Shown here piece by piece: positions 1 to 64,000 of a DNA stretch of 64,000 nucleotides. The first letter of the stretch is position 1; the number at the start of each line of letters is the position of its first letter. Below the pieces are notes generated by a model that was given only the letters and a program-made list of their open reading frames with translations, was not told the origin of the DNA and searched no databases. Both the position numbers and the translations under genes were made by a program. Where the stretch lies: positions 1 to 64,000 of the forward strand of contig NZ_JQKB01000015.1 of NCBI RefSeq assembly GCF_000745835.1. Direction: 5' to 3'. Source of the DNA: Belnapia moabensis DSM 16746. GTDB lineage: Bacteria > Pseudomonadota > Alphaproteobacteria > Acetobacterales > Acetobacteraceae.

Positions 1-330
1 AAGAACGCCAAACCCTGGAAGGCCGATGGCGCCGGGGCGATCGCACGAAATGAAGCCCTCCGTGCATCGCGGCGCTTTGGTCGGACTATCTGGCGACGAT
101 GGAGCGGCTATCACCGCCGAAGCCGCGCAGAGACCAAAATGCACTGCATCAAACTCTTGGGCCAACGCCTGACGGCAAGAGACTTCGACCGCCAGGTCGC
201 CGAGTTCCAGGTTCGTGTGGCCGTCTTGAACGGCTTCACCGCGCTCGGAATACCCGTCACCGAAGCCGTAGGATGAGGCTGTCCGGGGAAAGGGGAACCC
301 TAACCGTCAGCTCATTTGTGCAACAGAGCC
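1..330 (+). mobile_element. IS5-type insertion sequence, right-hand end (partial)
   Basis: The open frame entering from the left edge and stopping at 276 encodes the C-terminal ~91 residues of a DDE transposase, with the typical tail 'SGYHRRSRAETKMHCIKLLG ... ARDFDRQVAE ... LNGFTALGIPVTEAVG' seen in IS5-type transposases. About 35 bp beyond the stop, the sequence ending at 330 reads, on the reverse strand, GGCTCTGTTGCACAAAT. This is the usual form of a terminal inverted repeat in this group, so I place the element boundary at about 330. The left end and most of the transposase lie outside the window. The insertion sits in the 3' end of the neighbouring integrase gene. Family assignment is from remembered motif similarity. 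Confidence 0.75.
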
Positions 331-1668
331 ATCCAGAGACACCACGTTCACAGCTTGTGTCAGGCCGTCGCCGCAGCGAAGGACGTGCTCGGCCCATGCG
401 TTCAGCGCGGCTTTTCTCTCGCCTAGGAACTCCCCACGTTGGTAGATCGCAGCTACGCCGTGGATGGTGCCGGTGACATGATTCAGCAGCCGGTCAGCGA
501 CGTGCGGCGGGAATCCTGCTCCTGCCAGCCAAGTCACGGCAGTGCGCCGAAAGTCGTGGAAGCGCCAGCCAAGCGAGGGATCGGCTTTTGTAGGCGATTG
601 AGTTTTCGCCTTTCTCGGGGTTTTCGTGTTTTGGGCGAGAGAAACAGCCTCTTCCGCAGTGTCCTTTGCCATAGCGGCGTCCAGGGCCAGCTTGGCTTTG
701 CTGAACCCGGTTGGGGCCGTACTGCCGGTGGTGCTGAAGACTAGATCTCGCCCGGCAAATCGCGGCACACTAGTCAGGATCGCCCGCGCCGGCTCGGCCA
801 GATGAACAATATGCGCCTTACCGTTCTTCGCCCGCGCTGGTGGTAGGGTCCAGGTCCCAAGATCGGCGGAAAGTTCGGACCACCGCATCGCTGCCACTTC
901 CTCGCGGCGCTGGGCAGTCAGCATCAGCAGCTTTACCAACGGCCCGAACGGCAGGCCCAGCGTTCCGGCAGCACGCCATACAGCGCCAATCTCGGTATCG
1001 GTTAGCACCCGGTCGCGTGTCGGGTTGCCGCCTTGGATGACTGGCAGCCCGGCAAAGGGGTTGAGTGACAGCCGGCGTCGCTTCACGGCCCAACCGTAAC
1101 AAGCTCGGCCATAGGCCATAGTCCGGCTCGCCATCGATGCCTTGCCAGCACCTGCCAACGCATCCAGCACGGCAATCACTGCTGCATGGGTGAGGGCCGC
1201 CGCCGGCCGGTCCAGGTGCGCCTTGAACGCTACCCGGAGCGCCCGCTCGGCCTCAGCGCTGTAGCGCGCACGCTTGCCGGCTAGATGTAGCCGCGCCCAG
1301 TCAGCGATCAGCGCATCCAGAGTGAAGCGGGCTTCTTCCTTTGCCACCGCCTGCGCAGCCCGCCGGGCCTCATCGGCCGCCCTTGCCGCTGCACGCTCGG
1401 CCGCGGGGTTGATGCCTTGGGCTACTCGGCCCAGCCGAGCGCGTGCTGCCGCGCGGGCTTGCTCCACTGTGATGCTGCCCCAGGCGCCCAGCGGCTCCCG
1501 CACCTTCCGACCGGTGGCGGCGTCGTTCCATTGGACGATGAAGCCTTTACTGCCGGCCACCGTGGCACGGACCCCTAGGCCCTTGCACTCGGTGTCGAAG
1601 GTCAGCCGGTCCTTCGCCGCGCCCTCCGGCTTGAAGGTTGCGATGAACCGGTCTGTCAGCTTCGGCAT
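307..1668 (-). CDS. Tyrosine-type site-specific integrase (P4-like), C-terminus altered by an IS
   Basis: A tyrosine recombinase of the DUF4102/P4 class. The N-terminal arm-binding region (MPKLTDRFI..., GLGVRATVAGSKGFIVQWN) is followed by a SAM-like core-binding domain and a catalytic domain with the R...H-x-x-R...Y constellation (TAQRREEVAAMRW, FHDFRRTAVTWLA, LNH, and the nucleophile region IYQRGEF). I chose the ATG at 1668 because it opens directly on the conserved N-terminus; an upstream ATG at 1725 would run through a repeat block. The last seven codons (GSVAQMS) and the stop are supplied by the terminal repeat of the adjacent insertion sequence, so the native tail is missing. The catalytic residues lie upstream of the insertion, so activity may survive. 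The gene lies next to a tRNA-derived attachment site, as is usual for integrases of genomic islands. Confidence 0.9.
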   Translation of the reverse strand: MPKLTDRFIATFKPEGAAKDRLTFDTECKGLGVRATVAGSKGFIVQWNDAATGRKVREPLGAWGSITVEQARAAARARLGRVAQGINPAAERAAARAADEARRAAQAVAKEEARFTLDALIADWARLHLAGKRARYSAEAERALRVAFKAHLDRPAAALTHAAVIAVLDALAGAGKASMASRTMAYGRACYGWAVKRRRLSLNPFAGLPVIQGGNPTRDRVLTDTEIGAVWRAAGTLGLPFGPLVKLLMLTAQRREEVAAMRWSELSADLGTWTLPPARAKNGKAHIVHLAEPARAILTSVPRFAGRDLVFSTTGSTAPTGFSKAKLALDAAMAKDTAEEAVSLAQNTKTPRKAKTQSPTKADPSLGWRFHDFRRTAVTWLAGAGFPPHVADRLLNHVTGTIHGVAAIYQRGEFLGERKAALNAWAEHVLRCGDGLTQAVNVVSLDGSVAQMS

Positions 1669-1687
1669 GGACCCGCTTACCTCACCT

Positions 1688-1738
1688 TTGCGGACCCCAT
1701 GCGGACCCGGCGGATAGGTCCGCAATGGGTCCGCATGG
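1688..1738. promoter_or_regulatory. Two interleaved inverted repeats upstream of the integrase
   Basis: Four copies of the core GCGGACC occur in 51 bp: TTGCGGACC (1688-1696), CCATGCGGACCC (1697-1708), GGTCCGCAA (1717-1725) and GGGTCCGCATGG (1727-1738). The first pairs perfectly with the third and the second perfectly with the fourth, giving two overlapping palindromic arrangements. They sit 20-70 bp before the integrase start. I infer an operator or integrase arm-binding site; the sequence alone cannot decide which. Confidence 0.5.
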
Positions 1739-1838
1739 CGTCTTTTGGCGGCACCTTACCACTCGGGTCTGAAAAAACGTTAGGCCGAAGGCGGCTTACA
1801 AGACCTATTAGCAATCACAGGTGGTCCAGTTTCGCTTA

Positions 1839-1883
1839 TTCCTAATCAGTAGGTCCCCAGTTCAATCCTGGGTGTCGGCACCA
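1839..1883 (+). other. tRNA 3'-half fragment, right attachment site (att) of an integrated element
   Basis: The sequence has a perfect T-arm (CCCAG-TTCAATC-CTGGG, 1856-1872), an acceptor 3' strand TGTCGGC, discriminator A and an encoded CCA ending at 1883. No 5' half exists: the complement GCCGACA is not found upstream, and the D-arm is absent. The anticodon-loop-like part reads TTCCTAA, which would fit Arg(CCT), but if the crossover lies inside the loop the parent tRNA could be another species such as Ile/Met(CAT). A bare tRNA 3' half beside a tyrosine integrase is the classic scar of integration into a tRNA gene. The intact tRNA should lie to the left, outside the window. Confidence 0.8.
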
Positions 1884-1896
1884 GACTTTCCTTCAT

Positions 1897-2121
1897 TCAG
1901 GCAGCGATGGGTATAGCGGCAGGATTGCCGATCTCCAGCGCGCGCAGGGCGGATTGGCTGGCTTTCCAGGCATCCTCGGCGGAAGTGAAGCCGGAGGGGG
2001 CACGGAGAACGACGGTTTCGGAATCCGACCGGTAGATGGTCCAGATCCAGCGACGGGGAAAACGGGCTTCGATCTCGACCTTCACGTAGCCATGGAAGCG
2101 TTTGTGGCGCTCGGCCTGCAT
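1897..2121 (-). CDS. Small hypothetical protein, 74 aa
   Basis: The start ATG at 2121 is preceded by a strong Shine-Dalgarno (AAAGGAG, 7 nt upstream), which favours it over an in-frame start at 2175. The product is basic and aromatic in its first half (HKRFHGYVKVEIEARFPRRW, then WTIYRSDSE), followed by a patch 'SGFTSAEDAWKASQSALRAL' that looks like a short helical tail. It resembles small cytosolic hypothetical proteins of Acetobacteraceae with a beta-sheet front and helical end; I do not know a function. It is the first host gene beyond the attachment site, ending 14 bp from the tRNA fragment. Confidence 0.6.
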   Translation of the reverse strand: MQAERHKRFHGYVKVEIEARFPRRWIWTIYRSDSETVVLRAPSGFTSAEDAWKASQSALRALEIGNPAAIPIAA

Positions 2122-2349
2122 TGCGATCTCCTTTGGGGCAGCGGCATGTCCGCAAGGACACCGGTTCGGTTTCAAACCCGCAGGATGAATACGCAGCAGC
2201 GGTTAAATCACGCCATGCGCGTAAAGCTCAATTCAGTGTCAGATCGGTACACGCTTAGCATGCATAACGGCGTGATCCGTTAAGAACCCGGTGACGGGCT
2301 TCACCGATACAATTCAACCTGTGATTATCTTCACCGGAACGAGAATCCC

Positions 2350-2676
2350 ATGCCGTTGTTCGGCTTGATGCCCATCTCGACCGCGGCCGAGGCTGCGGAT
2401 TGGTCGGCCAGCACCTATCGGGGCCCGTGCTACGTCATGGCGGCGGATGAGCGCCGCGCGCGGCTCTATGCTGCCAGCTATTTCGCCCGGCCGGATGCGG
2501 CGCGGCTGGAGTCCGGGCTGCGGATGGAGTCGCCCTGGGTGCGGCCACGGATGGTCGCGTTGCAGCTCACCTTCCGGCATGTCGATCGTGCGGCGCCGGA
2601 GGGCACCGTCGTCGTGCCGAAGGAGAGCGGGGAGAAGGTGGTGTCGCTGGCGGAGTGGCGGGCGCGGCGGGGCTAG
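2350..2676 (+). CDS. Hypothetical protein, 108 aa
   Basis: An ATG-initiated frame coding for a soluble protein that opens MPLFGLMPISTAAEAADWSA, continues with 'GPCYVMAADERRARLYAASY' and closes with 'GEKVVSLAEWRARRG'. Codon usage is strongly GC3-biased like the neighbours. There is no signal peptide or membrane segment. The motif of an 'ADERRAR.YAA.YFA' segment is common in small hypothetical proteins of this family, but I do not recognise a characterised homologue. It converges with, and overlaps by four bases, the gene on the other strand. Confidence 0.65.
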   Translation: MPLFGLMPISTAAEAADWSASTYRGPCYVMAADERRARLYAASYFARPDAARLESGLRMESPWVRPRMVALQLTFRHVDRAAPEGTVVVPKESGEKVVSLAEWRARRG

Positions 2677-2996
2677 GCTTCGGCTGCCAGGGCGGCGTGG
2701 GCGCGCAACAGGGCGCCGCACATCGCCAGCGGCAGGGTGCGGGCCCACTGGCGGTGCAGCAGGCCGTCATCGGCCCGGCGGCAGGCCATGTAGACCCGGT
2801 CGCCGGAGCGGATAGGCGGGAGCCAGGCGTAGCGCTCCGGCAGCAGATCCCAGGCAAGCTCGGCGCGGCGCGTGTAGGGCATCACCTCGCCCTCGAGCGC
2901 GAGGGCGAGGTGCAGGCTGAGATCGGCGCCGGCGCCGGCGCGCTCGACCTGGCCGAGACGGTCCGCGAGATGCAGCAATTCCTCGCTGCGCGTCAC
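2673..2996 (-). CDS. Hypothetical protein, 107 aa
   Basis: A GTG-start frame (MTRSEELLHLADRLGQVERA...). The only upstream ATG meets a stop after a few codons, so GTG is the plausible start. Residues ~30-75 contain alternating hydrophobic strands (LALALEGEV, RYAWLPPIRSGDRVYMACRR) and the tail is alanine-rich helix. There is no export signal. The function is unknown. It lies just downstream of the small hydrophilic gene at 3015-3215 on the same strand, and the two may be co-transcribed. Confidence 0.6.
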   Translation of the reverse strand: MTRSEELLHLADRLGQVERAGAGADLSLHLALALEGEVMPYTRRAELAWDLLPERYAWLPPIRSGDRVYMACRRADDGLLHRQWARTLPLAMCGALLRAHAALAAEA

Positions 2997-3014
2997 GTCC
3001 CGCCCGGCATGGGC

Positions 3015-3215
3015 TCAGCCATGCGTCTTGTGGCCGGGGCGGTTATGCGCCGACTTGTCGCTGCCGCTACCGGCGATGTTGCGTTGCTCGTCGCCCTTGC
3101 CGGCGCTGGCGGAGGAGCTGCCGGGACCGGTGGCGGTGCCGCCGGCATTGCTCGTGCCGCCCTCGCCGGAATGCTTCTCGGCGGCGCGGCGGTTGTCCTG
3201 CTTGGCGGTGCTCAT
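3015..3215 (-). CDS. Small disordered hydrophilic protein, 66 aa
   Basis: This short frame encodes MSTAKQDNRRAAEKHSGEGG followed by a Gly/Ser/Ala-rich, strongly hydrophilic sequence ending SAHNRPGHKTHG. The composition (Gly, Ser, Lys, His, Glu; almost no hydrophobic residues) is that of an intrinsically disordered protein, resembling small stress- or desiccation-associated peptides; that resemblance is compositional only. The start ATG at 3215 is preceded by AGGGGGATGAAGCC, an acceptable ribosome-binding region. The frame is open much further upstream, but that part overlaps the tRNA gene and is a shadow. Confidence 0.55.
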   Translation of the reverse strand: MSTAKQDNRRAAEKHSGEGGTSNAGGTATGPGSSSASAGKGDEQRNIAGSGSDKSAHNRPGHKTHG

Positions 3216-3303
3216 GGCTTCATCCCCCTGGTGGTGCGGGATGAACCGGGATGGGCGGGGGAAGGTTCCTGCCGGCAGCCTAACGGCCCTGCGGCGAAGT
3301 CCC

Positions 3304-3379
<76 letters not shown>

Positions 3380-3506
3380 CCAGGAAGGAGGCGCCGTATA
3401 GCCGTGCCCGGCGGGGTGCGCAAGCCCCTCCGCGCCTCTTTCCTGCGATCATCGACACGACTAGGTTGCGGCCACGATATCCGCCGCAGGCAGGGAGCTG
3501 GCGCCC

Positions 3507-4217
3507 ATGGGGAAGGTCTATAGCGACGCGAAGGAGGCCCTGGCCGGGACGCTGCGCGACGGCATGATGATCATGTCGGGCGGCTTCGGCCTGTGCGGCA
3601 TTCCCTCGCTGCTGATCGAGGCAATCCGCGACAGCGGCGTGAAGGAGCTGACCATCGTCTCGAACAATGCCGGCATCGACGATGCCGGGCTCGGCCTGCT
3701 GCTGCAGACGCGGCAGGTGCGGAAGATGATCAGCAGCTATGTCGGCGAGAACAAGACCTTCGCCGAGCAGTACCTGGCCGGGCAGCTCGAGATCGAGTTC
3801 AACCCGCAGGGGACGCTGGCGGAGCGCATCCGGGCGGGGGGTGCGGGCATCCCGGCCTTCTACACCAAGACGGGCGTCGGCACGAAGGTCGCCGAGGGCA
3901 AGCCGACGGCGGAGTTCGACGGCGAGACCTATGTGATGGAGCGCGGGCTCGTCGCCGACCTCTCGATCATCCATGCCTGGAAAGGCGATACCGAGGGCAA
4001 CCTCGTCTATCGGAAGACGGCGCGGAACTTCAATCCGATGATGGCGACGGCGGCGCGCATGACGGTGGCGCAGGTGGAGCACATCGTGGAGGCGGGCGAC
4101 ATCGACCCGGACCACATCGTGACGCCGGGCATCTTCGTGAAGCGGATGATCGAGTGCCCGCCCGGTTTCGAGAAGCGGATCGAGCAGCGCACCACGCGCA
4201 AGCGCGTTTTGGCCTGA
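3507..4217 (+). CDS. scoA: 3-oxoacid CoA-transferase subunit A
   Basis: The alpha subunit (236 aa) of succinyl-CoA:3-ketoacid CoA-transferase, which moves CoA from succinyl-CoA to acetoacetate in the cytoplasm and so feeds ketone bodies into acetyl-CoA. The family hallmark of the glycine-rich CoA-binding loop is present (MSGGFGLCGIPSLLIEAI, residues ~23-40), as are the SNNAGIDDAGLGLL segment and the 'FNPQGTLAERIRAGGAGIPA' motif. The ATG follows GGGAG. Only 12 bp separate it from the B subunit, so they form one operon. A paired acetate/butyrate CoA-transferase is the other possibility within this family; the length and motifs favour the SCOT type. Confidence 0.93.
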   Translation: MGKVYSDAKEALAGTLRDGMMIMSGGFGLCGIPSLLIEAIRDSGVKELTIVSNNAGIDDAGLGLLLQTRQVRKMISSYVGENKTFAEQYLAGQLEIEFNPQGTLAERIRAGGAGIPAFYTKTGVGTKVAEGKPTAEFDGETYVMERGLVADLSIIHAWKGDTEGNLVYRKTARNFNPMMATAARMTVAQVEHIVEAGDIDPDHIVTPGIFVKRMIECPPGFEKRIEQRTTRKRVLA

Positions 4218-4229
4218 GGGAGAGCGACG

Positions 4230-4880
4230 ATGCCCTGGACGCGTGACCAGATGGCCGCCCGCGCGGCGGCGGAGCTCGAGGACGGGTTCTACGTCAATCT
4301 CGGCATCGGCATCCCGACGCTGGTGGCGAACCATGTGCCCTCGGGCATGAGCGTGCAGCTGCAGAGCGAGAACGGGATGCTGGGGCTCGGGCCCTTCCCC
4401 TATGAGGGGGATGAGGATGCCGACCTCATCAATGCCGGCAAGCAGACCATCACCGAGCTGCGGACGAGCAGCTATTTCTCGAGCGCCGACAGCTTCGCCA
4501 TGATCCGCGGCGGGCATATCGACCTGTCGATCCTCGGCGCCTTGCAGGTGGCGGCGAATGGCGACCTCGCCAACTGGATGATCCCCGGCAAGATGGTGAA
4601 GGGCATGGGCGGGGCGATGGACCTCGTCGCCGGGGTGAAGAAGGTGGTGGTGCTGATGGAGCACACCGCGGGCGGCAAGCCGAAGCTGCTGCGCGAATGC
4701 TCGCTGCCGCTGACCGGGGCACGGGTGGTGGACATGGTCATCACCGAGCTTGGGGTGTTCGAGATCGCCCGGAAGGGCGAGACCGAGGTGAAGCTGGTCG
4801 AGCTGGCGCCGGAGGTGACGCTGGAGGAGATCACGGCGAAGACCGAGGCACCGTTCACCGTCGCGCTGCGGAATGGTTGA
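4230..4880 (+). CDS. scoB: 3-oxoacid CoA-transferase subunit B
   Basis: The beta subunit (216 aa) carries the catalytic glutamate in the motif [18 protein letters not shown], the residue that forms the glutamyl-CoA thioester in class I CoA-transferases. The N-terminal '[15 protein letters not shown]' and '[20 protein letters not shown]' segments are standard for the family. Its start is preceded by GGGAGAGCGACG. It forms the active heterodimer or heterotetramer with the upstream subunit. Confidence 0.94.
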
Positions 4881-4895
4881 AGCGGGATAAAAACG

Positions 4896-4974
4896 CCTCA
4901 AGCGGCTTCAGTTCCTGCGCTTCGGAGTGAGGCCAAGCCGTTGCCCGGGCAAGGTTTCCGGACGCCGCTTGAGG
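4896..4974. repeat. Long-loop inverted repeat downstream of scoB
   Basis: CCTCAAGCGGC (4896-4906) is repeated in perfect inverse as GCCGCTTGAGG (4964-4974), leaving a 57-nt interior. It starts 16 bp after the scoB stop, so it could fold at the 3' end of that transcript. There is no T-tract, hence it is not a standard intrinsic terminator. Confidence 0.45.
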
Positions 4975-5073
4975 AATTGAAGGGTTTAGGCGGCGGCGCT
5001 GGCGAACGTTCCGCTTGACCCCGAATCGGGATGGCTACAGTGTCGCAGGACATGTTCGAGGACCTGACCCTTT

Positions 5074-5151
5074 GTGACCGACGCCGACGCCGCAGCACTC
5101 ATGCGGCGGCTCGTCGGGCTGCGCGTCGATCGGCGTCCTTTAAAGTGGTGA
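5074..5151 (+). CDS. Putative arginine-rich leader peptide upstream of argC
   Basis: A 25-codon frame starting GTG with GAGGA about 11 nt upstream. It reads VTDADAAALMRRLVGLRVDR then RPLKW and stop, with five arginine codons clustered in 11 positions. It lies upstream of an intrinsic terminator (5202-5234) and of argC, the arrangement of a transcription-attenuation leader for arginine biosynthesis. A shorter version from the ATG at 5101 would have the same arginine cluster. This is an inference from layout: the frame is short and arginine is common in this GC-rich genome. Confidence 0.35.
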   Translation: MTDADAAALMRRLVGLRVDRRPLKW

Positions 5152-5168
5152 CGGCCTCACCGTAGGCC
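5147..5168 (+). promoter_or_regulatory. Mutually exclusive hairpins at the end of the leader frame
   Basis: GGTGA (5147-5151) can pair with TCACC (5157-5161), while GGCCT (5153-5157) can instead pair with AGGCC (5164-5168). The two stems share bases and cannot form together. They begin on the stop codon of the arginine-rich leader frame, where a stalled or terminating ribosome would decide between them. The stems are only five base pairs each. Confidence 0.3.
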
Positions 5169-5201
5169 CCACCGCCGGACCAGCCCCGGCCCGCCTTTCC
5201 G

Positions 5202-5234
5202 AACCCCCGCAGCCCCTGGCTTCGGGGGTTTTTC
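5202..5234 (+). terminator. Intrinsic terminator or attenuator immediately upstream of argC
   Basis: AACCCCCG (5202-5209) pairs perfectly with CGGGGGTT (5223-5230) and is followed by a run of five T residues. The structure ends 31 bp before the argC start codon with no coding gene ending just upstream. It therefore probably ends a leader transcript in the argC 5' region rather than a preceding gene. Confidence 0.7.
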
Positions 5235-5265
5235 TTTGCCTGCACCCCAGCGACAGGACATCGCC

Positions 5266-6243
5266 ATGAGCATTCGAGTCGGTATCGTCGGCATCAGCGG
5301 TTTCGGCGGCGGCGAGGCGCTGCGCCTGGTCGCAGGCCATCCGTCCTTCGAGTTGGTTTATGCCGCGGGCGAGGGCAGCGCCGGCAGCCGGCTGGCGGAT
5401 CGCTTCCCCGGGGTTCCGGCCAGGCTGGCCGGGCTGGTGATCGAGAAATGGAATCCGGCGACCCTGCCGAAGCTCGACCTGCTCTTTGCCTCGCTGCCCA
5501 CGGGCGCCTCGGCCGAGGCGCTGGCGCGCGTGCCCAGCGATGTGAAGATCGTCGATGTCGGCGGCGACCATCGCTATGCCGAGGGTTGGGCCTATGGCCT
5601 GGCGGATGTCTGGCCGGACCAGATCATGGGGCGGACCCGCATCGCCAACCCCGGCTGCTTCCCGGCGGCGGTGCTGACCGCGCTGGCGCCGCTGCTGGCC
5701 AACAGGCTGGTCGAGCCGGGCAACATCATCATCGACGCCAAGACCGGCATCTCCGGGGCCGGACGGGGCGGGGCCGACAGCCGGTTCGGCTATGCCGAGA
5801 GCAACGAGAACCTCGTGCCCTATGGGTTGCTCAAGCACGTCCACATGCCCGAGATGACCAGGACGATCGAGCGTCTCGGCGGCGGCAGCGCGGCCGGGTT
5901 GGTGTTCACGCCGCATCTCGTGCCGATGACCCGCGGCGTGCTCGCCACGATCTACTGCCGCGGCCGCGCCACAACGGGCGAGTGCCTGGAGGCGGCCCGG
6001 CGCTTCTATGCAGGGCGGGCCCACCTCCGCGTCACCGACGCGCCGCCGCAGACCAAATGGGCGACCGGCTCGAACCTCGCCTTCGTCAGCTATGCCGCCG
6101 ACCCGGAGCGCGACCTGGTGATTGCGATGGGCGTGGTGGACAATCTCGGCAAGGGAGCCGCCGGCCAGGCGGTGCAGAATGCGAACCTGATCTGCGGCCT
6201 GCCGGAGACCGCAGGGCTGGACAGCGCGCCTGTCTGGCCGTGA
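5266..6243 (+). CDS. argC: N-acetyl-gamma-glutamyl-phosphate reductase
   Basis: Third step of arginine biosynthesis: NADPH-dependent reduction of N-acetylglutamyl phosphate to the semialdehyde, in the cytoplasm. The Rossmann start VGIVGISGFGGGEALRL, the catalytic cysteine in NPGCFPAAVL and the conserved region 'GISGAGRGGADSRFGYAESN ... LKHVHMPEM' with the active-site histidine are all visible in 325 residues, the normal size. I chose the ATG at 5266 (AGGA 8-12 nt upstream) over an in-frame TTG at 5236, which falls at the end of a terminator stem. It is monocistronic here, with a terminator-like leader in front. Confidence 0.92.
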   Translation: MSIRVGIVGISGFGGGEALRLVAGHPSFELVYAAGEGSAGSRLADRFPGVPARLAGLVIEKWNPATLPKLDLLFASLPTGASAEALARVPSDVKIVDVGGDHRYAEGWAYGLADVWPDQIMGRTRIANPGCFPAAVLTALAPLLANRLVEPGNIIIDAKTGISGAGRGGADSRFGYAESNENLVPYGLLKHVHMPEMTRTIERLGGGSAAGLVFTPHLVPMTRGVLATIYCRGRATTGECLEAARRFYAGRAHLRVTDAPPQTKWATGSNLAFVSYAADPERDLVIAMGVVDNLGKGAAGQAVQNANLICGLPETAGLDSAPVWP

Positions 6244-6364
6244 CGGCAGGGCGGGTAGCCCCTCGCCGCCCGGTCGAAACACGCCTCCTGTTGGCAACCC
6301 GCAATAACGACTCCTTGTTCAGGGAATTCGTGACTGTTCATGGATGAAGGTGTCCAATCCTCGA

Positions 6365-6385
6365 CCGGAGGGTGAAACCCTCCGG
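6365..6385 (+). promoter_or_regulatory. Perfect 9-bp hairpin in the 5' leader of the RTX-repeat gene
   Basis: CCGGAGGGT and ACCCTCCGG are separated by only GAA, forming a very stable stem-loop that ends 17 bp before the ATG. It sits directly upstream of the ribosome-binding sequence AAGAGGAAA, leaving it free. A role in mRNA stability or RNA-based control is inferred. Confidence 0.5.
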
Positions 6386-6402
6386 CAAGAGGAAACACCA
6401 GA

Positions 6403-7302
6403 ATGTCGTATTTTCCCGGCACGCGGGCCGATGACACCTTGCGCGGCACGATCGGCGGCGACCTCATCCTTGGTCACCAGGGCAACGACGTCATCTTCGG
6501 GCGGGCGGGGAGCGATATCCTGCTCGGCGGGGCCGGCAACGACTTCATCGCCGGCGACAACTACTTCCTTCCGAGGCCTGACGAGCAGCCGGAGTACGGC
6601 CCGACCCTGGGCTCGACGCCGGGTGCGGGCGACAACTTCATCTTCGGCGGGGCGGGAAACGACACCGTGCTGGCCGGGTATGGCGCGAACACGGTGTTCG
6701 GCGGGGCCGGCGATGACTCGATCATGGGCTATGGCACCATCCCGAGCCACGACATGGAGCTGTACGAGGCCTTGCCGCAGCATCTGTATGGCGGCGCGGG
6801 CAACGACTTCATCCGCGGCAGCTCGAACGACGACCTGCTGTGCGGCGGAGCCGGGCGGGACACGCTGCAGGGCAGCACCGGGGTGGATGCGCTGGTCGGT
6901 GGCGCGGGGCGGGACGTGTTCATGTTCGGCTACCTGGCGAGTTACGGAGGCGCGCGGGACACCGCGGTCGGGCCGGGGGAGCGGGACATCATCCGCGACT
7001 TCCATCACGGGCAGGACGTGATCGACATCTCGGGCTACTTCAACCACCACGCGCCGCCCAGGGGGCAGCCGGCGGGAATCTTCCTCGGCACGGGCGACTT
7101 CGTGGTGAGCTATGCCATGCAGGCGCGCTACGACATCGAGGACGGGAACACGATCATCAAGATCTCGGCGCTCAATGGCTTCCGCAACGAGGACGACCCG
7201 CCGGAGAAGCCGACGATCTATTGGCAGGAGATCGAGTTGACCGGCATCCACCACCTGACGGCCAGCGACTTCATCCTGCCCGACAGCCTCGGGCCGTTCT
7301 GA
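6403..7302 (+). CDS. RTX-type calcium-binding repeat protein, 299 aa
   Basis: Residues ~15-165 are a series of glycine/aspartate nonapeptide repeats (GHQGNDVIFG, GRAGSDILLG, GGAGNDFIAG, GGAGNDTVLA, GGAGDDSIMG, GGAGRDTLQG), which fold into a calcium-loaded beta-roll. The C-terminal ~120 residues have the non-repeat character of an RTX end domain (FDHHxGQDVIDISGYF-like segment). There is no N-terminal signal peptide, as expected for type I secretion, whose signal would be C-terminal. No catalytic domain is seen, so it may be a surface or structural RTX protein. No type I transporter genes are nearby. Confidence 0.8.
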   Translation: MSYFPGTRADDTLRGTIGGDLILGHQGNDVIFGRAGSDILLGGAGNDFIAGDNYFLPRPDEQPEYGPTLGSTPGAGDNFIFGGAGNDTVLAGYGANTVFGGAGDDSIMGYGTIPSHDMELYEALPQHLYGGAGNDFIRGSSNDDLLCGGAGRDTLQGSTGVDALVGGAGRDVFMFGYLASYGGARDTAVGPGERDIIRDFHHGQDVIDISGYFNHHAPPRGQPAGIFLGTGDFVVSYAMQARYDIEDGNTIIKISALNGFRNEDDPPEKPTIYWQEIELTGIHHLTASDFILPDSLGPF

Positions 7303-7365
7303 AGTGAGGATATATTCCTATAATCTGAGCATGGATGTTTTGCAAGTGCAAATCTGTGCCGGAAG

Positions 7366-7412
7366 CCGGGGGGACGCCTGCCCCCCGGTGGGTCTGGGGG
7401 CCTAGCCCCCAG
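7366..7412. terminator. Two consecutive GC hairpins between convergent genes
   Basis: CCGGGGGG/CCCCCCGG (7366-7388, 7-nt loop) and CTGGGGGC/GCCCCCAG (7394-7412, 3-nt loop) lie between the RTX gene and the oppositely oriented alkene reductase. There is no U-tract, but the position and strength fit a bidirectional terminator or RNA-end stabiliser. Confidence 0.55.
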
Positions 7413-7414
7413 CC

Positions 7415-8500
7415 TTACGCCGCTTTCCGGGTGAGCGCCGGGTAGTCCGTGTAGCCATGCTCGTCGCCGCCGTAGAAGGTCTCCTTCTGCGACTGGGCGA
7501 GCGGGGCGCCGGTGCGGAGGCGCTCGACGAGGTCCGGGTTGGAGATGAAAGGACGGCCGAAGGCGATGGCGTCCGCACGGCCCTCGGCGAGCGCGGCCTG
7601 GGCCAGCGGCAGGTCGTAGCCGTTATTCGCCATGTAGGCGCCGGAGAAGGCGCGGCGGAGGGCCTGGAAGTCGAAGCCGCCCGCGTCGCGGGAGCCGCCG
7701 GTCGCGCCCTCCACCACATGCAGGTAGGCGAGGTTGAAGGGGGCGAGCGCCGCGACGGCGTGGTCGAAGAGCGCCTGCGGGTTGCTGTCGCGCATGTCGT
7801 TGGCGGGCGAGGCCGGAGAGATGCGGAGGCCGGTGCGCTCGCCGCCCCAGACGGAGGTGACGGCTTTCGTCACTTCGAGCAGGAGGCGGGTGCGGTTCTC
7901 GATGCTGCCGCCGTAGCGGTCCGTGCGCTGGTTGGTGCCGTCGCGGAGGAACTGGTCGATCAGGTAGCCATTGGCGCCATGGATCTCGACGCCGTCGAAG
8001 CCAGCTTCCTTCGCATTGCGGGCGGCGCGGCGGTAATCCTCGACGATGCCGGGGATCTCGTCGGTCTCGAGCGCGCGGGGGGTGACGAAGGGGGCGAAGC
8101 CGCTCTCGGTGAAGGCCTGGCCCTCCGGCTTGATCGCCGAGGGGGCGACGGGGAGGGCGCCATCCGGCTGCAGGCTCGGGTGGGAGATGCGGCCGACATG
8201 CCAGAGCTGGAGGAGGATGCGGCCGCCTTCGCGGTGGACGGCGTCCGTCACCTGGCGCCAGCCGGCGATCTGCTGCTCCGTGACGATGCCGGGGGTGTAG
8301 GCGTAGCCCTGGCCCTGCTGCGAGATCTGCGTCGCTTCGGCGATGATGAGGCCGGCGGTCGCGCGCTGGGCGTAGTAGGTGGCGTTCATCGGGCCGGGGA
8401 TGCCGGCGCTGCCGGTGCGGCTGCGGGTGAGCGGCGCCATCACCACGCGGTTCGGCAGGTCGATGGCGCCGAGGCGCACGGGCTGGAAGAGGTCGGTCAT
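7415..8500 (-). CDS. Old-yellow-enzyme family alkene reductase (NemA-like)
   Basis: An FMN flavoprotein of the OYE family (361 aa) that reduces activated C=C bonds or nitrate esters with NAD(P)H. Signs are MTDLFQPVRLGAIDLPNRVVMAPLTRSR at the N-terminus, GRILLQLWHVGRISHPSLQP, the substrate-binding 'GVEIHGANGYLIDQFLRDGTNQRTDRYGGS' region with the His/Asn pair, and the C-terminal FMN phosphate motif 'DAIAFGRPFISNPDLVERL'. The start at 8500 is the family start; the frame extends further upstream without support. A second, more distant OYE gene lies at 12999-14138. Confidence 0.92.
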   Translation of the reverse strand: MTDLFQPVRLGAIDLPNRVVMAPLTRSRTGSAGIPGPMNATYYAQRATAGLIIAEATQISQQGQGYAYTPGIVTEQQIAGWRQVTDAVHREGGRILLQLWHVGRISHPSLQPDGALPVAPSAIKPEGQAFTESGFAPFVTPRALETDEIPGIVEDYRRAARNAKEAGFDGVEIHGANGYLIDQFLRDGTNQRTDRYGGSIENRTRLLLEVTKAVTSVWGGERTGLRISPASPANDMRDSNPQALFDHAVAALAPFNLAYLHVVEGATGGSRDAGGFDFQALRRAFSGAYMANNGYDLPLAQAALAEGRADAIAFGRPFISNPDLVERLRTGAPLAQSQKETFYGGDEHGYTDYPALTRKAA

Positions 8501-8584
8501 CGGGCAGGCACTCTCATGTTGCGTTGCAGCGAGAGTTGGGCCGGCCCGGCGGATGATCCAATGCGTCGTGTCGATAGCGTCCAT

Positions 8585-9874
8585 TCACGGGTTGGATAGG
8601 GCGGCGTCCGCCGGCGGCGGGGCCTCGCGCGGCGGCAGGCGGCGGAGCAGCCAGAGCATGATGCTCATCGCCGGCAAGGCGGCGAGCGTCGTCATCAGGA
8701 AGAAGCCGGGCCAGGCGAGCCAGGCGGCGAGGAAGCCGGAGGCGCCGCCGAGGGTGCGGGTGGCAAAGGCGGCAAGCGAGGAAAGCAGCGCGTATTGCGT
8801 GGCGCTGAAGGCGCGGTTGGTGAGGCTCGAGAGATAGGCGAGGAAGGCGGCGTCGGCCATGCCGTCGGTGAAGTTCTCGATGCCGACCTGAGCCCAGAGC
8901 AGCGGCAGGTCGTGGCCCGCAAGCGCCAGCGCGACATACATCAGGTTGGAGAGCATCTGGCCGAAGCCGGTCAGCACCAGGGCGCGGGCGATGCCGAGGC
9001 GGCGGACCAGCCAGCCGCCGGCGAGCGCGCCGGCAAGGATGGCGAGTAGGCCGAAGACGTTGTTGATCGCCGCCAGCTCCAGCCGGGTGAAGCCGAGCTG
9101 GGCGTAGAAGGGCTGGGTCATCACGCCGGCCAGCGCCTCGCCGAGCTTGAAGAGCACGACGAAGAGCAGGATCGCCAGCCAGTGGCGGCGCTGCATGAAG
9201 TCGATGAAGGGGTCGATGATGGCGGCGCGGAGGCGGCCGCCGGGCGCCGCCGCCGGGCGGGGCGGGGCGGCGGGCTCCGGGGCGAGGAGGACGGCCAGGA
9301 GGCCGATGCCGATGAGCGCGGCGCAGAGGCCATAGCCGAGGGCCCAGCCGCCGAGTTCGGTGACGGCCAGCGCTCCGGCGCCGCTGGCCAGCAGGGCGCC
9401 GCGATAGCCCCAGACATAGAGGGCGAGGCCGTAGCCCTGCTCGTTCTCCTCCAGCAGGTCGATGCGGTAGGCGTCGACCACGACATCCTGGCTGGCGGAG
9501 AGGAAGGCGACGAAGGCGGCCAGGGCGAAGGTGGCGGCGTAGCCGGTGGGCGTCGGCGTGGTGAGGCCGAGGGCGGCGATGGCGAGGATCAGCGCCGGCT
9601 GGATGCAGGCGAGCCAGCCGCGGCGGCGGCCGAGGGCGCGGAAGACGGGCGGGGCGAGCTGGTCCAGCGCCGGGGCCCAGAGGAATTTCAGCGTGTAGGC
9701 CAGGCCAAGCGAGGCGGTGAGGCCGATCAGCTCGACCGAGAGGCCCTGCTCCGACAGCCAGCGGCGCAGCGTGGCGGCGGTCAGCGGCAGGGGGATGCCG
9801 GAGGCGAAGCCGAGGGCGAGCAGCACGAGGTATCGGCGGTCGCGCCACCAGGCGGAAGGAGCGGGATGCGGCAT
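8585..9874 (-). CDS. MFS permease of the AmpG type
   Basis: A 429-residue integral membrane protein with about 12 hydrophobic helices. The N-terminus (WWRDRRYLVLLALGFASGIPLPLT) and 'WLSEQGLSVELIGLTASLGLAYTLKFLWAPALDQ' are typical for AmpG-like permeases, which import GlcNAc-anhydromuramyl peptides in cell-wall recycling. The central charged loop 'GRRRGWL' and the segment 'SASQDVVVDAYRIDLL' also fit. No other cell-wall recycling gene is adjacent, so the substrate is inferred from family only. Confidence 0.82.
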   Translation of the reverse strand: MPHPAPSAWWRDRRYLVLLALGFASGIPLPLTAATLRRWLSEQGLSVELIGLTASLGLAYTLKFLWAPALDQLAPPVFRALGRRRGWLACIQPALILAIAALGLTTPTPTGYAATFALAAFVAFLSASQDVVVDAYRIDLLEENEQGYGLALYVWGYRGALLASGAGALAVTELGGWALGYGLCAALIGIGLLAVLLAPEPAAPPRPAAAPGGRLRAAIIDPFIDFMQRRHWLAILLFVVLFKLGEALAGVMTQPFYAQLGFTRLELAAINNVFGLLAILAGALAGGWLVRRLGIARALVLTGFGQMLSNLMYVALALAGHDLPLLWAQVGIENFTDGMADAAFLAYLSSLTNRAFSATQYALLSSLAAFATRTLGGASGFLAAWLAWPGFFLMTTLAALPAMSIMLWLLRRLPPREAPPPADAALSNP

Positions 9875-10050
9875 CCTGCCCGGCTAGCAGAAGCGCGGGC
9901 GGCTCGCCATGGCGCTGGCCGGTGGCGGAAAGGGATGGGCAAGGACTTCGTCTGCGACACCGCCGCGCGGCGTACCCGATGGCAGCGGGCCGGTCTCTAA
10001 GTAGTTTAGCGACCAGCGGGTTTCAGAGCATCTGGCGAAGCCGGCTCCCG

Positions 10051-10150
10051 CCTGGTGTCCTTCCGCCGCCTTGCCGCGGAAGGCAGGGCGAGGCCCGGGG
10101 CGTCAGGCGATCATCCAGGTGCCCCCGCAGAACCGCGAAGCGGTTGTGCG
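10051..10150. repeat. Dispersed intergenic repeat, copy 1 (two hairpins)
   Basis: The segment begins with GGTGTCCTTCCGC, forms a stem CCTTCCGC/GCGGAAGG, and ends with a second stem around AACCGC-gaa-GCGGTT flanked by CCGCA/TGCGG. A clearly related sequence occurs at 16180-16280. It occupies the 284-bp gap between the AmpG-like and lipoprotein genes, in which I see no coding sequence. Confidence 0.65.
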
Positions 10151-10158
10151 GGATGGCC

Positions 10159-10767
10159 TCAGGAGCGTCCGCCGCCGCTCCCTCCGCCGCCGTCCTGGCC
10201 GCGCGGCGAGCCGAGGCGGTCCTGGCGATCGAGCTCCTGCGCGGCGAAGGCGGTGGCGGCGGCGACGCGCGGCAGGGCGGGGAGGTTCGACAGGCGCTGG
10301 AGGGTAGCGGCGCCGCCGGCTGGGAAGGCGGGGTTGGAGAGGATGCGCTCGGCGCCTGCCTGGTCGCCGGCATTGATGGCGCGGGAGGCGGCGTAGAGCG
10401 ACTGCACCACCGGCTGGGCTTGGGCATTCGGGGCGATGCCGATGGCGGGGCGAAGCTCATTCAGCCCATCCGTGAAGAGCGGGCCGATGGGGCCGTTGAA
10501 GCCGCGCCAGCGCGGGCCGTAGGGCAGCTCGGTCGCCAGGTATTCGTAATTGGCGACGGCGCGGGCGGCGGCGGCGGGGTTGCCGGCGAGGCTCGCCGGA
10601 CTGCCGAAGGCATAGGCGCTGCCGATGATCGCCGCGCGGGCCGGGTCGCCGGCGCCCTGTACGGCATCGGGGGGCAGGGTGGCGTAGCCCTGGGGCGGCA
10701 GGTCGGGGGTCACGCAGCCGGCGAGGAGGGCGAGCGTCGCCAGGAGAGGGAGGGTCGGGCGGGGCAT
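10159..10767 (-). CDS. Putative outer-membrane or periplasmic lipoprotein, 202 aa
   Basis: The ATG at 10767 gives a signal peptide MPRPTLPLLATLALLAGC with a lipobox (LAGC) whose Cys18 would be lipidated; +2 is Val, compatible with outer-membrane sorting. The mature part (PNYEYLATELPYGPRW-like segment, then 'FNGPIGPLFTDGLNELRPAI') is soluble with Ala-rich helices and ends in a Gly/Ser-rich tail. I do not recognise a characterised family. It is transcribed divergently from the FMN-dehydrogenase gene with a 106-bp shared promoter region. Confidence 0.75.
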   Translation of the reverse strand: MPRPTLPLLATLALLAGCVTPDLPPQGYATLPPDAVQGAGDPARAAIIGSAYAFGSPASLAGNPAAAARAVANYEYLATELPYGPRWRGFNGPIGPLFTDGLNELRPAIGIAPNAQAQPVVQSLYAASRAINAGDQAGAERILSNPAFPAGGAATLQRLSNLPALPRVAAATAFAAQELDRQDRLGSPRGQDGGGGSGGGRS

Positions 10768-10873
10768 TGGTGGTTCCTCTTTTGGTCCTTCAGCGCCGGG
10801 CAGGGCGGCGGGTTGCCTTCGGCGGCATTGCCATGAAGATAGGGGGCAAGGAACAGGATAGGGAGGGGACTGC

Positions 10874-12121
10874 ATGAGCAGCACCGTGGCGGAGACGCCG
10901 GCCGCGCGGCTGCGACGGCGCTTCCCAAGCTTCGGCGACCTGGAAAGGCGGGCGCGCTGGCGGGTGGCGCGCTTCGCCTATGATTTCGTCGCGGGCGGCG
11001 TGGGCGATGGGGCGCCAAATGTCGCGCATAACCGGGCAGCGATGGATGCGGTGCGGATCGTGCCGCGCTATGCGCTGGATGTCTCGGCGGTATCGGTGCG
11101 GACGGAGCTGTTCGGGCGCATCTACAACGCGCCGGTGGGCGTGGCGCCGATGGGCAATGTCGGCATGGTCTGGCCGGGGGCGGATGCGATCCTCGCCGCG
11201 GCGGCGCAGAAGGCGGGCATCCCCTACGTGTCGTCCACCGTCGCCAATGTGGCGATGGAGGAGCTGGCGCGGATCGCGCCGGATGTCTTCTGGTTCCAGC
11301 TCTACGGCTTGCCGGGGGAGAGGCATGCGCTGTCCTTCGACCTGATCCGGCGGGCGGAGGCGGTGGGGGCGCATGCGCTGGTCGTCACCCTCGACGTGCC
11401 GGCGCGGCAGAAGCGGGTGCATGACGTGCGCAACGGGCTGGTGATGCCGTTCCGGTACAGGCCGCGCACGGTGTTCGATATCGCGCGGGCGCCGGCCTGG
11501 GCGGTGGCCTCGCTCAGGGCGGGGCTGCCGAGCTTCCCCAACATGCGGGCCTATGTCGGCGAGGGGGCGGGGCTCGCCGAGATGGCGGGCTTCGTGCAGC
11601 GGAGCATGGTGACGGGCGTGACCTGGGAGGATATCGCGCGCTTCCGCGATGCCTGGCCGCGGGCGCTGGTGCTGAAGGGGCTGCAGCATCCGGAGGATGC
11701 GGAGCGGGCGGTGCAGCTCGGCGTCGATGGGATCTGGGTGTCGAACCATGGGGGGCGGCAATTCGACGCGGCGCCGGCCTCGATCGACACGGTGCCGGCG
11801 ATCGCGGCGCAGGTCGCGGGGCGGGCGAAGGTGCTGTTCGACGGGTCGATCCGCTCGGGGCTGGATGTGCTGCGGGCGGTGGCGGTGGGGGCGGATATGT
11901 GCTTCGCGGGGCGGGCCTTCCTCTATGCCGTGGCGGCGCTCGGGGAGGCGGGGGGCGATCATGCGGCGGCGGACTTCGCCGAGGAGATCCGGGGGACCTT
12001 CGCGCAGGCGGGGGTGCTGAGCGTGGCCGATGCGCCGCGGGCGACGGTGCTGCATCCCGGCGCGGTGCGGTTCGAGCCGCCGCGGAATGCGCCGGGGCAG
12101 GCTGCGATCAATCCTGGCTGA
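10874..12121 (+). CDS. FMN-dependent alpha-hydroxyacid dehydrogenase (lactate dehydrogenase-like)
   Basis: A member of the lactate/glycolate oxidase/mandelate dehydrogenase family (415 aa), oxidising L-2-hydroxyacids to 2-oxoacids. The N-terminal 'RARWRVARFAYDFVAGGVGDG', 'PVGVAPMGNVGMVWPGAD', the FMN lysine region LKGLQHPEDAERAVQLGVDG and the catalytic VSNHGGRQ with active-site histidine and arginine are all present, then FDGSIRSGLDVLRAVAVGAD. It lacks the membrane-binding loop of LldD only as far as can be judged by eye. The substrate is not determined. The start is preceded by GGGAGGGGACTGC. Confidence 0.9.
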   Translation: MSSTVAETPAARLRRRFPSFGDLERRARWRVARFAYDFVAGGVGDGAPNVAHNRAAMDAVRIVPRYALDVSAVSVRTELFGRIYNAPVGVAPMGNVGMVWPGADAILAAAAQKAGIPYVSSTVANVAMEELARIAPDVFWFQLYGLPGERHALSFDLIRRAEAVGAHALVVTLDVPARQKRVHDVRNGLVMPFRYRPRTVFDIARAPAWAVASLRAGLPSFPNMRAYVGEGAGLAEMAGFVQRSMVTGVTWEDIARFRDAWPRALVLKGLQHPEDAERAVQLGVDGIWVSNHGGRQFDAAPASIDTVPAIAAQVAGRAKVLFDGSIRSGLDVLRAVAVGADMCFAGRAFLYAVAALGEAGGDHAAADFAEEIRGTFAQAGVLSVADAPRATVLHPGAVRFEPPRNAPGQAAINPG

Positions 12122-12176
12122 AAATGCGCCGGAGGGCGCGGCGTGCGGCATGATCGACGGCGGGGAGGCCGCCGCC

Positions 12177-12983
12177 ATGGATGCCGATCGGAATTTCCGG
12201 GGCTCGGTCCCGGCGCTGTACGACCGCTATCTCGGGCCGATGATCTTCGCGCCCTATGCGGCGGACATGGCGGCGCGGCTGGCGGGACTGACGCAGGGGC
12301 ATCTGCTGGAGACGGCGGCGGGGACGGGCATCGTCACGCGGGCGCTGGATGCGGTGCTGCCGCCGGGTGTCGGCATCGTGGCGACGGACCTCAATCAGCC
12401 GATGCTGGATCATGCGGCGGGGCGGCTGTCTTCCACGCGGGTGAGCTGGCGGCAGGCGGATGCGCAGGCGCTGCCCTTCCCCGATGGGATGTTCGATGCC
12501 GTGGTCTGCCAGTTCGGGGTGATGTTCTTCCCGGACAAGGCGCGGGCCTTCGCCGAGGCGCATCGGGTGCTGAAGCCGGGCGGGCGTCTGCTGTTCAGCT
12601 TCTGGGACCGGATCGAGGCGAATGACTTCGCCGATGCGGTAGTGAAGGCGGTGGCGCGGCTGTTCCCGGATAATCCGCCGATGTTCCTGGCGCGGACGCC
12701 GCATGGACATCACGACACGGCGCCGCTCCGCGCGCTGCTGCGGGAGGCCGGGTTCGGGACGGTAGGGGCGGAGGCCGTCGAGCGGGAGAGCCGGGCGGCG
12801 GAGGCGCGGGCTGTTGCCATCGGCTTCTGCCAGGGGACGCCGATGCGGGGCGAGATCGAGGCGCGGGGCGACGGGGCGCTGGCGGCGGCGACGGAGGCGG
12901 CGGCGGATGCCGTTGCGGCACGGTTCGGCGCCGGGCCGGTCGCAGGGCGGATCAGGGCGCAGGTGGTGACGGCGGTGCGGTAG
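12177..12983 (+). CDS. Class I SAM-dependent methyltransferase
   Basis: A 268-residue methyltransferase with motif I LLETAAGTGIVTRALD, motif II region VGIVATDLNQPMLDHA, the ADAQALPFPDGMFDAVVCQF segment and HRVLKPGGRLLFSFWD. These place it in the UbiE/arsenite/menaquinone-like Methyltransf_11 group of unknown substrate. GGGGAGG lies 8 nt before the ATG at 12177, which I prefer to an ATG nine codons upstream. It follows the hydroxyacid dehydrogenase by 55 bp and may be co-transcribed. Confidence 0.85.
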   Translation: MDADRNFRGSVPALYDRYLGPMIFAPYAADMAARLAGLTQGHLLETAAGTGIVTRALDAVLPPGVGIVATDLNQPMLDHAAGRLSSTRVSWRQADAQALPFPDGMFDAVVCQFGVMFFPDKARAFAEAHRVLKPGGRLLFSFWDRIEANDFADAVVKAVARLFPDNPPMFLARTPHGHHDTAPLRALLREAGFGTVGAEAVERESRAAEARAVAIGFCQGTPMRGEIEARGDGALAAATEAAADAVAARFGAGPVAGRIRAQVVTAVR

Positions 12984-12998
12984 GGCGGCTTCCCTGCC

Positions 12999-14138
12999 TC
13001 AGGGCCTGGGCGCGGGCGCCGGCCAGCCATGCGAGTTCTCGGAGCCCGGGCGGTTCTTCAGCCACCATGACCAGTCCTGCGGCAGGAGCGAGAAGGGATC
13101 GCCATGCGCCAGCTCGCGCGCGGCCCAGACCGGCCAGTGGGGGTTAGCGAGCGCCGGGCGGCCGAGGAAGACGAGGTCGATCAGCTCCTCGCGGATCACC
13201 CGGTCGGCGATGGCGGGCGTGCCGAGGTTCCAACTGACCGCGACCGGGATGCCGCATTCGCGCCGGACGCGGTTGCCCCGCTCCACCATGAAGGCGGCCT
13301 GCGCAAAGGGCGGCTCGCGCAGGTCGTCGGTGTTCATCCCGAGGCTGAGGTCGGCGAGGTCCAGGCCGTGCCGCTTCAGCTCGCCGACCGCCCAGACCGC
13401 GTCGTCGAACTGCACGCCGTCCGGGTGGAAGTCGTCGGAGCCGAGGCGCATGGTCAGCGGCAGGCGCTCCGGCCAGACGGCGCGCACAGCGTCCAGCGCC
13501 TCGCGGTGGAAGCGCAGGCGGTTTTCCAGGCTGCCGCCATAGGCGTCGGTCCGCTGGTTGGCGAGCGGGGAGAAGAAGCTGGCGCCGAGATAGCCATGGG
13601 CGAAATGCATCTCCAGCCACTCGAAGCCGGCATCCAGGGCGCGGCGCGCGGCATCGGCATAGGCGCGGTGCAGGTCGTGGATCTCGGGGATGCTCAGCTC
13701 ATGCACCGGGAAGGGGTAGCGGCCGCCGAAGGGGATGGCGGAGGGCCCACGGACCTGCCAGCCATCCGGGTGGTCCGGGGCGATCTGCCGCTTGCCCTCC
13801 CAAGGCTTCTGCTCGCTGCCCTTGCGCCCGGTATGGCCGAGCTGGATGGCGGGGACGGCGCCCATCTCCTTCACCATGGCGCAGACGCGGGCCAGGCCCT
13901 CGACCTGGGCATCGTCCCAGATCCCGGCACAGCAGGTGCCGGTGCGGCCGTCGGGGGTGATGGCGATCTGCTCGGGGAAGACCAGGCCGAAGCCGCCGGC
14001 GGCGCGCGAGCCCATCAGCATCACATGGTAGTCGCCCATCCGGCCGTCCACCGAGCGGTACATCGTCATGGGCGACATGGCGATGCGGTTGCGCAGGGTG
14101 ATGCCCTTGAGCGTGTAGGGGCTGAACAGGTCGGGCAT
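12999..14138 (-). CDS. OYE-family NADH:flavin oxidoreductase
   Basis: A second old-yellow-enzyme-type protein (379 aa) of the YqjM/2,4-dienoyl-CoA reductase-like branch. It shows MPDLFSPYTLKGITLRNRIAMSPMTMY, 'AIQLGHTGRKGSEQKPWEG', 'WLEMHFAHGYLGASFFSPLA ... TDAYGGSLENRLRFHREALD', and the FMN-binding 'LIDLVFLGRPALANPHWPVW'. The histidine pair and the YGGS motif are intact. It is followed on the same strand, with a gap of about 80 bp, by an aldo/keto reductase gene upstream in transcription order; both could act on carbonyl/enone compounds, which is inference. Confidence 0.9.
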   Translation of the reverse strand: MPDLFSPYTLKGITLRNRIAMSPMTMYRSVDGRMGDYHVMLMGSRAAGGFGLVFPEQIAITPDGRTGTCCAGIWDDAQVEGLARVCAMVKEMGAVPAIQLGHTGRKGSEQKPWEGKRQIAPDHPDGWQVRGPSAIPFGGRYPFPVHELSIPEIHDLHRAYADAARRALDAGFEWLEMHFAHGYLGASFFSPLANQRTDAYGGSLENRLRFHREALDAVRAVWPERLPLTMRLGSDDFHPDGVQFDDAVWAVGELKRHGLDLADLSLGMNTDDLREPPFAQAAFMVERGNRVRRECGIPVAVSWNLGTPAIADRVIREELIDLVFLGRPALANPHWPVWAARELAHGDPFSLLPQDWSWWLKNRPGSENSHGWPAPAPRP

Positions 14139-14217
14139 GGGACCTTGCTGAGGATATGCCGCGGGATACTGGCGGATCGGGCGGCCGCTGGCGAGCGGCC
14201 CGTCGCGGCGGTGCGCG

Positions 14218-15090
14218 TCAGGCGGCGGTGCCGATACCGTCCAGCGCGGCCATCGCATCGGCCGGCAGGACGAGGTCGGCGGCGGCGAGGTTCTCCCGCA
14301 GATGCGCGGCGGAGGAGGTGCCGGGGATCAGCAGGATGTTGGGCGAGCGGCGCAGCAGCCAAGCGAGCGCCACCTGCATCGGCGTGGCACCGAGCCGCTC
14401 CGCGACGCCGGAGAGGGTGGAGGATTGCAGCGGGCTGAAGCCGCCGAGCGGGAAGGAGGGCACGTAGGGGATGCCGTCGCCGGCGAGGGCGTCGATCAGG
14501 GCATCGTCGCCGCGATGGGCTAGGTTGTACTGGTTCTGCACGCAGGCGATGGCGCAGAGGCGGCGGCCTTCCGCCACCTGCGTCGGCGTGACGTTGCTGA
14601 GGCCGATGTGGCGGACGAGGCCGTGGCGTTGCAGCTCGGCGAGCGCGGTGAGCGGGGCTTCGATGGAGCCTTCGGCGGGGCCGTGGACGTCGAACATGAT
14701 GCGGAGGTTGACGACCTCCAGCGCATCCAGGCCGAGGTTGCGGAGGTTGTCGTGGACGGCCTGGGTCAGCTCTGCAGCCGAGAAGGCGGGGAGCCAGGCG
14801 CCCTTGTCGTCGCGCCGGGCGCCGATCTTGGTGACGAGGGTGAGGTTGGCGGGATAGGGCGCCAGGGCCTCGCGGATGAGCTGGTTGGTGATGTGGGGGC
14901 CGTAGAAATCGCTGGTGTCGATATGGTCCACGCCGGCGGCGACGGCGGCGCGGAGCACGGCCAGCGCCGCGTCCCGGTCGCGCGGCGGGCCGAAGACGCC
15001 GGGGCCGGCGAGCTGCATGGCGCCGTAGCCGAGGCGCTTCACGGGGCGGCTGCCGAGCTGGAAGGTGCCGGCCTGGTCGATGCTGGTCAT
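14218..15090 (-). CDS. Aldo/keto reductase
   Basis: A 290-residue NADPH-dependent aldo/keto reductase with the catalytic tetrad visible: Asp in HIDTSDFYGPH with the following Tyr, Lys in LVTKIGARRDD, and His in the region 'NLRIMFDVHG' where the more usual His-x-x-x is shifted. The NADPH-binding end 'LIPGTSSAAHLRENLAA' is clear. It is transcribed divergently from a LysR regulator with a palindromic operator-like site between them, so it is the probable target of that regulator. Confidence 0.88.
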   Translation of the reverse strand: MTSIDQAGTFQLGSRPVKRLGYGAMQLAGPGVFGPPRDRDAALAVLRAAVAAGVDHIDTSDFYGPHITNQLIREALAPYPANLTLVTKIGARRDDKGAWLPAFSAAELTQAVHDNLRNLGLDALEVVNLRIMFDVHGPAEGSIEAPLTALAELQRHGLVRHIGLSNVTPTQVAEGRRLCAIACVQNQYNLAHRGDDALIDALAGDGIPYVPSFPLGGFSPLQSSTLSGVAERLGATPMQVALAWLLRRSPNILLIPGTSSAAHLRENLAAADLVLPADAMAALDGIGTAA

Positions 15091-15153
15091 GGGGGTTCTC
15101 CTTGGCGCCCGGCAGAGTTAGGACCTGCCGGATTGCGCGAGAACCGGGAATGA

Positions 15154-15172
15154 TCCGCACGACCTGTGCGGA
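15154..15172. promoter_or_regulatory. LysR-type operator palindrome
   Basis: TCCGCAC (15154-15160) and GTGCGGA (15166-15172) form a perfect inverted repeat with a 5-bp spacer, matching the T-N11-A dyad geometry of LysR-type recognition sites. It lies 10 bp before the LysR start and 63 bp before the divergent aldo/keto reductase start. Confidence 0.6.
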
Positions 15173-15182
15173 ATAACGGACA

Positions 15183-16109
15183 ATGGCGGCCGATCTAGGT
15201 GAGTTGCAGGCCTTCCTGGCGGTAGCCCGGGCGGGGGGATTCCGTGAGGCAGGGCGGGCGGCGGGGGCCAGCGCCTCCGGCCTCAGCGAGGCGGTGCGGC
15301 GGCTGGAGACGCGGCTCGGCGTGCGGCTGCTGCACCGGACGACGCGGAGCGTGCGGCCGACCGAGGCGGGGGAGCGGCTGCTGGAGCGGCTGGGGCCGGC
15401 GCTCGGCGAGGTGGAGGCGGCGATGGATCTCGTCAACGGCTTCCGCGACCGGCCGGTGGGGACGCTGCGGCTCAACGTGCCGGTCAGCGCGGCGCGGCTG
15501 GTGCTGCCGGGGATCGTGCCGGGCTTCCTCGCGGCCTATCCCGACATCCGGCTGGAGGTCACGGCGGAGGATGGGTTCGTCGATGTGCTGGCGGCGGGCT
15601 GCGATGCAGGCATCCGCTACGACGAGCGGCTGGAGGCGGACATGATCGCGGTGCCGATCGGCCCGCGGGTGCAGCGCTTCGCCACGGCGGCGGCACCGGA
15701 CTATCTCGACCGGCGTGGACGGCCGGAGCATCCGCGCGAGTTGCTGGGACATGCCTGCCTGCGGGGGCGCTTCCCGAGCGGGAACATGCCGGCCTGGGAA
15801 TTCGAGCGGGAGGGCGAGACGGTGCGGGTCGATCCCACGGGGCCGCTGATCGTCAATATCGGCGGAGCGGTGGATCTGTCGGTGGAGGCGGCGGTCGGCG
15901 GCGCGGGGATCGTCGCGTTGTTCGAAGACTGGCTGCGGCCGTATCTCGACAGCGGGGCGCTAGAGGCGGTGCTGGAGCCGTGGTGGCCGTCCTTCTCGGG
16001 GCCCTTCCTGTACTATTCGGGGCGGCGGCTGGTGCCGGCGCCGCTCAGGGCCTTCATCGATTACATCAAGGCGGCTGCCCTTCGCACTGGCGCTCGTAAC
16101 CCGCTCTGA
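15183..16109 (+). CDS. LysR-family transcriptional regulator
   Basis: A 308-residue regulator: N-terminal winged HTH (LGELQAFLAVARAGGFREAG through SEAVRRLETRLGVRLLHRTT, residues 5-52) and a type 2 periplasmic-binding-like effector domain with 'VGTLRLNVPVSAARLVLPGI' and 'DAGIRYDERLEADMIAVPIG'. This is the subclass typical of regulators next to oxidoreductases. It is divergent from the aldo/keto reductase and overlaps a palindromic operator. The effector is unknown. Confidence 0.93.
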   Translation: MAADLGELQAFLAVARAGGFREAGRAAGASASGLSEAVRRLETRLGVRLLHRTTRSVRPTEAGERLLERLGPALGEVEAAMDLVNGFRDRPVGTLRLNVPVSAARLVLPGIVPGFLAAYPDIRLEVTAEDGFVDVLAAGCDAGIRYDERLEADMIAVPIGPRVQRFATAAAPDYLDRRGRPEHPRELLGHACLRGRFPSGNMPAWEFEREGETVRVDPTGPLIVNIGGAVDLSVEAAVGGAGIVALFEDWLRPYLDSGALEAVLEPWWPSFSGPFLYYSGRRLVPAPLRAFIDYIKAAALRTGARNPL

Positions 16110-16179
16110 CCTGTTGCCTACTCGCGCGGAATACCCGATCCGGGTTTTGCCCAGGAACGCCTACCGGCACCGGCCCCTG

Positions 16180-16280
16180 CCCGGTGTCCTTCCGCGGCTT
16201 TGCCGTGGAAGGCTGTGCGAGACCTTGGGTCTTGAGCGACAATCCGGGGCCTCCGCAAAACTGCGCAGCGGTTTTGTGGG
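16180..16280. repeat. Dispersed intergenic repeat, copy 2 (two hairpins)
   Basis: This has the same architecture as the element at 10051-10150: GGTGTCCTTCCGC opening, stem CCTTCCGC/GTGGAAGG with one variant base, then a second stem CCGCAAAACTGC/GCGGTTTTGTGG. Compensating changes between the copies preserve both stems. It fills the gap between two convergent genes. Confidence 0.65.
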
Positions 16281-16285
16281 GAGTA

Positions 16286-17581
16286 TCAAGCCCCGTCCCG
16301 CAGCAGGCCGGCGATGATGCGGTCGAGCGCGTCGAGCGTGTTGCAGACGGCGGCGACGCGGCAGTGCGGGGCGTAGCGGGGCATGTCGGAATCGCCGGTG
16401 CCCCAGAGCGGGCGGGGCTCCGGGTTCAGCCAGACGATCTGCTTGGCGCGGTTGGCCATGGCGGCGAGGAGGTCGGCGCGCGGGTCGGTGCGGTTGCCGC
16501 GGCCGTCGCCGAGGATGATGACCGTCGTGCGGCTGTCGAGGAGTTGCATCTGGCCTTCGGCGAAGTCGGCGAGGGCCTGGCCGTAATTCGATGAGCCGAA
16601 GCCGGCGCGGTCGAGCACGGCGGGAATGGCGCGCTCGATGGGTTGGCGCTCCAGCAGATCCGAGACGGGGACGAGCGTGCCGGAGAAGGCGAAGGCGTGC
16701 AGGCCGGAGAGGGCTTCGTTCAGCGAGTAGAGGAAGAGCAGCAGGAATTGCGCCATGGCGGCGACGGAGCCGCTGACATCGCAGAGGACGACGAGCTTCG
16801 GCTTGTCGATCACCTCCTGCTTCCAGACGGGGAGGAAGGGCAGGCCGTCCCAGCCCATGTTGCGGCGGATGGTGCGGCGGGCGTCGAGCAGGCCACGGCG
16901 CTGGCGCTTGCGGCGGCGGCCGTATTGCGCGGCGAGGCGGCGGGCCATGGCGCGGACGAGCTTGCGCATGCGGTCATGGTCGCGGCGGTCGATGGCGGCG
17001 AGGCGGGTGCGGGTGAGCGTGCGGTTGCGGTACTCCTCCGCCTGGCCGCGGGCGTAGAGGGCGAGGTTCTGCTGCACCAGCTCGCGGACCTGCTCGCGGA
17101 GGCGGTCGCGGCCCTCGCGGAGGCGGTCGGCCGTCGCGGGCGGGGCGGCGGCGATCTCGCGGTCGAGCGCGGCGAGGCCCATGCGCTCCAGGATGCGGCG
17201 GGTGTAGAGGTTCACCTGGGTGAAGATGGTGATGTTGGCGACCTCGATCTCCGAGGCCGCGCCCTCGGCGGCGGCGGCGAGGCCGGACTGGTCGCCGGCG
17301 AGGAGCATCCGCGCGAGCGGGCTGTCGGCCGAGGCGGGGGTGGCGTCCTCCGCCTGGTCGGGCGTGAAGGCCGGGCGGGAGAAGAAGAGGTCGAAGCATT
17401 CTGCGAAGAGGCGCTTCTCCTCCGCCGTCTTGGCGAGCACGAGGGAGAGCGTGTCGCGCAGCGTGGTGCGGTCGGTGAAACCCACCTGCTCGACGGCGCG
17501 GGCGGCGTCGATGCTCTCGGCCGGCGAGATGCGGAGGCCGGCGCTGCGGGCGGCGCGGAGGAAGTCGAGCAGCGGCTGCAT
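16286..17581 (-). CDS. VWA-domain protein of the CoxE type
   Basis: A 431-residue cytosolic protein with an N-terminal helical region, a basic stretch (QYGRRRKRQRRGLLDARRTI) and a C-terminal von Willebrand A domain carrying the MIDAS start CDVSGSVAAM (~residue 270) and 'GSSNYGQALADFAEGQ'. CoxE-like VWA proteins work with MoxR/CoxD AAA+ ATPases as metal-centre insertion or remodelling chaperones. Its ATG overlaps the stop of the upstream MoxR gene (ATGA), so the two are translationally coupled. No obvious client enzyme is adjacent. CO dehydrogenase genes are not in the window. Confidence 0.85.
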   Translation of the reverse strand: MQPLLDFLRAARSAGLRISPAESIDAARAVEQVGFTDRTTLRDTLSLVLAKTAEEKRLFAECFDLFFSRPAFTPDQAEDATPASADSPLARMLLAGDQSGLAAAAEGAASEIEVANITIFTQVNLYTRRILERMGLAALDREIAAAPPATADRLREGRDRLREQVRELVQQNLALYARGQAEEYRNRTLTRTRLAAIDRRDHDRMRKLVRAMARRLAAQYGRRRKRQRRGLLDARRTIRRNMGWDGLPFLPVWKQEVIDKPKLVVLCDVSGSVAAMAQFLLLFLYSLNEALSGLHAFAFSGTLVPVSDLLERQPIERAIPAVLDRAGFGSSNYGQALADFAEGQMQLLDSRTTVIILGDGRGNRTDPRADLLAAMANRAKQIVWLNPEPRPLWGTGDSDMPRYAPHCRVAAVCNTLDALDRIIAGLLRDGA

Positions 17582-18537
17582 CAGCGGATGGGGACGGACT
17601 CGCGCCGGCTGGCGGCCAGCAGATCTGCGAGGCGGGGCTCGGCGGTCTCGATATCGGCCTCGAATTTCAGCAGCACGTTGAGCGTGTCGCGGACCACGGC
17701 GGCGTCGAGCTCGCGGACATGCAGCAGGAGAAGCGTGCGCGCCCAGTCGATGGTCTCGCTGACCGAGGGGAGCTTGCGCAGGTCGAGCGTGCGGAGCTGC
17801 TGGACGAAGGCGACGAGCTGGCGGCGCAGCTCGTCCTCGATGCCGGGCAGGCGGGCGGCGAGGATGCGCGCCTCCAGCCTTGCATCAGGCAGGCCGATAT
17901 GGAGGTGGAGGCAGCGGCGCTTCAGCGCGTCGCCGAGGTCGCGCTGGCTGTTGGAGGTGAGCAGCACCAGCGGCGGGACGTCGGCGCGGATGGTGCCGAT
18001 TTCGGGGATGGAGACCTGGTAGTCGGAGAGAAGTTCGAGGAGGAAGGCCTCGAATTCCTGGTCGGCCTTGTCGACCTCGTCGATCAGCAAGACGGCGCCG
18101 CCGGGCTCGCGGAGGGCGCGCAGGAGCGGACGGGGCTCGAGGAATTGCTCGGAGAAGAAGAGGTCGCCGAAGCCGTGCAGGCGGGCGAGGGCGGCATCGA
18201 GGCCGGGCTCCTCACCGAGGGCGGCGCCGAGGCGGTCCTTCAGGATCTGGGTGTAGAGCAGCTGCTTGCCGTACTTCCACTCATAGAGGGCCTTCGATTC
18301 GTCGAGGCCCTCGTAGCACTGCATGCGGATCAGGCCGATGCCGAGCCAGCGCGACAGCGCCTTCGCCAGCTCGGTCTTGCCGACGCCGGCGGGGCCCTCG
18401 ACGAGGATGGGCTTCTGCAGGTGGTGCGCCAGGTAGGCGGCGGTTGCGATGGGGCGGCTGGCGATGTAGCCGGCCGAGGCGAGGCCGGCCTCGGTTGCCT
18501 CGATGGAGTGGAGCCGGTCGTGCCAATCGGGTGTCAT
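17581..18537 (-). CDS. MoxR-family AAA+ ATPase (CoxD-like)
   Basis: A 318-residue AAA+ protein with Walker A GPAGVGKT (residues 48-55), Walker B LLIDEVDKAD, sensor segment 'PLVLLTSNSQRDLGDALKRRCL' with the arginine finger region, and a C-terminal lid. The insertion 'YEGLDESKALYEWKYGKQLL' is typical for the MoxR/CoxD subgroup. It is paired and overlapping with the CoxE-type VWA gene. I chose the ATG at 18537 because the longer frame upstream lacks conserved sequence and reaches toward the tct promoter. Confidence 0.9.
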   Translation of the reverse strand: MTPDWHDRLHSIEATEAGLASAGYIASRPIATAAYLAHHLQKPILVEGPAGVGKTELAKALSRWLGIGLIRMQCYEGLDESKALYEWKYGKQLLYTQILKDRLGAALGEEPGLDAALARLHGFGDLFFSEQFLEPRPLLRALREPGGAVLLIDEVDKADQEFEAFLLELLSDYQVSIPEIGTIRADVPPLVLLTSNSQRDLGDALKRRCLHLHIGLPDARLEARILAARLPGIEDELRRQLVAFVQQLRTLDLRKLPSVSETIDWARTLLLLHVRELDAAVVRDTLNVLLKFEADIETAEPRLADLLAASRRESVPIR

Positions 18538-18675
18538 GGGGTGGGGCGTTTCTCCGTTCGGCTCGATGATGCCTTGCCGCGACGTGAGCGCCAAATCGGC
18601 CGGGGCAGTCTGGACCTCGGGGATGGGCCGGGTAGAGTGGTTGCGGAGTCTGAGCGTCCAAGGGGGAAAGAACCC

Positions 18676-19140
18676 GTGCAATTATCCGACCGGGTGACCG
18701 GGGGGGTCCTGGTGGTCCTCGGGGGCCTTGCGGCCTGGAGCGGCTCTCGCCTGCCGGCGGTGCCAGGGCAGGATGTCGGGCCGGCGGCCTTTCCGATGCT
18801 GATCGGCTCCGGCCTCGTGATCTGCGGGGCGCTGATCGCCCTTGGCATCGGCCGTAGCTTTGAGGTCCCGGAAGAGGATGTGCCGGCGACGGGCTCGCGC
18901 TTCGGCGGGCTGCGCGTGCTGATCCCCCCTGCCCTGCTGCTGTTCTACATGCTGGCCTCGGAGCCGCTGGGCTTCCTGCTGACGGCGGGCATCATGGTCT
19001 TCGTCGTGGCCTGGGCGCTCGGCGCGTCGATGCGGCTCGCCGTGCCGCTGGCGCTGGTGGCGCCGGTCCTCGTGCATCTCGCCTTCTACAAGCTGCTGCG
19101 GGTGCCGCTGCCCGATGGCGTGTTGCCGGCACCGTGGTAG
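18676..19140 (+). CDS. tctB: Tripartite tricarboxylate transporter, small membrane subunit TctB
   Basis: A 154-residue protein with about four membrane helices and the TctB pattern: 'ADRVTGGVLVVLGGLAAWSG'-like first helix, VGPAAFPMLIGSGLVICG, and a C-terminal pair of helices ending 'LAFYKLLRVPLPDGVLP'. The start is a GTG at 18676 preceded by AGGGGGAAAG. It opens a tctB-tctA-tctC operon and is divergent from the MoxR gene (138-bp intergenic). Confidence 0.85.
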   Translation: MQLSDRVTGGVLVVLGGLAAWSGSRLPAVPGQDVGPAAFPMLIGSGLVICGALIALGIGRSFEVPEEDVPATGSRFGGLRVLIPPALLLFYMLASEPLGFLLTAGIMVFVVAWALGASMRLAVPLALVAPVLVHLAFYKLLRVPLPDGVLPAPW

Positions 19141-19147
19141 GCGCATC

Positions 19148-20644
19148 ATGAACGAACTCATGGAAGGCGTCCGCCTCGTCGCGGCGCCGGATGTCATCAT
19201 CGCCATCGTCGCCTCGGCGATCTATGGGCTGGTGGTCGGGTCGCTGCCGGGGCTGTCCGCCACCATGGCGACGGCGCTGCTGGTGCCCGTCACCTTCTGG
19301 CTGAGCCCGATCGCGGCCATCGCCACCATCATCACCGCCTCTGCCATGGCGATCTTCTCGGGCGACATTCCGGGCTGCCTGCTGCGCATCCCGGGGACGC
19401 CGGCCTCGGCTGCCTATACGGACGAGGCCTATGCGATGACGCGCAAGGGCCAGCCGGAGGTGGCGCTCGGCGCCGGGCTCTGGTTCTCGGCCATCGGCGG
19501 CATCGTGGGGACGCTATCGCTGGTGTTGATGGCGCCGCTGCTGGCCGAGATGGCGCTGTCCTTCTCGACCTTCGAGTATTTCTGGCTCGCCTTCCTCGGG
19601 CTGATGTGCGCGACGCTGGTGGCGCGCTCCTCGCCGATCAAGGCGATCGCCTCCATGCTGCTCGGGCTGCTGATCGCCTGCATCGGGATGGAGAATCCGG
19701 CCGGCACGCCGCGCTTCACCTTCGGGCTGACGGATCTGCTGGGGGGGATCGAGCCGATCCCGGCGCTGGTGGGCGTCTTCGCCGTCAGCGAGGTGATGCG
19801 GGCAATGGCGACGCCTGAGCCGCCGAAGATGCCGCACCGGAAATTCGGCTCCATCCTCGCCGGGCAGTGGAAGCTGACCAAGAAGTACCAGTGGCCGATG
19901 TGGCGGGGGAACATCATCGGCGTCATCATCGGCGTGCTGCCGGGTGCCGGGGCCGACATGGCGGCCTGGGTTTCTTACGCGATGTCGAAGAAATTCTCGA
20001 AGGAGCCGGAGAAGTTCGGGACGGGGCATCCGGAGGGGCTGGTCGAGGCGGGGGCGTCGAACAACGCCTCGCTCGCCTCGGGCTGGGTGCCGTCGCTGCT
20101 CTTCGGCATCCCGGGCGACACGATCACGGCGATCGCCATCGGCGTGCTCTACATGAAGGGGCTGAACCCGGGGCCGACGCTCTTCACCGAGAATGCGCGC
20201 AGCATGTATGCGCTCTATCTCATCTTCATCATCGCCAACATCATCATGATCCCCTTGGGCATCGTCATGATCCGCATCGCGTCCAAGGTGCTGCGGGCGC
20301 CGCGGGCCTCGATCATGCCGGTGATCCTGCTGCTCTGCGCCGTCGGCGCCTTTGCGACGGGGAACAACCTGTTCTCGGTGCTGCTGGTTGGCGTCTTCGG
20401 CATCCTCGGCTTCGTCATGGAGCGGAACGGCTATCCGGTGGCGGCGCTGGTGCTCGGCATCGTCATGGGGACGATGGTGGAGCAGAATTTCATCACCTCG
20501 CTCATCAAGTCGGATGGCGACGTGATGCCCTTCTTCGAGCGGCCGGTCTCCGCCGTGCTGGCGGCGATGACCATCGGGGCGCTGCTCTGGCCGCTCGGGG
20601 TGTGGATTTGGAACCGCACGGGCGGGCGGCGCTTGCCGGCATAG
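19148..20644 (+). CDS. tctA: Tripartite tricarboxylate transporter, large membrane subunit TctA
   Basis: A 498-residue permease with about 12 helices. The signature regions YGLVVGSLPGLSATMATALL, 'YTDEAYAMTRKGQPEVALGAGLW', GVLPGAGADMAAWVSYAMSK and GIPGDTITAIAIGVLYMKGL are all intact. It moves carboxylates across the inner membrane using substrate delivered by the periplasmic Bug/TctC protein. The start is 7 bp after the tctB stop, and the substrate-binding gene follows in the same operon. Confidence 0.95.
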   Translation: MNELMEGVRLVAAPDVIIAIVASAIYGLVVGSLPGLSATMATALLVPVTFWLSPIAAIATIITASAMAIFSGDIPGCLLRIPGTPASAAYTDEAYAMTRKGQPEVALGAGLWFSAIGGIVGTLSLVLMAPLLAEMALSFSTFEYFWLAFLGLMCATLVARSSPIKAIASMLLGLLIACIGMENPAGTPRFTFGLTDLLGGIEPIPALVGVFAVSEVMRAMATPEPPKMPHRKFGSILAGQWKLTKKYQWPMWRGNIIGVIIGVLPGAGADMAAWVSYAMSKKFSKEPEKFGTGHPEGLVEAGASNNASLASGWVPSLLFGIPGDTITAIAIGVLYMKGLNPGPTLFTENARSMYALYLIFIIANIIMIPLGIVMIRIASKVLRAPRASIMPVILLLCAVGAFATGNNLFSVLLVGVFGILGFVMERNGYPVAALVLGIVMGTMVEQNFITSLIKSDGDVMPFFERPVSAVLAAMTIGALLWPLGVWIWNRTGGRRLPA

Positions 20645-20691
20645 GGTGCGGTAGAGTAACGATAATCACAATATCAGCCGGAGGACATGTC

Positions 20692-21669
20692 ATGGTTTCG
20701 ATCGATCGCCGTGGGTTGCTGGGGGCGGGCGCTGCCCTCCTCGCCTCCCCTGCCCTCGCCCAGCCGCGCTGGCCGGCGCGGCCGGTGCAGATGCTCTGCC
20801 CCTGGGCCGCGGGCGGCGGGACGGACGCGGTGCTGCGCATCGCGGCCACGCTGCTGGAGCGGGAGCTGGGCCAGCCCTTCAACGTGGTGAACCGCACCGG
20901 CGGCTCCGGCGTGGTGGGCCACACCGCCATCGCCCAGGCCTCGCCGGACGGCTACACGCTCGGCATCATCACCTCCGAGATTTGCATGCTGCACTGGCAG
21001 GGGCTGACGGAGGTCACCTACAAGAACTTCACCCCGCTCGGGCAGCTGAACAACGACCCGCCGGGCATCCAGGTGAATGCCAGCTCGGCCTATCAGAACG
21101 TCCAGCAGCTGGCGGATGCGATCAAGGCGAGCCCGGCGGGCAAGTTCAAGGCGAGCGGCACGGGCCAGGGCGGCATCTGGCACCTGGCGCTGGCGAGCTG
21201 GCTGGGCGCGATGGGGCTGAAGGCGGACCATGTGCGCTGGGTGCCCTCCAACGGCGCGGCGCCGGCGATGCAGGACCTGGCGGCGGGCGGGCTCGACTTC
21301 ACCACCTGCTCCGTCCCCGAGGCGCGGGCGATGCTGGATGCCGGGCGGGCGCGGAGCCTCGCGGTGATGGCGCCGGCGCGGCTTTCGGCCTTCGCCAATA
21401 TCCCGACGCTGAAGGAGACGATGAACATCGACATCACCGCCGGCGCGATGCGCATCATCGCCGGGCCGGCGAACCTGCCCGCCGAGGTGAAGGCGGCGAT
21501 CGAGCCGGCGCTGAAGAAGGTGTTCGACAGCAAGGAATACCAGGAATTCATGAACGCGCGCGGCTTCGGCCTGGTCTATGCCGATGGCGCGGGGGCGGGG
21601 CAGGCGCTTGCCGCGGCGGACAAGGCGCTCGGCGATGCGATGAAGGCGGCGGGGCTGGCGAAGGCCTGA
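20692..21669 (+). CDS. tctC: Bug/TctC-family solute-binding protein
   Basis: A 325-residue periplasmic receptor with signal peptide MVSIDRRGLLGAGAALLASPALAQ (an RR motif and Ala-rich end) and the Bug motifs 'PVQMLCPWAAGGGTDAVLRI', 'FNVVNRTGGSGVVGHTAIAQ' and SPDGYTLGIIT. It has a perfect GGAGG 8 nt before its ATG. It is the cognate receptor of the adjacent TctAB; the ligand (a di- or tricarboxylate, or another small acid) cannot be told from sequence. Confidence 0.93.
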   Translation: MVSIDRRGLLGAGAALLASPALAQPRWPARPVQMLCPWAAGGGTDAVLRIAATLLERELGQPFNVVNRTGGSGVVGHTAIAQASPDGYTLGIITSEICMLHWQGLTEVTYKNFTPLGQLNNDPPGIQVNASSAYQNVQQLADAIKASPAGKFKASGTGQGGIWHLALASWLGAMGLKADHVRWVPSNGAAPAMQDLAAGGLDFTTCSVPEARAMLDAGRARSLAVMAPARLSAFANIPTLKETMNIDITAGAMRIIAGPANLPAEVKAAIEPALKKVFDSKEYQEFMNARGFGLVYADGAGAGQALAAADKALGDAMKAAGLAKA

Positions 21670-21685
21670 GCCCTTCCCGGGCGGG

Positions 21686-21704
21686 AGCGGGGCTCAGCCC
21701 CGCT
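21686..21704. terminator. Shared terminator hairpin between convergent tctC and DUF1003 genes
   Basis: AGCGGGGC and GCCCCGCT enclose a TCA loop that is also the stop codon of the DUF1003 gene. It is a compact bidirectional stem 17 bp beyond the tctC stop, without a strong T-tract. Confidence 0.55.
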
Positions 21705-22234
21705 TCTGCAACAGCCGGGTCAGCAAGTCGATCTGTTCCTGCTGGCGGGCGAGCAGCACCTCGATCTCGCGGGTGCGGAGCTGGTCCAGCTTCTCGTGGA
21801 GGGCCATGATCTCGATCTCGGCCTTGAGGTTCACCTCGTAGTCGTGGGCGGCATCGAGCCGGTCGCGGGCGGCCTGGCGGTTCTGGCTCATCATGATGAT
21901 GGGTGCCTGGAGGGCGGCGATCATCGAGAGCAGCAGGTTGAGGAAGATATAGGGATAGGCGTCGAAGGGCCGTGGCAGGGCGGCATTCAGCAGCGTCCAG
22001 GCCAGCAGGAACAGGCCGAAGCTGAGGATGAAGGCCCAGGAGCCGCCGAATTCGGCGACCTTGTCGGCCAGGCGCTGGCCGAAGGTCAGATCGCCGTCGA
22101 AATCGCGCTCGATGTCGCGGCTGATGACCCGGTGCGCCGATGTCGAGGCGAGGACCAAGCGCTCAGCGGGCGAGAGGTCGTGGGGGCTTGCGGCCGAACC
22201 AGCGATGCGCGGCGGTGCCGGTGGGTTCGGTCAT
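21694..22234 (-). pseudogene. DUF1003 membrane protein, apparent frameshift near the N-terminus
   Basis: The main frame (from a TTG at 22158, 154 aa) encodes a DUF1003 protein: 'HRVISRDIERDFDGDLTFGQ', two membrane helices (FILSFGLFLLAWTLLNAAL and YIFLNLLLSMIAALQAPIIM), SQNRQAARDRLDAAHDYEVN and a coiled-coil end (HEKLDQLRTREIEVLLARQQ). The natural beginning, ATG at 22234 (MTEPTGTAAHRWFGRKP), is in another frame. Removing one base from the G5 run at 22182-22186 joins them into FGRKPHDLSPAERLVLASTS. It is either a recent frameshift, a slippage site, or a base-calling error. The membrane core is intact and may still be made from the TTG. Confidence 0.65.
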
Positions 22235-22326
22235 GCTGGGACTCCGGTGGGCAGGCCGAAGACAGCTTGCCCGATGCCGGGGGAGAGGCCACCTTTCCCC
22301 GAAAGGGCGACAGCGAGGGGGCAGGC

Positions 22327-23175
<849 letters not shown>

Positions 23176-23181
23176 GCGGCC

Positions 23182-24372
23182 GTGCTGGCGCATTTCATCC
23201 TCGCGCTGCGCAATGCCGGCATTCCGGCGAGCATCACCGAGTATCTCGCCCTGCTGCGCGGGATGAAGGAGGGGGTCGCCGACTACAATGTCGACGACTT
23301 CTACCACCTCAGCCGGGCGGCGCTGGTGAAGGACGAGCGGCACCTGGACCGCTTCGACCGGGTCTTCGGCGAGGTGTTCAAGGGGCTGGAGGCGCCAGAG
23401 GGCGAGGGGTTCGAGACGCTGGTACGGCAGCTGCCGGAGGAATGGCTCCGCAAGATGGCGGAGAAGCTGCTGACCGAGGAGGAGAAGGCGGCGATCCAGG
23501 CCGCGGGCGGCTTCGACAAGCTGATGGAGATGCTGAAGCAGCGTCTGGCCGAGCAGAAAGGGCGGCACCAGGGCGGCAGCAAGTGGATCGGCACGGGCGG
23601 GACCTCGCCTTTCGGCGCGCATGGGTACAACCCGGAGGGCGTGCGCATCGGGCAGGAGGAGAGCCGGCACCGGCGGGCGGTGAAGGTGTGGGACAAGCGC
23701 GAGTTCCGCGACCTCGACGACTCGGTGGAGATCGGGACGCGGAACATCAAGCTGGCGCTCCGGCGGCTGCGGCGCTTCGCCCGGCAGGGGGCGGCGACGG
23801 AGCTCGACCTGCCGGACACCATCCGTTCGACAGCGAACAATGCCGGGTCACTCGACCTGAAGATGGTGCCCGAGCGGCACAATACGGTGAAGGTGCTGCT
23901 CTTCCTCGATATCGGCGGGTCGATGGACGATTGGGTGAAGCTGTCGGAGGAGTTGTTCTCGGCCGCGCGGGCGGAGTTCAAGCACCTCGAGCATTTCTAC
24001 TTCCATAACTGCCCTTATGAGCGGCTATGGACCAACAACCGGCGGCGGCGGGAGAGCGAGGTCTCGACCCTCGAGGTGCTGCGGAAATATGGGCCGGACT
24101 ACAAGGCCGTCTTCGTCGGGGATGCGAGCATGAGCCCCTACGAGATCGTCCAGCCCGGGGGCAGCGTTGAGCACTGGAACGAGGAGCCGGGAAGCGCTTG
24201 GATGGCGCGGCTGACCGGGCATTTCCGGCGGAGTGCTTGGCTGAACCCGATGCCGCAGGCGGGCTGGGGGCGCACGCATTCCATCGGGCTGGTGCGGCAG
24301 CTGATGGAGGACCGGATGTTCCCGCTAACCCTCGGCGGGATCGAGGCAATGACGCGGGAGCTCAGCCGCTAG
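23182..24372 (+). CDS. VWA-domain protein paired with the second MoxR
   Basis: A 396-residue protein (GTG start) with a helical N-terminal half ('ALRNAGIPASITEYLALLRG', the YNVDDFYHLSR segment) and a C-terminal VWA domain with an atypical MIDAS start, FLDIGGSMDDWV (DxGxS in place of DxSxS). The region 'WIGTGGTSPFGAHGYNPEGV' and 'FYFHNCPYERLW' are typical for this subfamily, which is always next to a MoxR ATPase. The client is unknown. There is no signal peptide, so it acts in the cytosol. Confidence 0.88.
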   Translation: MLAHFILALRNAGIPASITEYLALLRGMKEGVADYNVDDFYHLSRAALVKDERHLDRFDRVFGEVFKGLEAPEGEGFETLVRQLPEEWLRKMAEKLLTEEEKAAIQAAGGFDKLMEMLKQRLAEQKGRHQGGSKWIGTGGTSPFGAHGYNPEGVRIGQEESRHRRAVKVWDKREFRDLDDSVEIGTRNIKLALRRLRRFARQGAATELDLPDTIRSTANNAGSLDLKMVPERHNTVKVLLFLDIGGSMDDWVKLSEELFSAARAEFKHLEHFYFHNCPYERLWTNNRRRRESEVSTLEVLRKYGPDYKAVFVGDASMSPYEIVQPGGSVEHWNEEPGSAWMARLTGHFRRSAWLNPMPQAGWGRTHSIGLVRQLMEDRMFPLTLGGIEAMTRELSR

Positions 24373-24390
24373 GCTGAGCCCCCGGCCCAA

Positions 24391-25407
24391 TTACGGCAGC
24401 GGCTGCGGGTTGGCCGACAGGCTGCGCAGATAGGCGATGATGTCCGCGCGGTCTTCCGGCTTCGAGACGCCGGCGAAGGCCATGCGGGTGCCGGGGGCAT
24501 AGGTCATCGGCTTGAAGAGCCAGCGGTTCAGCTCCTCGTAGTTCCACGGGCCCTGATGGCCCTTCAGCGCAGCCGAGTAGTTGAAGCTCGCGACATGGCC
24601 GTGCGGCTTGCCGACCACGTCATAGAGATTGGGGCCGACGCCGTTGCGGCCACCCTCGTTGAAGGTGTGGCAGACGGCGCAGAGACGGCGGCTGATGGCC
24701 GCGCCGTTGTCCGCATTGGCATTGGCCAGCAGCGGGGCGATCGGCGGCAGCTCGGCTGAGGCGGCCGCCGGGGCTGCGGCGGGGGCACCGCCCGGAGCCG
24801 GGGCCGCGGCGGGCGGCGCAGCAGCCGCAGCGGCGGGTGCTGCTGCCGGGGCCGCAGCCTCGCCGGCGGGCGGCAGCGGCTTCGGGCTAGGCGAGAGGCT
24901 GCGCAGATAGGCAACCACATTGGCGCGCTGCTGGGTGTTGCTCAGGCCGGCGAAGGCCATGCGGGTGCCCGGCGCATAGGAGGCGGGCTTGTAGAGCCAG
25001 TGGTTCAGCTCCTCATAGTCCCAGGGCCCCTGCTTGCCCTTGAGCGCCGCCGAGTAGTTGAAGCCTTCGACATGCCCATGCGGCGCGCCGACGATGTTGT
25101 AGAGGTTCGGGCCGATGCCGCTGCGGCCGCCCTGGTCGAAGCTATGGCAGGCGCCGCAATTGCGCTGGGCGATCTGCTGGCCGGCGGCGACGTCGGCGCT
25201 GGCGAGGAGGCCGGAGATCGGCTCGGCCTGCGGGGCGGCGGCCGGGGCTGCGCTCGGGGCTCCGCCGGTCGGATCGCCGATGCGGATGGCGCTTTCATGC
25301 GGCTTCTCGCCATGCACCAGCAGCTTGCCCACCTGGCCGGCCACCATGAAGGTGATCCCGGCCGTCAGCACGGCGGCAAAGGCCTTGTTCAGCTCGAGCG
25401 AATTCAT
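24391..25407 (-). CDS. Membrane-anchored diheme cytochrome c (tandem c-type domains)
   Basis: A 338-residue protein with an uncleaved N-terminal helix (residues ~8-30, FAAVLTAGITFMVAGQVGKL) followed by two homologous class I cytochrome c domains. Heme sites are CGACH (84-88) and CAVCH (243-247); axial methionines lie in GTRMAFAG at 150 and 309. An Ala/Pro linker (~175-220) joins them. Each domain resembles membrane-bound cytochrome cy/CycM or c552, so this looks like an internal duplication of such a carrier. It lies just downstream of pufC on the same strand. An electron-donor role toward the reaction-centre cytochrome or an oxidase is inferred. A strong hairpin separates it from pufC. Confidence 0.85.
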   Translation of the reverse strand: MNSLELNKAFAAVLTAGITFMVAGQVGKLLVHGEKPHESAIRIGDPTGGAPSAAPAAAPQAEPISGLLASADVAAGQQIAQRNCGACHSFDQGGRSGIGPNLYNIVGAPHGHVEGFNYSAALKGKQGPWDYEELNHWLYKPASYAPGTRMAFAGLSNTQQRANVVAYLRSLSPSPKPLPPAGEAAAPAAAPAAAAAAPPAAAPAPGGAPAAAPAAASAELPPIAPLLANANADNGAAISRRLCAVCHTFNEGGRNGVGPNLYDVVGKPHGHVASFNYSAALKGHQGPWNYEELNRWLFKPMTYAPGTRMAFAGVSKPEDRADIIAYLRSLSANPQPLP

Positions 25408-25548
25408 AGGCGGTGACGTCCTCGGAGCGGCGGCGGCCAGTGGGCCGCGCGAAACAGGCGCGGGGCGCAAGGGCCAGGATGCATATAGCCGAAGCGGCGA
25501 GACCCGCAACCCGTCCCGGCCGCCAAACATGGGCGCCAGACATGCCGA

Positions 25549-25586
25549 GGGCCGGCCCTCCCCCCTTGCGAGGGGAAGGCCGGCCC
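25549..25586 (-). terminator. Strong hairpin after pufC, end of the puf transcript
   Basis: GGGCCGGCCCTCCCC pairs with GGGGAAGGCCGGCCC with one mismatch in 15, around an 8-nt loop. It begins 17 bp past the pufC stop in the direction of transcription. It probably ends or stabilises the puf mRNA and would reduce read-through into the diheme cytochrome gene. Confidence 0.65.
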
Positions 25587-25602
25587 AGGGCTGGCGGGCG
25601 CG

Positions 25603-26679
25603 CTACTGCCGGATGGGCGGGGGTGCGTCGATATTGGTGATGCGGCCCAGCTCCGGGTAGTCCCGCAGCATCGAGACGCCGTTCAGGGGCTTGTTCACGC
25701 CCTGGTGGCAGGTGGTGCAGTTGACCTTCAGCGGATCCTCATGCGGGCCGAGGCGGGCGCGCTGCGGACCGCCCGGCGGGCCGTTGGGGTTGGCCGCCCA
25801 GAGGGGCTGCAAGGGATCGATGAAGTTGTGGTTGATGTCCCGCACCATGCGGATGCCGTGCCAGGCATTGGTCCGCTGGGGGGCGCTCTGGTCCCAGGCG
25901 GAGAAGGCGCGGCTGTTGTGGCAGGTGGTGCAGTTCACCCCGAGGGCCTGGGAGAAGTGCATCATCAGCCCGTAGGTGAACTCGGCATCCTTGATGCCCT
26001 GGCTGTTGCCGGCGGGCAGCGGGTCCGGCGTCTGGACGCGGATGTTGACCGCCTGGTCCAGGTAGCGGCTGAAGGGGTCGTAGGGGAGCGAGCTGTCGCC
26101 CACCACCGGCGAGGCCAGGTTCTGGCCGTTGGAGGAGGCGGAGAAGCCCTCGCCGCGCATCGGGCCGGTATTCTCGGACCAGACGTTCAGCGGGACCGGG
26201 TTGCCGCGGTGGCAGGTGTAGCAGGTGACGCCGGTTTCCAGCACATGCGGCTTCCACTCCGCGTTGATGCGGGCGACCATCTGCAACATGCGGCGGGCGA
26301 CGACCTTGGTGTAGATCTCGTCGGAGGCCATGTTCGCCGGGTTGTGGCAGTAGTTGCAGCCCTGTTCCGGAGAGACCCAGGCCGTCATCGCCGCCATGGT
26401 GCGGGCGAATTCGGCGACACCCAGCTCGCCCAGCACCTGCACGTTCCGATAGGCCTGGCCGGCGCGCGGGCCGACCGAAGGCACGCGCGGGATCATCGGC
26501 GGGAGCTGGTTGGCCGCGGCCAGCGCCGGTTGCAGGCGGGGATTGGCGATGTTGCCGAGGGCGACGCCGCGGAAGCCGGTCTGCACCGTCTCCACCGGCG
26601 GGCGCTCGAAGGTGAAGAGGATGACCGCGAGGCCGAGCAGCCCGGCCAGCACCGCGCCGAGTTTGAGGGAGAAGCTCAT
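25603..26679 (-). CDS. pufC: Photosynthetic reaction-centre tetraheme cytochrome c subunit
   Basis: A 358-residue periplasmic donor to the oxidised special pair. Four heme-binding motifs are present: CNYCH (108-112), CYTCH (153-157), CTTCH (250-254) and CTTCH (321-325), with methionine ligands in the intervening helices (for example MLQMVARINAEW). The N-terminus [20 protein letters not shown] is a membrane anchor. It has no lipobox cysteine, unlike the lipoprotein PufC of Blastochloris, so it is probably held by the helix. The start codon overlaps the pufM stop (ATGA). Confidence 0.97.
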   Translation of the reverse strand: MSFSLKLGAVLAGLLGLAVILFTFERPPVETVQTGFRGVALGNIANPRLQPALAAANQLPPMIPRVPSVGPRAGQAYRNVQVLGELGVAEFARTMAAMTAWVSPEQGCNYCHNPANMASDEIYTKVVARRMLQMVARINAEWKPHVLETGVTCYTCHRGNPVPLNVWSENTGPMRGEGFSASSNGQNLASPVVGDSSLPYDPFSRYLDQAVNIRVQTPDPLPAGNSQGIKDAEFTYGLMMHFSQALGVNCTTCHNSRAFSAWDQSAPQRTNAWHGIRMVRDINHNFIDPLQPLWAANPNGPPGGPQRARLGPHEDPLKVNCTTCHQGVNKPLNGVSMLRDYPELGRITNIDAPPPIRQ

Positions 26680-27647
26680 CACCGTGCTCCCAGCAGGGGG
26701 TCGGGCATGGCGCGGAACACCTCCGGATAAGCGGGGGCGATGCCGTGCTTGACGCCCCAGAGGTACCAGTTGTCGACCACCGTGCCGGTCAGCAGGATGC
26801 CGATGCCGCCCGTCAGCGGGCAGAGCACGGCGAACCACCAGGCCCAGCGGTGGACGCTCTCGAAGGTAGCGTTGAAGCCCATGGTCCAGCGCCAGAAGAT
26901 GGCGCAGCGCTCATGCGCCGTGCCGCGGTCGATCACCTGTTCCACCTCGCGCTCCGCGCCGAAGCGGCCGGCGGCGAGGATGGTCGCGCCGTGCATGGCG
27001 AAGAGCAGCGTCGACCCGTAGAGGAAGACGATCGAGAGCATGTGGAAGGGGTTGTAGAAGAGGTTGCCGTAGCGGAGCGAGAAGGCCGCCGTCCAATCGA
27101 GATGCGGGAAGATGCCGAAGGGAACCGCCTCGGACCAGGAGCCCATCAGCAGCGGACGGATGAAGCCGAGCACCAGGTAGAGCCAGATGGCGGCGGCGAA
27201 GGCCCAGGGCACGTGGCTGCCGAGGCCGAGCTGGCGGGCGCGGCGATAGGTGCGGGCCCACCAGAGCAGGATGGAGACGGTGAGGAACAGGCCGGCGAGC
27301 AGCCACCAGCCGCCTTCCGCCAGCGGCGGGATCTGTAATCCATAGGCCGGCGAGGGCGGCTCCAGCGCCAGCCAGGGCAGCTGGCGGATGAACTGCACCG
27401 GGTCCCAGTTCACCGAGGCCAGCATGTTGAGGCCGATGATCTCGAAGGCGGCGAAGCCGAAGATGAGCGAGATGATGCCAAGCCAGCCGAGATAGATCGG
27501 CCCGACCTGCGCGTCGCCGAGCCAGCCGAGGATGTAGGCGAAATTCGGCTTGCCGTCGCGCGGGCTGCTGCCGCGGGCGAGGGGGACGCCGGCATAGGCC
27601 GGGCCTCGCACCTGCACGCGGGTGAAGATGTTCTGGTATTCGGCCAT
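26679..27647 (-). CDS. pufM: Photosynthetic reaction-centre M subunit
   Basis: A 322-residue, five-helix subunit that binds bacteriochlorophyll, bacteriopheophytin, quinone and the non-heme iron with PufL. Ligand histidines are visible in [34 protein letters not shown] and [20 protein letters not shown]. The N-terminus [20 protein letters not shown] matches the family. Its ATG is 29 nt after the pufL stop and follows AGGAGGAAGATCCCC. Confidence 0.97.
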
Positions 27648-27675
27648 GGGGATCTTCCTCCTCCTTGCTTCGGGC

Positions 27676-28500
27676 TCAGCTCCAGATCGGCAGGTTGAGC
27701 CACCAGCTCCACCACTGCGGCCAGCCATGGGTCCAGAAGGGCCCGGAGATGACGATGCAGACGGCGCTCCAAAACCCGGCGGAAAGCGCCAGGAAGAGGC
27801 CGAGGCGATGAATCCCGAGCGTGCCGATGGAATAGCCGATGGTGTCGCGGAAGAAGGTGTTCTCGTGCTCGGCGGTCTTCACATCCGTTCCCGGGGCGGG
27901 GTTGATGGCCGAGAGCACCAGCGCGCCGTGCAGCGACAGGGCGAGCGTCGTGGTGAAGAAGAAGGTCACCGCGAGCATGTGCGCCGGGTTGTAGTGGAAG
28001 TGCAGGTACTGGTAGCCGGTGTTCGACACCCAATCGAGGTGGCTGAGGATGCCGTAGGGGAAGCCGTGGCCCCAGGCGCCCATCAGCACCGGGCGGATCA
28101 CCACCAGGGTGAAGTAGGCGAAGATCGCCATGCTGTAGGCGACGGGGATGTGGTAGCCCATGCCGAGCTTGCGTGCGATCTCCGCCTGGCGCAGCGCCCA
28201 GGAGACGAAGGCGCCGAGGGCGCAGACGGTGACGATCTGCCAGATCCCGCCATCCTTCAGCGGCGCGAGGCCGAGGCCGTATTTCAGGTCGGGCGGGGCG
28301 ATGTTGATCGTCCACGGGTTCCAGGTGCCGCCGATGGCGGCGCCGTAGAAGATCATCAGCGTGCCGACGAGGGTGCAGAAGATCGTCGTGACGCCGAAGA
28401 AGCCGACATAGAAGGGCCCGACCCAGAAGTCGAACAGGTCGCCCCCGATCAGGGTGCCTCCGCGGACGCGGTACTTCCTCTCGAAGCTGAGCATCGCCAT
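27676..28500 (-). CDS. pufL: Photosynthetic reaction-centre L subunit
   Basis: A 274-residue subunit ([20 protein letters not shown]) with five membrane helices. Bacteriochlorophyll/iron ligands occur in [38 protein letters not shown] and [13 protein letters not shown]. This is the normal length for a PufL. Its ribosome-binding G-run is in a short palindrome (28509-28520), and a hairpin after pufA lies upstream. Confidence 0.97.
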
Positions 28501-28508
28501 GATGGTTA

Positions 28509-28520
28509 CCCCGTACGGGG
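28509..28520 (-). promoter_or_regulatory. Palindrome covering the pufL ribosome-binding site
   Basis: CCCCGTACGGGG lies 8 bp before the pufL start codon and includes the only G-run able to act as a Shine-Dalgarno. Folding of the four-base-pair stem would mask it. The effect is probably modest because the stem is short. Confidence 0.35.
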
Positions 28521-28556
28521 AGGCGCTCTGTGCGGGCGGCCTCGTTGCGGCAAGGT

Positions 28557-28591
28557 CGGCGGCGGGCGAGGGCTGGCCTCGTCCGTCGCCG
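28557..28591 (-). promoter_or_regulatory. pufA-pufL intercistronic hairpin
   Basis: A stem of about 12 pairs interrupted by two mismatches (CGGCG, CGG and CGAG against CTCG, CCG and CGCCG) lies 12 bp beyond the pufA stop. In Rhodobacter, hairpins at this place protect the pufBA part of the mRNA from 3' decay and set the LH1 to reaction-centre ratio; the same role is inferred here. Confidence 0.6.
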
Positions 28592-28602
28592 GGGCGGTCG
28601 CG

Positions 28603-28779
28603 CTAGACGACCGAACTGATGGTGTCGGTGATCATCGCCTGCGGGCGGGGACCCTCGATCCAGTTGAAGCGGTTCGTGCTGAGCAGGATGAAGTGGATCA
28701 CCAGCGCGAGCACGAGGAGGAAGGTGAAAAGTCCGACCAGCGCGCGACGCGGATCGAACAGCAGCCAGATGCGCCACAT
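28603..28779 (-). CDS. pufA: Light-harvesting 1 alpha polypeptide
   Basis: A 58-residue single-helix antenna protein, [20 protein letters not shown] followed by [15 protein letters not shown], with the bacteriochlorophyll-ligating histidine in ALVIHF and the tail [12 protein letters not shown]. The MWRIWxxFDPRRxLxG start is diagnostic for LH1 alpha. It is preceded by GGGAGGGCAGAACAC, 16 bp after the pufB stop. Confidence 0.96.
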
Positions 28780-28795
28780 GTGTTCTGCCCTCCCC

Positions 28796-29017
28796 TCAGG
28801 TTAGATAGGTTGCGAGCGAGGTCGCGCCGTCGATCATCGACTGCGTGTATCCGCGCGGCCCGGGGAGCCACGGGCGCCATTGCCAGACCAGGAAATGGGC
28901 GACGATGGCGATGACTGTGAAGATGATGAAGGACGTGACGAAGATTCCGTGGAATTCCTTCGCCTCGCTCTCCGTCAGCCCCGTCAGCGAGCCATCTCGC
29001 ATGTCGGTACCGGCCAT
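28796..29017 (-). CDS. pufB: Light-harvesting 1 beta polypeptide
   Basis: A 73-residue antenna protein with the conserved amphipathic front ([20 protein letters not shown]), one membrane helix and the ligand histidine in [20 protein letters not shown]. The WRPWLPGP motif is the LH1 beta hallmark. GGAGG lies 9 nt before the ATG. It is slightly longer than usual owing to a C-terminal extension ([16 protein letters not shown]). No pufQ frame is found in the 136 bp between bchZ and this gene. Confidence 0.96.
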
Positions 29018-29153
29018 CTCGATTGCCTCCGTGATGGCGGCCTTGCGGCCGTTACCGCGCAACTCCCGCGCGGCTGGGATCGACGCGGCCGGTTGAGCCA
29101 CGCACGACTGGAGGCCGCGCAGCCTCGGCGCGCGGCGGTGGGGCGGGGGCCGG

Positions 29154-30596
29154 TCATGCGACGCGGCCCTCGGCAAGGTCGCGCAGCAGCGCGGCGATGC
29201 GGGATGCGGTGACGGTGGGCTCGGCGGCCTCGCGGGCGTCGCGCTCGGCGCGGTCGCGCAGGCGCTTGGCCGCCGAGATGCGGAGCAGGAAGGGCTCGGT
29301 CTCGAGATGCGCCTCGAGGAGCGACTGCGCCTCGGGCTCCCAGCGCTCGGCGGGGCGGGCGGGCGTCGGCGCGACGCGGTCGAGGTCGGTGCCGAGGGGA
29401 AGGATGTGGAAGAGCGCGTCGAACAGCGCGTTGCAGTATTCCTGGACGAGGTAGGTCGCGCCGGCATAGCCCATGAAGGGCGTGCCGGTGGCGCGGCGGA
29501 TGATGGCGCCGGGGAAGCTCGCCGGGATGTAGGTGCTGCGGGCCTTGGCCTCGGCGGCGTACATGCGCTCGTTGTAGGAGCCGAAGAGGACGAGGTGCGG
29601 CGTCTTGTGGACCGCCGCGCGGACGGCGGCGTTGTCGGTCTTCAGCCCCGGCTGGCGGGCGAAGGAGAAGGCGCAGGGGATGCCCAGCTCCTCCTCGAAG
29701 AGGCGGCGGAGGCCGCGGACATAGGTCTCGGTGGCGACGACGGCGACGCTGGCCGTCGCGAAGAAGTCCTGGGTGACGCTGCGCCAGAGGTCCCAGATCG
29801 GCTTGATCGTGGTGTGCTTCTCGCGCTCGATGAAGGGCTCCGGGTCGAGGCCGGTCAGCTCGCCGAGCTTGCGCAGGAAGTTCGTCGTGGCGAAGAGGCC
29901 GATGGGGGCCATCAGGTAGGGCCGCTCCAGCGTCTCGCAGAGCTTGCGGCCGAATTCGCGGTAGAGGCAGATGTTGACGTCCGCATCGGGCAGGCGGGCG
30001 ATGTCGTCGACATGGCTGCCCAGCGGGAAGGTGAGGTTGATCTCGCAGCCGATGCCTTCGACCAGGCGCCGGATCTCGGCCAGGTCGGAGGGCATGTTGA
30101 AGGTGCCGTAGATCGGGCCGATGAGGTTGACGCGGGGCGGGCTGCCCTCGGCGCGCTTGCGCGGGCGGACCTTTTTGGCGCCGAACTCCGTCCAGAGCCA
30201 GTTGATGGCGCGGTCGGCGGCCTGCCACTGGTCCTCGTCGATGGTGCGCGGAATGAAGCGGCGGAGGTTGCTGCCCTCGGGCGTCACGCCGCCACCAATC
30301 ATCTCGGCGATGCTGCCGGTGACGACGACGGCGGGAAGCTCGACATCGCCCACCTCGGCGGCGCGCTTCATCGGGCCTTCGGTGCCGGTCTGCGAGAGGG
30401 CTTCCTCGTCGAGGCCGGTGACGACCACGGGGAGTTCGTGGGGCGGCAGGGCGTCGGTGTAGTGGAGGACGGCGGTGACGGGCAGGTTCTCGCAGCCGAC
30501 CGGGCCGTCGATCACGGTGCGCAGGCCGCGCACGGCGCTGAAGGCGTAGACGGCGCCCCAGTAGCCGCCGGCGCGGTCGTGGTCGAGGACGAGCAT
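29154..30596 (-). CDS. bchZ: Chlorophyllide a reductase subunit Z
   Basis: A 480-residue nitrogenase-like subunit of chlorophyllide a reductase (BchXYZ), which reduces the C7-C8 bond on the way to bacteriochlorophyll a. It shows [20 protein letters not shown], the cluster-ligand cysteine in [20 protein letters not shown], '[20 protein letters not shown]' and '[19 protein letters not shown]'. Its start lies five bases beyond the bchY stop. It ends the bch part of the superoperon before puf. Confidence 0.96.
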
Positions 30597-30600
30597 CGCG

Positions 30601-32082
30601 CTAGCTCCCCACCGCATCGTCGGACTTGAGCTTGGCGGCGCGCAGCTTGCGCTGGCGGTCGCGGAAGCCAGCGGGCTCCTCCGGCTTGCCGCGGAAGCCG
30701 TAGCCGGCGCGGTCGGGCGTGCCGACGCCCTCGAAGAAGGAGACCATGCGGGAGAAGCGCTCGCGGCCCCGCGTCTGCGCGGCGACGATCGCGGCCATGG
30801 AGGCGGCGCCGGCGGGGCCGAACAAGGGCCGGGCGGAGACCATGTTGGTGAAGTAGAGGGCGGGGATGGCCATCTCCTTCGCCTTCTGCACGAGCGGCGT
30901 GGTGCCGAGGGCGAGGTCGGGCCTCACCTCCGTCATCGCGGCCATGTCCTGCTCGAGGCTGGCGCGGTACTGGACATGGGTGCCGCGGGTGGCGAGCCAG
31001 GCGCGGTCGGCCTCGGACCATTCGGTGCGGGGGCAGGCGGTGCCGACATAGGGCACCTCGGCGCCGGCTTCGATCAGCAGGCGTGCCACGAGGAGTTCGG
31101 AGCCTTCGTAGCCGGAGACGGTGATGCGGGCGCGGATCGGTGCGGCGGCGAGGGCGGCCTGCATTGCCGGAAGAGCACGGGACTTCGCCAGGTCGATGCG
31201 GGATTGCGGCAGGCCGGCGGCGCGGCCGATGCCCTGCAACCAGGCTTCGGTGCCGTCGAGGCCGACGGGGCCGGAACCGACCACGGGGCGGCCGGCGGCG
31301 GCGAATTCGCGGATGCTCGCGGTGTAGAAGGGGTGGGTGGCGGCGGCGACTTCGCAGTCCAGGGCCGCGTAGAGATCGCGCCATTCGCGGGCGGGCGTCT
31401 GCGGCGCGACGGCGAGGCCCATCGGCGCGAGCAGCGCGGCGATGCCCATGGGGTCGGCGGGGAAGAGCTCGCCGATCAGGGCGACGGTCGGCTCGCCCTC
31501 GACCAGGGAGGCGGGGCGGGCGACGGGGCCGGCCTCCGCCTCGTGGCGGGCGTAGCGGAGCATGGCACCGGCGAGGACGTCCTTCGCCTCGGCATGGGTC
31601 GGGACGCCGAAGCCGGGCACGTCGATGCCGATGACGCGGACGCCGTCGATCTGCTTCGGCAGCAGGTCCAATGGCACGCCGGAGGCGGTGGGGACGCAGA
31701 GATTGATGACGATGATGGCATCCAGCTCGTCGGGCTTCGCCGAGGCGTGGACGGCCTCGCGGATGTCCTCGAAGAGCTTGCCGGTGACCAGCGTCTCGGA
31801 GTTGAAGGGCACGTAGCCGACGCTGCGGCGGGCGCCGTAGAAATGGCTGGTGAAGGTGAGGCCGTAGACGCAGCAGGCGCTGCCCGAGAGGATGGTCGCC
31901 ACGCGGCGCATGCGGAGCCCGACGCGGAGAGAGCCGAAGGCGGGGCACATGCTCTGCGGCTGGTCATGCGGGCCGCGGGGATAGTCGGCCATCAGGCGGT
32001 CGAGCGCATCCGACTTGCCGGCGGCGCGGGCGGCGGCCTGCATCGTCTCGCGGCCGCCATGGCAGGATGCGCCCTCGGCCAT
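30601..32082 (-). CDS. bchY: Chlorophyllide a reductase subunit Y
   Basis: A 493-residue catalytic partner of BchZ. Cluster-ligating cysteines lie in '[17 protein letters not shown]' and '[20 protein letters not shown]'. Family blocks '[20 protein letters not shown]' and '[20 protein letters not shown]' are present. The ATG at 32082 ([10 protein letters not shown]) is immediately behind the bchX stop, with no gap suited to an independent promoter, so it is co-transcribed with bchX and bchZ. Confidence 0.96.
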
Positions 32083-32084
32083 GC

Positions 32085-33104
32085 TCAGCTGCCCTCGTAG
32101 ACGACTTCGAGGGAGGGCTTCTCGACCAGAGCCGAGCCGCACATGTCCTCCATCGTCGCTGGGTTCAGCACCACGCCGCGGCCGACCGCATCGCCCTTGA
32201 AGAGGCCGAGCAGGGTCTCGTGCGTGAGCGGGTTCGGGCGCACGGGCGGGGCCGTCGCCACCTGCTCGGCGAGGGTCTCGAAGACGGAGGCCCAGGGGCT
32301 GCCGGGCATGCCGACGATCTCGTAATTCGCCGATTTGCGGCGGATGTCGTCATCGGCGGGGATGGCCGAGAGGACGGGAATACCGACGGCCTCGGCGAAG
32401 GCCTGGGCCTCGCCGGTGCCGTCATCCTTGTTGATGACCAGGCCTGCGACGCCGACATTGCCGCCGAGGCGGCGGAAGTAGTCCACCGCCGAGCAGACAT
32501 TGTTGGCGACGTAGAGGCTCTGCAGGTCGTTGGAGCCGACGACGATCACCTTCTGGCACATGTCACGTGCGATCGGCAGGCCGAAGCCGCCGCAGACCAC
32601 GTCGCCGAGGAAGTCGAGCAGGACGTAGTCGAAATTCCACTGGTGGAAGCCGAGCTTCTCCAAAAGCTCGAAGCCATGGATGATGCCGCGCCCGCCGCAG
32701 CCGCGGCCGACCTCGGGGCCGCCGAGCTCCATGGCGTAGACGCCGTCGCGCTTGAAGCAAACATCGCCGATGGCGACGGCCTCGCCGGCGAGCTTCTTCT
32801 TCGACGAGGTCTCGATGATGGTGGGGCAGGCGCGGCCGCCGAAGAGCAGGCTCGTCGTGTCGGATTTGGGATCGCAGCCGATGAGCAGGACGCGCTTGCC
32901 TTGCTGCGCCATCATGTAGGAGAGGTTCGCCAGGGTGAAGGACTTGCCGATGCCGCCCTTGCCGTAGATGGCGATGATCTGCGTCTCGCGCTTCACCGGG
33001 CCCGTGTGCGGGGCGTCAGGCTCCTGCGCGGCCTCGGCACGGAGCGCATCCTGCATACTTGCCTGCGGTTGGGCCGAGTTGGGCTTGCCGACGGATGCGT
33101 TCAT
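32085..33104 (-). CDS. bchX: Chlorophyllide a reductase iron protein subunit X
   Basis: A 339-residue NifH-like ATPase that passes electrons to BchYZ. The P-loop YGKGGIGKS (48-55), the switch segment [15 protein letters not shown], and cluster cysteines in [14 protein letters not shown] and '[20 protein letters not shown]' are intact. The N-terminal ~40 residues are a nonconserved, disordered extension typical of BchX. Its ATG overlaps the bchC stop (ATGA). Confidence 0.97.
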
Positions 33105-34036
33105 GAACACTCGCTCCAATCCAGGACCATCTTGAGGCAGGACGCATCGGTGAAGGCGGTGCGGTAGGCGGAGGCGGCCTGCGGCGCGGCCTCCCGGTGG
33201 GTGATGAGGCCGTCGAGGGAGAGGCGGCCCTCGGCGATTAGCGCGGTGACGGCGGCGAGGTCGGGGGCGCGCCATTCGGCGGCGATGCGGAGGCGGGCCT
33301 CGCGCATGAAGGCGGGCGGGAAGGCGAAGGAGAGCGGGGCGGCGTAGAAGCCGGCCAGGACGATCTCGCCGCCCGGGGCGAGGCGGGCGATCAACGTGTC
33401 GAGCAGGGCGCTGTCGCCGCTGACATCGACGATGCTGCGGTAGTCGCGGCGAGGGTCCTCGGCGGGGTTGAGGACAGGGTAGCCCTCGGCGCCGGCGTGG
33501 CGGGCGGGGTTGCTCTCCCAGACGATGGGCGGGGGCGCGCCGGCGGCGAGGCAGAGGCGGGCCAGGAGGCGGCCGAGGACGCCGTGGCCGATGATCAGCT
33601 CGGGCTGCGTGCCGCCCGCCGTCGCGTGATGGGCGGTGGCGGCGAGGGCCAGCAGGACAGCGTTCTCGCGCAGGGAGCAGGCGACGGGAACGGTCTTCTC
33701 GCCGGCGACGACGAGGCGGCGGGCGGCGCCGCCGAACAGGCCGCGCACCGGGCCGAAGCAGCGGGCGCCGGGGACGAAGACGCGTTGGCCGGGGATGCGG
33801 CCCGACAAGGGACCGGCCTGGGCGATGCGGCCGACCGACTCATAGCCGGGGACCAGCGGGTAGCCCATGCCGGGGAAGCTTGGCATCCGGCCGCTCCAGA
33901 GCAGGCGCTCCGTGCCGGTGCTGATGCCGCTCCATTCGATGTCGACGACGACATCCTCCGCGCCGGGCGGGGTGAGGTCGAGGCGGCGGAGCATCAGCTG
34001 CTCCGGCTCCTGCAGCAGGACTGCCATGGTGTCCAT
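33101..34036 (-). CDS. bchC: 3-hydroxyethyl bacteriochlorophyllide a dehydrogenase
   Basis: A 311-residue zinc-less medium-chain dehydrogenase-like enzyme converting the 3-hydroxyethyl to the 3-acetyl group of bacteriochlorophyllide a. Conserved parts are '[20 protein letters not shown]', '[15 protein letters not shown]' and '[20 protein letters not shown]'. GGGAGGG lies 7 nt before the ATG. It has its own promoter region with two PpsR-type sites located in the 3' end of crtF. Confidence 0.95.
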
Positions 34037-34061
34037 CGTCAGCCCTCCCTCTTCTGATTGG

Positions 34062-34105
34062 TGTCAGCTTAGACTGACACTACTTGCTGTCAAGGATTAA
34101 CGACA
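34062..34105 (-). promoter_or_regulatory. bchC promoter with tandem PpsR/CrtJ sites
   Basis: Two perfect matches to the PpsR consensus TGTC-N10-GACA: TGTCAGCTTAGACTGACA (34062-34079) and TGTCAAGGATTAACGACA (34088-34105). They are separated by exactly 8 bp, the spacing known for cooperative binding of CrtJ/PpsR. On the minus strand a perfect -35 hexamer TTGACA (34088-34093) is embedded in the second site, so binding would block RNA polymerase. The distal site overlaps the crtF stop codon. Confidence 0.88.
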
Positions 34106-35235
34106 GCTTCGGCCGTCATCACCCGGACGAGCAGCGGCGTGCGGGTCGGGCGCAGGCGGGGCGCGGTGAAGCCGGCCTGGCGGAGCAGAGCGGACAGCTC
34201 GGCGGGCGTGCGGGCGCGGCCGGTGCCCATGGCGAGGAGGTAGAAGCCGAAATAGGCCTCGCCGATCGGCTCGGCGCCGGGGGTCGCGGCCATCGGCTCG
34301 GCGAGCAGCAGCGTGCCGCCGGGCGGCAGCGCGGCGCGGGCGGCGCGGAGGATGGCGAGGGCGCGGTCGTCGTTATGGTCGTGGATGACGCGGACGAGGC
34401 TGAGGATGTCGGCGCCCCCGGGCAGCGGGTCGGTGGTGATATCGCCGCCGTGCAGCGCGGTGCGGCCGGTCATGCCGGCGGCGGCGAAGCGGGGGCGGGC
34501 GCGCTCGGCGACGGCGGGGAGGTCGAAGAGCATCAGGCGGAGATGCGGGTGGCGCGTGCCGGCGGCGCGGAGGAAGGAGCCGTCGCCTCCCCCCACATCG
34601 AGCAGGCAGCGGTGGCGGCGGAGCGGAACGGCGGCCAGGACCTCCTCCGCGATGATGGGCTGAGAGGCGGCCATCAGGTCGGTATAGGCGGCGACCTGGT
34701 CGGGGCGGAGGGCGGCGGGCGTCGCCGCCTCGGCATAGGGCCAGTAGCCGGAGAGGTGGTTGCCGCCGCGCGGGCGGCGCAGCAGGGCGACTGGATCGGC
34801 GAGGTCGCCGTAGACGAGGGCGTGGTGCTCAACCATCGCGGTGACGCCGGGATTGTCCACCATGGCGGCGCCGAGCGGGCCGAGGCCCCATCGCCCGCCG
34901 CTGCGCCGCGCCAGCAGGCCGAGCGAGGCGGCGGCGGCGAAGAGCCGGGCGGCGGATTCGGGCGGGAGGGCCAGGCGGGCGGCGAGGCGGGACTCGTCCT
35001 CCGGCCCGTTGCGTAGAATCTCGAACAGGCGGAGGCGGACGCAGGCGAGCAGCACTTGTGAATAGACGAAGCCGGCGCAGAGGTCGAAGAGCGCGCGGAC
35101 GCGGCGGCGGGCGACGGGGCGCGTCAGCGGGAAGCGCGTCGCCAGGCTGCGGAAGCGGGGGCTGGCGAGGATGCGGTCATAGGTGTCGCGCGCGCGGTCC
35201 AGCAGGCCGGCGGGGCGGGCCATGGCGCCGGACAT
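34090..35235 (-). CDS. crtF: Hydroxyneurosporene/demethylspheroidene O-methyltransferase
   Basis: A 381-residue SAM-dependent methyltransferase of carotenoid biosynthesis that methylates the C1-hydroxyl. An N-terminal dimerisation region (VYSQVLLACVRLRLFEILRN) precedes the SAM motif LLDVGGGDGSFLRAAGTRHP, 'VRVIHDHNDDRALAILRAAR' and 'LLLAEPMAATPGAEPIGEAY'. The ATG at 35235 lies 5 bases beyond the crtE stop; an ATG four codons later is possible. It is co-transcribed with crtE. Confidence 0.93.
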   Translation of the reverse strand: MSGAMARPAGLLDRARDTYDRILASPRFRSLATRFPLTRPVARRRVRALFDLCAGFVYSQVLLACVRLRLFEILRNGPEDESRLAARLALPPESAARLFAAAASLGLLARRSGGRWGLGPLGAAMVDNPGVTAMVEHHALVYGDLADPVALLRRPRGGNHLSGYWPYAEAATPAALRPDQVAAYTDLMAASQPIIAEEVLAAVPLRRHRCLLDVGGGDGSFLRAAGTRHPHLRLMLFDLPAVAERARPRFAAAGMTGRTALHGGDITTDPLPGGADILSLVRVIHDHNDDRALAILRAARAALPPGGTLLLAEPMAATPGAEPIGEAYFGFYLLAMGTGRARTPAELSALLRQAGFTAPRLRPTRTPLLVRVMTAEAVVNP

Positions 35236-35240
35236 GCGGG

Positions 35241-36110
35241 CTATGCGGCCCGCACCGCGAGGCTGCGCGGCAGCAGGCGCTGCGTCTCCAGAAGGATGAC
35301 GGCGCGGAGGCCCTCGGCGCCCGGGCAGGGCGGAATGGCGGCGGCAGCATCGGCGGCGAGGGATTCGAGGCGGGCGATGGCGCCGGGGAGGCCCAGTTGG
35401 AGGACGGCGCTCGGGCGGTGGTGGGCGGCGTCCTGGCCGGTGGGCTTGCCGAGCTCCTCCTCGTCGGAGACGGCGTCGCGGATGTCGTCGGCGACCTGGT
35501 AGGCCTCGCCGAGACGGTCGCCGAGAAGGCGCCATGCGTCCGGGTCGGCGCCCGCGGCGGCGGCGCCGGCGGCGGTGGCGGCGGCGAAGAGGGAGCCGGT
35601 CTTCTGCCGCTGGTATTCGGTGAGGTCGCAGCGGGGCTCGCTTTCCCAGCCCTGGCCGGCGACGATGCCCGTCGGCATGCCGACGGAATCGCCGATGGTC
35701 AGCATCAGCGGGCCGAGGCGCTGCGGCGCGGCGGCGGCGGCGCGGGCCATCATCTGGAAGGCGAGGACGATGAGGGCGTCGCCGGCGAGCACGGCCAGAG
35801 GTTCGTCGAAGGCGCGGTGCAGACTTGGCTTGCCGCGGCGGGTGGCGGCGTCGTCGAAGCAGGGCAGGTCGTCATGCACGAGGGAGGCGCAGTGCAGGAG
35901 TTCGATGGCGGCGCCGGCGGACTCCGCGAGGCCGGGCTGGTCGTCGCCGACCGCGCCGGCGACGGCAAGGACGAGGCGCGGGCGGAGGCGGGCGCCGCGG
36001 GGGAAGACGGCGTAGCGCATGGCCTCGGCGAGGCGGGGCGGGCTGCCGGGGCCTTCGGCGAGGGCGATGGCGGCGTTGAGGGCTCGTTCGATCCGCGTCA
36101 CGGCGTCCAT
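35241..36110 (-). CDS. crtE: Geranylgeranyl diphosphate synthase
   Basis: A 289-residue trans-prenyltransferase that makes GGPP for both carotenoids and the bacteriochlorophyll tail. The first aspartate motif is LVHDDLPCFDD (D80, D81, D86, D87) and the second is YQVADDIRDAVSD. KTGSLFAAATAAGA and the GQGWES region are also conserved. It is preceded by GGGGAGG and is divergent from crtD across a 65-bp region carrying PpsR-type sites. It leads the superoperon that ends in puf. Confidence 0.94.
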   Translation of the reverse strand: MDAVTRIERALNAAIALAEGPGSPPRLAEAMRYAVFPRGARLRPRLVLAVAGAVGDDQPGLAESAGAAIELLHCASLVHDDLPCFDDAATRRGKPSLHRAFDEPLAVLAGDALIVLAFQMMARAAAAAPQRLGPLMLTIGDSVGMPTGIVAGQGWESEPRCDLTEYQRQKTGSLFAAATAAGAAAAGADPDAWRLLGDRLGEAYQVADDIRDAVSDEEELGKPTGQDAAHHRPSAVLQLGLPGAIARLESLAADAAAAIPPCPGAEGLRAVILLETQRLLPRSLAVRAA

Positions 36111-36131
36111 GGCGACCTCCCCTGCCTTGAT

Positions 36132-36175
36132 TGTAAGGCTTGATTGTCAGTCAAAAGTGTCATCTTTAATGGACA
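36132..36175. promoter_or_regulatory. Divergent crtE/crtD promoter with PpsR/CrtJ sites
   Basis: TGTCATCTTTAATGGACA (36158-36175) is a perfect TGTC-N10-GACA match. Eight bp away, TGTAAGGCTTGATTGTCA (36132-36149) fits TGT-N12-ACA with one mismatch. The 8-bp spacing equals that in front of bchC. The perfect site abuts the crtD start codon. Confidence 0.82.
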
Positions 36176-37729
36176 ATGGCGTCAACGACTAATCCTGCCG
36201 ATGCGCGAGTGGTGGTGATCGGGGCCGGGATCGCCGGGCTGGCGGCGGCCGTGCTGCTGGCGGCGCGGGGGCTCGACGTGACGGTGCTCGAGCGTGCGCC
36301 GGCGCCGGGCGGGAAGATGCGGGAGGTCCCTGTGGGCGATGCGCGCATCGATGGCGGGCCGACGGTCTTCACCATGCGCTGGGTCTTCGAGGAGCTCTTC
36401 GCCGAGGCGGGGGCCTCGCTCGATGAGCATGTCGGGCTGCGCCCGGTCTCGGTGCTGGCGCGGCATGCCTGGGGCGAGCGGGAAAGGCTCGACCTGTTCG
36501 CCGATATCGGGGCATCGGCCGATGCGATTGGGCGGTTCGCGGGGGCGGCGGAGGCGCGCGGGTATCGCGAGTTCTGCGAGCGGGCGCGGAAGATCTACCG
36601 GACGCTGGAGGAGCCGTTCATCCGCGCGGCGCGGCCGACGCCCCTGTCGCTGGCGGCGGGGGCAGGGCTGCGCGGGCTCTCCGACATGTGGGGCGTCTCG
36701 CCCTTCGCCACGCTCTGGAAGGAGCTGGGGAAGCATTTCCGCGATGCGCGGCTGCGCCAGCTCTTCGGGCGCTATGCGACCTATTGCGGATCCTCGCCCT
36801 TCCAGGCGCCGGCCACCCTGATGCTCGTCGCGCATGTGGAGCAGGCGGGGGTGTGGCTGGTCGATGGCGGGATGCATCGGCTGGCGCTGGCGCTCGCGGG
36901 GCTGGCGGAGGCCAAGGGGGCGCGGTTCCGCTACGGCGCCGGGGTGCGGGAGATCGAGGCGCAGGACGGGCGGGTATCGGGCGTCGTGCTGCGGAGCGGC
37001 GAGCGGATCGGGGCGGAGGCGGTCATCGCCAATGCCGATCTGGAGGCGCTGGCGGGCGGGTTGCTCGGGGCGGCGGCGCAGGGCGCGGTCGAGAGGCCGG
37101 CGGCGGAGCGGAGCCTGTCGGCGATGACCTGGTGCCTGGAGGCCAGGGCTTCGGGCTTTCCGCTGGCGCGGCATACGGTGTTCTTCTCGCGCGACTACGA
37201 GGCGGAGTTCCGCGACATCTTCGGGCGCGGGCGGCTGCCCTCGGCGCCCACCGTCTATGTCTGCGCGCAGGACCGCAACGATGCGGGGGCCGGGCCCGAT
37301 GGGCCGGAGCGGCTGCTCGTGCTGACCAATGCGCCGGCGCTCGGCGACCGGCGCGCCTTCACCGCCGAGGAGACCGCATCATGCGAGAGGAACAGCTTCG
37401 ACCTGCTGCGGCGCTGCGGGTTGCAGGTGGAACGGCGGCCGGAGGCGACGGTGCTGACCACGCCGCTGGGCTTCGAGCGGCTCTTCCCGGCGACGGGCGG
37501 GGCGCTCTACGGCCGGGCACTGCATGGCTGGGCGAGCAGCTTCGGCCGGCCGGGGGCGGCGACGCGGCTGCCGGGGCTCTACCTGGCGGGGGGGAGCGTG
37601 CATCCGGGGCCGGGCGTGCCGATGGCGGCGATGTCGGGGCGGCTGGCGGCGGCGCAGCTGCTTGGGCACCTGGATTCGACCGCGCGGTCGCGCCGGACGG
37701 CTATGCCTGGTGGTATGTCGACGCGCTGA
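36176..37729 (+). CDS. crtD: Methoxyneurosporene (hydroxycarotenoid 3,4-) dehydrogenase
   Basis: A 517-residue FAD enzyme of the CrtI/CrtD desaturase family, introducing the C3,4 double bond. The dinucleotide motif VVVIGAGIAGLAAAVLLAAR lies at residues ~12-31, then 'APAPGGKMREVPVGDARIDG' and the C-terminal 'GSVHPGPGVPMAAMSGRLAA'. The tail STARSRRTAMPGGMSTR is typical for CrtD, which supports the frame to its stop. The ATG has no visible Shine-Dalgarno and is directly next to a PpsR site, suggesting a leaderless transcript or weak initiation. The 3' end overlaps crtC. Confidence 0.94.
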   Translation: MASTTNPADARVVVIGAGIAGLAAAVLLAARGLDVTVLERAPAPGGKMREVPVGDARIDGGPTVFTMRWVFEELFAEAGASLDEHVGLRPVSVLARHAWGERERLDLFADIGASADAIGRFAGAAEARGYREFCERARKIYRTLEEPFIRAARPTPLSLAAGAGLRGLSDMWGVSPFATLWKELGKHFRDARLRQLFGRYATYCGSSPFQAPATLMLVAHVEQAGVWLVDGGMHRLALALAGLAEAKGARFRYGAGVREIEAQDGRVSGVVLRSGERIGAEAVIANADLEALAGGLLGAAAQGAVERPAAERSLSAMTWCLEARASGFPLARHTVFFSRDYEAEFRDIFGRGRLPSAPTVYVCAQDRNDAGAGPDGPERLLVLTNAPALGDRRAFTAEETASCERNSFDLLRRCGLQVERRPEATVLTTPLGFERLFPATGGALYGRALHGWASSFGRPGAATRLPGLYLAGGSVHPGPGVPMAAMSGRLAAAQLLGHLDSTARSRRTAMPGGMSTR

Positions 37730-38592
37730 GCGACGATGGCCGGCACGGGCTGACGATCATCGCCTTTCTCGGCAGCGTCTTCTCGCCCTACTACGCGATG
37801 GCGCGGCGGCGGGGGGTGGCGGACCCGCTGCATCATTCGGGGCTGAATGTCGCGCTCTACGGCGCGCCGCGGCGCTGGGCGATGACGGAGCGCGGGCGCC
37901 AATCGGTGCGGCGGAGCGCCGCCACGTTGCAGCTCGGGCCGAGCGCGTTGGAGTGGGATGGCGAGGTGCTGACCATCCGCATCGAGGAGGTGACGGCGCC
38001 GATCCCCTCGCGGCTGCGGGGCGTGGTGCGCGTCAGGCCGGCGGGGATCAATCTGCGGCGCTTCCTGCTGGATGCGGCGGGGCGGCATCGCTGGCAGCCG
38101 ATCGCGGCGGTGGGGCGGGCGGAGGTCGAGTTCGAGAAGCCGGGGCTCGCCTGGTCGGGGGCGGCCTATTTCGACACGAATGACGGGGATGCGCCGCTGG
38201 AGCGTGACTTCGTCGAATGGGACTGGTGCCGGGCGCCGCTCCGCGAGGGGGCGGCGATCCTCTACAATGCCGAGCGGCGGGACGGGACGCGGCAGTCGCT
38301 CGCCTTGCGCGTCGATGCGGGGGCGCAGGTGCGCGAGATGGCGGTGCCCTCCCCTGCCCTGCTGCCGCGCACGCGCTGGGGCATCCGCAGGCCGACGGGG
38401 GTGGATGCGGGGCATCAGCCGCGCGTCGTGCAGGTGCTGGAGGATGCGCCCTTCTACGCGCGCTCCGTCGTCGAGACGCATCTCTGTGACGAGCGGGCGA
38501 CGGCGGTGCATGAGAGCCTGATGCTCGACCGCTTCGCGGCGCTGCCGATCCAGATGATGCTGCCCTTCAAGATCCCGCGGCGCTGGGTCTAG
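37669..38592 (+). CDS. crtC: Carotenoid 1,2-hydratase (hydroxyneurosporene synthase), start unclear
   Basis: This protein adds water to the C1,2 double bond of neurosporene/lycopene-type carotenoids. Conserved sequence begins at PGFDRAVAPDGYAWWYVDAL and continues SDDGRHGLTIIAFLGSVFSP, 'DPLHHSGLNVALYGAP', 'FVEWDWCRAPLREGAAILYN' to the end MLPFKIPRRWV. There is no ATG, GTG or TTG in frame between an implausible ATG at 37381 and the ATG at 37798, which is downstream of the conserved start. The coordinate given is the first conserved codon. Translation may use an unusual start coupled to crtD, or a frameshift from it. Confidence 0.85.
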   Translation, partial: PGFDRAVAPDGYAWWYVDALSDDGRHGLTIIAFLGSVFSPYYAMARRRGVADPLHHSGLNVALYGAPRRWAMTERGRQSVRRSAATLQLGPSALEWDGEVLTIRIEEVTAPIPSRLRGVVRVRPAGINLRRFLLDAAGRHRWQPIAAVGRAEVEFEKPGLAWSGAAYFDTNDGDAPLERDFVEWDWCRAPLREGAAILYNAERRDGTRQSLALRVDAGAQVREMAVPSPALLPRTRWGIRRPTGVDAGHQPRVVQVLEDAPFYARSVVETHLCDERATAVHESLMLDRFAALPIQMMLPFKIPRRWV

Positions 38593-38696
38593 TCCTTCCG
38601 CTTGTCGCGCTTCAGCCGGATCAGCTCCCAGACCGCGAGGCCGAGGACGAGAAGGAGGATCAGTGCCCATTCGAACTGGGCCAGGGCTTCCATCAT
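38589..38696 (-). CDS. 35-residue single-helix membrane peptide
   Basis: A short frame with two tandem ATG codons encodes MMEALAQFEWALILLLVLGL, then AVWELIRLKRDKRKD. This is a hydrophobic helix of about 18 residues followed by a strongly positive tail, predicting an N-out, C-in membrane peptide. It converges on crtC and its stop overlaps that of crtC. The composition resembles tiny accessory membrane subunits such as CcmD-like or antenna-assembly peptides; I cannot name a family. The clean hydrophobic/basic layout argues for a real gene. Confidence 0.55.
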   Translation of the reverse strand: MMEALAQFEWALILLLVLGLAVWELIRLKRDKRKD

Positions 38697-38816
38697 CGGC
38701 TGGCCGCCTCACAACGGTGTGAAGCGTCGATCAGCGGCATGGCAGTCATATATCACCTGTCGCTTGACGTTCGGCCCCGGTTCGGGGTCGGGCCCTTGAG
38801 ATAGGGAGGATATTCC

Positions 38817-39602
38817 ATGGCCAAAGCCTGGACGACCGACGCCTCTGCGACCCGTGCCGGGCCCGCCATCCGCACGATCGGCACCGCCGACCTGCGCGAG
38901 GCGCTGCGGGAAGGGCTCGACGATTTTCTGGCATCGCCGACGCAGCTCGCCTTCCTCTGCGTGCTCTATCCCGTGGTCGGGCTGGTGGCGGCGCGGGCGA
39001 TGGCGGGCGGTGAGCTGCTGCCGTTGCTCTTCCCGCTGATCGCGGGGCTCTCGCTGGTGGGGCCGGTGGCGGCCGTCGGACTTTACGAGATCAGCCGGCG
39101 GCGGGAGGCAGGGCAGCCGGCGAGCTGGCTCAATGCCTTCGACGTGCTGCGCAGCCCGTCCTTCTTCTCGATTGCGGCGATGGGCGTGCTGGTGATGGCG
39201 ATTTTCGTCGCTTGGCTCTTCGCGGCGCGGGCGATCTTCGAGGCGACGGTGGGGCCGGTGCCGGGCTCCATCGGCGAGCTGGCGTGGATCGCCTTCAACA
39301 CGCCGGAGGGGCATCGGCTGATCCTCATCGGCAACCTGGTCGGCTTCGTGTTGGCGGTCGCGGTGCTGATGCTGACGGTGGTGTCGGTGCCGATGCTGCT
39401 CGACCGGAATGTCAGCGTGGGAACGGCGATCCAGACCTCGGTGCGCGCCTGCCTCGCCAATCCGGTGACGATGGCGGTCTGGGGCTTGCTCGTCGTCGCG
39501 CTGCTGCTGCTGGGGAGCCTACCGGCCTTCATCGGGCTGGCGGTGGTGATGCCGCTGCTCGGGCATGCCACCTGGCATCTCTACCGGCGCGTCGTCGCCT
39601 GA
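38817..39602 (+). CDS. DUF2189 integral membrane protein
   Basis: A 261-residue protein with about six hydrophobic helices and the DUF2189 layout: a charged N-terminus with 'TIGTADLREALREGLDDFLA', 'FPLIAGLSLVGPVAAVGLYE' followed by ISRRREAG, and 'NVSVGTAIQTSVRACLANPV' near the end. The family is of unknown function and is often near cytochrome or photosynthesis genes in alphaproteobacteria (recalled, not checked). AGGGAGG is 8 nt before the ATG. It is the last intact gene before the IS-rich region. Confidence 0.85.
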   Translation: MAKAWTTDASATRAGPAIRTIGTADLREALREGLDDFLASPTQLAFLCVLYPVVGLVAARAMAGGELLPLLFPLIAGLSLVGPVAAVGLYEISRRREAGQPASWLNAFDVLRSPSFFSIAAMGVLVMAIFVAWLFAARAIFEATVGPVPGSIGELAWIAFNTPEGHRLILIGNLVGFVLAVAVLMLTVVSVPMLLDRNVSVGTAIQTSVRACLANPVTMAVWGLLVVALLLLGSLPAFIGLAVVMPLLGHATWHLYRRVVA

Positions 39603-39686
39603 GCTGCGCAGCACTACCTGGGCATTGTTGCGGCTGATGTGCGTTGTCTGAACTGGGCTGGGACGGCTTGGTTTGGGGAGGCGTAC

Positions 39687-40115
39687 GATGGGCCGCACGG
39701 TGCCGGATTTGGACAGCTGGCTGGAGCAGTTCCTGGCCGCGCTTGGGCACATCATGGAAGCGGCGGCTATGGGTGCCGCTCTATTGGCGCGGGCTGCTGG
39801 GTCCGAGCGAGCGTAAGAGCCTGCAGCCGATGGCGGCGGCGTGCCTGGGGCTGAGCGGGCATGACCAGTTGCAGCACTTCAACGCCAGCCCGACCTGGGA
39901 CGATGCGCATCCGGGTCGGCGATGGCGCGGTCTGGGCCAACAACCGGCACCTGCCGGGAGAGGAGGTGTGGCTGGTGGGTGGATGATGATGCTTGAACGG
40001 CGAGCGCAAGTACGACCTGTCCAACCTGCCGCCCCGGGCCTCGCTCCGTGTCCTGGCCGCGGCCATCAAGGCGTGCTGGGTCTGCGAGCAGGCGCACCAG
40101 CAACTTGGGGTGACA
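39687..40115 (+). pseudogene. IS701-type transposase remnant
   Basis: Scattered short frames read parts of a DDE transposase: MGRTVPDLDSWLEQFLAAL at the front, 'AVWANNRHLPGEEVWLV'-like text in the middle, and 'RKYDLSNLPPRASLRVLAAA' with IKACWVCEQAHQQL at the end, which are IS701-type blocks. They are in different frames and lack long internal parts, so the gene is dead. It marks the left edge of the accessory region inserted beside the photosynthesis genes. Confidence 0.7.
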
Positions 40116-40140
40116 CGGCGAAAGTGGTCCGGCTCTGGTG

Positions 40141-40341
40141 TTAGGGTTTCGGCAGATCGAGGCGCTTGCGCAGCCTGGCCGCGAAGTCCGCGCTGAAGCT
40201 GAGGCACCAGCGCCGGATGTCCTCGTGGCTGACCACTATGCCCCGCTCAGCCAGGATCAACTCGGCATCGCGCAGGCTCAGGCTGAACGGATGGTAGAGC
40301 CAGACGACATGATGGGTGACCGCAGCCGAGAAGCGGTAGCC
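40141..40341 (-). pseudogene. IS6-type transposase N-terminal fragment
   Basis: About 66 residues match the beginning of IS6/IS26-type transposases: GYRFSAAVTHHVVWLYHPFS, LSLRDAELILAERGIVVSHE, then IRRWCLSFSADFAARLRKR. The catalytic DDE part is absent; the frame ends after 'LDLPKP'. A truncated insertion-sequence remnant. Confidence 0.75.
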
Positions 40342-40916
40342 CGGGGTAGATGGGAGGCCAGCTCGACATCCAGCCAGCTTGTCCGACCTCTTCGTTCCGG
40401 CCAGTGCGCAACGACGTGACAATGCCCGTCAGCCTCAACGGTCTTCAATGGCCAGCGAGGACGGACGAGGCGGGACGCTTGCCTATCGCCGCGTTGGCGC
40501 AAAAGCCTCTCGGATCTGACGCGAGGAAACGTATGTCCAGATGGCAGCATGATCCTGCCAGGCGCTGTGCCACTCGGTCCAACATGACTATCGCTTCAAC
40601 AAATTGGCAGTCTGACGGAGATTGAGACCGAGCTTATCCAGGCCGCCAAGCTGTCCGACAGATGGGGACCACCCCCCACAACCGCCTCGCGTCAGGCGAA
40701 GCAGGTGCCGGTGGTCACCGTGCTCGACAAGCCGATGCAAACCGCCTCTTACAGTGTGCTGGCTGGCACCAAGGAGCAACAGACGGGCGACAACACCGAG
40801 GGCCCGATTCCGTCTCAATTATCTCAGGCGTTGCGATCATCGAGCAACCAACGCGGCATCGTCCAGAGACACATCAAAGGCATATACGCACCACGTCACT
40901 ACTAAGGAACCGAACG
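40342..40916. other. Scrambled region of IS debris without a recognisable gene
   Basis: Base composition drops below that of the neighbouring photosynthesis genes. Short frames exist, including a 66-codon plus-strand one at 40705-40905 (MPVVTVLDKPMQTASYSVLA...), but none shows a family motif or a good ribosome-binding site. I read it as fused fragments of mobile DNA leading into the carbonic anhydrase promoter. Confidence 0.5.
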
Positions 40917-41672
40917 ATGTTTGGGCGCCTCTGCCTCTGCTGTGGTGAAGCATCTCATCCTGCCAAATCTCAAAGTCGGCGCGGCATCCTGGCAGGCGGG
41001 ATAGCCGCTACGCTTGCTGCAATCAGCTTGAATTGCTCAAGCTCGCAAGCAGCCCAGCCTACCACGCAAACCTCACTGACACCCGATCAGGCCTTGGGTC
41101 TGCTGAAGGCCGGCAATGCCGAGTACCAGCACGGCACGCACACCATTCCCGCACACGGCCGCCAACGTCGAGCCGAGCTGGCCAAAGGTCAAGCGCCGTT
41201 TGCCGTGCTGGTTGGTTGCTCCGACAGCCGTGTTCCGCCCGAGCTACTGTTCGGTCGCGGTCTCGGAGAGCTATTTATCGTGCGCAATGCCGGAAACACG
41301 GTTGACACTACAGCACTGGGCAGCATCGAGTATGGCGTCGGCGTGTTGGGCTGCCCGTTGGTGGTCGTGCTGGGTCATGAGGGGTGCGGCGCCGTCGCTG
41401 CCGCAATGCAAGTTGTCGAGCGCAACGGCACCTTTCCTGGTGTGATAGGTGAGATGGTTCAGCCCATTGTGCCTGCCGTGTTGGCAGCCCGCCATGAGGA
41501 TGGGAAGATATCTTTGGATGATGCGGTGGTCGCCAATGCCCGCAGGGTTGCACGCCGTTTGCACACGCAGAGCCCGGTGCTGCAAGCAGCAATCAATCAG
41601 CAAAGGCTGAAAATAGTCGCGGCGCGCTACGATCTCGACGATGGCGACGTAACGTGGTTCGAGGACGTGTAA
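40917..41672 (+). CDS. Exported beta-carbonic anhydrase
   Basis: A 251-residue zinc enzyme interconverting CO2 and bicarbonate. Zinc ligands are Cys101 and Asp103 (GCSDSRVPPE) and His154/Cys157 (LGHEGCGAV); the rest of the beta-class core ('LFIVRNAGNTVDTTALGSIEY') is intact. Residues 1-47 form an export signal with a twin-arginine start (SQSRRGILAGGIAATLAAIS), so it acts in the periplasm. AAGGAACC precedes the ATG. The gene sits between insertion-sequence remnants and has lower GC than its surroundings, which suggests acquisition by transfer. Confidence 0.92.
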   Translation: MFGRLCLCCGEASHPAKSQSRRGILAGGIAATLAAISLNCSSSQAAQPTTQTSLTPDQALGLLKAGNAEYQHGTHTIPAHGRQRRAELAKGQAPFAVLVGCSDSRVPPELLFGRGLGELFIVRNAGNTVDTTALGSIEYGVGVLGCPLVVVLGHEGCGAVAAAMQVVERNGTFPGVIGEMVQPIVPAVLAARHEDGKISLDDAVVANARRVARRLHTQSPVLQAAINQQRLKIVAARYDLDDGDVTWFEDV

Positions 41673-41879
41673 TCGAAAGCGGTGGTGTGGTCTTGGCGAG
41701 CAAATTGATCGAGCTGAGGCACAATGAGATGTGTGCGCGGATGCGCCAGAAGGGGCGCATAGCTCGGTGCTGCGAGCTTTGAGCACCCTGAGCGCCACGA
41801 TGCGCACGGAAATCGCCTCGACCGGAACCTTGGGCGTGATGCGGGCAGACTCGTCCCGCATCAAGGCGCTGCGGCATGT

Positions 41880-42790
41880 AGAAGGGTGACAGTGCGCCGC
41901 AGATTGTAGGCCATGCCGGCGAGGCGGACCTGCAGTCCCGCCTTGGCAAGGCCGAGCCAGCGCATTCGGCGCAGGCCATAGCTGTGTTCCCAGGCCCCGA
42001 ACACCTTCTCGATCCGGCATTGGATAGGTTGGACCCTGGCATTATGGGTCTCCAGTTGCCGCAACGATACTGCTCCGCCCCAGGTACCGGTTCCGGCCAC
42101 GGCAGGCTGTCCACCTTTGCGCGGATTGCAGAGGCAGAACGCGAGCCGCCGAAAGCACTGTCGCTGTAAACCTTTCCCAAGTCGCCCGGCAGCACCGCCG
42201 CAAACTCGGCCGCGCCGCGAATGTTCGCCGTGGTGACCTCCAAGCTGCGTACCAAGCCAGCGCCTTCATCGGTTGCCACATGCGCCTTGTAGCCATGCAT
42301 GGGCTTACGCGCCGATGCCCGGCCTAGCGTGCTTCGCCATCACTACGGATGCTGGCCGACGAAGTCAGTGTAGCGTCCACCAGGGTGCCTGGTGCGCACC
42401 ATGACGCCCTTGGCCTCAAGCTGGCGAGTGACGGTCTCGAACAGCATGCGGTCCAGGCCACGATGGACCAGCTTCCAACGGAACCGAACATAGGCCGTCC
42501 GCTCAGGCGTTGGCTCATGGGCAGCGAAACCGCAGAACCGACGGAAGCTGGCGCGATCGTCCAGTGACTCGGCCAGCCGTACATCGGAGAGGTCGTGCCA
42601 AGCCGGCAGCAGCATGGCGCGGAACAGAGCCAGCGGCAGCCAGCCAGGCTCGCTCTTCACCGCGGCCAAGATGCCAATCAGATGGCGGCCAATCCCAGCT
42701 TACTCTACCAACGACGATGACGCCCGCGGCTCCAGACTCATGATGAAATCGTCCCGGCCGATCCGCCGACGCACCATCGTCACCTCTCAC
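41880..42790 (-). pseudogene. IS5-type transposase pseudogene
   Basis: Fragments in at least three frames assemble into one transposase: 'GWLPLALFRAMLLPAWHDLS' with DVRLAESLDDRASFRRFCGF (42340-42670), MHGYKAHVATDEGAGLVRSL with 'KVYSDSAFGGSRS' (to ~42300), and the C-terminal 'KVFGAWEHSYGLRRMRWLGL' plus AKAGLQVRLAGMAYNLRRT (to ~41880). Several frameshifts and an early stop inactivate it. It is a different subgroup from the element at the left edge of the window. Confidence 0.75.
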
Positions 42791-42953
42791 CGATGACGCC
42801 ATGGAATCAGACTATGAGCGCCTAACGGAACTATCATTGGGCGAAGTGCCAAGCAACTCGCGGAGAGTTCGGCGGCGTGGCAGAAGAGAAGTCGGTCATG
42901 GTCGTTTCCTTGGACGTTGAAGCGGCGCCGGATGTTTTGCTGTGACCGGAGGC

Positions 42954-44533
42954 TCAGCCCTTGCGGAGGTTGGTAAAGACCGCCGCTCCGTTGAGAATAC
43001 CAGTGACGTTGCGGCGATAGGCGCTCGGCTGTCGGAACAGTCCCAGCGGAACATAGGGCACTACCTCCTCCGCGGTAGTTTGCAACTCCCGCGCGATGCG
43101 TCGCTGCTCCGCCTCGTCAGAGGCCGCCAGCCACTCCGCCCGCAGCGCCTCCAGCCGCGCGCTCTCGGGCCAGCCAGTCGAGGCCCGCAGGCCGTTCGCG
43201 CGAAGGAAGTTGTGCGTGGGCGGGATCCACTGATCCATTCCCGCCCAGTAGGCGCAGTAGCAACTCCACCCCCCCTCGGAGATTGGATTGCGGCTGTTAA
43301 TGCGCGACAGGACCGTGCCCCAATCCGTCGTGACGTAGTCCACGTTGAAACCCAATCCTACGAGCGTCGCCCTCACCACCTCGCAAGCTGTGCTGATGCG
43401 CGGCACGTCTGCGCCGACGAGGAAGACGACCTTCTCGCCCTTGTAGCTGGTCGCCGCCAACTCCCGTCTCAGCCCGTCGAGGGACGCTGCCTCCGCCCGT
43501 CCGAAGTCAGGCACCGTCGCCATTGGCGAGCCTGGCGGGAAGAATCCCACATTAGCCTGCCAATAGTCTGGGTCCATGCCGCCGACTGCCGCCATGATGT
43601 CGGTCTGGTTTATTGCCCGCAGCACGATGCGGCGGATTGCTGGATCTTTGAAAGGTGGGTGCAGGTGATTGAAGCGGAAGCAGCCAATCATGCCGGTCCG
43701 CTCCTTCACCTCCACCACGACGTTACGCGACCGCCGCAGCGCCGGCAGCAAGTCGATCAGCGGTTGCTCCACCCAGTCCGCATCACCCGTCTGCAAAGCC
43801 GCCACGGCGGTCGCCGGATCCGTGACGTTGAAGACCACGCGCTCCACATGGGCCACGCGAGGGCCGGCGGTGAAGCTCGGCGTGCCGTCTGCGCGCGGTA
43901 CGTAACCCTCATGCCGGGCATAGGCCACTCGGGCACCTGCTATGCGCTCGTCTTGCAGAAAGCGGAAAGGACCGGAGCCGACCACCTCGGTCACCTGCCG
44001 GAAGGGGTCGGTCTCGGCCAGTCGCTGCGGCATGATCGCTGGTACCAGGCTGCTCGAGCGGCCTAGCGCCACGGGCAGCAGCGGGAAGGGACGCTTCAGC
44101 CGAAAAACCAGCGTGCGGTCCTCCGGCGCAGCGATCTCGTTCGTCGCGTCCATTAAAGCCTGCCCGAAGGCGTCGCGCACGCCCCAGCGCCGGAGGGAGG
44201 CTGCGCAGTCCCGCGCCAACACCTTCGCGCCGTCGTGGAAGACCAGTCCGTCCCGCAGCGTTAGCCTCCAGGTCAGGCCGCCATCCTCCACCACGTGGCC
44301 CGCCACCATCTGTGGGTGGGGCTGCAACTGCTCGTCCAGTCCGTAGAGAGTGTCGAAGACCGCTAATGCGTGGGTCCGGGTAGTGTAGGCGGTCGAGAAA
44401 GTCGGATCGACCACTGCCACATCCGCTAGGGCACGAAATTCAGCAGGCGGGAGACCTGGGATCGCGCAACGCGTGGCGCGGCCAACGCCGCGATCAGACC
44501 CGCTGTCCCCTTGAGTAAATTCCGCTTGCGCAT
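42954..44533 (-). pseudogene. Peptide-type ABC transporter substrate-binding protein, frameshifted
   Basis: The signal peptide (MRKRNLLKGTAGLIAALAAP, ATG at 44533 after GGAGGTGATCACC) runs into RLLNFVP and then a stop. The mature protein continues in another frame as ADVAVVDPTFSTAYTTRTHA and stays open for 488 residues, with the family-5 extracellular solute-binding motifs ('LTWRLTLRDGLVFHDGAKVL', 'VVGSGPFRFLQDERIAGARV'). A single missing base near 44433 separates the halves, where relatives read FVP-Q-ADLAVLDP. No permease or ATPase genes accompany it. It is a pseudogene or a base-calling error; its surroundings of IS debris favour decay. Confidence 0.75.
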
Positions 44534-44587
44534 GGTGATCACCTCCGTCCTCACGGTTTCACCGTCCAATCCCATTGGAAGCAAGAA

Positions 44588-44920
44588 GTGTGCCCTACTC
44601 ACGGCGCGGACAATATGGCTGGTGGCTTCCTCGACATGATGCTTCCCAACACACTATCGCCCGCGCGTGCGGCGGAATTGCTGGGCGGCTTCGTGCCCGG
44701 CGGCGGCGTTATCGCGCCGATGACATGGGAGCTCGGCAGCATCGCCAACAGCACGGGCGGGTGGCAAAGGTACTCGGCCAGCAAGGCAGCATTGAACATG
44801 CTGATGGAGGCGTTCGCCACGACACGCCCGGGCGGCCCACGCGCGCTGCTCCTGGTGGCCCCGGGTTGGGTACGGATCGAGGCTCCGGGGCCTGATTTCT
44901 CGGTCATTATGCACCTTGCC
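44588..44920 (+). pseudogene. Short-chain dehydrogenase C-terminal fragment
   Basis: The frame contains 'GGVIAPMTWELGSIANSTGG' then WQRYSASKAALNMLMEAFAT, with the SDR catalytic YxxxK and upstream Ser, and ALLLVAPGWVR. The N-terminal Rossmann part with the GxxxGxG motif is missing, and the tail after ~44920 is not SDR-like. A truncated remnant. Confidence 0.7.
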
Positions 44921-45089
44921 TACGGCGGCTTGGCTGCCGCCGAAGCGGGCTCGCCGTCTTGCAATGTCGCGCGCCCGCGGTGCCACAGCCGTTACCCCGC
45001 GGGCAGGAATCCATAGACCTCCGCCGGGTTGTCGACGAGTGCATGATGCCGGCGTCGGCATGGCGGGGTTCCTCAGCGATCGGGAGCGA

Positions 45090-46070
45090 TCAGTTCCAGG
45101 GCGTCGCCTCCCAGATCCGGCGGTAGCGGGCCTCCTGCGCCGGCATCTGCGCCTCCCACTCCGCGCCAGGCAGGTAGGCGAGCGGCAGTTCCAGCTGCTT
45201 CGCCCGCTCCAGCCACTCGGGCTTGGCCATCACCCGCGCGATGGCGTCCTGCAGGCGGGCTGCGATCTCATCGGGGATGCCGCGCGGGGCGGCGAGGCCG
45301 CGCTCGCTGGTCATCACCACATCGAAGCCCGCCTCGCGGAAGGTCGGGACGTTCGGCATCAGTTCCCAACGATGCTCACCCATGGCGGCGAGCGGCCGCA
45401 GCAGCGGCGGTCTGTCCTGGCTGAGGATGCCGATTTCACCGAGGTTCAGCCCTGCCACGTCGATATGGCCGGCCAGCACGGCATTCTTCACCAAGCCGGC
45501 GCCGGCGAATGGCACGTGGATGAACTCGGTACCCGAAGCCGCTTGCAGCAGGGTCAACCCAAGATGGTCGTCGGTGCCGACGCCCGAGGAGCCGACGCTG
45601 ATTGTCGCCGGCTTTCGGCGCGCCGCTTCGACAAGGTCCTTGAGGGTGCGATAGGGCGAATCCTGACGGACCACGAAGGCGGTGGGGTCATCGACCAGCC
45701 GAGCGATGGGGCGGATCTTCGCGCGGTCGTAGCGCACCTTCCGCTCCAGTGGCACGGAGAGGTAGCCGGGCGTGTTGATGGCGCCGATCGTATGGCCGTC
45801 CGGCTTGGCCGACTGGAGGGCGACATAGGCGGTCTCGCCGCCAGCGCCCGGCCGGTTCAGCACCACGAAGTTCGCGCCGGGGATCTCGGCCCCGAGGAAG
45901 AGGCCCAGCGCCCGCACCATGACATCGGTGCCGCCGCCCGGGGCGAAGCCGACGATCACCTCGATGGGCCGTCCGGCAGGCCAGCCGCCCTGCGCCAGGG
46001 TGGGGCATGGCAGGGCCAGGGCTGTGGCTGCGAGCAGGCCGCGGCGTCCCATCATCGTCTTGTCCTGCAT
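45090..46070 (-). CDS. Bug-family solute-binding protein
   Basis: A 326-residue periplasmic receptor with signal MQDKTMMGRRGLLAATALAL (RR motif) and Bug motifs 'PIEVIVGFAPGGGTDVMVRA', 'FVVLNRPGAGGETAYVALQS' and KPDGHTIGAINTPGY. It is intact, with GGAGGAGAG before the ATG. It lies at the end of a minus-strand run rraA - hydroxyacid dehydrogenase - oxidase pseudogene, which suggests uptake of the organic acid handled there. It has no membrane subunits nearby. Confidence 0.9.
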   Translation of the reverse strand: MQDKTMMGRRGLLAATALALPCPTLAQGGWPAGRPIEVIVGFAPGGGTDVMVRALGLFLGAEIPGANFVVLNRPGAGGETAYVALQSAKPDGHTIGAINTPGYLSVPLERKVRYDRAKIRPIARLVDDPTAFVVRQDSPYRTLKDLVEAARRKPATISVGSSGVGTDDHLGLTLLQAASGTEFIHVPFAGAGLVKNAVLAGHIDVAGLNLGEIGILSQDRPPLLRPLAAMGEHRWELMPNVPTFREAGFDVVMTSERGLAAPRGIPDEIAARLQDAIARVMAKPEWLERAKQLELPLAYLPGAEWEAQMPAQEARYRRIWEATPWN

Positions 46071-46116
46071 CCTTGGCTCTCCTCCGTTGATTGGTTGCGA
46101 CCCGGCCCTGCGGGGT

Positions 46117-48557
46117 TCAGGCCGGGGCCGGGTCTGCCCGTCGCAGCGCCTGGAGCAACGCCTGCGCCGGGTGCGGCAGCGCCACACCGTCCAGGCGCTT
46201 TGCCTGGGACCGGCAGGAATATCCGGTGGCCAGCAACCCGCCTGCGGACACCGGCACGGCAACGTGACGGCGCCAGCTCTGGTCGTAGATCCGCTCCGAG
46301 GTGCCGCGGTGCTCCGCCTCATGGCCATAGGTGCCCGCCATGCCGCAGCAGCCAGCCGCCAGGACCTCCAGCTCGAGGCCGTGGCGGGCGAAGACCGACT
46401 GCCAGTCACGCAGCGACGCGGTGGCGGTGATGCGCTCCGTGCAGTGCGCCAGCAGGCGGTACCGCGCCGGCCCGGCACGCGGCCCATCCATCGCTTGCCG
46501 TGACAGCCACTGCTGCAGCAGCAGCACATTGGGCAGGTCCCGCCCATCCAGCGCCTCGGCATATTCGGCGCGGTAGGTCAGCGTCATCGACGGATCGATG
46601 CCGACGAGCGCGACGCCCGTCCCGGCCAAGGCGCGCAGCCCCGCCGCGTTGCTGGCCGCCACCCGTCCGAAGGCGCCGAGGAAGCCATGCACGTGCAGCG
46701 CCTTGCCGTTCGGCCGGTAGGGCGCCAGCCAGGGCGTGACGCCCAGCAGCCGCAGCAGGTCCAGCACGTCGAGGACAAGCTGCGTCTCGTAATGGGTGGT
46801 GGAGGCGTCCTGCACGAGGATGACGGCGCGACGCCGCTCGGCCTCGCTCAACGCCCTCAGCGCCTCGGGTGTGGCCAGGGCCAGTCCGCGCATGGCGAGT
46901 TCGGCCCGGAGGTCGATGCCGGACAGGCGGGGAGTATCCACGAGGCCGAGCCAGCGGAGGCCCGTGCGGCCGACAGGGCCCGACACGACCGCATCCGCCA
47001 GCCGGGAGGCTCTCGCCATGACCGGCAGCAGGTGCTCCAGTGCCCCGGCGACATGGTCGCGCGGCGGCCGCAGGTAGCGGCCGTAGTAGAGTTCGAGGAA
47101 CTTCGCCCGGAAGCCCGGGACGTTCACCTTGATCGGACAGCCGCCCACGCAGGACTTGCAGGCAAGGCAGCCGTCCATCGCCTCCTTCACCGCATGCGAG
47201 AAGTCCTCCTCGCCGCGGCGCCGCGCCAGGGTGTTGCGCATGCGGGCAGGAAATCCTCGCCACATCGCGGTGCGGCGCAGGCGACGCGTTTCCGCCACCG
47301 GATCAACACCGGCGGCGGAGAGGCGGCGCAGCCACTCCTTCACCAGCATGGCCCGGCCCTTCGGGGAATGCCGCCGGTCGTGCGTCGCAGCCCGACCGAG
47401 CGCTTGCGCATCTCCCCAGATGCGGCCCACCGGCCCCTCGCCGCGGGCCACGGTGTAGCCGGTGCGGCCACCGCCCTGCCCAGCTGCCGCCAGCGCCGCG
47501 GTCATGCGGAGAAGCGGTTTCTCGACCTCCTCCTCGGTGCCGCCGACGAACTCGATGAGGTTGATGCCGCGCGCCGGGCCCGATGCGTCATCAGGGAAGA
47601 ATTCGCGCACGCCGTCCCAGACGATGTCCCGCTGCGCCAGGGCCAGCACCTTGGAATCCACGGTCTCGATGGAGGCCGGACCGAACGCCGTCAGCGCGCG
47701 GGCATCGCGCAGCGCCGCATCGAAGCTGGCATAGCGCAGGTTGATGAGGGCGCTGTGCTTCGGGATGGGCAGGAGATTGAGCTTCGCCTCGGCCAGGATG
47801 CCGAGCGTGCCCTCCGAGCCGCAGAGGATGGCATTGAGGTCGAAGCGCCTGTCCGGTGTACGGATATGCGCCAGGTCGTAGCCGGTCAGGCAGCGGTTCA
47901 GCCGGGGGAAGCGGGCTGCGATCTCTTCATGGTGCTCACGATGGATCATGTCCACCGCGCGGTAGACGGCGCCGACACGGTCGGTCCGCCGCTTCGCCTC
48001 GCGCAGCGCGTCGTCGCGCAGTGGGTGCGAGTGCCAGACGGTGCCGTCGACCAGCACCGTGGTCAGCTCCAGCACATGGTCCCGCGTCTTGCCGTAGAGG
48101 CAGGAGCCCTGGCCGCTGGCATCCGTGCTGATCATCCCGCCGGTGGTTGCGCGAGAGCCGCGTTGAGCTGGTCCTTCACCACACCCGCCTCGACCCGGAC
48201 CCAGCGCTCCGCGGGGTTGATCTCGAGGATGCGGTTCATATGGCGGGAGACATCGACCACCAGCCCATCCGTCAGGGACTGGCCGTTGGTGCCGGCGCCG
48301 CCGCCGCGGGGCGCGATCCTCACTTCGGCGAAGCGCGGCTCCGCCAGCAGGCGCCCGATGCGGGCGAGATCCTCCGTGCCGCGCAGGAAGGCGACGGCCT
48401 GCGGCACCAGGCGGTAGATCGAGTTGTCGGTGGCGAGCACCGTCCGGTCCCCATCCGCGGCCGAGAGGTCACCCTCGAAGCCGGCGGCGCGCAACGCGTC
48501 CAGGAAAGCGGCACAGGCCTTCCCAGGCGCGTCCTCGCTCGGCAGGTGCGGGATCAT
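46117..48557 (-). pseudogene. FAD/FeS oxidoreductase (YdiJ-like D-2-hydroxyacid dehydrogenase), two internal deletions
   Basis: The front part (MIPHLPSEDAPGKACAAFLD to 'RVEAGVVKDQLNAAL') and the rest (ATTGGMISTDASGQGSCLYG onward) are in different frames at ~48135. Relatives carry about 14 extra residues of FAD-binding sequence there. A second junction at ~47395 joins RIWGDAQALG directly to HDRRHSPKGRAMLVKEWLRR, dropping about 190 residues that hold the end of the FAD oxidase domain and the first 4Fe-4S motif. The second cluster motif CLACKSCVGGCPIKVNVPGF and the CCG-type C-terminal domain remain. The total of ~813 codons compares with about 1,000 in YdiJ. Inactive as it stands. Confidence 0.82.
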
Positions 48558-48575
48558 GCTGCCGCCGGCACCGGA

Positions 48576-49574
48576 TCAGGCAGCCGCCAGCCGGAAGCCG
48601 CCCGGCACGACGATGGCGCCCTCCAGCGCCGGCATGCGCCCGGCAAGCACCGCGACGATGCTCTCCGCCGCGCCGGTCGACATGCCGACCGCGCCGCGCG
48701 GCGTGTTGGCCGCGAGGTGCGGCGTCGGCAACACGCGCGGGTGGTTCCGCAGCGGGCTCGCCTCCTCCAGCGGCTCCTTGGCGAACACGTCGATGCCCGC
48801 CCAGGCCAGCTGCCCGCTCTCCAGCGCCGCGAGCAGCGCCGCCTCCTCCACGATGCCGCCGCGCGCGGTATGCACCAGGATGGCGCCTTTCGGCAGCAGC
48901 GCCAGCTGCGCCGCGCCGATCATGCCACGCGTCGAGGCATCCAGCGGGCAGTGCAGCGACAGCACCTCGGCGCGCGCCAGCAACGCGTCCAGGGTCTCGA
49001 CCCGCTCGGCAGGGCCAGGCAGCGGCCCCGGGGGCAGCAGCGGGTCATACGCGCTTACCGTCATGCCGAAGGCGGCGGCCATCCGCGCGACCTTGGAGCC
49101 GATGGCGCCATGGCCGACGATGCCGAGCAAGACGCCGTCCACGTCGCGGGTCATGCGGGAGGTCTTCTCCCACATGCCGGCGCGCATACCCGCCTGGATC
49201 TCGGGCAAGTCCTTCAGCATGGACAGCATCAGCGCCATGGCGTGCTCGGCGACCGAGCGGGAATTGGCCCCGGCGGCGCGCGTCACCGTCAGCCCGCGCG
49301 CCTCGGCCGCGGCGAGGTCGATGCCGTCCATCCCGGCGCCATGACGTGCGATGACACGCAGGCCGGGAGCCGCGGCATCGATCACCGCGGCGTTGATGAT
49401 GCCCTGGCGGTGCAGGATGGCGACCGGCTTGTGCTCGGCGATGGCGGCGAGCAGGTCCGCCTCGGAGGGGTAGGCGGTGGCGCAGGGCACGGCAAAGCCG
49501 GCCCCCTGGAGGATGGCGACGGCCTCGGGCGCGAGGAAGGCGGCGGTGACGAGGACGGCGGGCTTCGCGGTCAT
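48576..49574 (-). CDS. D-2-hydroxyacid dehydrogenase (NAD-dependent)
   Basis: A 332-residue member of the D-isomer 2-hydroxyacid dehydrogenase family. The catalytic Arg/Glu/His set is in ILVHTARGGIVEEAALLAAL, 'GIDVFAKEPLEEASPLRNHP' and VLPTPHLAANTPRGAVGM; the NAD-binding motif is LLGIVGHGAIGSKVARMAAA. Similar to phosphoglycerate/hydroxypyruvate reductases but shorter than SerA, without an ACT domain. Its start lies 11 bp after the rraA stop, so they are in one operon. The exact substrate is unknown. Confidence 0.9.
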   Translation of the reverse strand: MTAKPAVLVTAAFLAPEAVAILQGAGFAVPCATAYPSEADLLAAIAEHKPVAILHRQGIINAAVIDAAAPGLRVIARHGAGMDGIDLAAAEARGLTVTRAAGANSRSVAEHAMALMLSMLKDLPEIQAGMRAGMWEKTSRMTRDVDGVLLGIVGHGAIGSKVARMAAAFGMTVSAYDPLLPPGPLPGPAERVETLDALLARAEVLSLHCPLDASTRGMIGAAQLALLPKGAILVHTARGGIVEEAALLAALESGQLAWAGIDVFAKEPLEEASPLRNHPRVLPTPHLAANTPRGAVGMSTGAAESIVAVLAGRMPALEGAIVVPGGFRLAAA

Positions 49575-49585
49575 GGACGGCTCCT

Positions 49586-50263
49586 TCACGCCAGGCCTTC
49601 GCAGTTCAGGCGGCGCAGCGTGGCGTCCGCCCATGAGGCGTCATGGGTGCCTGCCTCGATATTCGCCATCTGCTTCGCCTCGGCCTCGGCCTTCTGCATG
49701 GCGGCGGCGAGCACGGCCTCGGTCGCGGCGAAGGGCACACAGAGCAGGCCGTCATCGTCGCCGAGGATCAGATCGCCCGGCTCGATCACCATGCCATCGA
49801 TGGCGATGGGGACGTTGATCTCGCCCGGGCCGTCCTTGTAGGGGCCGCGATGGGTGACGCCGGCGGCGAAGACCGGGAAGTCCTGGGCGCGGATGGCGGC
49901 GCTGTCGCGGATGGCGCCGTTCAGCACGATGCCGCCCAAGGACCGCCGGACCATCTGGGCCAGCATCAGCTCGCCGATCAGGGCATTGGTGAGGTCGCCG
50001 CCGGCATCGACCACGATGACGTCGCCCGGCTCGGCCAGGGCGATGGCCTTGTGGATCATCAGGTTATCGCCGGGTCGGGTTCTCACCGTCAGGGCCGGAC
50101 CAGCGAGGCCGCCACCGGCATGCATCGGCCGCAGCCTCGGGCCGCCGGCGGTCATGCGGGCCATCACGTCGCTGACATTGGCGACGGGGAGGGCGCGGAA
50201 GCGGGCGACCGCATCGGTGCCGACCTTGCGGCCGCGCGGCAGGATCCTGAAACCAACGGGCAT
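49586..50263 (-). CDS. RraA-family protein (4-carboxy-4-hydroxy-2-oxoadipate aldolase-like)
   Basis: A 225-residue protein of the RraA/HMG-CHA aldolase fold. The motifs GDNLMIHKAIALAEPGDVIV, VDAGGDLTNALIGELM, 'GIVLNGAIRDSAAIRAQDFP' (with the Arg-Asp metal/pyruvate pair) and 'VIEPGDLILGDDDGLLCVPF' are all present. In catabolic operons these are usually aldolases or oxaloacetate decarboxylases rather than RNase E regulators, so an enzymatic role is more likely here. It is the first gene of a minus-strand operon with a recognisable promoter. Confidence 0.88.
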   Translation of the reverse strand: MPVGFRILPRGRKVGTDAVARFRALPVANVSDVMARMTAGGPRLRPMHAGGGLAGPALTVRTRPGDNLMIHKAIALAEPGDVIVVDAGGDLTNALIGELMLAQMVRRSLGGIVLNGAIRDSAAIRAQDFPVFAAGVTHRGPYKDGPGEINVPIAIDGMVIEPGDLILGDDDGLLCVPFAATEAVLAAAMQKAEAEAKQMANIEAGTHDASWADATLRRLNCEGLA

Positions 50264-50293
50264 GGACGGCCTCTCCCCGGAGTTGCTGGCAAC

Positions 50294-50322
50294 CTGATAG
50301 GCGCCAACATTAAAAAACGCAA
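50294..50322 (-). promoter_or_regulatory. Predicted rraA-operon promoter
   Basis: On the minus strand, TTGCGT (50317-50322) and TATCAG (50294-50299) are separated by exactly 17 bp and preceded by an AT-rich tract (50323-50341), unusual in this GC-rich region. It lies about 31 bp before the rraA start codon. Confidence 0.5.
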
Positions 50323-50339
50323 CGCTATTCTATTTATTT

Positions 50340-51325
50340 TTAGTCCTTCCAGGGCCGACGGTCCCAAAGGGCACGCAGTGCCGCCTCGCCCCCGAGCGCC
50401 GCTTCCCGGTAGGCCGTGCCGACCAGCGGATGCAGGATCAGCCCGGCCCGGGCGGCGGCCTCGGCCCAGACGGGGTCGGCGAAAATGCCGGCCAGGGCGC
50501 CCTCGAGCGCAGCGCGGATCGGCTCTGGCAGGTTGGGCGGCCCGAACAGGCCGCGGCCGGCGGAGAAGACCAGGTCGGTGCCGCTCTCGCGGTAGGTCGG
50601 GATGTTGGGCGCCGCCGCGTCCCGCTCCGGCGCGGCGAGGGCCAAGCCCCGGATGGCGCGGTCCCGCAGCAGAGGCAGCGCCTCGCTGAGGTTGAAGGCG
50701 CCGATATCAAGCTGGCCGCCCAGCAGGGGGACGAGGAGCTGCGAGGTGCCGTTGAAGGGGATGTGGTTCAGGCGGATGCCTGCCTTTTCCTCCAGCAGCA
50801 ACGCGGCGATGTGGTCGTCGCCGCCGATGCCGGCGGTGCCGTAGGAGACATGGCCCGGCTCCTTGCGCGCGGCCGCCAGCAGGCCCGGGAGGTCGTGCAA
50901 CGGGCTGTCCATGCGAACGAAGGGGCCGCAGGGATCCTCGATGACTTGGGCCAGCCAGGTGAGCTCCGCCGGGCGGCAGCGGACCGGTCGCTCGATCGGC
51001 TGGCTCATGACGGTGGGGTGGCGCAGGCGCCGAGGGTGAAGCCATCCGGCGCCGCATTGGCCACCGCCTCCGTGCCAACCTGGCCGCCGGCGCCGGGCCG
51101 GTTGGAGACGATGATGCGCGCCCCCGGAAGATGGGCCGCGAGGAACGGCGCGACGGCGCGCGCCATGGCGTCCATCCCGCCCCCGGGCGCGAAGGGCACG
51201 ACGATCTCGATCGGTCGGCCGGCGGGCCATGCCGGCTGGGCCAGGGCCGGGCGCGGCAAAGCCGGGCGGGCCAAGGCGGCGGCGATGGCGAGGGCGGCGC
51301 GGCGGCCGGGATGGGCATGGGACAT
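50340..51325 (-). pseudogene. Bug-family solute-binding protein, frameshifted
   Basis: The N-terminal part (MSHAHPGRRAALAIAAALAR, 'PIEIVVPFAPGGGMDAMARA', then DGFTLGACATPPS and stop) and the C-terminal part (PTVMSQPIERPVRCRPAELT to DRRPWKD) are in different frames that meet at ~51010. There a run of four C in ACCCCACC would need one more C to read ACATPTVMSQP. A GGAGGAG ribosome-binding site precedes the ATG at 51325. A one-base deletion in a homopolymer: true decay or a base-calling error. It is divergent from another Bug gene. Confidence 0.78.
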
Positions 51326-51448
51326 GGCGCTTGGACTCCTCCAGGCGCGGCTTCGCTTGACAGGCCGCGCAGCGGACGGCCTATAACGAAACACCATTCC
51401 GAAATCTACCACCCATGGCTGCATCGCACAACAGGGAAGGAAACCGCC

Positions 51449-52450
51449 TTGCTCCAGCGTCGCCGGCTCTTCAGCGCCACCCTTGCGTCAGTCGCCATCG
51501 GCCTCGGGGCCGGCCGGCAAGCCTTCGCGCAGGATGAGGCCTGGCCCTCCCGGCCCGTGCGGATCGTCGTCGCCTGGGCGCCCGGCGGTGCGGTCGACAC
51601 CATCGCCCGGCGCATCGGGCAGAAGCTTGCGGAGAGGCTCGGCAAACCAGTGGTGGTCGAGAACAAGTCCGGCGCCACGGGCACCATCGGGGCCGCCGAG
51701 GTCGCGCGCTCCGCACCGGACGGCTACACCCTGCTGGCGATGGACAACACCTACGCCATGCTACCCTACCTGTTCCAGAAACTGCCCTTCGACCATGCCA
51801 TCGCCTTCCGCCCGATCACGGTGAGCGCCTTCTCGCCCGTCATGCTGGCGGTGCACCGCGATGCGCCCTGGCGCGACCTGGCCTCCCTGATCGCGGCGGC
51901 GAAGCGCAAGCCGGAGGAAATCACCTACGGCACGGGCGGCATCGGCAGCGCCCCGCATTTCGCCACCGCCGCTTTCTCGCAAAGCGCGGGGGTGAAGCTC
52001 TTCCACGTGCCGTTCAAGGGCGCCGGCGAGGCGGTCACGGCGGTGCTCGGGCAGCAGGTGGACATGGTGATGATCTCGCTCGGCTCCGCCCTCGGCCATG
52101 TGCGCGGTGGGCTGCTGCGGCCCCTGGCAATGAGCGGGACGAGCCGCACCGCCGCCCTCCCCGATGTGCCGACCTTCCAGGAGGCGGGCCTGGCCAATTT
52201 CGGCCCGCATGGCGAGGGCATGGTGAACTGGTCTGGCCTCGCCGCGCCCGCCCGCACGCCGGATGCAATAGTGACGCGGCTGCAGGTCGAGGTGGCGACC
52301 GCACTGCAGGCATTGGACATGCGGGAATTCCTGGCCACCATCGCCTCCGAGCCCGGCGGCATGCCGCCCGAGGCCTTCGCCACCCTCCTGCGTGAGGAGA
52401 CCGCGCGCTGGCGGGATGTCGCGGGCCGCGCCGGCATCGAGAGGCAGTAG
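51449..52450 (+). CDS. Bug-family solute-binding protein
   Basis: A 333-residue receptor starting at a TTG (GGGAAGGAAACCGCC upstream), with signal peptide LLQRRRLFSATLASVAIGLG to ...QAFAQ and the motifs 'PVRIVVAWAPGGAVDTIARR', VVVENKSGATGTIGAAEVAR and SAPDGYTLLAMDNTYAM. The TTG is the first usable start before the signal peptide. It is followed after 5 bp by an SMP-30 lactonase gene and then an IclR regulator, forming a small catabolic operon. No TctAB partner is adjacent. Confidence 0.9.
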   Translation: MLQRRRLFSATLASVAIGLGAGRQAFAQDEAWPSRPVRIVVAWAPGGAVDTIARRIGQKLAERLGKPVVVENKSGATGTIGAAEVARSAPDGYTLLAMDNTYAMLPYLFQKLPFDHAIAFRPITVSAFSPVMLAVHRDAPWRDLASLIAAAKRKPEEITYGTGGIGSAPHFATAAFSQSAGVKLFHVPFKGAGEAVTAVLGQQVDMVMISLGSALGHVRGGLLRPLAMSGTSRTAALPDVPTFQEAGLANFGPHGEGMVNWSGLAAPARTPDAIVTRLQVEVATALQALDMREFLATIASEPGGMPPEAFATLLREETARWRDVAGRAGIERQ

Positions 52451-52455
52451 CCGTC

Positions 52456-53364
52456 ATGTCCTTCTTCGCCCCGCCCCCGCGCCTCGGCACCGAGGTCTTC
52501 ACCCGCCTGCCCGACCGCTTCCGCCGCCCGCGCCCGACCGATTGGGCGCGCTGGAACCGCGGCGGGCGGGAGATCGACAGCTTCCTGGAAGGCCCCTGCT
52601 TCGATGGCGAGGGGCGGCTCTACGTCACCGACATTCCCTTCGGCCGCATCTTCCGCATCTCGGCCGCCGGGGAGTGGGAGCAGGTGGCCGAGTATGATGG
52701 TTGGCCGAATGGGCTCAAAGTGCTGCTGGACGGCCAGTTGCTCGTCACCGACTACAAGCGCGGCCTGATCCGCATCGACCCGGCCACTGGCAGCCTCACC
52801 CCGGTGCTGGAGACGGCGCGCAGCGAGCGCTTCAAGGGGTTGAACGACCTCTGCCTCGGCGCCGATGGCAGCATCTTCTTCACCGATCAGGGGCAGACCG
52901 GGCTGCACGACCCGACCGGGCGCGTCTATCGCTTGCGGCCGGAAGGCCGGCTCGACCTGCTGATCGGCACCGTCCCGAGCCCGAACGGCATTGTCGTGGC
53001 GCCGGACCTCTCGCACCTCCTCGTCGCCGTGACCCGCGCGAACCAGATTTGGCGGCTGCCGCTGCATGGCGACGGGGCCGTCACCAAGGCCGGTGTCTTC
53101 TGCCACCTGCATGGTGGGCCTGGCGGGCCGGACGGGCTGGCCTGGGACCCGGAGGGCAACCTGCTGGTCGCACATACCGGCATCGGCACCGTCTGGCGGC
53201 TCTCTCCACGGGCCGAGCCGATGCTCGGCATCACCTCCTGCGCCGGTGCCTCAACCACCAATCTCTGCCTCGGCGGCCGTGATGGGCGTGAGCTCTTCAT
53301 CACCGAGAGCGAGACGGGGAGCATCCTACTTGCCCGGCTGGAGACGCCGAGGCCGGCGCGGTAA
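52456..53364 (+). CDS. SMP-30/gluconolactonase-family hydrolase
   Basis: A 302-residue six-bladed beta-propeller lactonase. Typical blocks are 'EGPCFDGEGRLYVTDIPFGR', 'WPNGLKVLLDGQLLVTDYKR', NDLCLGADGSIFFTDQGQTG and 'VPSPNGIVVAPDLSHLLVAV', which carry the metal-binding Glu, Asn and Asp residues. No signal peptide is present. It would hydrolyse a sugar- or acid-derived lactone imported through the upstream Bug system; the substrate is unknown. Confidence 0.9.
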   Translation: MSFFAPPPRLGTEVFTRLPDRFRRPRPTDWARWNRGGREIDSFLEGPCFDGEGRLYVTDIPFGRIFRISAAGEWEQVAEYDGWPNGLKVLLDGQLLVTDYKRGLIRIDPATGSLTPVLETARSERFKGLNDLCLGADGSIFFTDQGQTGLHDPTGRVYRLRPEGRLDLLIGTVPSPNGIVVAPDLSHLLVAVTRANQIWRLPLHGDGAVTKAGVFCHLHGGPGGPDGLAWDPEGNLLVAHTGIGTVWRLSPRAEPMLGITSCAGASTTNLCLGGRDGRELFITESETGSILLARLETPRPAR

Positions 53365-53392
53365 GTTCGGGCTGAGGAGTTGGAGGCGCGGC

Positions 53393-54127
53393 ATGTCCGA
53401 TGGATCGAAGTCCCGCCCTGCGGTGGAAGGAGTTGCCTCGGCCGATCGCGCGCTGACCGTGCTGTCGGCCTTCCGCAAGGGCGACCGTGCCCTCTCCCTG
53501 GCGGAACTCGCCGCGCGCACCGGCCTGGTGAAGAGCACCATCATGCGCCTCGCCGTCTCGCTCGAGGCACATGGCTATCTCTCGCGGACGGAGGATGGCG
53601 GTTACCGGCTGGATGCCGAGGTGCTCCGGCTCGGCACCATCTACACCCAGTCCTTCCGCGTGGAGGCCCATGTGGTGCCGGTGCTGGAAGAGCTCGTCGC
53701 TCGCACCGGCGAGACGGCGGCCTTCTATGTTCGGCGCGGCGAGCAGCGCCTGTGCCTTTTCCGCGCGGATAGCCCGCACCTGCTCCGGATGCATGTGCGG
53801 GTAGGGGACGCTCTGCCACTCGACAATTCCGCCATTGCGCAGGTGTTGCGGGCCTTCTCGCCGCGGCCTTTACCCGCCTATGTCGCAGCGCTCGACCTGC
53901 CGATCGTCACCATGGGCGCAACCGACCCGCATACCGGGGCGATTGCCATGCCGGTGTTCGGGCCCGGCGAGGACCTGGCGGGCGCATTGGCTCTCTCGGC
54001 GCCGGTCAGCCGGTGGATGCCCGAGGCTATCGCTGCCGCGCGCCCGGTTTTGGCGGAGGCTGCCGCAGTGTTGACGCGGCGGCTTGGGGGCGATGTGCCG
54101 GAGCTGCCGCGTACTGCAGCGGAGTAG
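53393..54127 (+). CDS. IclR-family transcriptional regulator
   Basis: A 244-residue regulator with an N-terminal winged HTH (ADRALTVLSAFRKGDRALSL, AELAARTGLVKSTIMRLAVS, residues ~15-65) and the IclR effector domain ('VLEELVARTGETAAFYVRRG', then 'GAIAMPVFGPGEDLAGALAL' toward the C-terminus). GGAGG is 6-10 nt before its ATG. It is 28 bp downstream of the lactonase gene and likely controls the Bug-lactonase operon. Confidence 0.92.
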   Translation: MSDGSKSRPAVEGVASADRALTVLSAFRKGDRALSLAELAARTGLVKSTIMRLAVSLEAHGYLSRTEDGGYRLDAEVLRLGTIYTQSFRVEAHVVPVLEELVARTGETAAFYVRRGEQRLCLFRADSPHLLRMHVRVGDALPLDNSAIAQVLRAFSPRPLPAYVAALDLPIVTMGATDPHTGAIAMPVFGPGEDLAGALALSAPVSRWMPEAIAAARPVLAEAAAVLTRRLGGDVPELPRTAAE

Positions 54128-54191
54128 CGCATTCGCCGCCCTGTTTCAGATACGCCTATCCATCTTTGATGGTTGCCGGTGCCTCTATCTG

Positions 54192-54359
54192 CAGTCAGAA
54201 GCACTTCGCACCGGCTCGCGGGAGATCGAGTTGAGCCGGTCACTCCATGCGTGGCTGCGACGGCTCTCCATTCCCATCGGCGGGATGTCGATGCGCGACG
54301 TGCGCGACCAGGCCGAGCGCATCAGCCGGTGCCGCATGTCTTTTGAGATCAAACAGGGC
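54192..54359 (+). pseudogene. Plasmid RepA-type replication initiator, C-terminal fragment
   Basis: Within otherwise noncoding DNA, one frame reads REIELSRSLHAWLRRLSIPI then GGMSMRDVRDQAERISRCRM. This resembles the C-terminal region of plasmid RepA initiators, with their RSLHAFL...IPxGG...RDQAERISRCR block. The N-terminal part and the final residues are missing. The assignment is from recalled family features. It suggests that plasmid DNA was once joined at this point. Confidence 0.6.
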
Positions 54360-54390
54360 GTAGCCTTCCCCCGTATGCGGGGGAAAGGCG

Positions 54391-54660
54391 ATGGGCTGGC
54401 TGTTCGAGGATGGGTTGGTGGCGCCGCTGCTGCTCGGCTTCGTGCTGGCGGAGGCGGTGTTGCTGCTTCTGCTGCATCGGCGGACCGGGCGGGGCTTGCC
54501 GCCGGGCGATATCATCGCGCTGCTGGCGCCGGGGGCCTGCCTGATGCTGGCGCTCTGGGCGGCGATGGCGCGGGCCTGGTGGGGGTGGATAGGGCTCGCG
54601 CTGAGCGCCGCGCTGGTGGCGCATCTGGTGGACCTGCGGCGGCGCTGGTCAGGCCGGTAG
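54391..54660 (+). CDS. Small integral membrane protein, 89 aa
   Basis: MGWLFEDGLVAPLLLGFVLA begins a protein with three hydrophobic segments (VLAEAVLLLLLHRR, DIIALLAPGACLMLALWAAM and WIGLALSAALVAHLVDL). It converges with the small gene downstream of crtB, overlapping its stop. The function is unknown. The layout resembles small proteins of unknown function seen at the edges of photosynthesis clusters, but no motif is recognisable. Confidence 0.65.
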   Translation: MGWLFEDGLVAPLLLGFVLAEAVLLLLLHRRTGRGLPPGDIIALLAPGACLMLALWAAMARAWWGWIGLALSAALVAHLVDLRRRWSGR

Positions 54661-54975
54661 GCGGTGGCGGGTCTTCATGCCGAGCCAGTAGGAATAGGCC
54701 GCGAGCAGGACGAGGAAGCCGATGAGGTCGAGCGGGCCGAAGATCCCGGCGCCGCTCGTCAGCCAGAAGGCGAAGGCGACCTGGCCGCCGGCGATGACGA
54801 GGCCGAGATTGACCAGCGGCGGCATGATGCCGCCCATCATCTCCAGGGATGGGTGCAGGGCGGGCGGCGCCTCGCCGCGGGCAGCGGCCTGTTCCGCACT
54901 GCGGCGGCGGCCGATGGCGGACCAGACCAGCCAGGCGGCGCCGGCGAGCATGAGGATGCCGGGCAGGTTGCGCAT
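54649..54975 (-). CDS. Small membrane protein downstream of crtB, 108 aa
   Basis: The N-terminal helix (LPGILMLAGAAWLVWSAIG) is followed by a charged segment and two further helices (PPLVNLGLVIAGGQVAFAFW and IFGPLDLIGFLVLLAAYSYW). Its ATG is 9 bp past the crtB stop with AGGAGG upstream, so it is translated from the crtIB transcript. No family is recognised. Co-transcription makes a role in carotenoid or membrane assembly possible but unproven. Confidence 0.7.
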   Translation of the reverse strand: MRNLPGILMLAGAAWLVWSAIGRRRSAEQAAARGEAPPALHPSLEMMGGIMPPLVNLGLVIAGGQVAFAFWLTSGAGIFGPLDLIGFLVLLAAYSYWLGMKTRHRLPA

Positions 54976-54984
54976 GGGAGCCTC

Positions 54985-56022
54985 CTATCCGTTGCGGCGC
55001 AGCTCCTGCTGCTGCAGCCGGGTGAAGAGACCGACGAGCCAGGCGATGCGCTCGTCGAAGGAGCGGGCGGGGGCGCGGATGCGCGGGCGCGGCGGCGGGG
55101 CGGCGGCGACGGCCTCGACGAGGTGGCGCGTGGCCTCGAGCGGCGGGGCGCCGACGGCCGGGCGCGGCATCAGCAGGGCGCCGAGGCTGCGGGCGAGGAG
55201 CACGGCCTTGCGGCGGCCGGGGACGGTGGCGCGGTGGCTGACGCTGTCGTGGCCGGCGCGCTCCACCGCGCGGCCGATCTCGGCATAGATGAAGCGCGCG
55301 GCGCCGATGCCGGGGCGGCAGGTGAGCGGCAGGCTGGCGATGCCGCCCTCGGAGCGGCGGTAAAGGGCGTCGGCGGCGGCGAGCAGGCGCTGCACCACGG
55401 CGGCTAGGCGCGCGTCGAAGGCGGGGGCGGCGAGCCAGGCATCGGGGTCCAGGCCGGCCTCGCGCATCCAGGCGCGGGGAAGGTAGAGGCGGCCGTTCCG
55501 CGCATCCTCGCCGACATCGCGGGCGATGTTGGTGAGCTGCATGGCGACGCCGAGGTCGCAGGCGCGGGCCAGGACCTCCGGGCGGCGCTCCTCCATCAGC
55601 AGGGCCATCATGGCGCCGACCGAGCCGGCGACGCGGGCGGCGTAGGCTTCGAGCTCGGCCAGCGTCTCGTAGTGCCGGCCGGACTGGTCCCAGGCGAAGC
55701 CGTCGAGCAGGGCGGCGGGCAGGGCACGGGGGATGGCGTAGCGGACGGCGACGGCGGCCAGCGCGCGGTCGGCGGGGTGCGGGTGCGGGCGGTCGGCATA
55801 GGCGGCGTCGAGGCGCGCATGGAGGGATGCGAGGGCGGCGGGGCCGCCGCCTTCGTCGATCGCGTCATCGGCGATGCGGCAGAAGGCGTAGAGCGCGGCG
55901 GCGGGTTCGTGGATGCGGGCGGGGAGCAGCTTGCCGGCGGCGTGGAAGCTTTTCGACCCGCCGCGCAGCAGGGCGCGGCAGGCGGCGAGGTCCGCGGCGG
56001 CGAGGACGGGGCTGGCGCACAT
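54985..56022 (-). CDS. crtB: Phytoene synthase
   Basis: A 345-residue enzyme joining two GGPP molecules into phytoene. The aspartate-rich motifs are 'FCRIADDAIDEGGGPAAL' and 'VAMQLTNIARDVGEDARNGR' with LYLPRAWMREAGLDP, and 'LPLTCRPGIGAARFIYAEIG' follows. A C-terminal extension of ~50 residues (PPPRPRIRAPARSFDERIAW) is present. It lies 36 bp downstream of crtI and uses GGPP from crtE in the other photosynthesis block. Confidence 0.95.
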   Translation of the reverse strand: MCASPVLAAADLAACRALLRGGSKSFHAAGKLLPARIHEPAAALYAFCRIADDAIDEGGGPAALASLHARLDAAYADRPHPHPADRALAAVAVRYAIPRALPAALLDGFAWDQSGRHYETLAELEAYAARVAGSVGAMMALLMEERRPEVLARACDLGVAMQLTNIARDVGEDARNGRLYLPRAWMREAGLDPDAWLAAPAFDARLAAVVQRLLAAADALYRRSEGGIASLPLTCRPGIGAARFIYAEIGRAVERAGHDSVSHRATVPGRRKAVLLARSLGALLMPRPAVGAPPLEATRHLVEAVAAAPPPRPRIRAPARSFDERIAWLVGLFTRLQQQELRRNG

Positions 56023-56058
56023 CAGGTGGTGGCCTCCGTGCGGTGACGTGGAGAGCAG

Positions 56059-57600
56059 CTAGGCCAGGGCTGAGGCATGCGGCACCACGTTGTCGAGGAC
56101 CTTGGCGGAGGAGATGACGCCGGGGATGCCGGCGCCGGGATGCGTGCCGGCGCCGACGAGGTAGAGGCGCTCCACCTCCTCCGACCGGTTGTGCGGGCGG
56201 AACCAGGCGCTCTGCGTCAGCACCGGCTCCAGGCCGAAGGCGGCGCCGTGGACGGCGAGCAGGTCATCCTGGAAATGCTGCGGCGTCGTCAGGCGGGAGG
56301 TGACGATCTCCTGCTTGAAGTCGGGGAGCAGCGTCTCGTGCAGGCGGCGGGCGATCAGGCGGCGGTAGGGCTCGGCCTGCTCGGCCCAGTTCATGCCGCT
56401 GCCGAGATGCGGGACGGGGGAGAGGACGTAGAAGGCATCGCAGCCGGGGGGCGCCATCGACGGGTCGGTTGCGGTCGGGCGGTGGAGGTAGAGGCTGCAA
56501 TCCTCCGCCAGATGCTTGCGGGTGAAGATGTCGCGCAGCAGGCCGCGATAGCGCGGGCCGAGCAGGATCGTGTGGTGGCCGATCGAATCGTAGCGGCGGC
56601 GGGTGCCGAAATACCAGACGAAGAGGCTCATCGAGTAGCGGGCGCGCGCGAGCTTCGCGTCCGTCCAGCGGCGGCGTGGCAGGCCAGGGAGGAGCTTGCC
56701 GTAGGTCCAGGCGGCATCGGCGTTGGAGACGACGATATCGGCGGGGATGGTCTCGCCGTCGGCCAGCGTCACGCCTGTCGCGCGGCGGCCAGTGGTCTCG
56801 ATGCGGGCGACATCGGCGCCGCAGCGGAGGCGCCCCCCCTGCCCTTCGATCAGGCGGACGAGGCCCTGGATCAGGCTGCCGGTGCCGCCCATGGCCCAAT
56901 GGACACCCCAGCGCTGCTCGAGATGCGAGATCAGGGCGTAGATGCCGCTGGCGGCGAAGGGATTCCCGCCGATCAGCAGCGGGTGAAAGCTGAAGACGGT
57001 GCGCAGGCGCTCGTTGCGGAAATGCGCGGCGGCGGTGCGGTAGACGCTGCGCCAGGCTTGCAGGCGCGCAAGGCCGGGGGCGACCTTCGCCATGTCGGTC
57101 CAGTGGCCGAAGGGCGTGTGGCCGAGTTGCTCGAAGCCGATGCGGCAGGTCTCGGCGCTGAGCGCCATGAAACGCTCATAGCCGGCGAGGTCACCGGGGT
57201 CGAAGGCGGCGACCTGGGCGCGCATCGCGGCCTGGTCGCCGGAATAGGTGAAGGTGGCGCCGTCATCGAAGCGGATGCGGTAGAAGGGGTCGAGGGCGCG
57301 GAGGTCGATGTCGTCGGCCATGCGGCGGCCGCAGAGGGACCACAACTCCTCCAGCAGGAAGGGCGCGGTGACGATGGTCGGGCCGGCATCGAAGGTGAAG
57401 CCGTCCTGACGGTGGACGCGGGCGCGGCCGCCGGGCTCGCCGAGGCGTTCGAGCACCGTGACGCGGTAGCCGCGGGCGCCGAGGCGGATGGCGGCGGCCA
57501 GGCCGCCGAAGCCGGAGCCGATCACCACCGCATGCGGGCGCGGGGTCTGCAGCAGCAGGGCTGGGAGGGCGGGCGGCGCGGCGGGTGTAAAGTCGGGCAT
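56059..57600 (-). CDS. crtI: Phytoene desaturase
   Basis: A 513-residue FAD-dependent desaturase making neurosporene or lycopene from phytoene. The dinucleotide motif AVVIGSGFGGLAAAIRLGAR, 'LERLGEPGGRARVHRQDGFT' with FDAGPTIVTAPFLLEEL, and the C-terminal bacterial-desaturase signature 'YLVGAGTHPGAGIPGVISSA' are intact. The ATG has no clear Shine-Dalgarno; together with crtD this suggests weak or leaderless initiation for both desaturases. It is divergent from a membrane hydrolase gene. Confidence 0.96.
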   Translation of the reverse strand: MPDFTPAAPPALPALLLQTPRPHAVVIGSGFGGLAAAIRLGARGYRVTVLERLGEPGGRARVHRQDGFTFDAGPTIVTAPFLLEELWSLCGRRMADDIDLRALDPFYRIRFDDGATFTYSGDQAAMRAQVAAFDPGDLAGYERFMALSAETCRIGFEQLGHTPFGHWTDMAKVAPGLARLQAWRSVYRTAAAHFRNERLRTVFSFHPLLIGGNPFAASGIYALISHLEQRWGVHWAMGGTGSLIQGLVRLIEGQGGRLRCGADVARIETTGRRATGVTLADGETIPADIVVSNADAAWTYGKLLPGLPRRRWTDAKLARARYSMSLFVWYFGTRRRYDSIGHHTILLGPRYRGLLRDIFTRKHLAEDCSLYLHRPTATDPSMAPPGCDAFYVLSPVPHLGSGMNWAEQAEPYRRLIARRLHETLLPDFKQEIVTSRLTTPQHFQDDLLAVHGAAFGLEPVLTQSAWFRPHNRSEEVERLYLVGAGTHPGAGIPGVISSAKVLDNVVPHASALA

Positions 57601-57610
57601 TGCATGCGAG

Positions 57611-57628
57611 TGTAAACCTGGCTTGACG
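57611..57628. promoter_or_regulatory. Degenerate PpsR/CrtJ-type site in front of crtI
   Basis: TGTAAACCTGGCTTGACG fits TGT-N12-ACA with one mismatch and lies 11 bp before the crtI start, similar to the close placement in front of crtD. No second site 8 bp away was found, so support is weak. Confidence 0.35.
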
Positions 57629-57654
57629 GAAACCACCAGCGCGGAGAGTGCGGC

Positions 57655-59142
57655 TTGCGACGAATTGCAGGGATGGTCGTGGCGCTGTTGGCCCTGGCGG
57701 CGATCGGGCTCGGCGGCTGGCGGCTGCATGCGGCGCGCGAGGGGGTGGTGGAGGCGCCGCTGGCGGTGGGGGAGATTCCGGCGCGGGTGTTCCGGCCGGC
57801 CTCGGGTGCGGCGGGGCCGGTGGTGGTGGTGGCGCATGGCTTCGCGGGGTCGCAGCAGATGATGCAGGCCTTCGCCGTGACGCTGGCGCGGGGTGGGTAT
57901 GTGGCGGTGACCTTCGACTTCCCTGGGCATGGGCGGAACCCGGTGCCGCTGGCGGGCGGGTTGAGCGACGACCGGGCGGCGGCGGGGGCGCTGATGGCGG
58001 CGCTCGGGCGGGTGGCGGAGGTGGCGCGGGGGCTGGGCGATGGCAGGCTGGCACTGCTCGGGCATTCGATGGCGGCGGATATCGTGGTGCGCTTCGCCTT
58101 CGGGCGGACGGATGTAACGGCGACGGTCGCGCTGTCGGGCTTCGGGCCGGAGGTGACGGCGGAGCATCCGCGCAACCTGCTGCTGCTGGTCGGGGCCTGG
58201 GAGCCGGAATTCCTGCGGGATGCGGCGCGGCGGCTGGCCGGGGCGGGGGCGGAGCGTGTCACCCTGGGGCGCTTCGAGGATGGAACGGCGCGACGCTACG
58301 CCTTCGCCGCGGGCGTCGAGCATATCGGCATCCTCTACAGCCGGGATGCGCTGGCGGAATCGCTCGGCTGGTTCGATGGCGTGTTCGGGCGGACGGGGAG
58401 TGGGTTCCTCGATATCCGCGGCGGGGCGCTGGCCCTGCTCTTCGGCGGGTTGCTGGCGCTGGGCTGGCCGCTGTCGATGCTGCTGCCGCGGGCGGTGGCG
58501 CAGGTCGAGGGCGGCGGGATGGGGTGGTGGCGCTTCTGGCCGGTCGTGCTGGTGCCGGCGGTGCTGACGCCGCTGCTGCTGCGCCTGGTGCCGAGGCGGT
58601 TCCTGCCGCTGCTGCTCGGCGACTACATCGCGCTGCATTGCGCGCTCTATGGGGTGCTGACGGGGCTGCTGCTGTGGTGGCGGGGCGCGGGGTGGAGCGG
58701 GGCGCGGCCGGGGCGGGTGGCGGTTGGGGCCGCGGGCGTCGCGGCCTATGCGATGCTCAGCTTCGGCGTGGCGACCGACCTGCTGCTGGCGAGCTTCCTG
58801 CCGGTGGGGATGCGGGCCTGGCTGGTGCCGGTGATGCTGTGCGGGACGCTGCCCTGGTTCCTCGCCGACGAATGGGCGGTGCGGGGGCCGCATGCGGCGC
58901 GCCTCGCGGCGCCGGCGACGAAGCTCGCCTTCCTCGTCTCGCTGCTCATCGCGGTCGCACTCGATCCGCGGCGGCTGTTCTTCCTCATCATCATCGTGCC
59001 GGTGATGCTGCTCTTCCTCGCCGTCTATGGGCTGGTCGGGCGGTGGAGCTGGCGGGTGACGGGGACGCCGCTGCCGGCGGCGATCGGGCATGCGCTGGCG
59101 CTGGCCTGGGCGCTGGCGGCTACCTTCCCGCTGGTGGAGTGA
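57655..59142 (+). CDS. Membrane-bound alpha/beta hydrolase
   Basis: A 495-residue protein with an N-terminal helix (GMVVALLALAAIGLGGWRLH), an alpha/beta hydrolase domain (residues ~35-245; VVVVAHGFAGSQQMMQAFAV, DFPGHGRNPVPLAGG, nucleophile elbow LLGHSMAADIVVRFAF, acid/His region 'VEHIGILYSRDALAES') and a C-terminal half of about seven membrane helices. It begins at a TTG (57655) or ATG (57673). It is divergent from crtI over ~55 bp. A role in carotenoid esterification or lipid turnover is only a guess from position. Confidence 0.75.
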   Translation: MRRIAGMVVALLALAAIGLGGWRLHAAREGVVEAPLAVGEIPARVFRPASGAAGPVVVVAHGFAGSQQMMQAFAVTLARGGYVAVTFDFPGHGRNPVPLAGGLSDDRAAAGALMAALGRVAEVARGLGDGRLALLGHSMAADIVVRFAFGRTDVTATVALSGFGPEVTAEHPRNLLLLVGAWEPEFLRDAARRLAGAGAERVTLGRFEDGTARRYAFAAGVEHIGILYSRDALAESLGWFDGVFGRTGSGFLDIRGGALALLFGGLLALGWPLSMLLPRAVAQVEGGGMGWWRFWPVVLVPAVLTPLLLRLVPRRFLPLLLGDYIALHCALYGVLTGLLLWWRGAGWSGARPGRVAVGAAGVAAYAMLSFGVATDLLLASFLPVGMRAWLVPVMLCGTLPWFLADEWAVRGPHAARLAAPATKLAFLVSLLIAVALDPRRLFFLIIIVPVMLLFLAVYGLVGRWSWRVTGTPLPAAIGHALALAWALAATFPLVE

Positions 59143-60424
59143 GGAAGGTCGTGCGCTTTGTCATCATGTGGCGGAACTGGCGGATGGCCAGGGCGACAGC
59201 CACCGCCACGACGGGGATGGCGATGCCGGTGACGAGGTCGACATCGAGCGGCAGGCCGCCGGCCTTCAGCCCCTTCGCCACATAGGCCACCAGGCCGACG
59301 ATGTAGTAGGTGATGGCGGCGACGGAGAGGCCCTCGACCGTCTCCTGCAGGCGGAGCTGGAGCTGGGCGCGGCGGTCCATGTTGGCGAGCACCACCTGGT
59401 TCTGCTGCTCGCGCGTGAGGTCGACGCGCGTGGAGAGAAGCTGGGTGGCGCGGGCGACGCGGCGGGAGAGCGCGTCCTGCCGGGTGGCCATGGCGCGGCA
59501 GGTGTTCATCGCGGGGGCGAGGCGGCGCTCCATGAATTCCTGGAGGGTCTGCATGCCCTCCATCCGGCCCTCGCGGAGTTCGGCGATGCGGCGCTGGACG
59601 AGGGCGTCATAGGCCTCCGCCGCGCTGAAGCGGTAGAGAGTGCGGGCCTCGCGGCTCTCGGTCTCGGCGGCGAGGCGGGTGAGGCTCTCCAGCAGCTCCG
59701 GCTCGTCGGCGCTGCGGGCGGTGACGAGGGCTTCGGTGATCTCGGCGAGCTTGCGTTCGCTGGCGGTGATGGGGGCGCCCAAGTCGCGGGCGAGCGGCAG
59801 GGCGAGGAGCGCCAGCATGCGGTAGGTGTCGATCTCCAGCAGGCGCTGGATGAGGCGGCCGGCCTGGCGTGGCGTGGTGCGGATATCCTCGACCAGGATG
59901 CGGCTGAAGCCGCCATGGATACGGAAATCGGTGAAGACCCGGGCGGCGCCGCCGCTCATCGTGCCACCGATCAGGCTGTTGCCGGCGAAGAGGCGGGCGG
60001 CGAGCGTGTCGGGGTCCGCCCCGCCGGCGGGGAGCAGGGCGAGGTGGGTTGCGACGAGCAGTTCGCCGGGCAGCGCCTGCACCCAGTCGGGCGGGAGAGC
60101 GGCGATGGCGGGGGTGGCGAAGGGGTCGGCCGCATCGGCGCCGGGGGTGATCGCCATGATGCGGCTGAACTCGGTGTGGCGCTCCCATTTCAGCCGGAAG
60201 GGGCCGAAATCGGCGCTGAAATGGCTGGCGCCGGGCAGCGGCGGCGGAATGGCGGAGCGGCGGGCGAGGTCGCAGACGGCCTCCCAGGAGGCGTCGCGGC
60301 GGGCTGGGTCGGTCAGCAGGGCGAGGTAGGAGAGGCGGAGCGGCGGGGCCAGAGCCTCGGGCGGGCGGGCATGGACCTCGTCGTTCAGCTCGAGGCGCTG
60401 GGGGTGCGAGGGCGGGAGGATCAT
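59120..60424 (-). CDS. DUF3422 membrane protein coupled to bchO
   Basis: A 434-residue DUF3422 protein: 'LELNDEVHARPPEALAPPLR' at the N-terminus, 'LLVATHLALLPAGGADPDTL', a helical middle and two membrane helices near the C-terminus (ITYYIVGLVAYVAKGLKAGG; DVDLVTGIAIPVVAVAVALA). The start overlaps the bchO stop (TCAT on the plus strand), implying translational coupling. The function of the family is unknown. Its 3' end overlaps the convergent hydrolase gene by 23 bp. Confidence 0.85.
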   Translation of the reverse strand: MILPPSHPQRLELNDEVHARPPEALAPPLRLSYLALLTDPARRDASWEAVCDLARRSAIPPPLPGASHFSADFGPFRLKWERHTEFSRIMAITPGADAADPFATPAIAALPPDWVQALPGELLVATHLALLPAGGADPDTLAARLFAGNSLIGGTMSGGAARVFTDFRIHGGFSRILVEDIRTTPRQAGRLIQRLLEIDTYRMLALLALPLARDLGAPITASERKLAEITEALVTARSADEPELLESLTRLAAETESREARTLYRFSAAEAYDALVQRRIAELREGRMEGMQTLQEFMERRLAPAMNTCRAMATRQDALSRRVARATQLLSTRVDLTREQQNQVVLANMDRRAQLQLRLQETVEGLSVAAITYYIVGLVAYVAKGLKAGGLPLDVDLVTGIAIPVVAVAVALAIRQFRHMMTKRTTFLTPPAGR

Positions 60425-61320
60425 GCCTCGGCGAGGGTGGCGAGCCCTAGTTCCTCCGCGAGGCCGGCGATAAGGGTGGCGATGCGCTCCGGCTGTTCTT
60501 CATGGGCCAAGTGGCCGAGGGCGGGAAGCGGGATCACCCGCAAGGCGGGGAGCATCGCTGCGAGGCGGCGGGCATCAGCGGGGGGGATGGTGCGGTCGGC
60601 GCCACCGACCAGCAGGACCAGCGGCGGCTTCAGGCGGCGGAGGTCGCGCAGCAGGGGGTGGAGGTCCCAGTTCGCCATCATGCCGAGGGCGGCGGCGACA
60701 TGGGCGGGGCGGCGCACCAGCCGGGCGTAGAGCTCGACGCCGCACGGGTCGAGCGTGGAGCCGGTGTCGCGCAGCAGGCGCTCGACGACGCTGCGCTCGG
60801 CGGCGCGGCGGGCGAAGAACCAGGGGACGGCGGGCACCCCGGCCAGCAGGCGGGCGACGGGAGAGAAGACCTGGCCGGCGAAGCCCTCGAAGGGCAGCAG
60901 CGCGGCGTTCAGGCCGATGACGGCGCGCGGGGCGATGCCGCCGTCGAGCGTCATGCGGGCGAGGATGGCGGCGCCGGCGGAGTGGCCGGCGGCGAGGTGG
61001 GGGGGCAGGCCGAGGGTGCGGGTCAGCTCGGTGAGGGCACGGGCCATGACCGGCAGGGAGAGGCGGGCGCCGGCGGGGGTGTCGGTGAAGCCGTGGCCGG
61101 GGAGGTCGGGGGCGACGACGGTGAAGCGGCGGGCCAGCAGGGGCAGCAGGCCGCGCCAGGAATGGGTGGCGGCGCCGGTGCCATGGGCGAGAAGCAGGAT
61201 GGGCCCCTGCCCTGCCACCTGGACATGCCAGCGGAAGCCGGCGGCCTTGACGAAGCGGCTGGCGGCGCGGTTCGGCCAGTCACGGCCATCGGTTGCCCAA
61301 TCGGGGCGGTTGGCGGTCAT
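60421..61320 (-). CDS. bchO: Magnesium-chelatase-associated alpha/beta hydrolase-fold protein BchO
   Basis: A 299-residue alpha/beta hydrolase-fold protein: WHVQVAGQGPILLLAHGTGA, 'VVAPDLPGHGFTDTPAGARL', elbow AAGHSAGAAILARMTLDGG and 'VIPLPALGHLAHEEQPERIA'. BchO always accompanies bchI and bchD; its exact role in magnesium insertion is unsettled. The gene lies about 100 bp after bchD on the same strand and ends in a four-base overlap with the DUF3422 gene. Confidence 0.93.
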   Translation of the reverse strand: MTANRPDWATDGRDWPNRAASRFVKAAGFRWHVQVAGQGPILLLAHGTGAATHSWRGLLPLLARRFTVVAPDLPGHGFTDTPAGARLSLPVMARALTELTRTLGLPPHLAAGHSAGAAILARMTLDGGIAPRAVIGLNAALLPFEGFAGQVFSPVARLLAGVPAVPWFFARRAAERSVVERLLRDTGSTLDPCGVELYARLVRRPAHVAAALGMMANWDLHPLLRDLRRLKPPLVLLVGGADRTIPPADARRLAAMLPALRVIPLPALGHLAHEEQPERIATLIAGLAEELGLATLAEA

Positions 61321-61420
61321 GTGGCCGGCCGTGGGGCTCGGAGGCGTGGGGCGCTGGGCGTCAGCCTTGCCGGGCGGTCGGCGGAGCACCGCCTGGCACG
61401 GAGACGGGCATCGGCCGGAT

Positions 61421-63127
61421 TCATGCCGCCCTCACGGCCCGCGAAATGGCGGCGGCGTCGGCATAGGGGAGCGGGATGTAGCGGCCGCCCAGGGCGGCGG
61501 CGAGGCTGCGGCCGGCTTCCTGCGGGCGGGGCGAGGTATCGACCAGCAGGGCGGCGATGCGGGCAGCGCGGAGGGCGCGGGCGGCCTCCAGCGCCTCGGC
61601 CATGGCGCGCTCGCGGCCGGGCCGGCCGTCGCGGGCGATGTTGGCGCGGCCATCGGTCAGCAGGACCAGCAGCGGGGTCTGGCCGCGGCGCTGGATGGCG
61701 TCCGCGAGGGCCAGGGCCTGGTCGAGCGCCGAGGCGATGGGGGTGCCGCCGCCGCCGGGCAGGGCCGCGAGGCTGCGGCGGGCGCGGACGAGGGAATGGG
61801 TCGGCGGCAGGAGGAGCTCGGCGCCGGTGCCGCGGAAGGCCAGGAGCGCGACGCGGTCGCGGCGGACATAGCATTCGGCGAGCAGCAGCTCGACCGCGCC
61901 CTTGGCCTCGGCCAGGCGGTGCAGGGCGGCGGAACCGGAGGCATCGACGAGGAAGAGCGTTGCCGTCTCCGAGCGCTGCTGGAAGCGGCGGATGCGGATG
62001 TCCTCGCGGGCTATGCGGAGGCGGGGGCTACCGCCGCCGCGCAGGCGCTGCCAGGGGGCGGCGGCGCGGAGGGTATCGACCAGGGCGAGGCGGGTGCCGC
62101 CGCGCAGATCGCCGGGGCGGCTGCCGATAGGGCGGCCGCGCAGGGGCGAGGCGCGGCGAGTGCCGGAGGTGCCGGGCGTGCGGGTGCGGGCGGGGGCGAG
62201 GCGAAGCTGGTCCAGCAGGCCGGCGGGGATGGCGGCTTCGGCGGCGGCGAGGAGGATTTCGCCCAATTGCTCGGGGCTGGGCTGGGGGGGCTGGTCCTCG
62301 GCCGTCTCGGGCGGTGGGGGTGGGGGTGGCGCCTCCGGCTCAGGGGCGGCGGGGGCCTGGGTGGCGCGGGGACCGAGGACGAGGCGGGCGGCCAGCGCCG
62401 CATCCTCTTCGGCCACCGCCTCGCGGCCGGCCAGGGCGGCGGCGGCGCGGGCCAGGCGGAGGGCGAGCAAGGGCGGGCGGAGGCTGTCGATGCCGAGGGT
62501 GGCGGCGGTGGCGCAAAGGGCCTCCAGCACATCCGGGCCGGCGGCGATGCGGGGGAGCAGGGCGCGGGCGGCGATGATCTGGCCGGCGGTGGGGGCGAGT
62601 GCCCTGGTGGCGGAGGGCGGGATCGGGGTGAGGTCGAGGCGGAGGGCCAGGCGGTCCAGCAACGCCGCGGGCGGGGATTCGTCGGGCCCGATCCCTTCGT
62701 CGAGGGCGATGAGCGTGACGCGGGCTGGGGCGCGGAGGGTGAGGCCATCGCGCTCGGCGGCGACCTCGCCGGTGTCCAGCGCGGCGGCGAGGCGGGCGGC
62801 GGTGCCAGGGGCCAGGCGCTCGGCCATCGCCAGGAGGAGGAGGCCGCCATCGGCCTCGGCGAGGATGCCGCGCTCGGCGACGGGGCGGCCGGATTGCAGC
62901 GTGGCGGCGAGGTCGAGGCCGCCGAGCAGGCGGGAATCGGCGATGCCGAGGGGCAGGCGGCGCCAGGGCGTGGCAGGCGGCAGAAGCGTGCGGAGCAGGG
63001 CGAGCCAGGCGTCGCGCACCGGGCCGGGCGGAGCTCGGAGGGAGGCGCCACCGAGCCCCGCCGGGTCGATGGCCAGGAGGGCGGCGGCCCGCGTGGCATC
63101 GGCCCAGGGCTCGGCGGCTAGGGTCAC
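61421..63127 (-). CDS. bchD: Magnesium chelatase subunit D
   Basis: A 568-residue subunit with an N-terminal AAA-like part (degenerate nucleotide-binding motifs; 'RLPLGIADSRLLGGLDLAAT', 'LLLLAMAERLAPGTAARLAA'), a proline/acid-rich linker (EPEAPPPPPPPETAEDQPP) and a C-terminal integrin-I/VWA domain with MIDAS FLVDASGSAALHRLAEAKGA, 'LLPPTHSLVRARRSLAALPG' and GGGTPIASALDQALALAD. The GTG start overlaps the bchI stop (GTGA). Confidence 0.94.
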   Translation of the reverse strand: MTLAAEPWADATRAAALLAIDPAGLGGASLRAPPGPVRDAWLALLRTLLPPATPWRRLPLGIADSRLLGGLDLAATLQSGRPVAERGILAEADGGLLLLAMAERLAPGTAARLAAALDTGEVAAERDGLTLRAPARVTLIALDEGIGPDESPPAALLDRLALRLDLTPIPPSATRALAPTAGQIIAARALLPRIAAGPDVLEALCATAATLGIDSLRPPLLALRLARAAAALAGREAVAEEDAALAARLVLGPRATQAPAAPEPEAPPPPPPPETAEDQPPQPSPEQLGEILLAAAEAAIPAGLLDQLRLAPARTRTPGTSGTRRASPLRGRPIGSRPGDLRGGTRLALVDTLRAAAPWQRLRGGGSPRLRIAREDIRIRRFQQRSETATLFLVDASGSAALHRLAEAKGAVELLLAECYVRRDRVALLAFRGTGAELLLPPTHSLVRARRSLAALPGGGGTPIASALDQALALADAIQRRGQTPLLVLLTDGRANIARDGRPGRERAMAEALEAARALRAARIAALLVDTSPRPQEAGRSLAAALGGRYIPLPYADAAAISRAVRAA

Positions 63128-64000
63128 GGGGTGAAGATCTCGGCGATGGCGCGCTCGACCCTCGTCGTGGAGACGGCCTCGTCCAGCGGGTTGCGGCGGA
63201 GGCGATGCCGGAGCGCGGGCGGGGCGACGCGGCGGAGGGCGGCGTCGTCCACCTCGGCCTCGCCCTCGAAGGCGGCGAGCGCCCGGGCGGCGCGGATGAG
63301 GGTGAGTTCGCCGCGGAGGCCGTCGGTGCCGAGGGCGAGGCAGAGGCGGGCGGCACGTTCCAGCGCGGAATCGGGCAGCGCGATGTCGGGCAGGCGGGTG
63401 CGGGCGGCGAGGATGCGACGGCGCAGCTCGGCTTCGGCGCCGGACCAGTGGGCGGTGAAGCCGGACGGGTCGCGCTCGAAGGCGTCGCGGCGGCGGATGA
63501 CCTCGATGCGGCTGGGGAGGTCGCGCGGCGTCGTCACCTCGACCGAGAGGCCGAAGCGGTCGAGGAGCTGCGGGCGGAGCTCGCCCTCCTCCGGGTTGCC
63601 GCTGCCGACCAGGACGAAGCGGGCGGGGTGGCGGATGGAGAGGCCCTCGCGCTCCACCACATTCTCGCCGGAGGCGGCGACGTCGAGGAGGAGGTCCACG
63701 AGGTGATCCTCGAGCAGGTTCACCTCGTCGATGTAGAGGAAGCCGCGATGGGCGCGGGCCAGCAGGCCGGGCTCGAAGCTCTTCACCCCCTCGGCCAGGG
63801 CGCGCTGGATGTCGAGGGCGCCGAGCACGCGGTCTTCCGTCGCGCCGAGCGGCAGGTCCACCACCGGGACGGGCGCCATTGCGGTGCGGTGCGGGCGGCG
63901 GCTGCGGCATTCGGCGCAGAGCGCGGCCTCGTCGGCCGGGTCGCAGCGATAGGGGCAGCCCTCGATGACGGGGATCTCGGGCAGCAGGGCGGCGAGGGCG
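63124..64000 (-). CDS. bchI: Magnesium chelatase ATPase subunit I (5' end outside window)
   Basis: About 292 codons of the AAA+ motor subunit, entering from the right edge in the cysteine-bearing insertion (PVIEGCPYRCDPADEAALCA, with the 'AEC' pair). Then come PVPVVDLPLGATEDRVLGAL, Walker B region GFLYIDEVNLLEDHLVDLLL, 'RFVLVGSGNPEEGELRPQLL' with the arginine finger in DRFGLSVEV, and the C-terminal lid. The N-terminal Walker A lies beyond 64000. An internal ATG at 63879 is not the real start. Confidence 0.95.
   Translation of the reverse strand, partial: ALAALLPEIPVIEGCPYRCDPADEAALCAECRSRRPHRTAMAPVPVVDLPLGATEDRVLGALDIQRALAEGVKSFEPGLLARAHRGFLYIDEVNLLEDHLVDLLLDVAASGENVVEREGLSIRHPARFVLVGSGNPEEGELRPQLLDRFGLSVEVTTPRDLPSRIEVIRRRDAFERDPSGFTAHWSGAEAELRRRILAARTRLPDIALPDSALERAARLCLALGTDGLRGELTLIRAARALAAFEGEAEVDDAALRRVAPPALRHRLRRNPLDEAVSTTRVERAIAEIFTP

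Follow-up and report, generated by a model that had tools for sequence, protein, structure and literature searches.

A derived insertion with IS and plasmid remnants in the photosynthesis gene cluster of Belnapia moabensis DSM 16746

The window analysed here is the 64,000-nucleotide stretch at the start of contig NZ_JQKB01000015.1 (G000:C15:1-64000) of Belnapia moabensis DSM 16746, whose genome (G000) is a 6.73-Mb draft of 282 contigs. A first-pass annotation had described a photosynthesis gene cluster with crtE/F, bchCXYZ, puf and crtDC on one side and crtIB and bchIDO on the other side of a 15-kb mobile and decaying region. For the two flanks, pufC, pufL, bchX, bchY, bchZ and crtD exceeded the NCBIfam cut-offs and crtI exceeded that of the crtI family model, while crtC, crtB and bchI were the best matches of their own ORFs but scored below the curated cut-offs. 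For crtE, the identity comes from tblastn, which gave matches in relatives where the gene is expected. All flanking genes that were run against family models are open. The features from the left flank to the right flank are the following.

38817..39602, plus strand: DUF2189 membrane protein gene, open, left flank (Pfam PF09955; 98% in genome G121)
39609..39611, no strand: left joint, remainder of a CTAG target, one base short; the IS terminal repeat starts at 39612
39610..40105, plus strand: IS701-family element remnant (NF033540), left terminal repeat intact, right end missing
40161..40434 (approximate), minus strand: IS6-family transposase remnant (NF033587), related copies in the genus
40917..41672, plus strand: carbonic anhydrase gene, open, 251 aa (PF00484; NF011765 below cut-off)
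41723..42814, minus strand: IS5-family element remnant, transposase fragmented (NF033581; 88% to a longer copy on G152:C99)
42954..44530 (upper limit approximate), minus strand: solute-binding protein family 5 (SBP_bac_5) gene, broken (PF00496)
44588..45016, plus strand: short-chain dehydrogenase (SDR) fragment (NF006035, only profile positions 102-202 of 228)
45090..46073, minus strand: TctC-type receptor gene 1, open, start not fixed (PF03401)
46117..48557, minus strand: pseudogene of a YdiJ-like FAD/Fe-S 2-hydroxyacid oxidoreductase (NF049975 below cut-off)
48576..49634, minus strand: D-2-hydroxyacid dehydrogenase gene, open (PF02826, PF00389)
49586..50263, minus strand: RraA-family aldolase-like gene, open (PF03737; NF004850)
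50340..51424, minus strand: TctC-type gene 2, broken, frame change near 51.02 kb
51452..52450, plus strand: TctC-type gene 3, open, start approximate (PF03401)
52456..53364, plus strand: SMP-30/gluconolactonase-like gene, open (PF08450)
53393..54127, plus strand: IclR-family regulator gene, open, start approximate (PF09339, PF01614)
54183..54360, plus strand: internal slice of a plasmid repA, 178 bp, cut on both sides (92% to G000:C43:31250-31427)
54361..54388, no strand: right joint, three target bases kept, followed by an imperfect inverted repeat (hairpin)
54391..54660, plus strand: small conserved ORF, 89 aa (94% in the G121-equivalent record)
54985..56022, minus strand: crtB, open, right flank (NF045921 below cut-off)

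Using an alignment with G121, we found that the orthologous place is empty in this relative: base 39609 is joined directly to base 54361, with zero bases lost on either side, and the flanks near the joint are 94-96% identical. The limits first given for the segment, 39603-54390, were corrected by this alignment to 39610-54360 (14,751 bp, 14.75 kb). Between the window with its next 20 kb and G121, a single order extends from about 6.3 to 84 kb except for the segment, mostly at 90-94% identity with a single 368-bp stretch at 77%. The same joint is found exactly in G151, within about 7 bases in G154 and within about 25 bases in G152. The empty site, the IS remnants and at least four broken non-IS genes confirm that the cluster is split by a mobile, decaying region.

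The comparison of gene order that had been proposed as a check was carried out on related genomes. A search for crtB across 150 genomes of the family gave matches in 48. All eight genomes of the genus were searched, and crtB and DUF2189 were each present in seven, both being missing from the 75%-complete G153. In five of the six other genus genomes holding both genes crtB adjoins DUF2189, the gap between the match ends being 636 bp in G121, 635 in G151, 653 in G154, 650 in G152 and 86 in G150. G036 has both blocks on one contig with the crtB block inverted, and DUF2189 lies on another contig. In G150, crtDC and crtI are relocated and are 71-73% similar, compared with 74-84% for the other blocks. 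G152 is without the 1.4-kb gene of 57655-59142. Identity to the window over the bch-crt genes is nearly the same for G121, G036 and G151 (93.9-94.0%). Among the seven crtB-holding genomes of the genus the insertion is unique to G000. The same 15 kb with intact genes between the two blocks, named beforehand as the finding that would speak against an insertion, did not turn up when the genus's seven other genomes were searched for it.

Outside the genus we compared 18 loci, which are part of those that matched (L049 and L053 were left out of the gene-order count). Using a gene-order script, crtC was placed 0.13-3.8 kb from crtB in 12 of them, and the stretch taken for the remaining six (G095, G049, G087, G092, Dankookia and Paracraurococcus) gave no crtC match. 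Together with the adjacency in the genus, this indicates that the close order is ancestral. A close relative with an exactly empty site and outgroups with the close order support the first of the two readings offered in the first-pass annotation, an insertion (and hence a derived state) in what had been a continuous cluster, and not a deletion in the relatives. That the segment is ancestral and was lost elsewhere appears extremely unlikely, since no supporting point was found, both gene orders argue against it and the joint in G121 is an unbroken CTAG.

Composition also sets the segment apart. When GC was plotted across it, the insert had a GC skew of 0.006 (GC 0.683), whereas in 218 flank windows of equal size, counted with the first 8 kb, the skew averaged 0.149 and never fell below 0.111, a difference beyond chance. 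In 1-kb bins the average skew was 0.005 for the insert (n=14) versus 0.138 for the flank (n=69), where p = 2e-7 serves as a guide only because neighbouring bins are not independent. Single 1-kb flank bins reach -0.040, the first 8 kb of the window has a low skew of 0.052, and the 80-kb region of G121 has a minimum of 0.072 over 131 windows. The skew is also near zero in an insert of G151 (0.002) and is 0.014 in an island of G150. The part with the IS remnants and the carbonic anhydrase has a GC of 0.627.

The left edge of the segment is formed by the IS701-family remnant. A full element of this kind is about 1.42 kb long with inverted ends, and a longer relative on G121:C2 matches NF033540 at E 2.5e-78, which assigns it to the IS701 family. 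The fragment in the window matches the same model at E 3e-10 (39.9 bits, below the cut-off of 150) and is recognised as part of a transposase of this family. It has lost about 640 bp internally (at 39903/39905) and its whole right end, while its left terminal repeat is perfect. In the first five copies compared, IS homology extends exactly to the point of the left edge. The left joint keeps C.AG of the target; two target bases stand at the start of the insert, followed by the terminal repeat. It was cited that IS701 members make target duplications of 4 or 5 bp (PMC8024623, available text). The window copy shares with the family a transposase-type fragment and, in relatives, inverted terminal repeats and a short target duplication, but differs in its internal deletion and missing right end. 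Because the right repeat is absent and the target remnants are imperfect, we class it as a remnant only.

The empty site of G121 reads CTAG at the joint, beginning six bases past the DUF2189 stop codon. The genus has 22 exact terminal repeats, including that of the window. CTAG flanks 14 of the remaining 21 and YTAR flanks 18, and three lie on neither. Of five two-ended copies, four have CTAG on both sides, the exception lying on G152:C99. This preference was counted in the present analysis and is not taken from the literature. With 30 CTAG in 69,249 bp of flank, a chance coincidence of joint and motif is expected at about 0.1-0.2% (about one in 500 to 800).

At the right edge the repA slice runs directly into the photosynthesis flank, which retains TAG of the target, and no IS701 end was seen at this joint. 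The slice corresponds to the middle of an uninterrupted ORF on G000:C43 that matches RepA_C (PF04796), so the RepA-like fragment noted earlier is genuine. As a replication gene for an integrated plasmid, only this 178-bp internal slice is present. We considered targeting of a dispersed palindromic repeat and rejected it, as the hairpin (at most two mismatches) fits only two places in G000, the insertion site and 25555-25580 near the puf genes. The hairpin was not listed as a terminator in a consensus scan of 39400-54800, which gave 3 sites versus 6.1 expected and none at the joints. No direct or inverted repeats bounding the segment were seen among the best 20 of 38 direct families and the best 25 of 35 inverted pairs. 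A composite transposon was likewise rejected, the right edge being the repA slice and not a second copy of the same IS, and so was an integrative element or prophage: the scanned ORFs of the segment include no integrase, and a single tRNA was found in the window, at 3304-3379.

In a draft of 282 contigs, a plasmid contig might have been misjoined into the photosynthesis cluster. We regard this as very unlikely. Misjoins usually occur at near-identical repeats, and none was present at either joint among the matches listed; moreover, two misjoins at one CTAG would be required. The repA slice is only 92% identical to C43, and the best IS701 match among those listed in G000 reaches 83%. The five other places in G000 with the terminal repeat are 67-70% alike or without a match to the window remnant, several of these loci being short.

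Within the segment, profile matches confirm the remnants of three IS types, from the IS701, IS6 and IS5 families. The carbonic anhydrase, whose start codon was picked by comparison with the copy on G121:C3, is about 90% identical in DNA to the copies on G121:C3 and G151:C211, and large contigs, the G121 chromosome among them, carry more distant relatives (72-73%). A twin-arginine-like N-terminal stretch, recognised by eye, agrees with the earlier description of an exported enzyme and makes export probable. In the SBP_bac_5 gene the signal-peptide part and the mature part are, by eye, in different frames near 44.43 kb.

The gene types of the region for organic-acid uptake and catabolism were also described correctly, but instead of three disrupted genes the segment holds at least four broken non-IS genes: the YdiJ-like oxidoreductase, TctC-type gene 2, the SBP_bac_5 gene and the SDR fragment. 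The oxidoreductase pseudogene has two lesions, a frame change near 48.15 kb and an internal loss of about 200 residues, and tblastn with an intact plasmid homologue of 1016 residues splits it into three pieces. The IclR match spans all 234 residues of its plasmid homologue. TctC-type gene 1 is 86% identical to G150:C280, with small indels that add up to multiples of three.

G150:C280 is the best match for the organic-acid part, with 85% identity over 48576-54142; there the counterpart of TctC-type gene 2 is open (326 aa) and TctC-type gene 1 follows directly, the oxidoreductase being absent from that place. G150:C280 gave no RepA_C match and may be chromosomal. The part 53007-54180 is 87% identical to a remnant adjoining an IS6 transposase gene on G121:C4; since G121 is 94% identical in the bch-crt genes, this part has a separate history. 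Relatives of the carbonic anhydrase and the IS5 element are found on G121:C3 and G152:C99, contigs that also have RepA_C matches. Because G150:C280 is without such a match and more distant relatives of the carbonic anhydrase lie on large contigs, a plasmid origin need not hold for every module.

A known plasmid carrying the segment was searched for, and no record of the plasmid collection covers 80% of any of the three queries, the best-ranked ones covering 8%, 41% and 15%, respectively. Plasmids of other genera do carry related gene sets: genes for an FAD/Fe-S oxidoreductase, RraA, SMP-30 and IclR are grouped on Methylobacterium pNMS14P1, and on plasmid 3 of Variovorax PBL-E5 SMP-30 comes after TctC genes. 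Both differ from the insert in gene order and transporters, and the insert has four or more broken genes.

A scar of plasmid joining had been offered as the alternative to an insertion. Of this, the plasmid-type DNA stands as part of the insert (the repA slice and modules with relatives on repA-bearing contigs), but an origin of the two cluster halves from two replicons is not needed, as both lie on one 5.4-Mb contig of G121. The cluster is chromosomal at least in this genome. According to the available text of PMC10715153, photosynthesis clusters are plasmid-borne in several Rhodobacterales and not in Acetobacteraceae.

Overall, we conclude that the segment is very probably a derived insertion in the gap between DUF2189 and crtB, brought about by an IS701-family element with plasmid cargo that entered a CTAG and decayed later. 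The element would have inserted beside the hairpin behind DUF2189, with the plasmid-borne cargo either attached to it or added later, when it recombined with its counterpart on a plasmid, and subsequent IS traffic, deletions and frame changes would have produced the present mosaic. Against this stand the imperfect target remnants and the missing IS701 end at the right joint, so that a clean target duplication is not seen, as well as the three of 21 IS ends that lie on neither CTAG nor YTAR.

How the cargo arrived is less certain. ISEcp1-like transposition units are known for the use of a surrogate right end. A single transposition of this kind, with the IS701-family left end and a surrogate end inside repA moving the whole segment as one unit, would explain why both joints fall on the same CTAG and why the left terminal repeat is perfect. 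We nevertheless consider it rather unlikely: by eye the repA end is unlike the right terminal repeat of the IS, each target remnant is one base short of CTAG, and with several IS types in the segment an arrival at once is not required. Two steps are a stronger candidate, although we would not go so far as to favour them outright. A lone element would have entered CTAG, a plasmid with the same element would have integrated by homologous recombination, and a deletion would have removed most of the plasmid and the second IS copy. The repA slice at one edge and the IS701-family copies on the repA-bearing contigs G121:C2, G121:C3 and G152:C99 are consistent with this, whereas the deletion would need an endpoint precisely at the target remnant, and the segment retains no second copy of IS701 type.

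The derived insertion, by whichever route, lies behind DUF2189 in a convergent gap toward which the crtB operon reads, with the hairpin beside it. The small ORF at 54391-54660 is now cut off from DUF2189. Because no tested photosynthesis gene is interrupted, the insertion was probably tolerated, and judged from the sequence phototrophy would be unimpaired by it.

In G151, G036 and G150, too, there is a disturbance in the interval from the crtC end to crtB, which measures about 1.65 kb in its empty state; in G121, G152 and G154 it is undisturbed. This interval was chosen after seeing the data. The insert of G151 is 8,683 bp long and contains genes for glycosyltransferases and methyltransferases. 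G151 and G036 both break at the crtC end and group together in a tree built from about 7.1 kb of the bch-crt region, so they may share a history and the four cases may be three events. Tentatively, and with more doubt than confidence, we suggest that the insertion described here, the G151 insert, the G036 inversion and the crt relocation in G150 mark a recurrent breakpoint in Belnapia, with the crt core as a tolerated entry port for mobile DNA.

Such a recurrently permissive breakpoint would agree with published crt rearrangements. In the available text of a study on aerobic anoxygenic phototrophs (Zheng et al. 2011, PMC3176799), the crt part is called the most variable of the cluster in the Roseobacter clade, recombination between crtAIB and crtCDEF is described for Jannaschia, and in the plasmid-borne cluster of Roseobacter litoralis two conserved blocks are separated by RPA genes. 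Compared with the R. litoralis RPA genes as described there, the replication gene in our window is a dead 178-bp slice. Compared with the clusters of that text, the foreign DNA here lies between crtDC-DUF2189 and crtIB, in a cluster that is chromosomal in G121. A narrow literature search (photosynthesis clusters, Acetobacteraceae, Belnapia, Roseomonas) found no title on the insertion.

The insertion is of an ordinary kind, and its mechanism, by which debris of IS elements and plasmids comes to lie in a tolerant gap, is common. What was a suspected split is now a polarised event, well defined by its exact empty site and the CTAG, that shows where a photosynthesis cluster can take up foreign DNA without cutting a flanking gene. 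As a lead, the recurrence of disturbances at a single interval holds more interest than the insertion itself, and the crtC-crtB cases within one genus provide a small natural data set on cluster rearrangement. If the recurrent breakpoint is true, mobile DNA entering via the crt core would reshape the chromosomes of phototrophs at no cost to phototrophy.

In the genome G151 of the same genus, crtC and the DUF2189 gene are separated by an insert of 8.7 kb (G151:C205:155980-164662; locus L099, 5980-14664), the gene content of which includes glycosyltransferase and C-methyltransferase genes and the GC skew of which is about zero, as in the insertion of the window. The crtB-bch block of G036, another member of the genus, is inverted relative to puf (G036:C96:380139-425598; loci L211, L212, L036 and L037), the breakpoints being the crtC stop and the position equivalent to 54659 of the window; the DUF2189 gene of this genome is located on contig C107. 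Since crtDC and crtI of G150 (G150:C107:37683-46393; locus L103) are relocated, reoriented and less similar (71-73% identity vs 74-84% in other blocks), they look as if they were a crt module of different origin.

Within the window, a hairpin resembling that of the insertion site is found at 25555-25580, immediately ahead of the pufC ORF on its low side. Close to the left edge lies a tyrosine integrase gene (307-1725; Phage_integrase with Arm-DNA-bind_3), about 1.6 kb from tRNA-Ala (3304-3379), and contig C74 of the same assembly (G000) carries a stretch 85% identical to this integrase region.

In a further genome of the genus (G121:C4:13013-14968; locus L107), an IS6 transposase gene is flanked by a truncated SMP-30 gene together with remnants of IclR. 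These remains represent a distinct case of decay of the same organic-acid module as in the window insertion.
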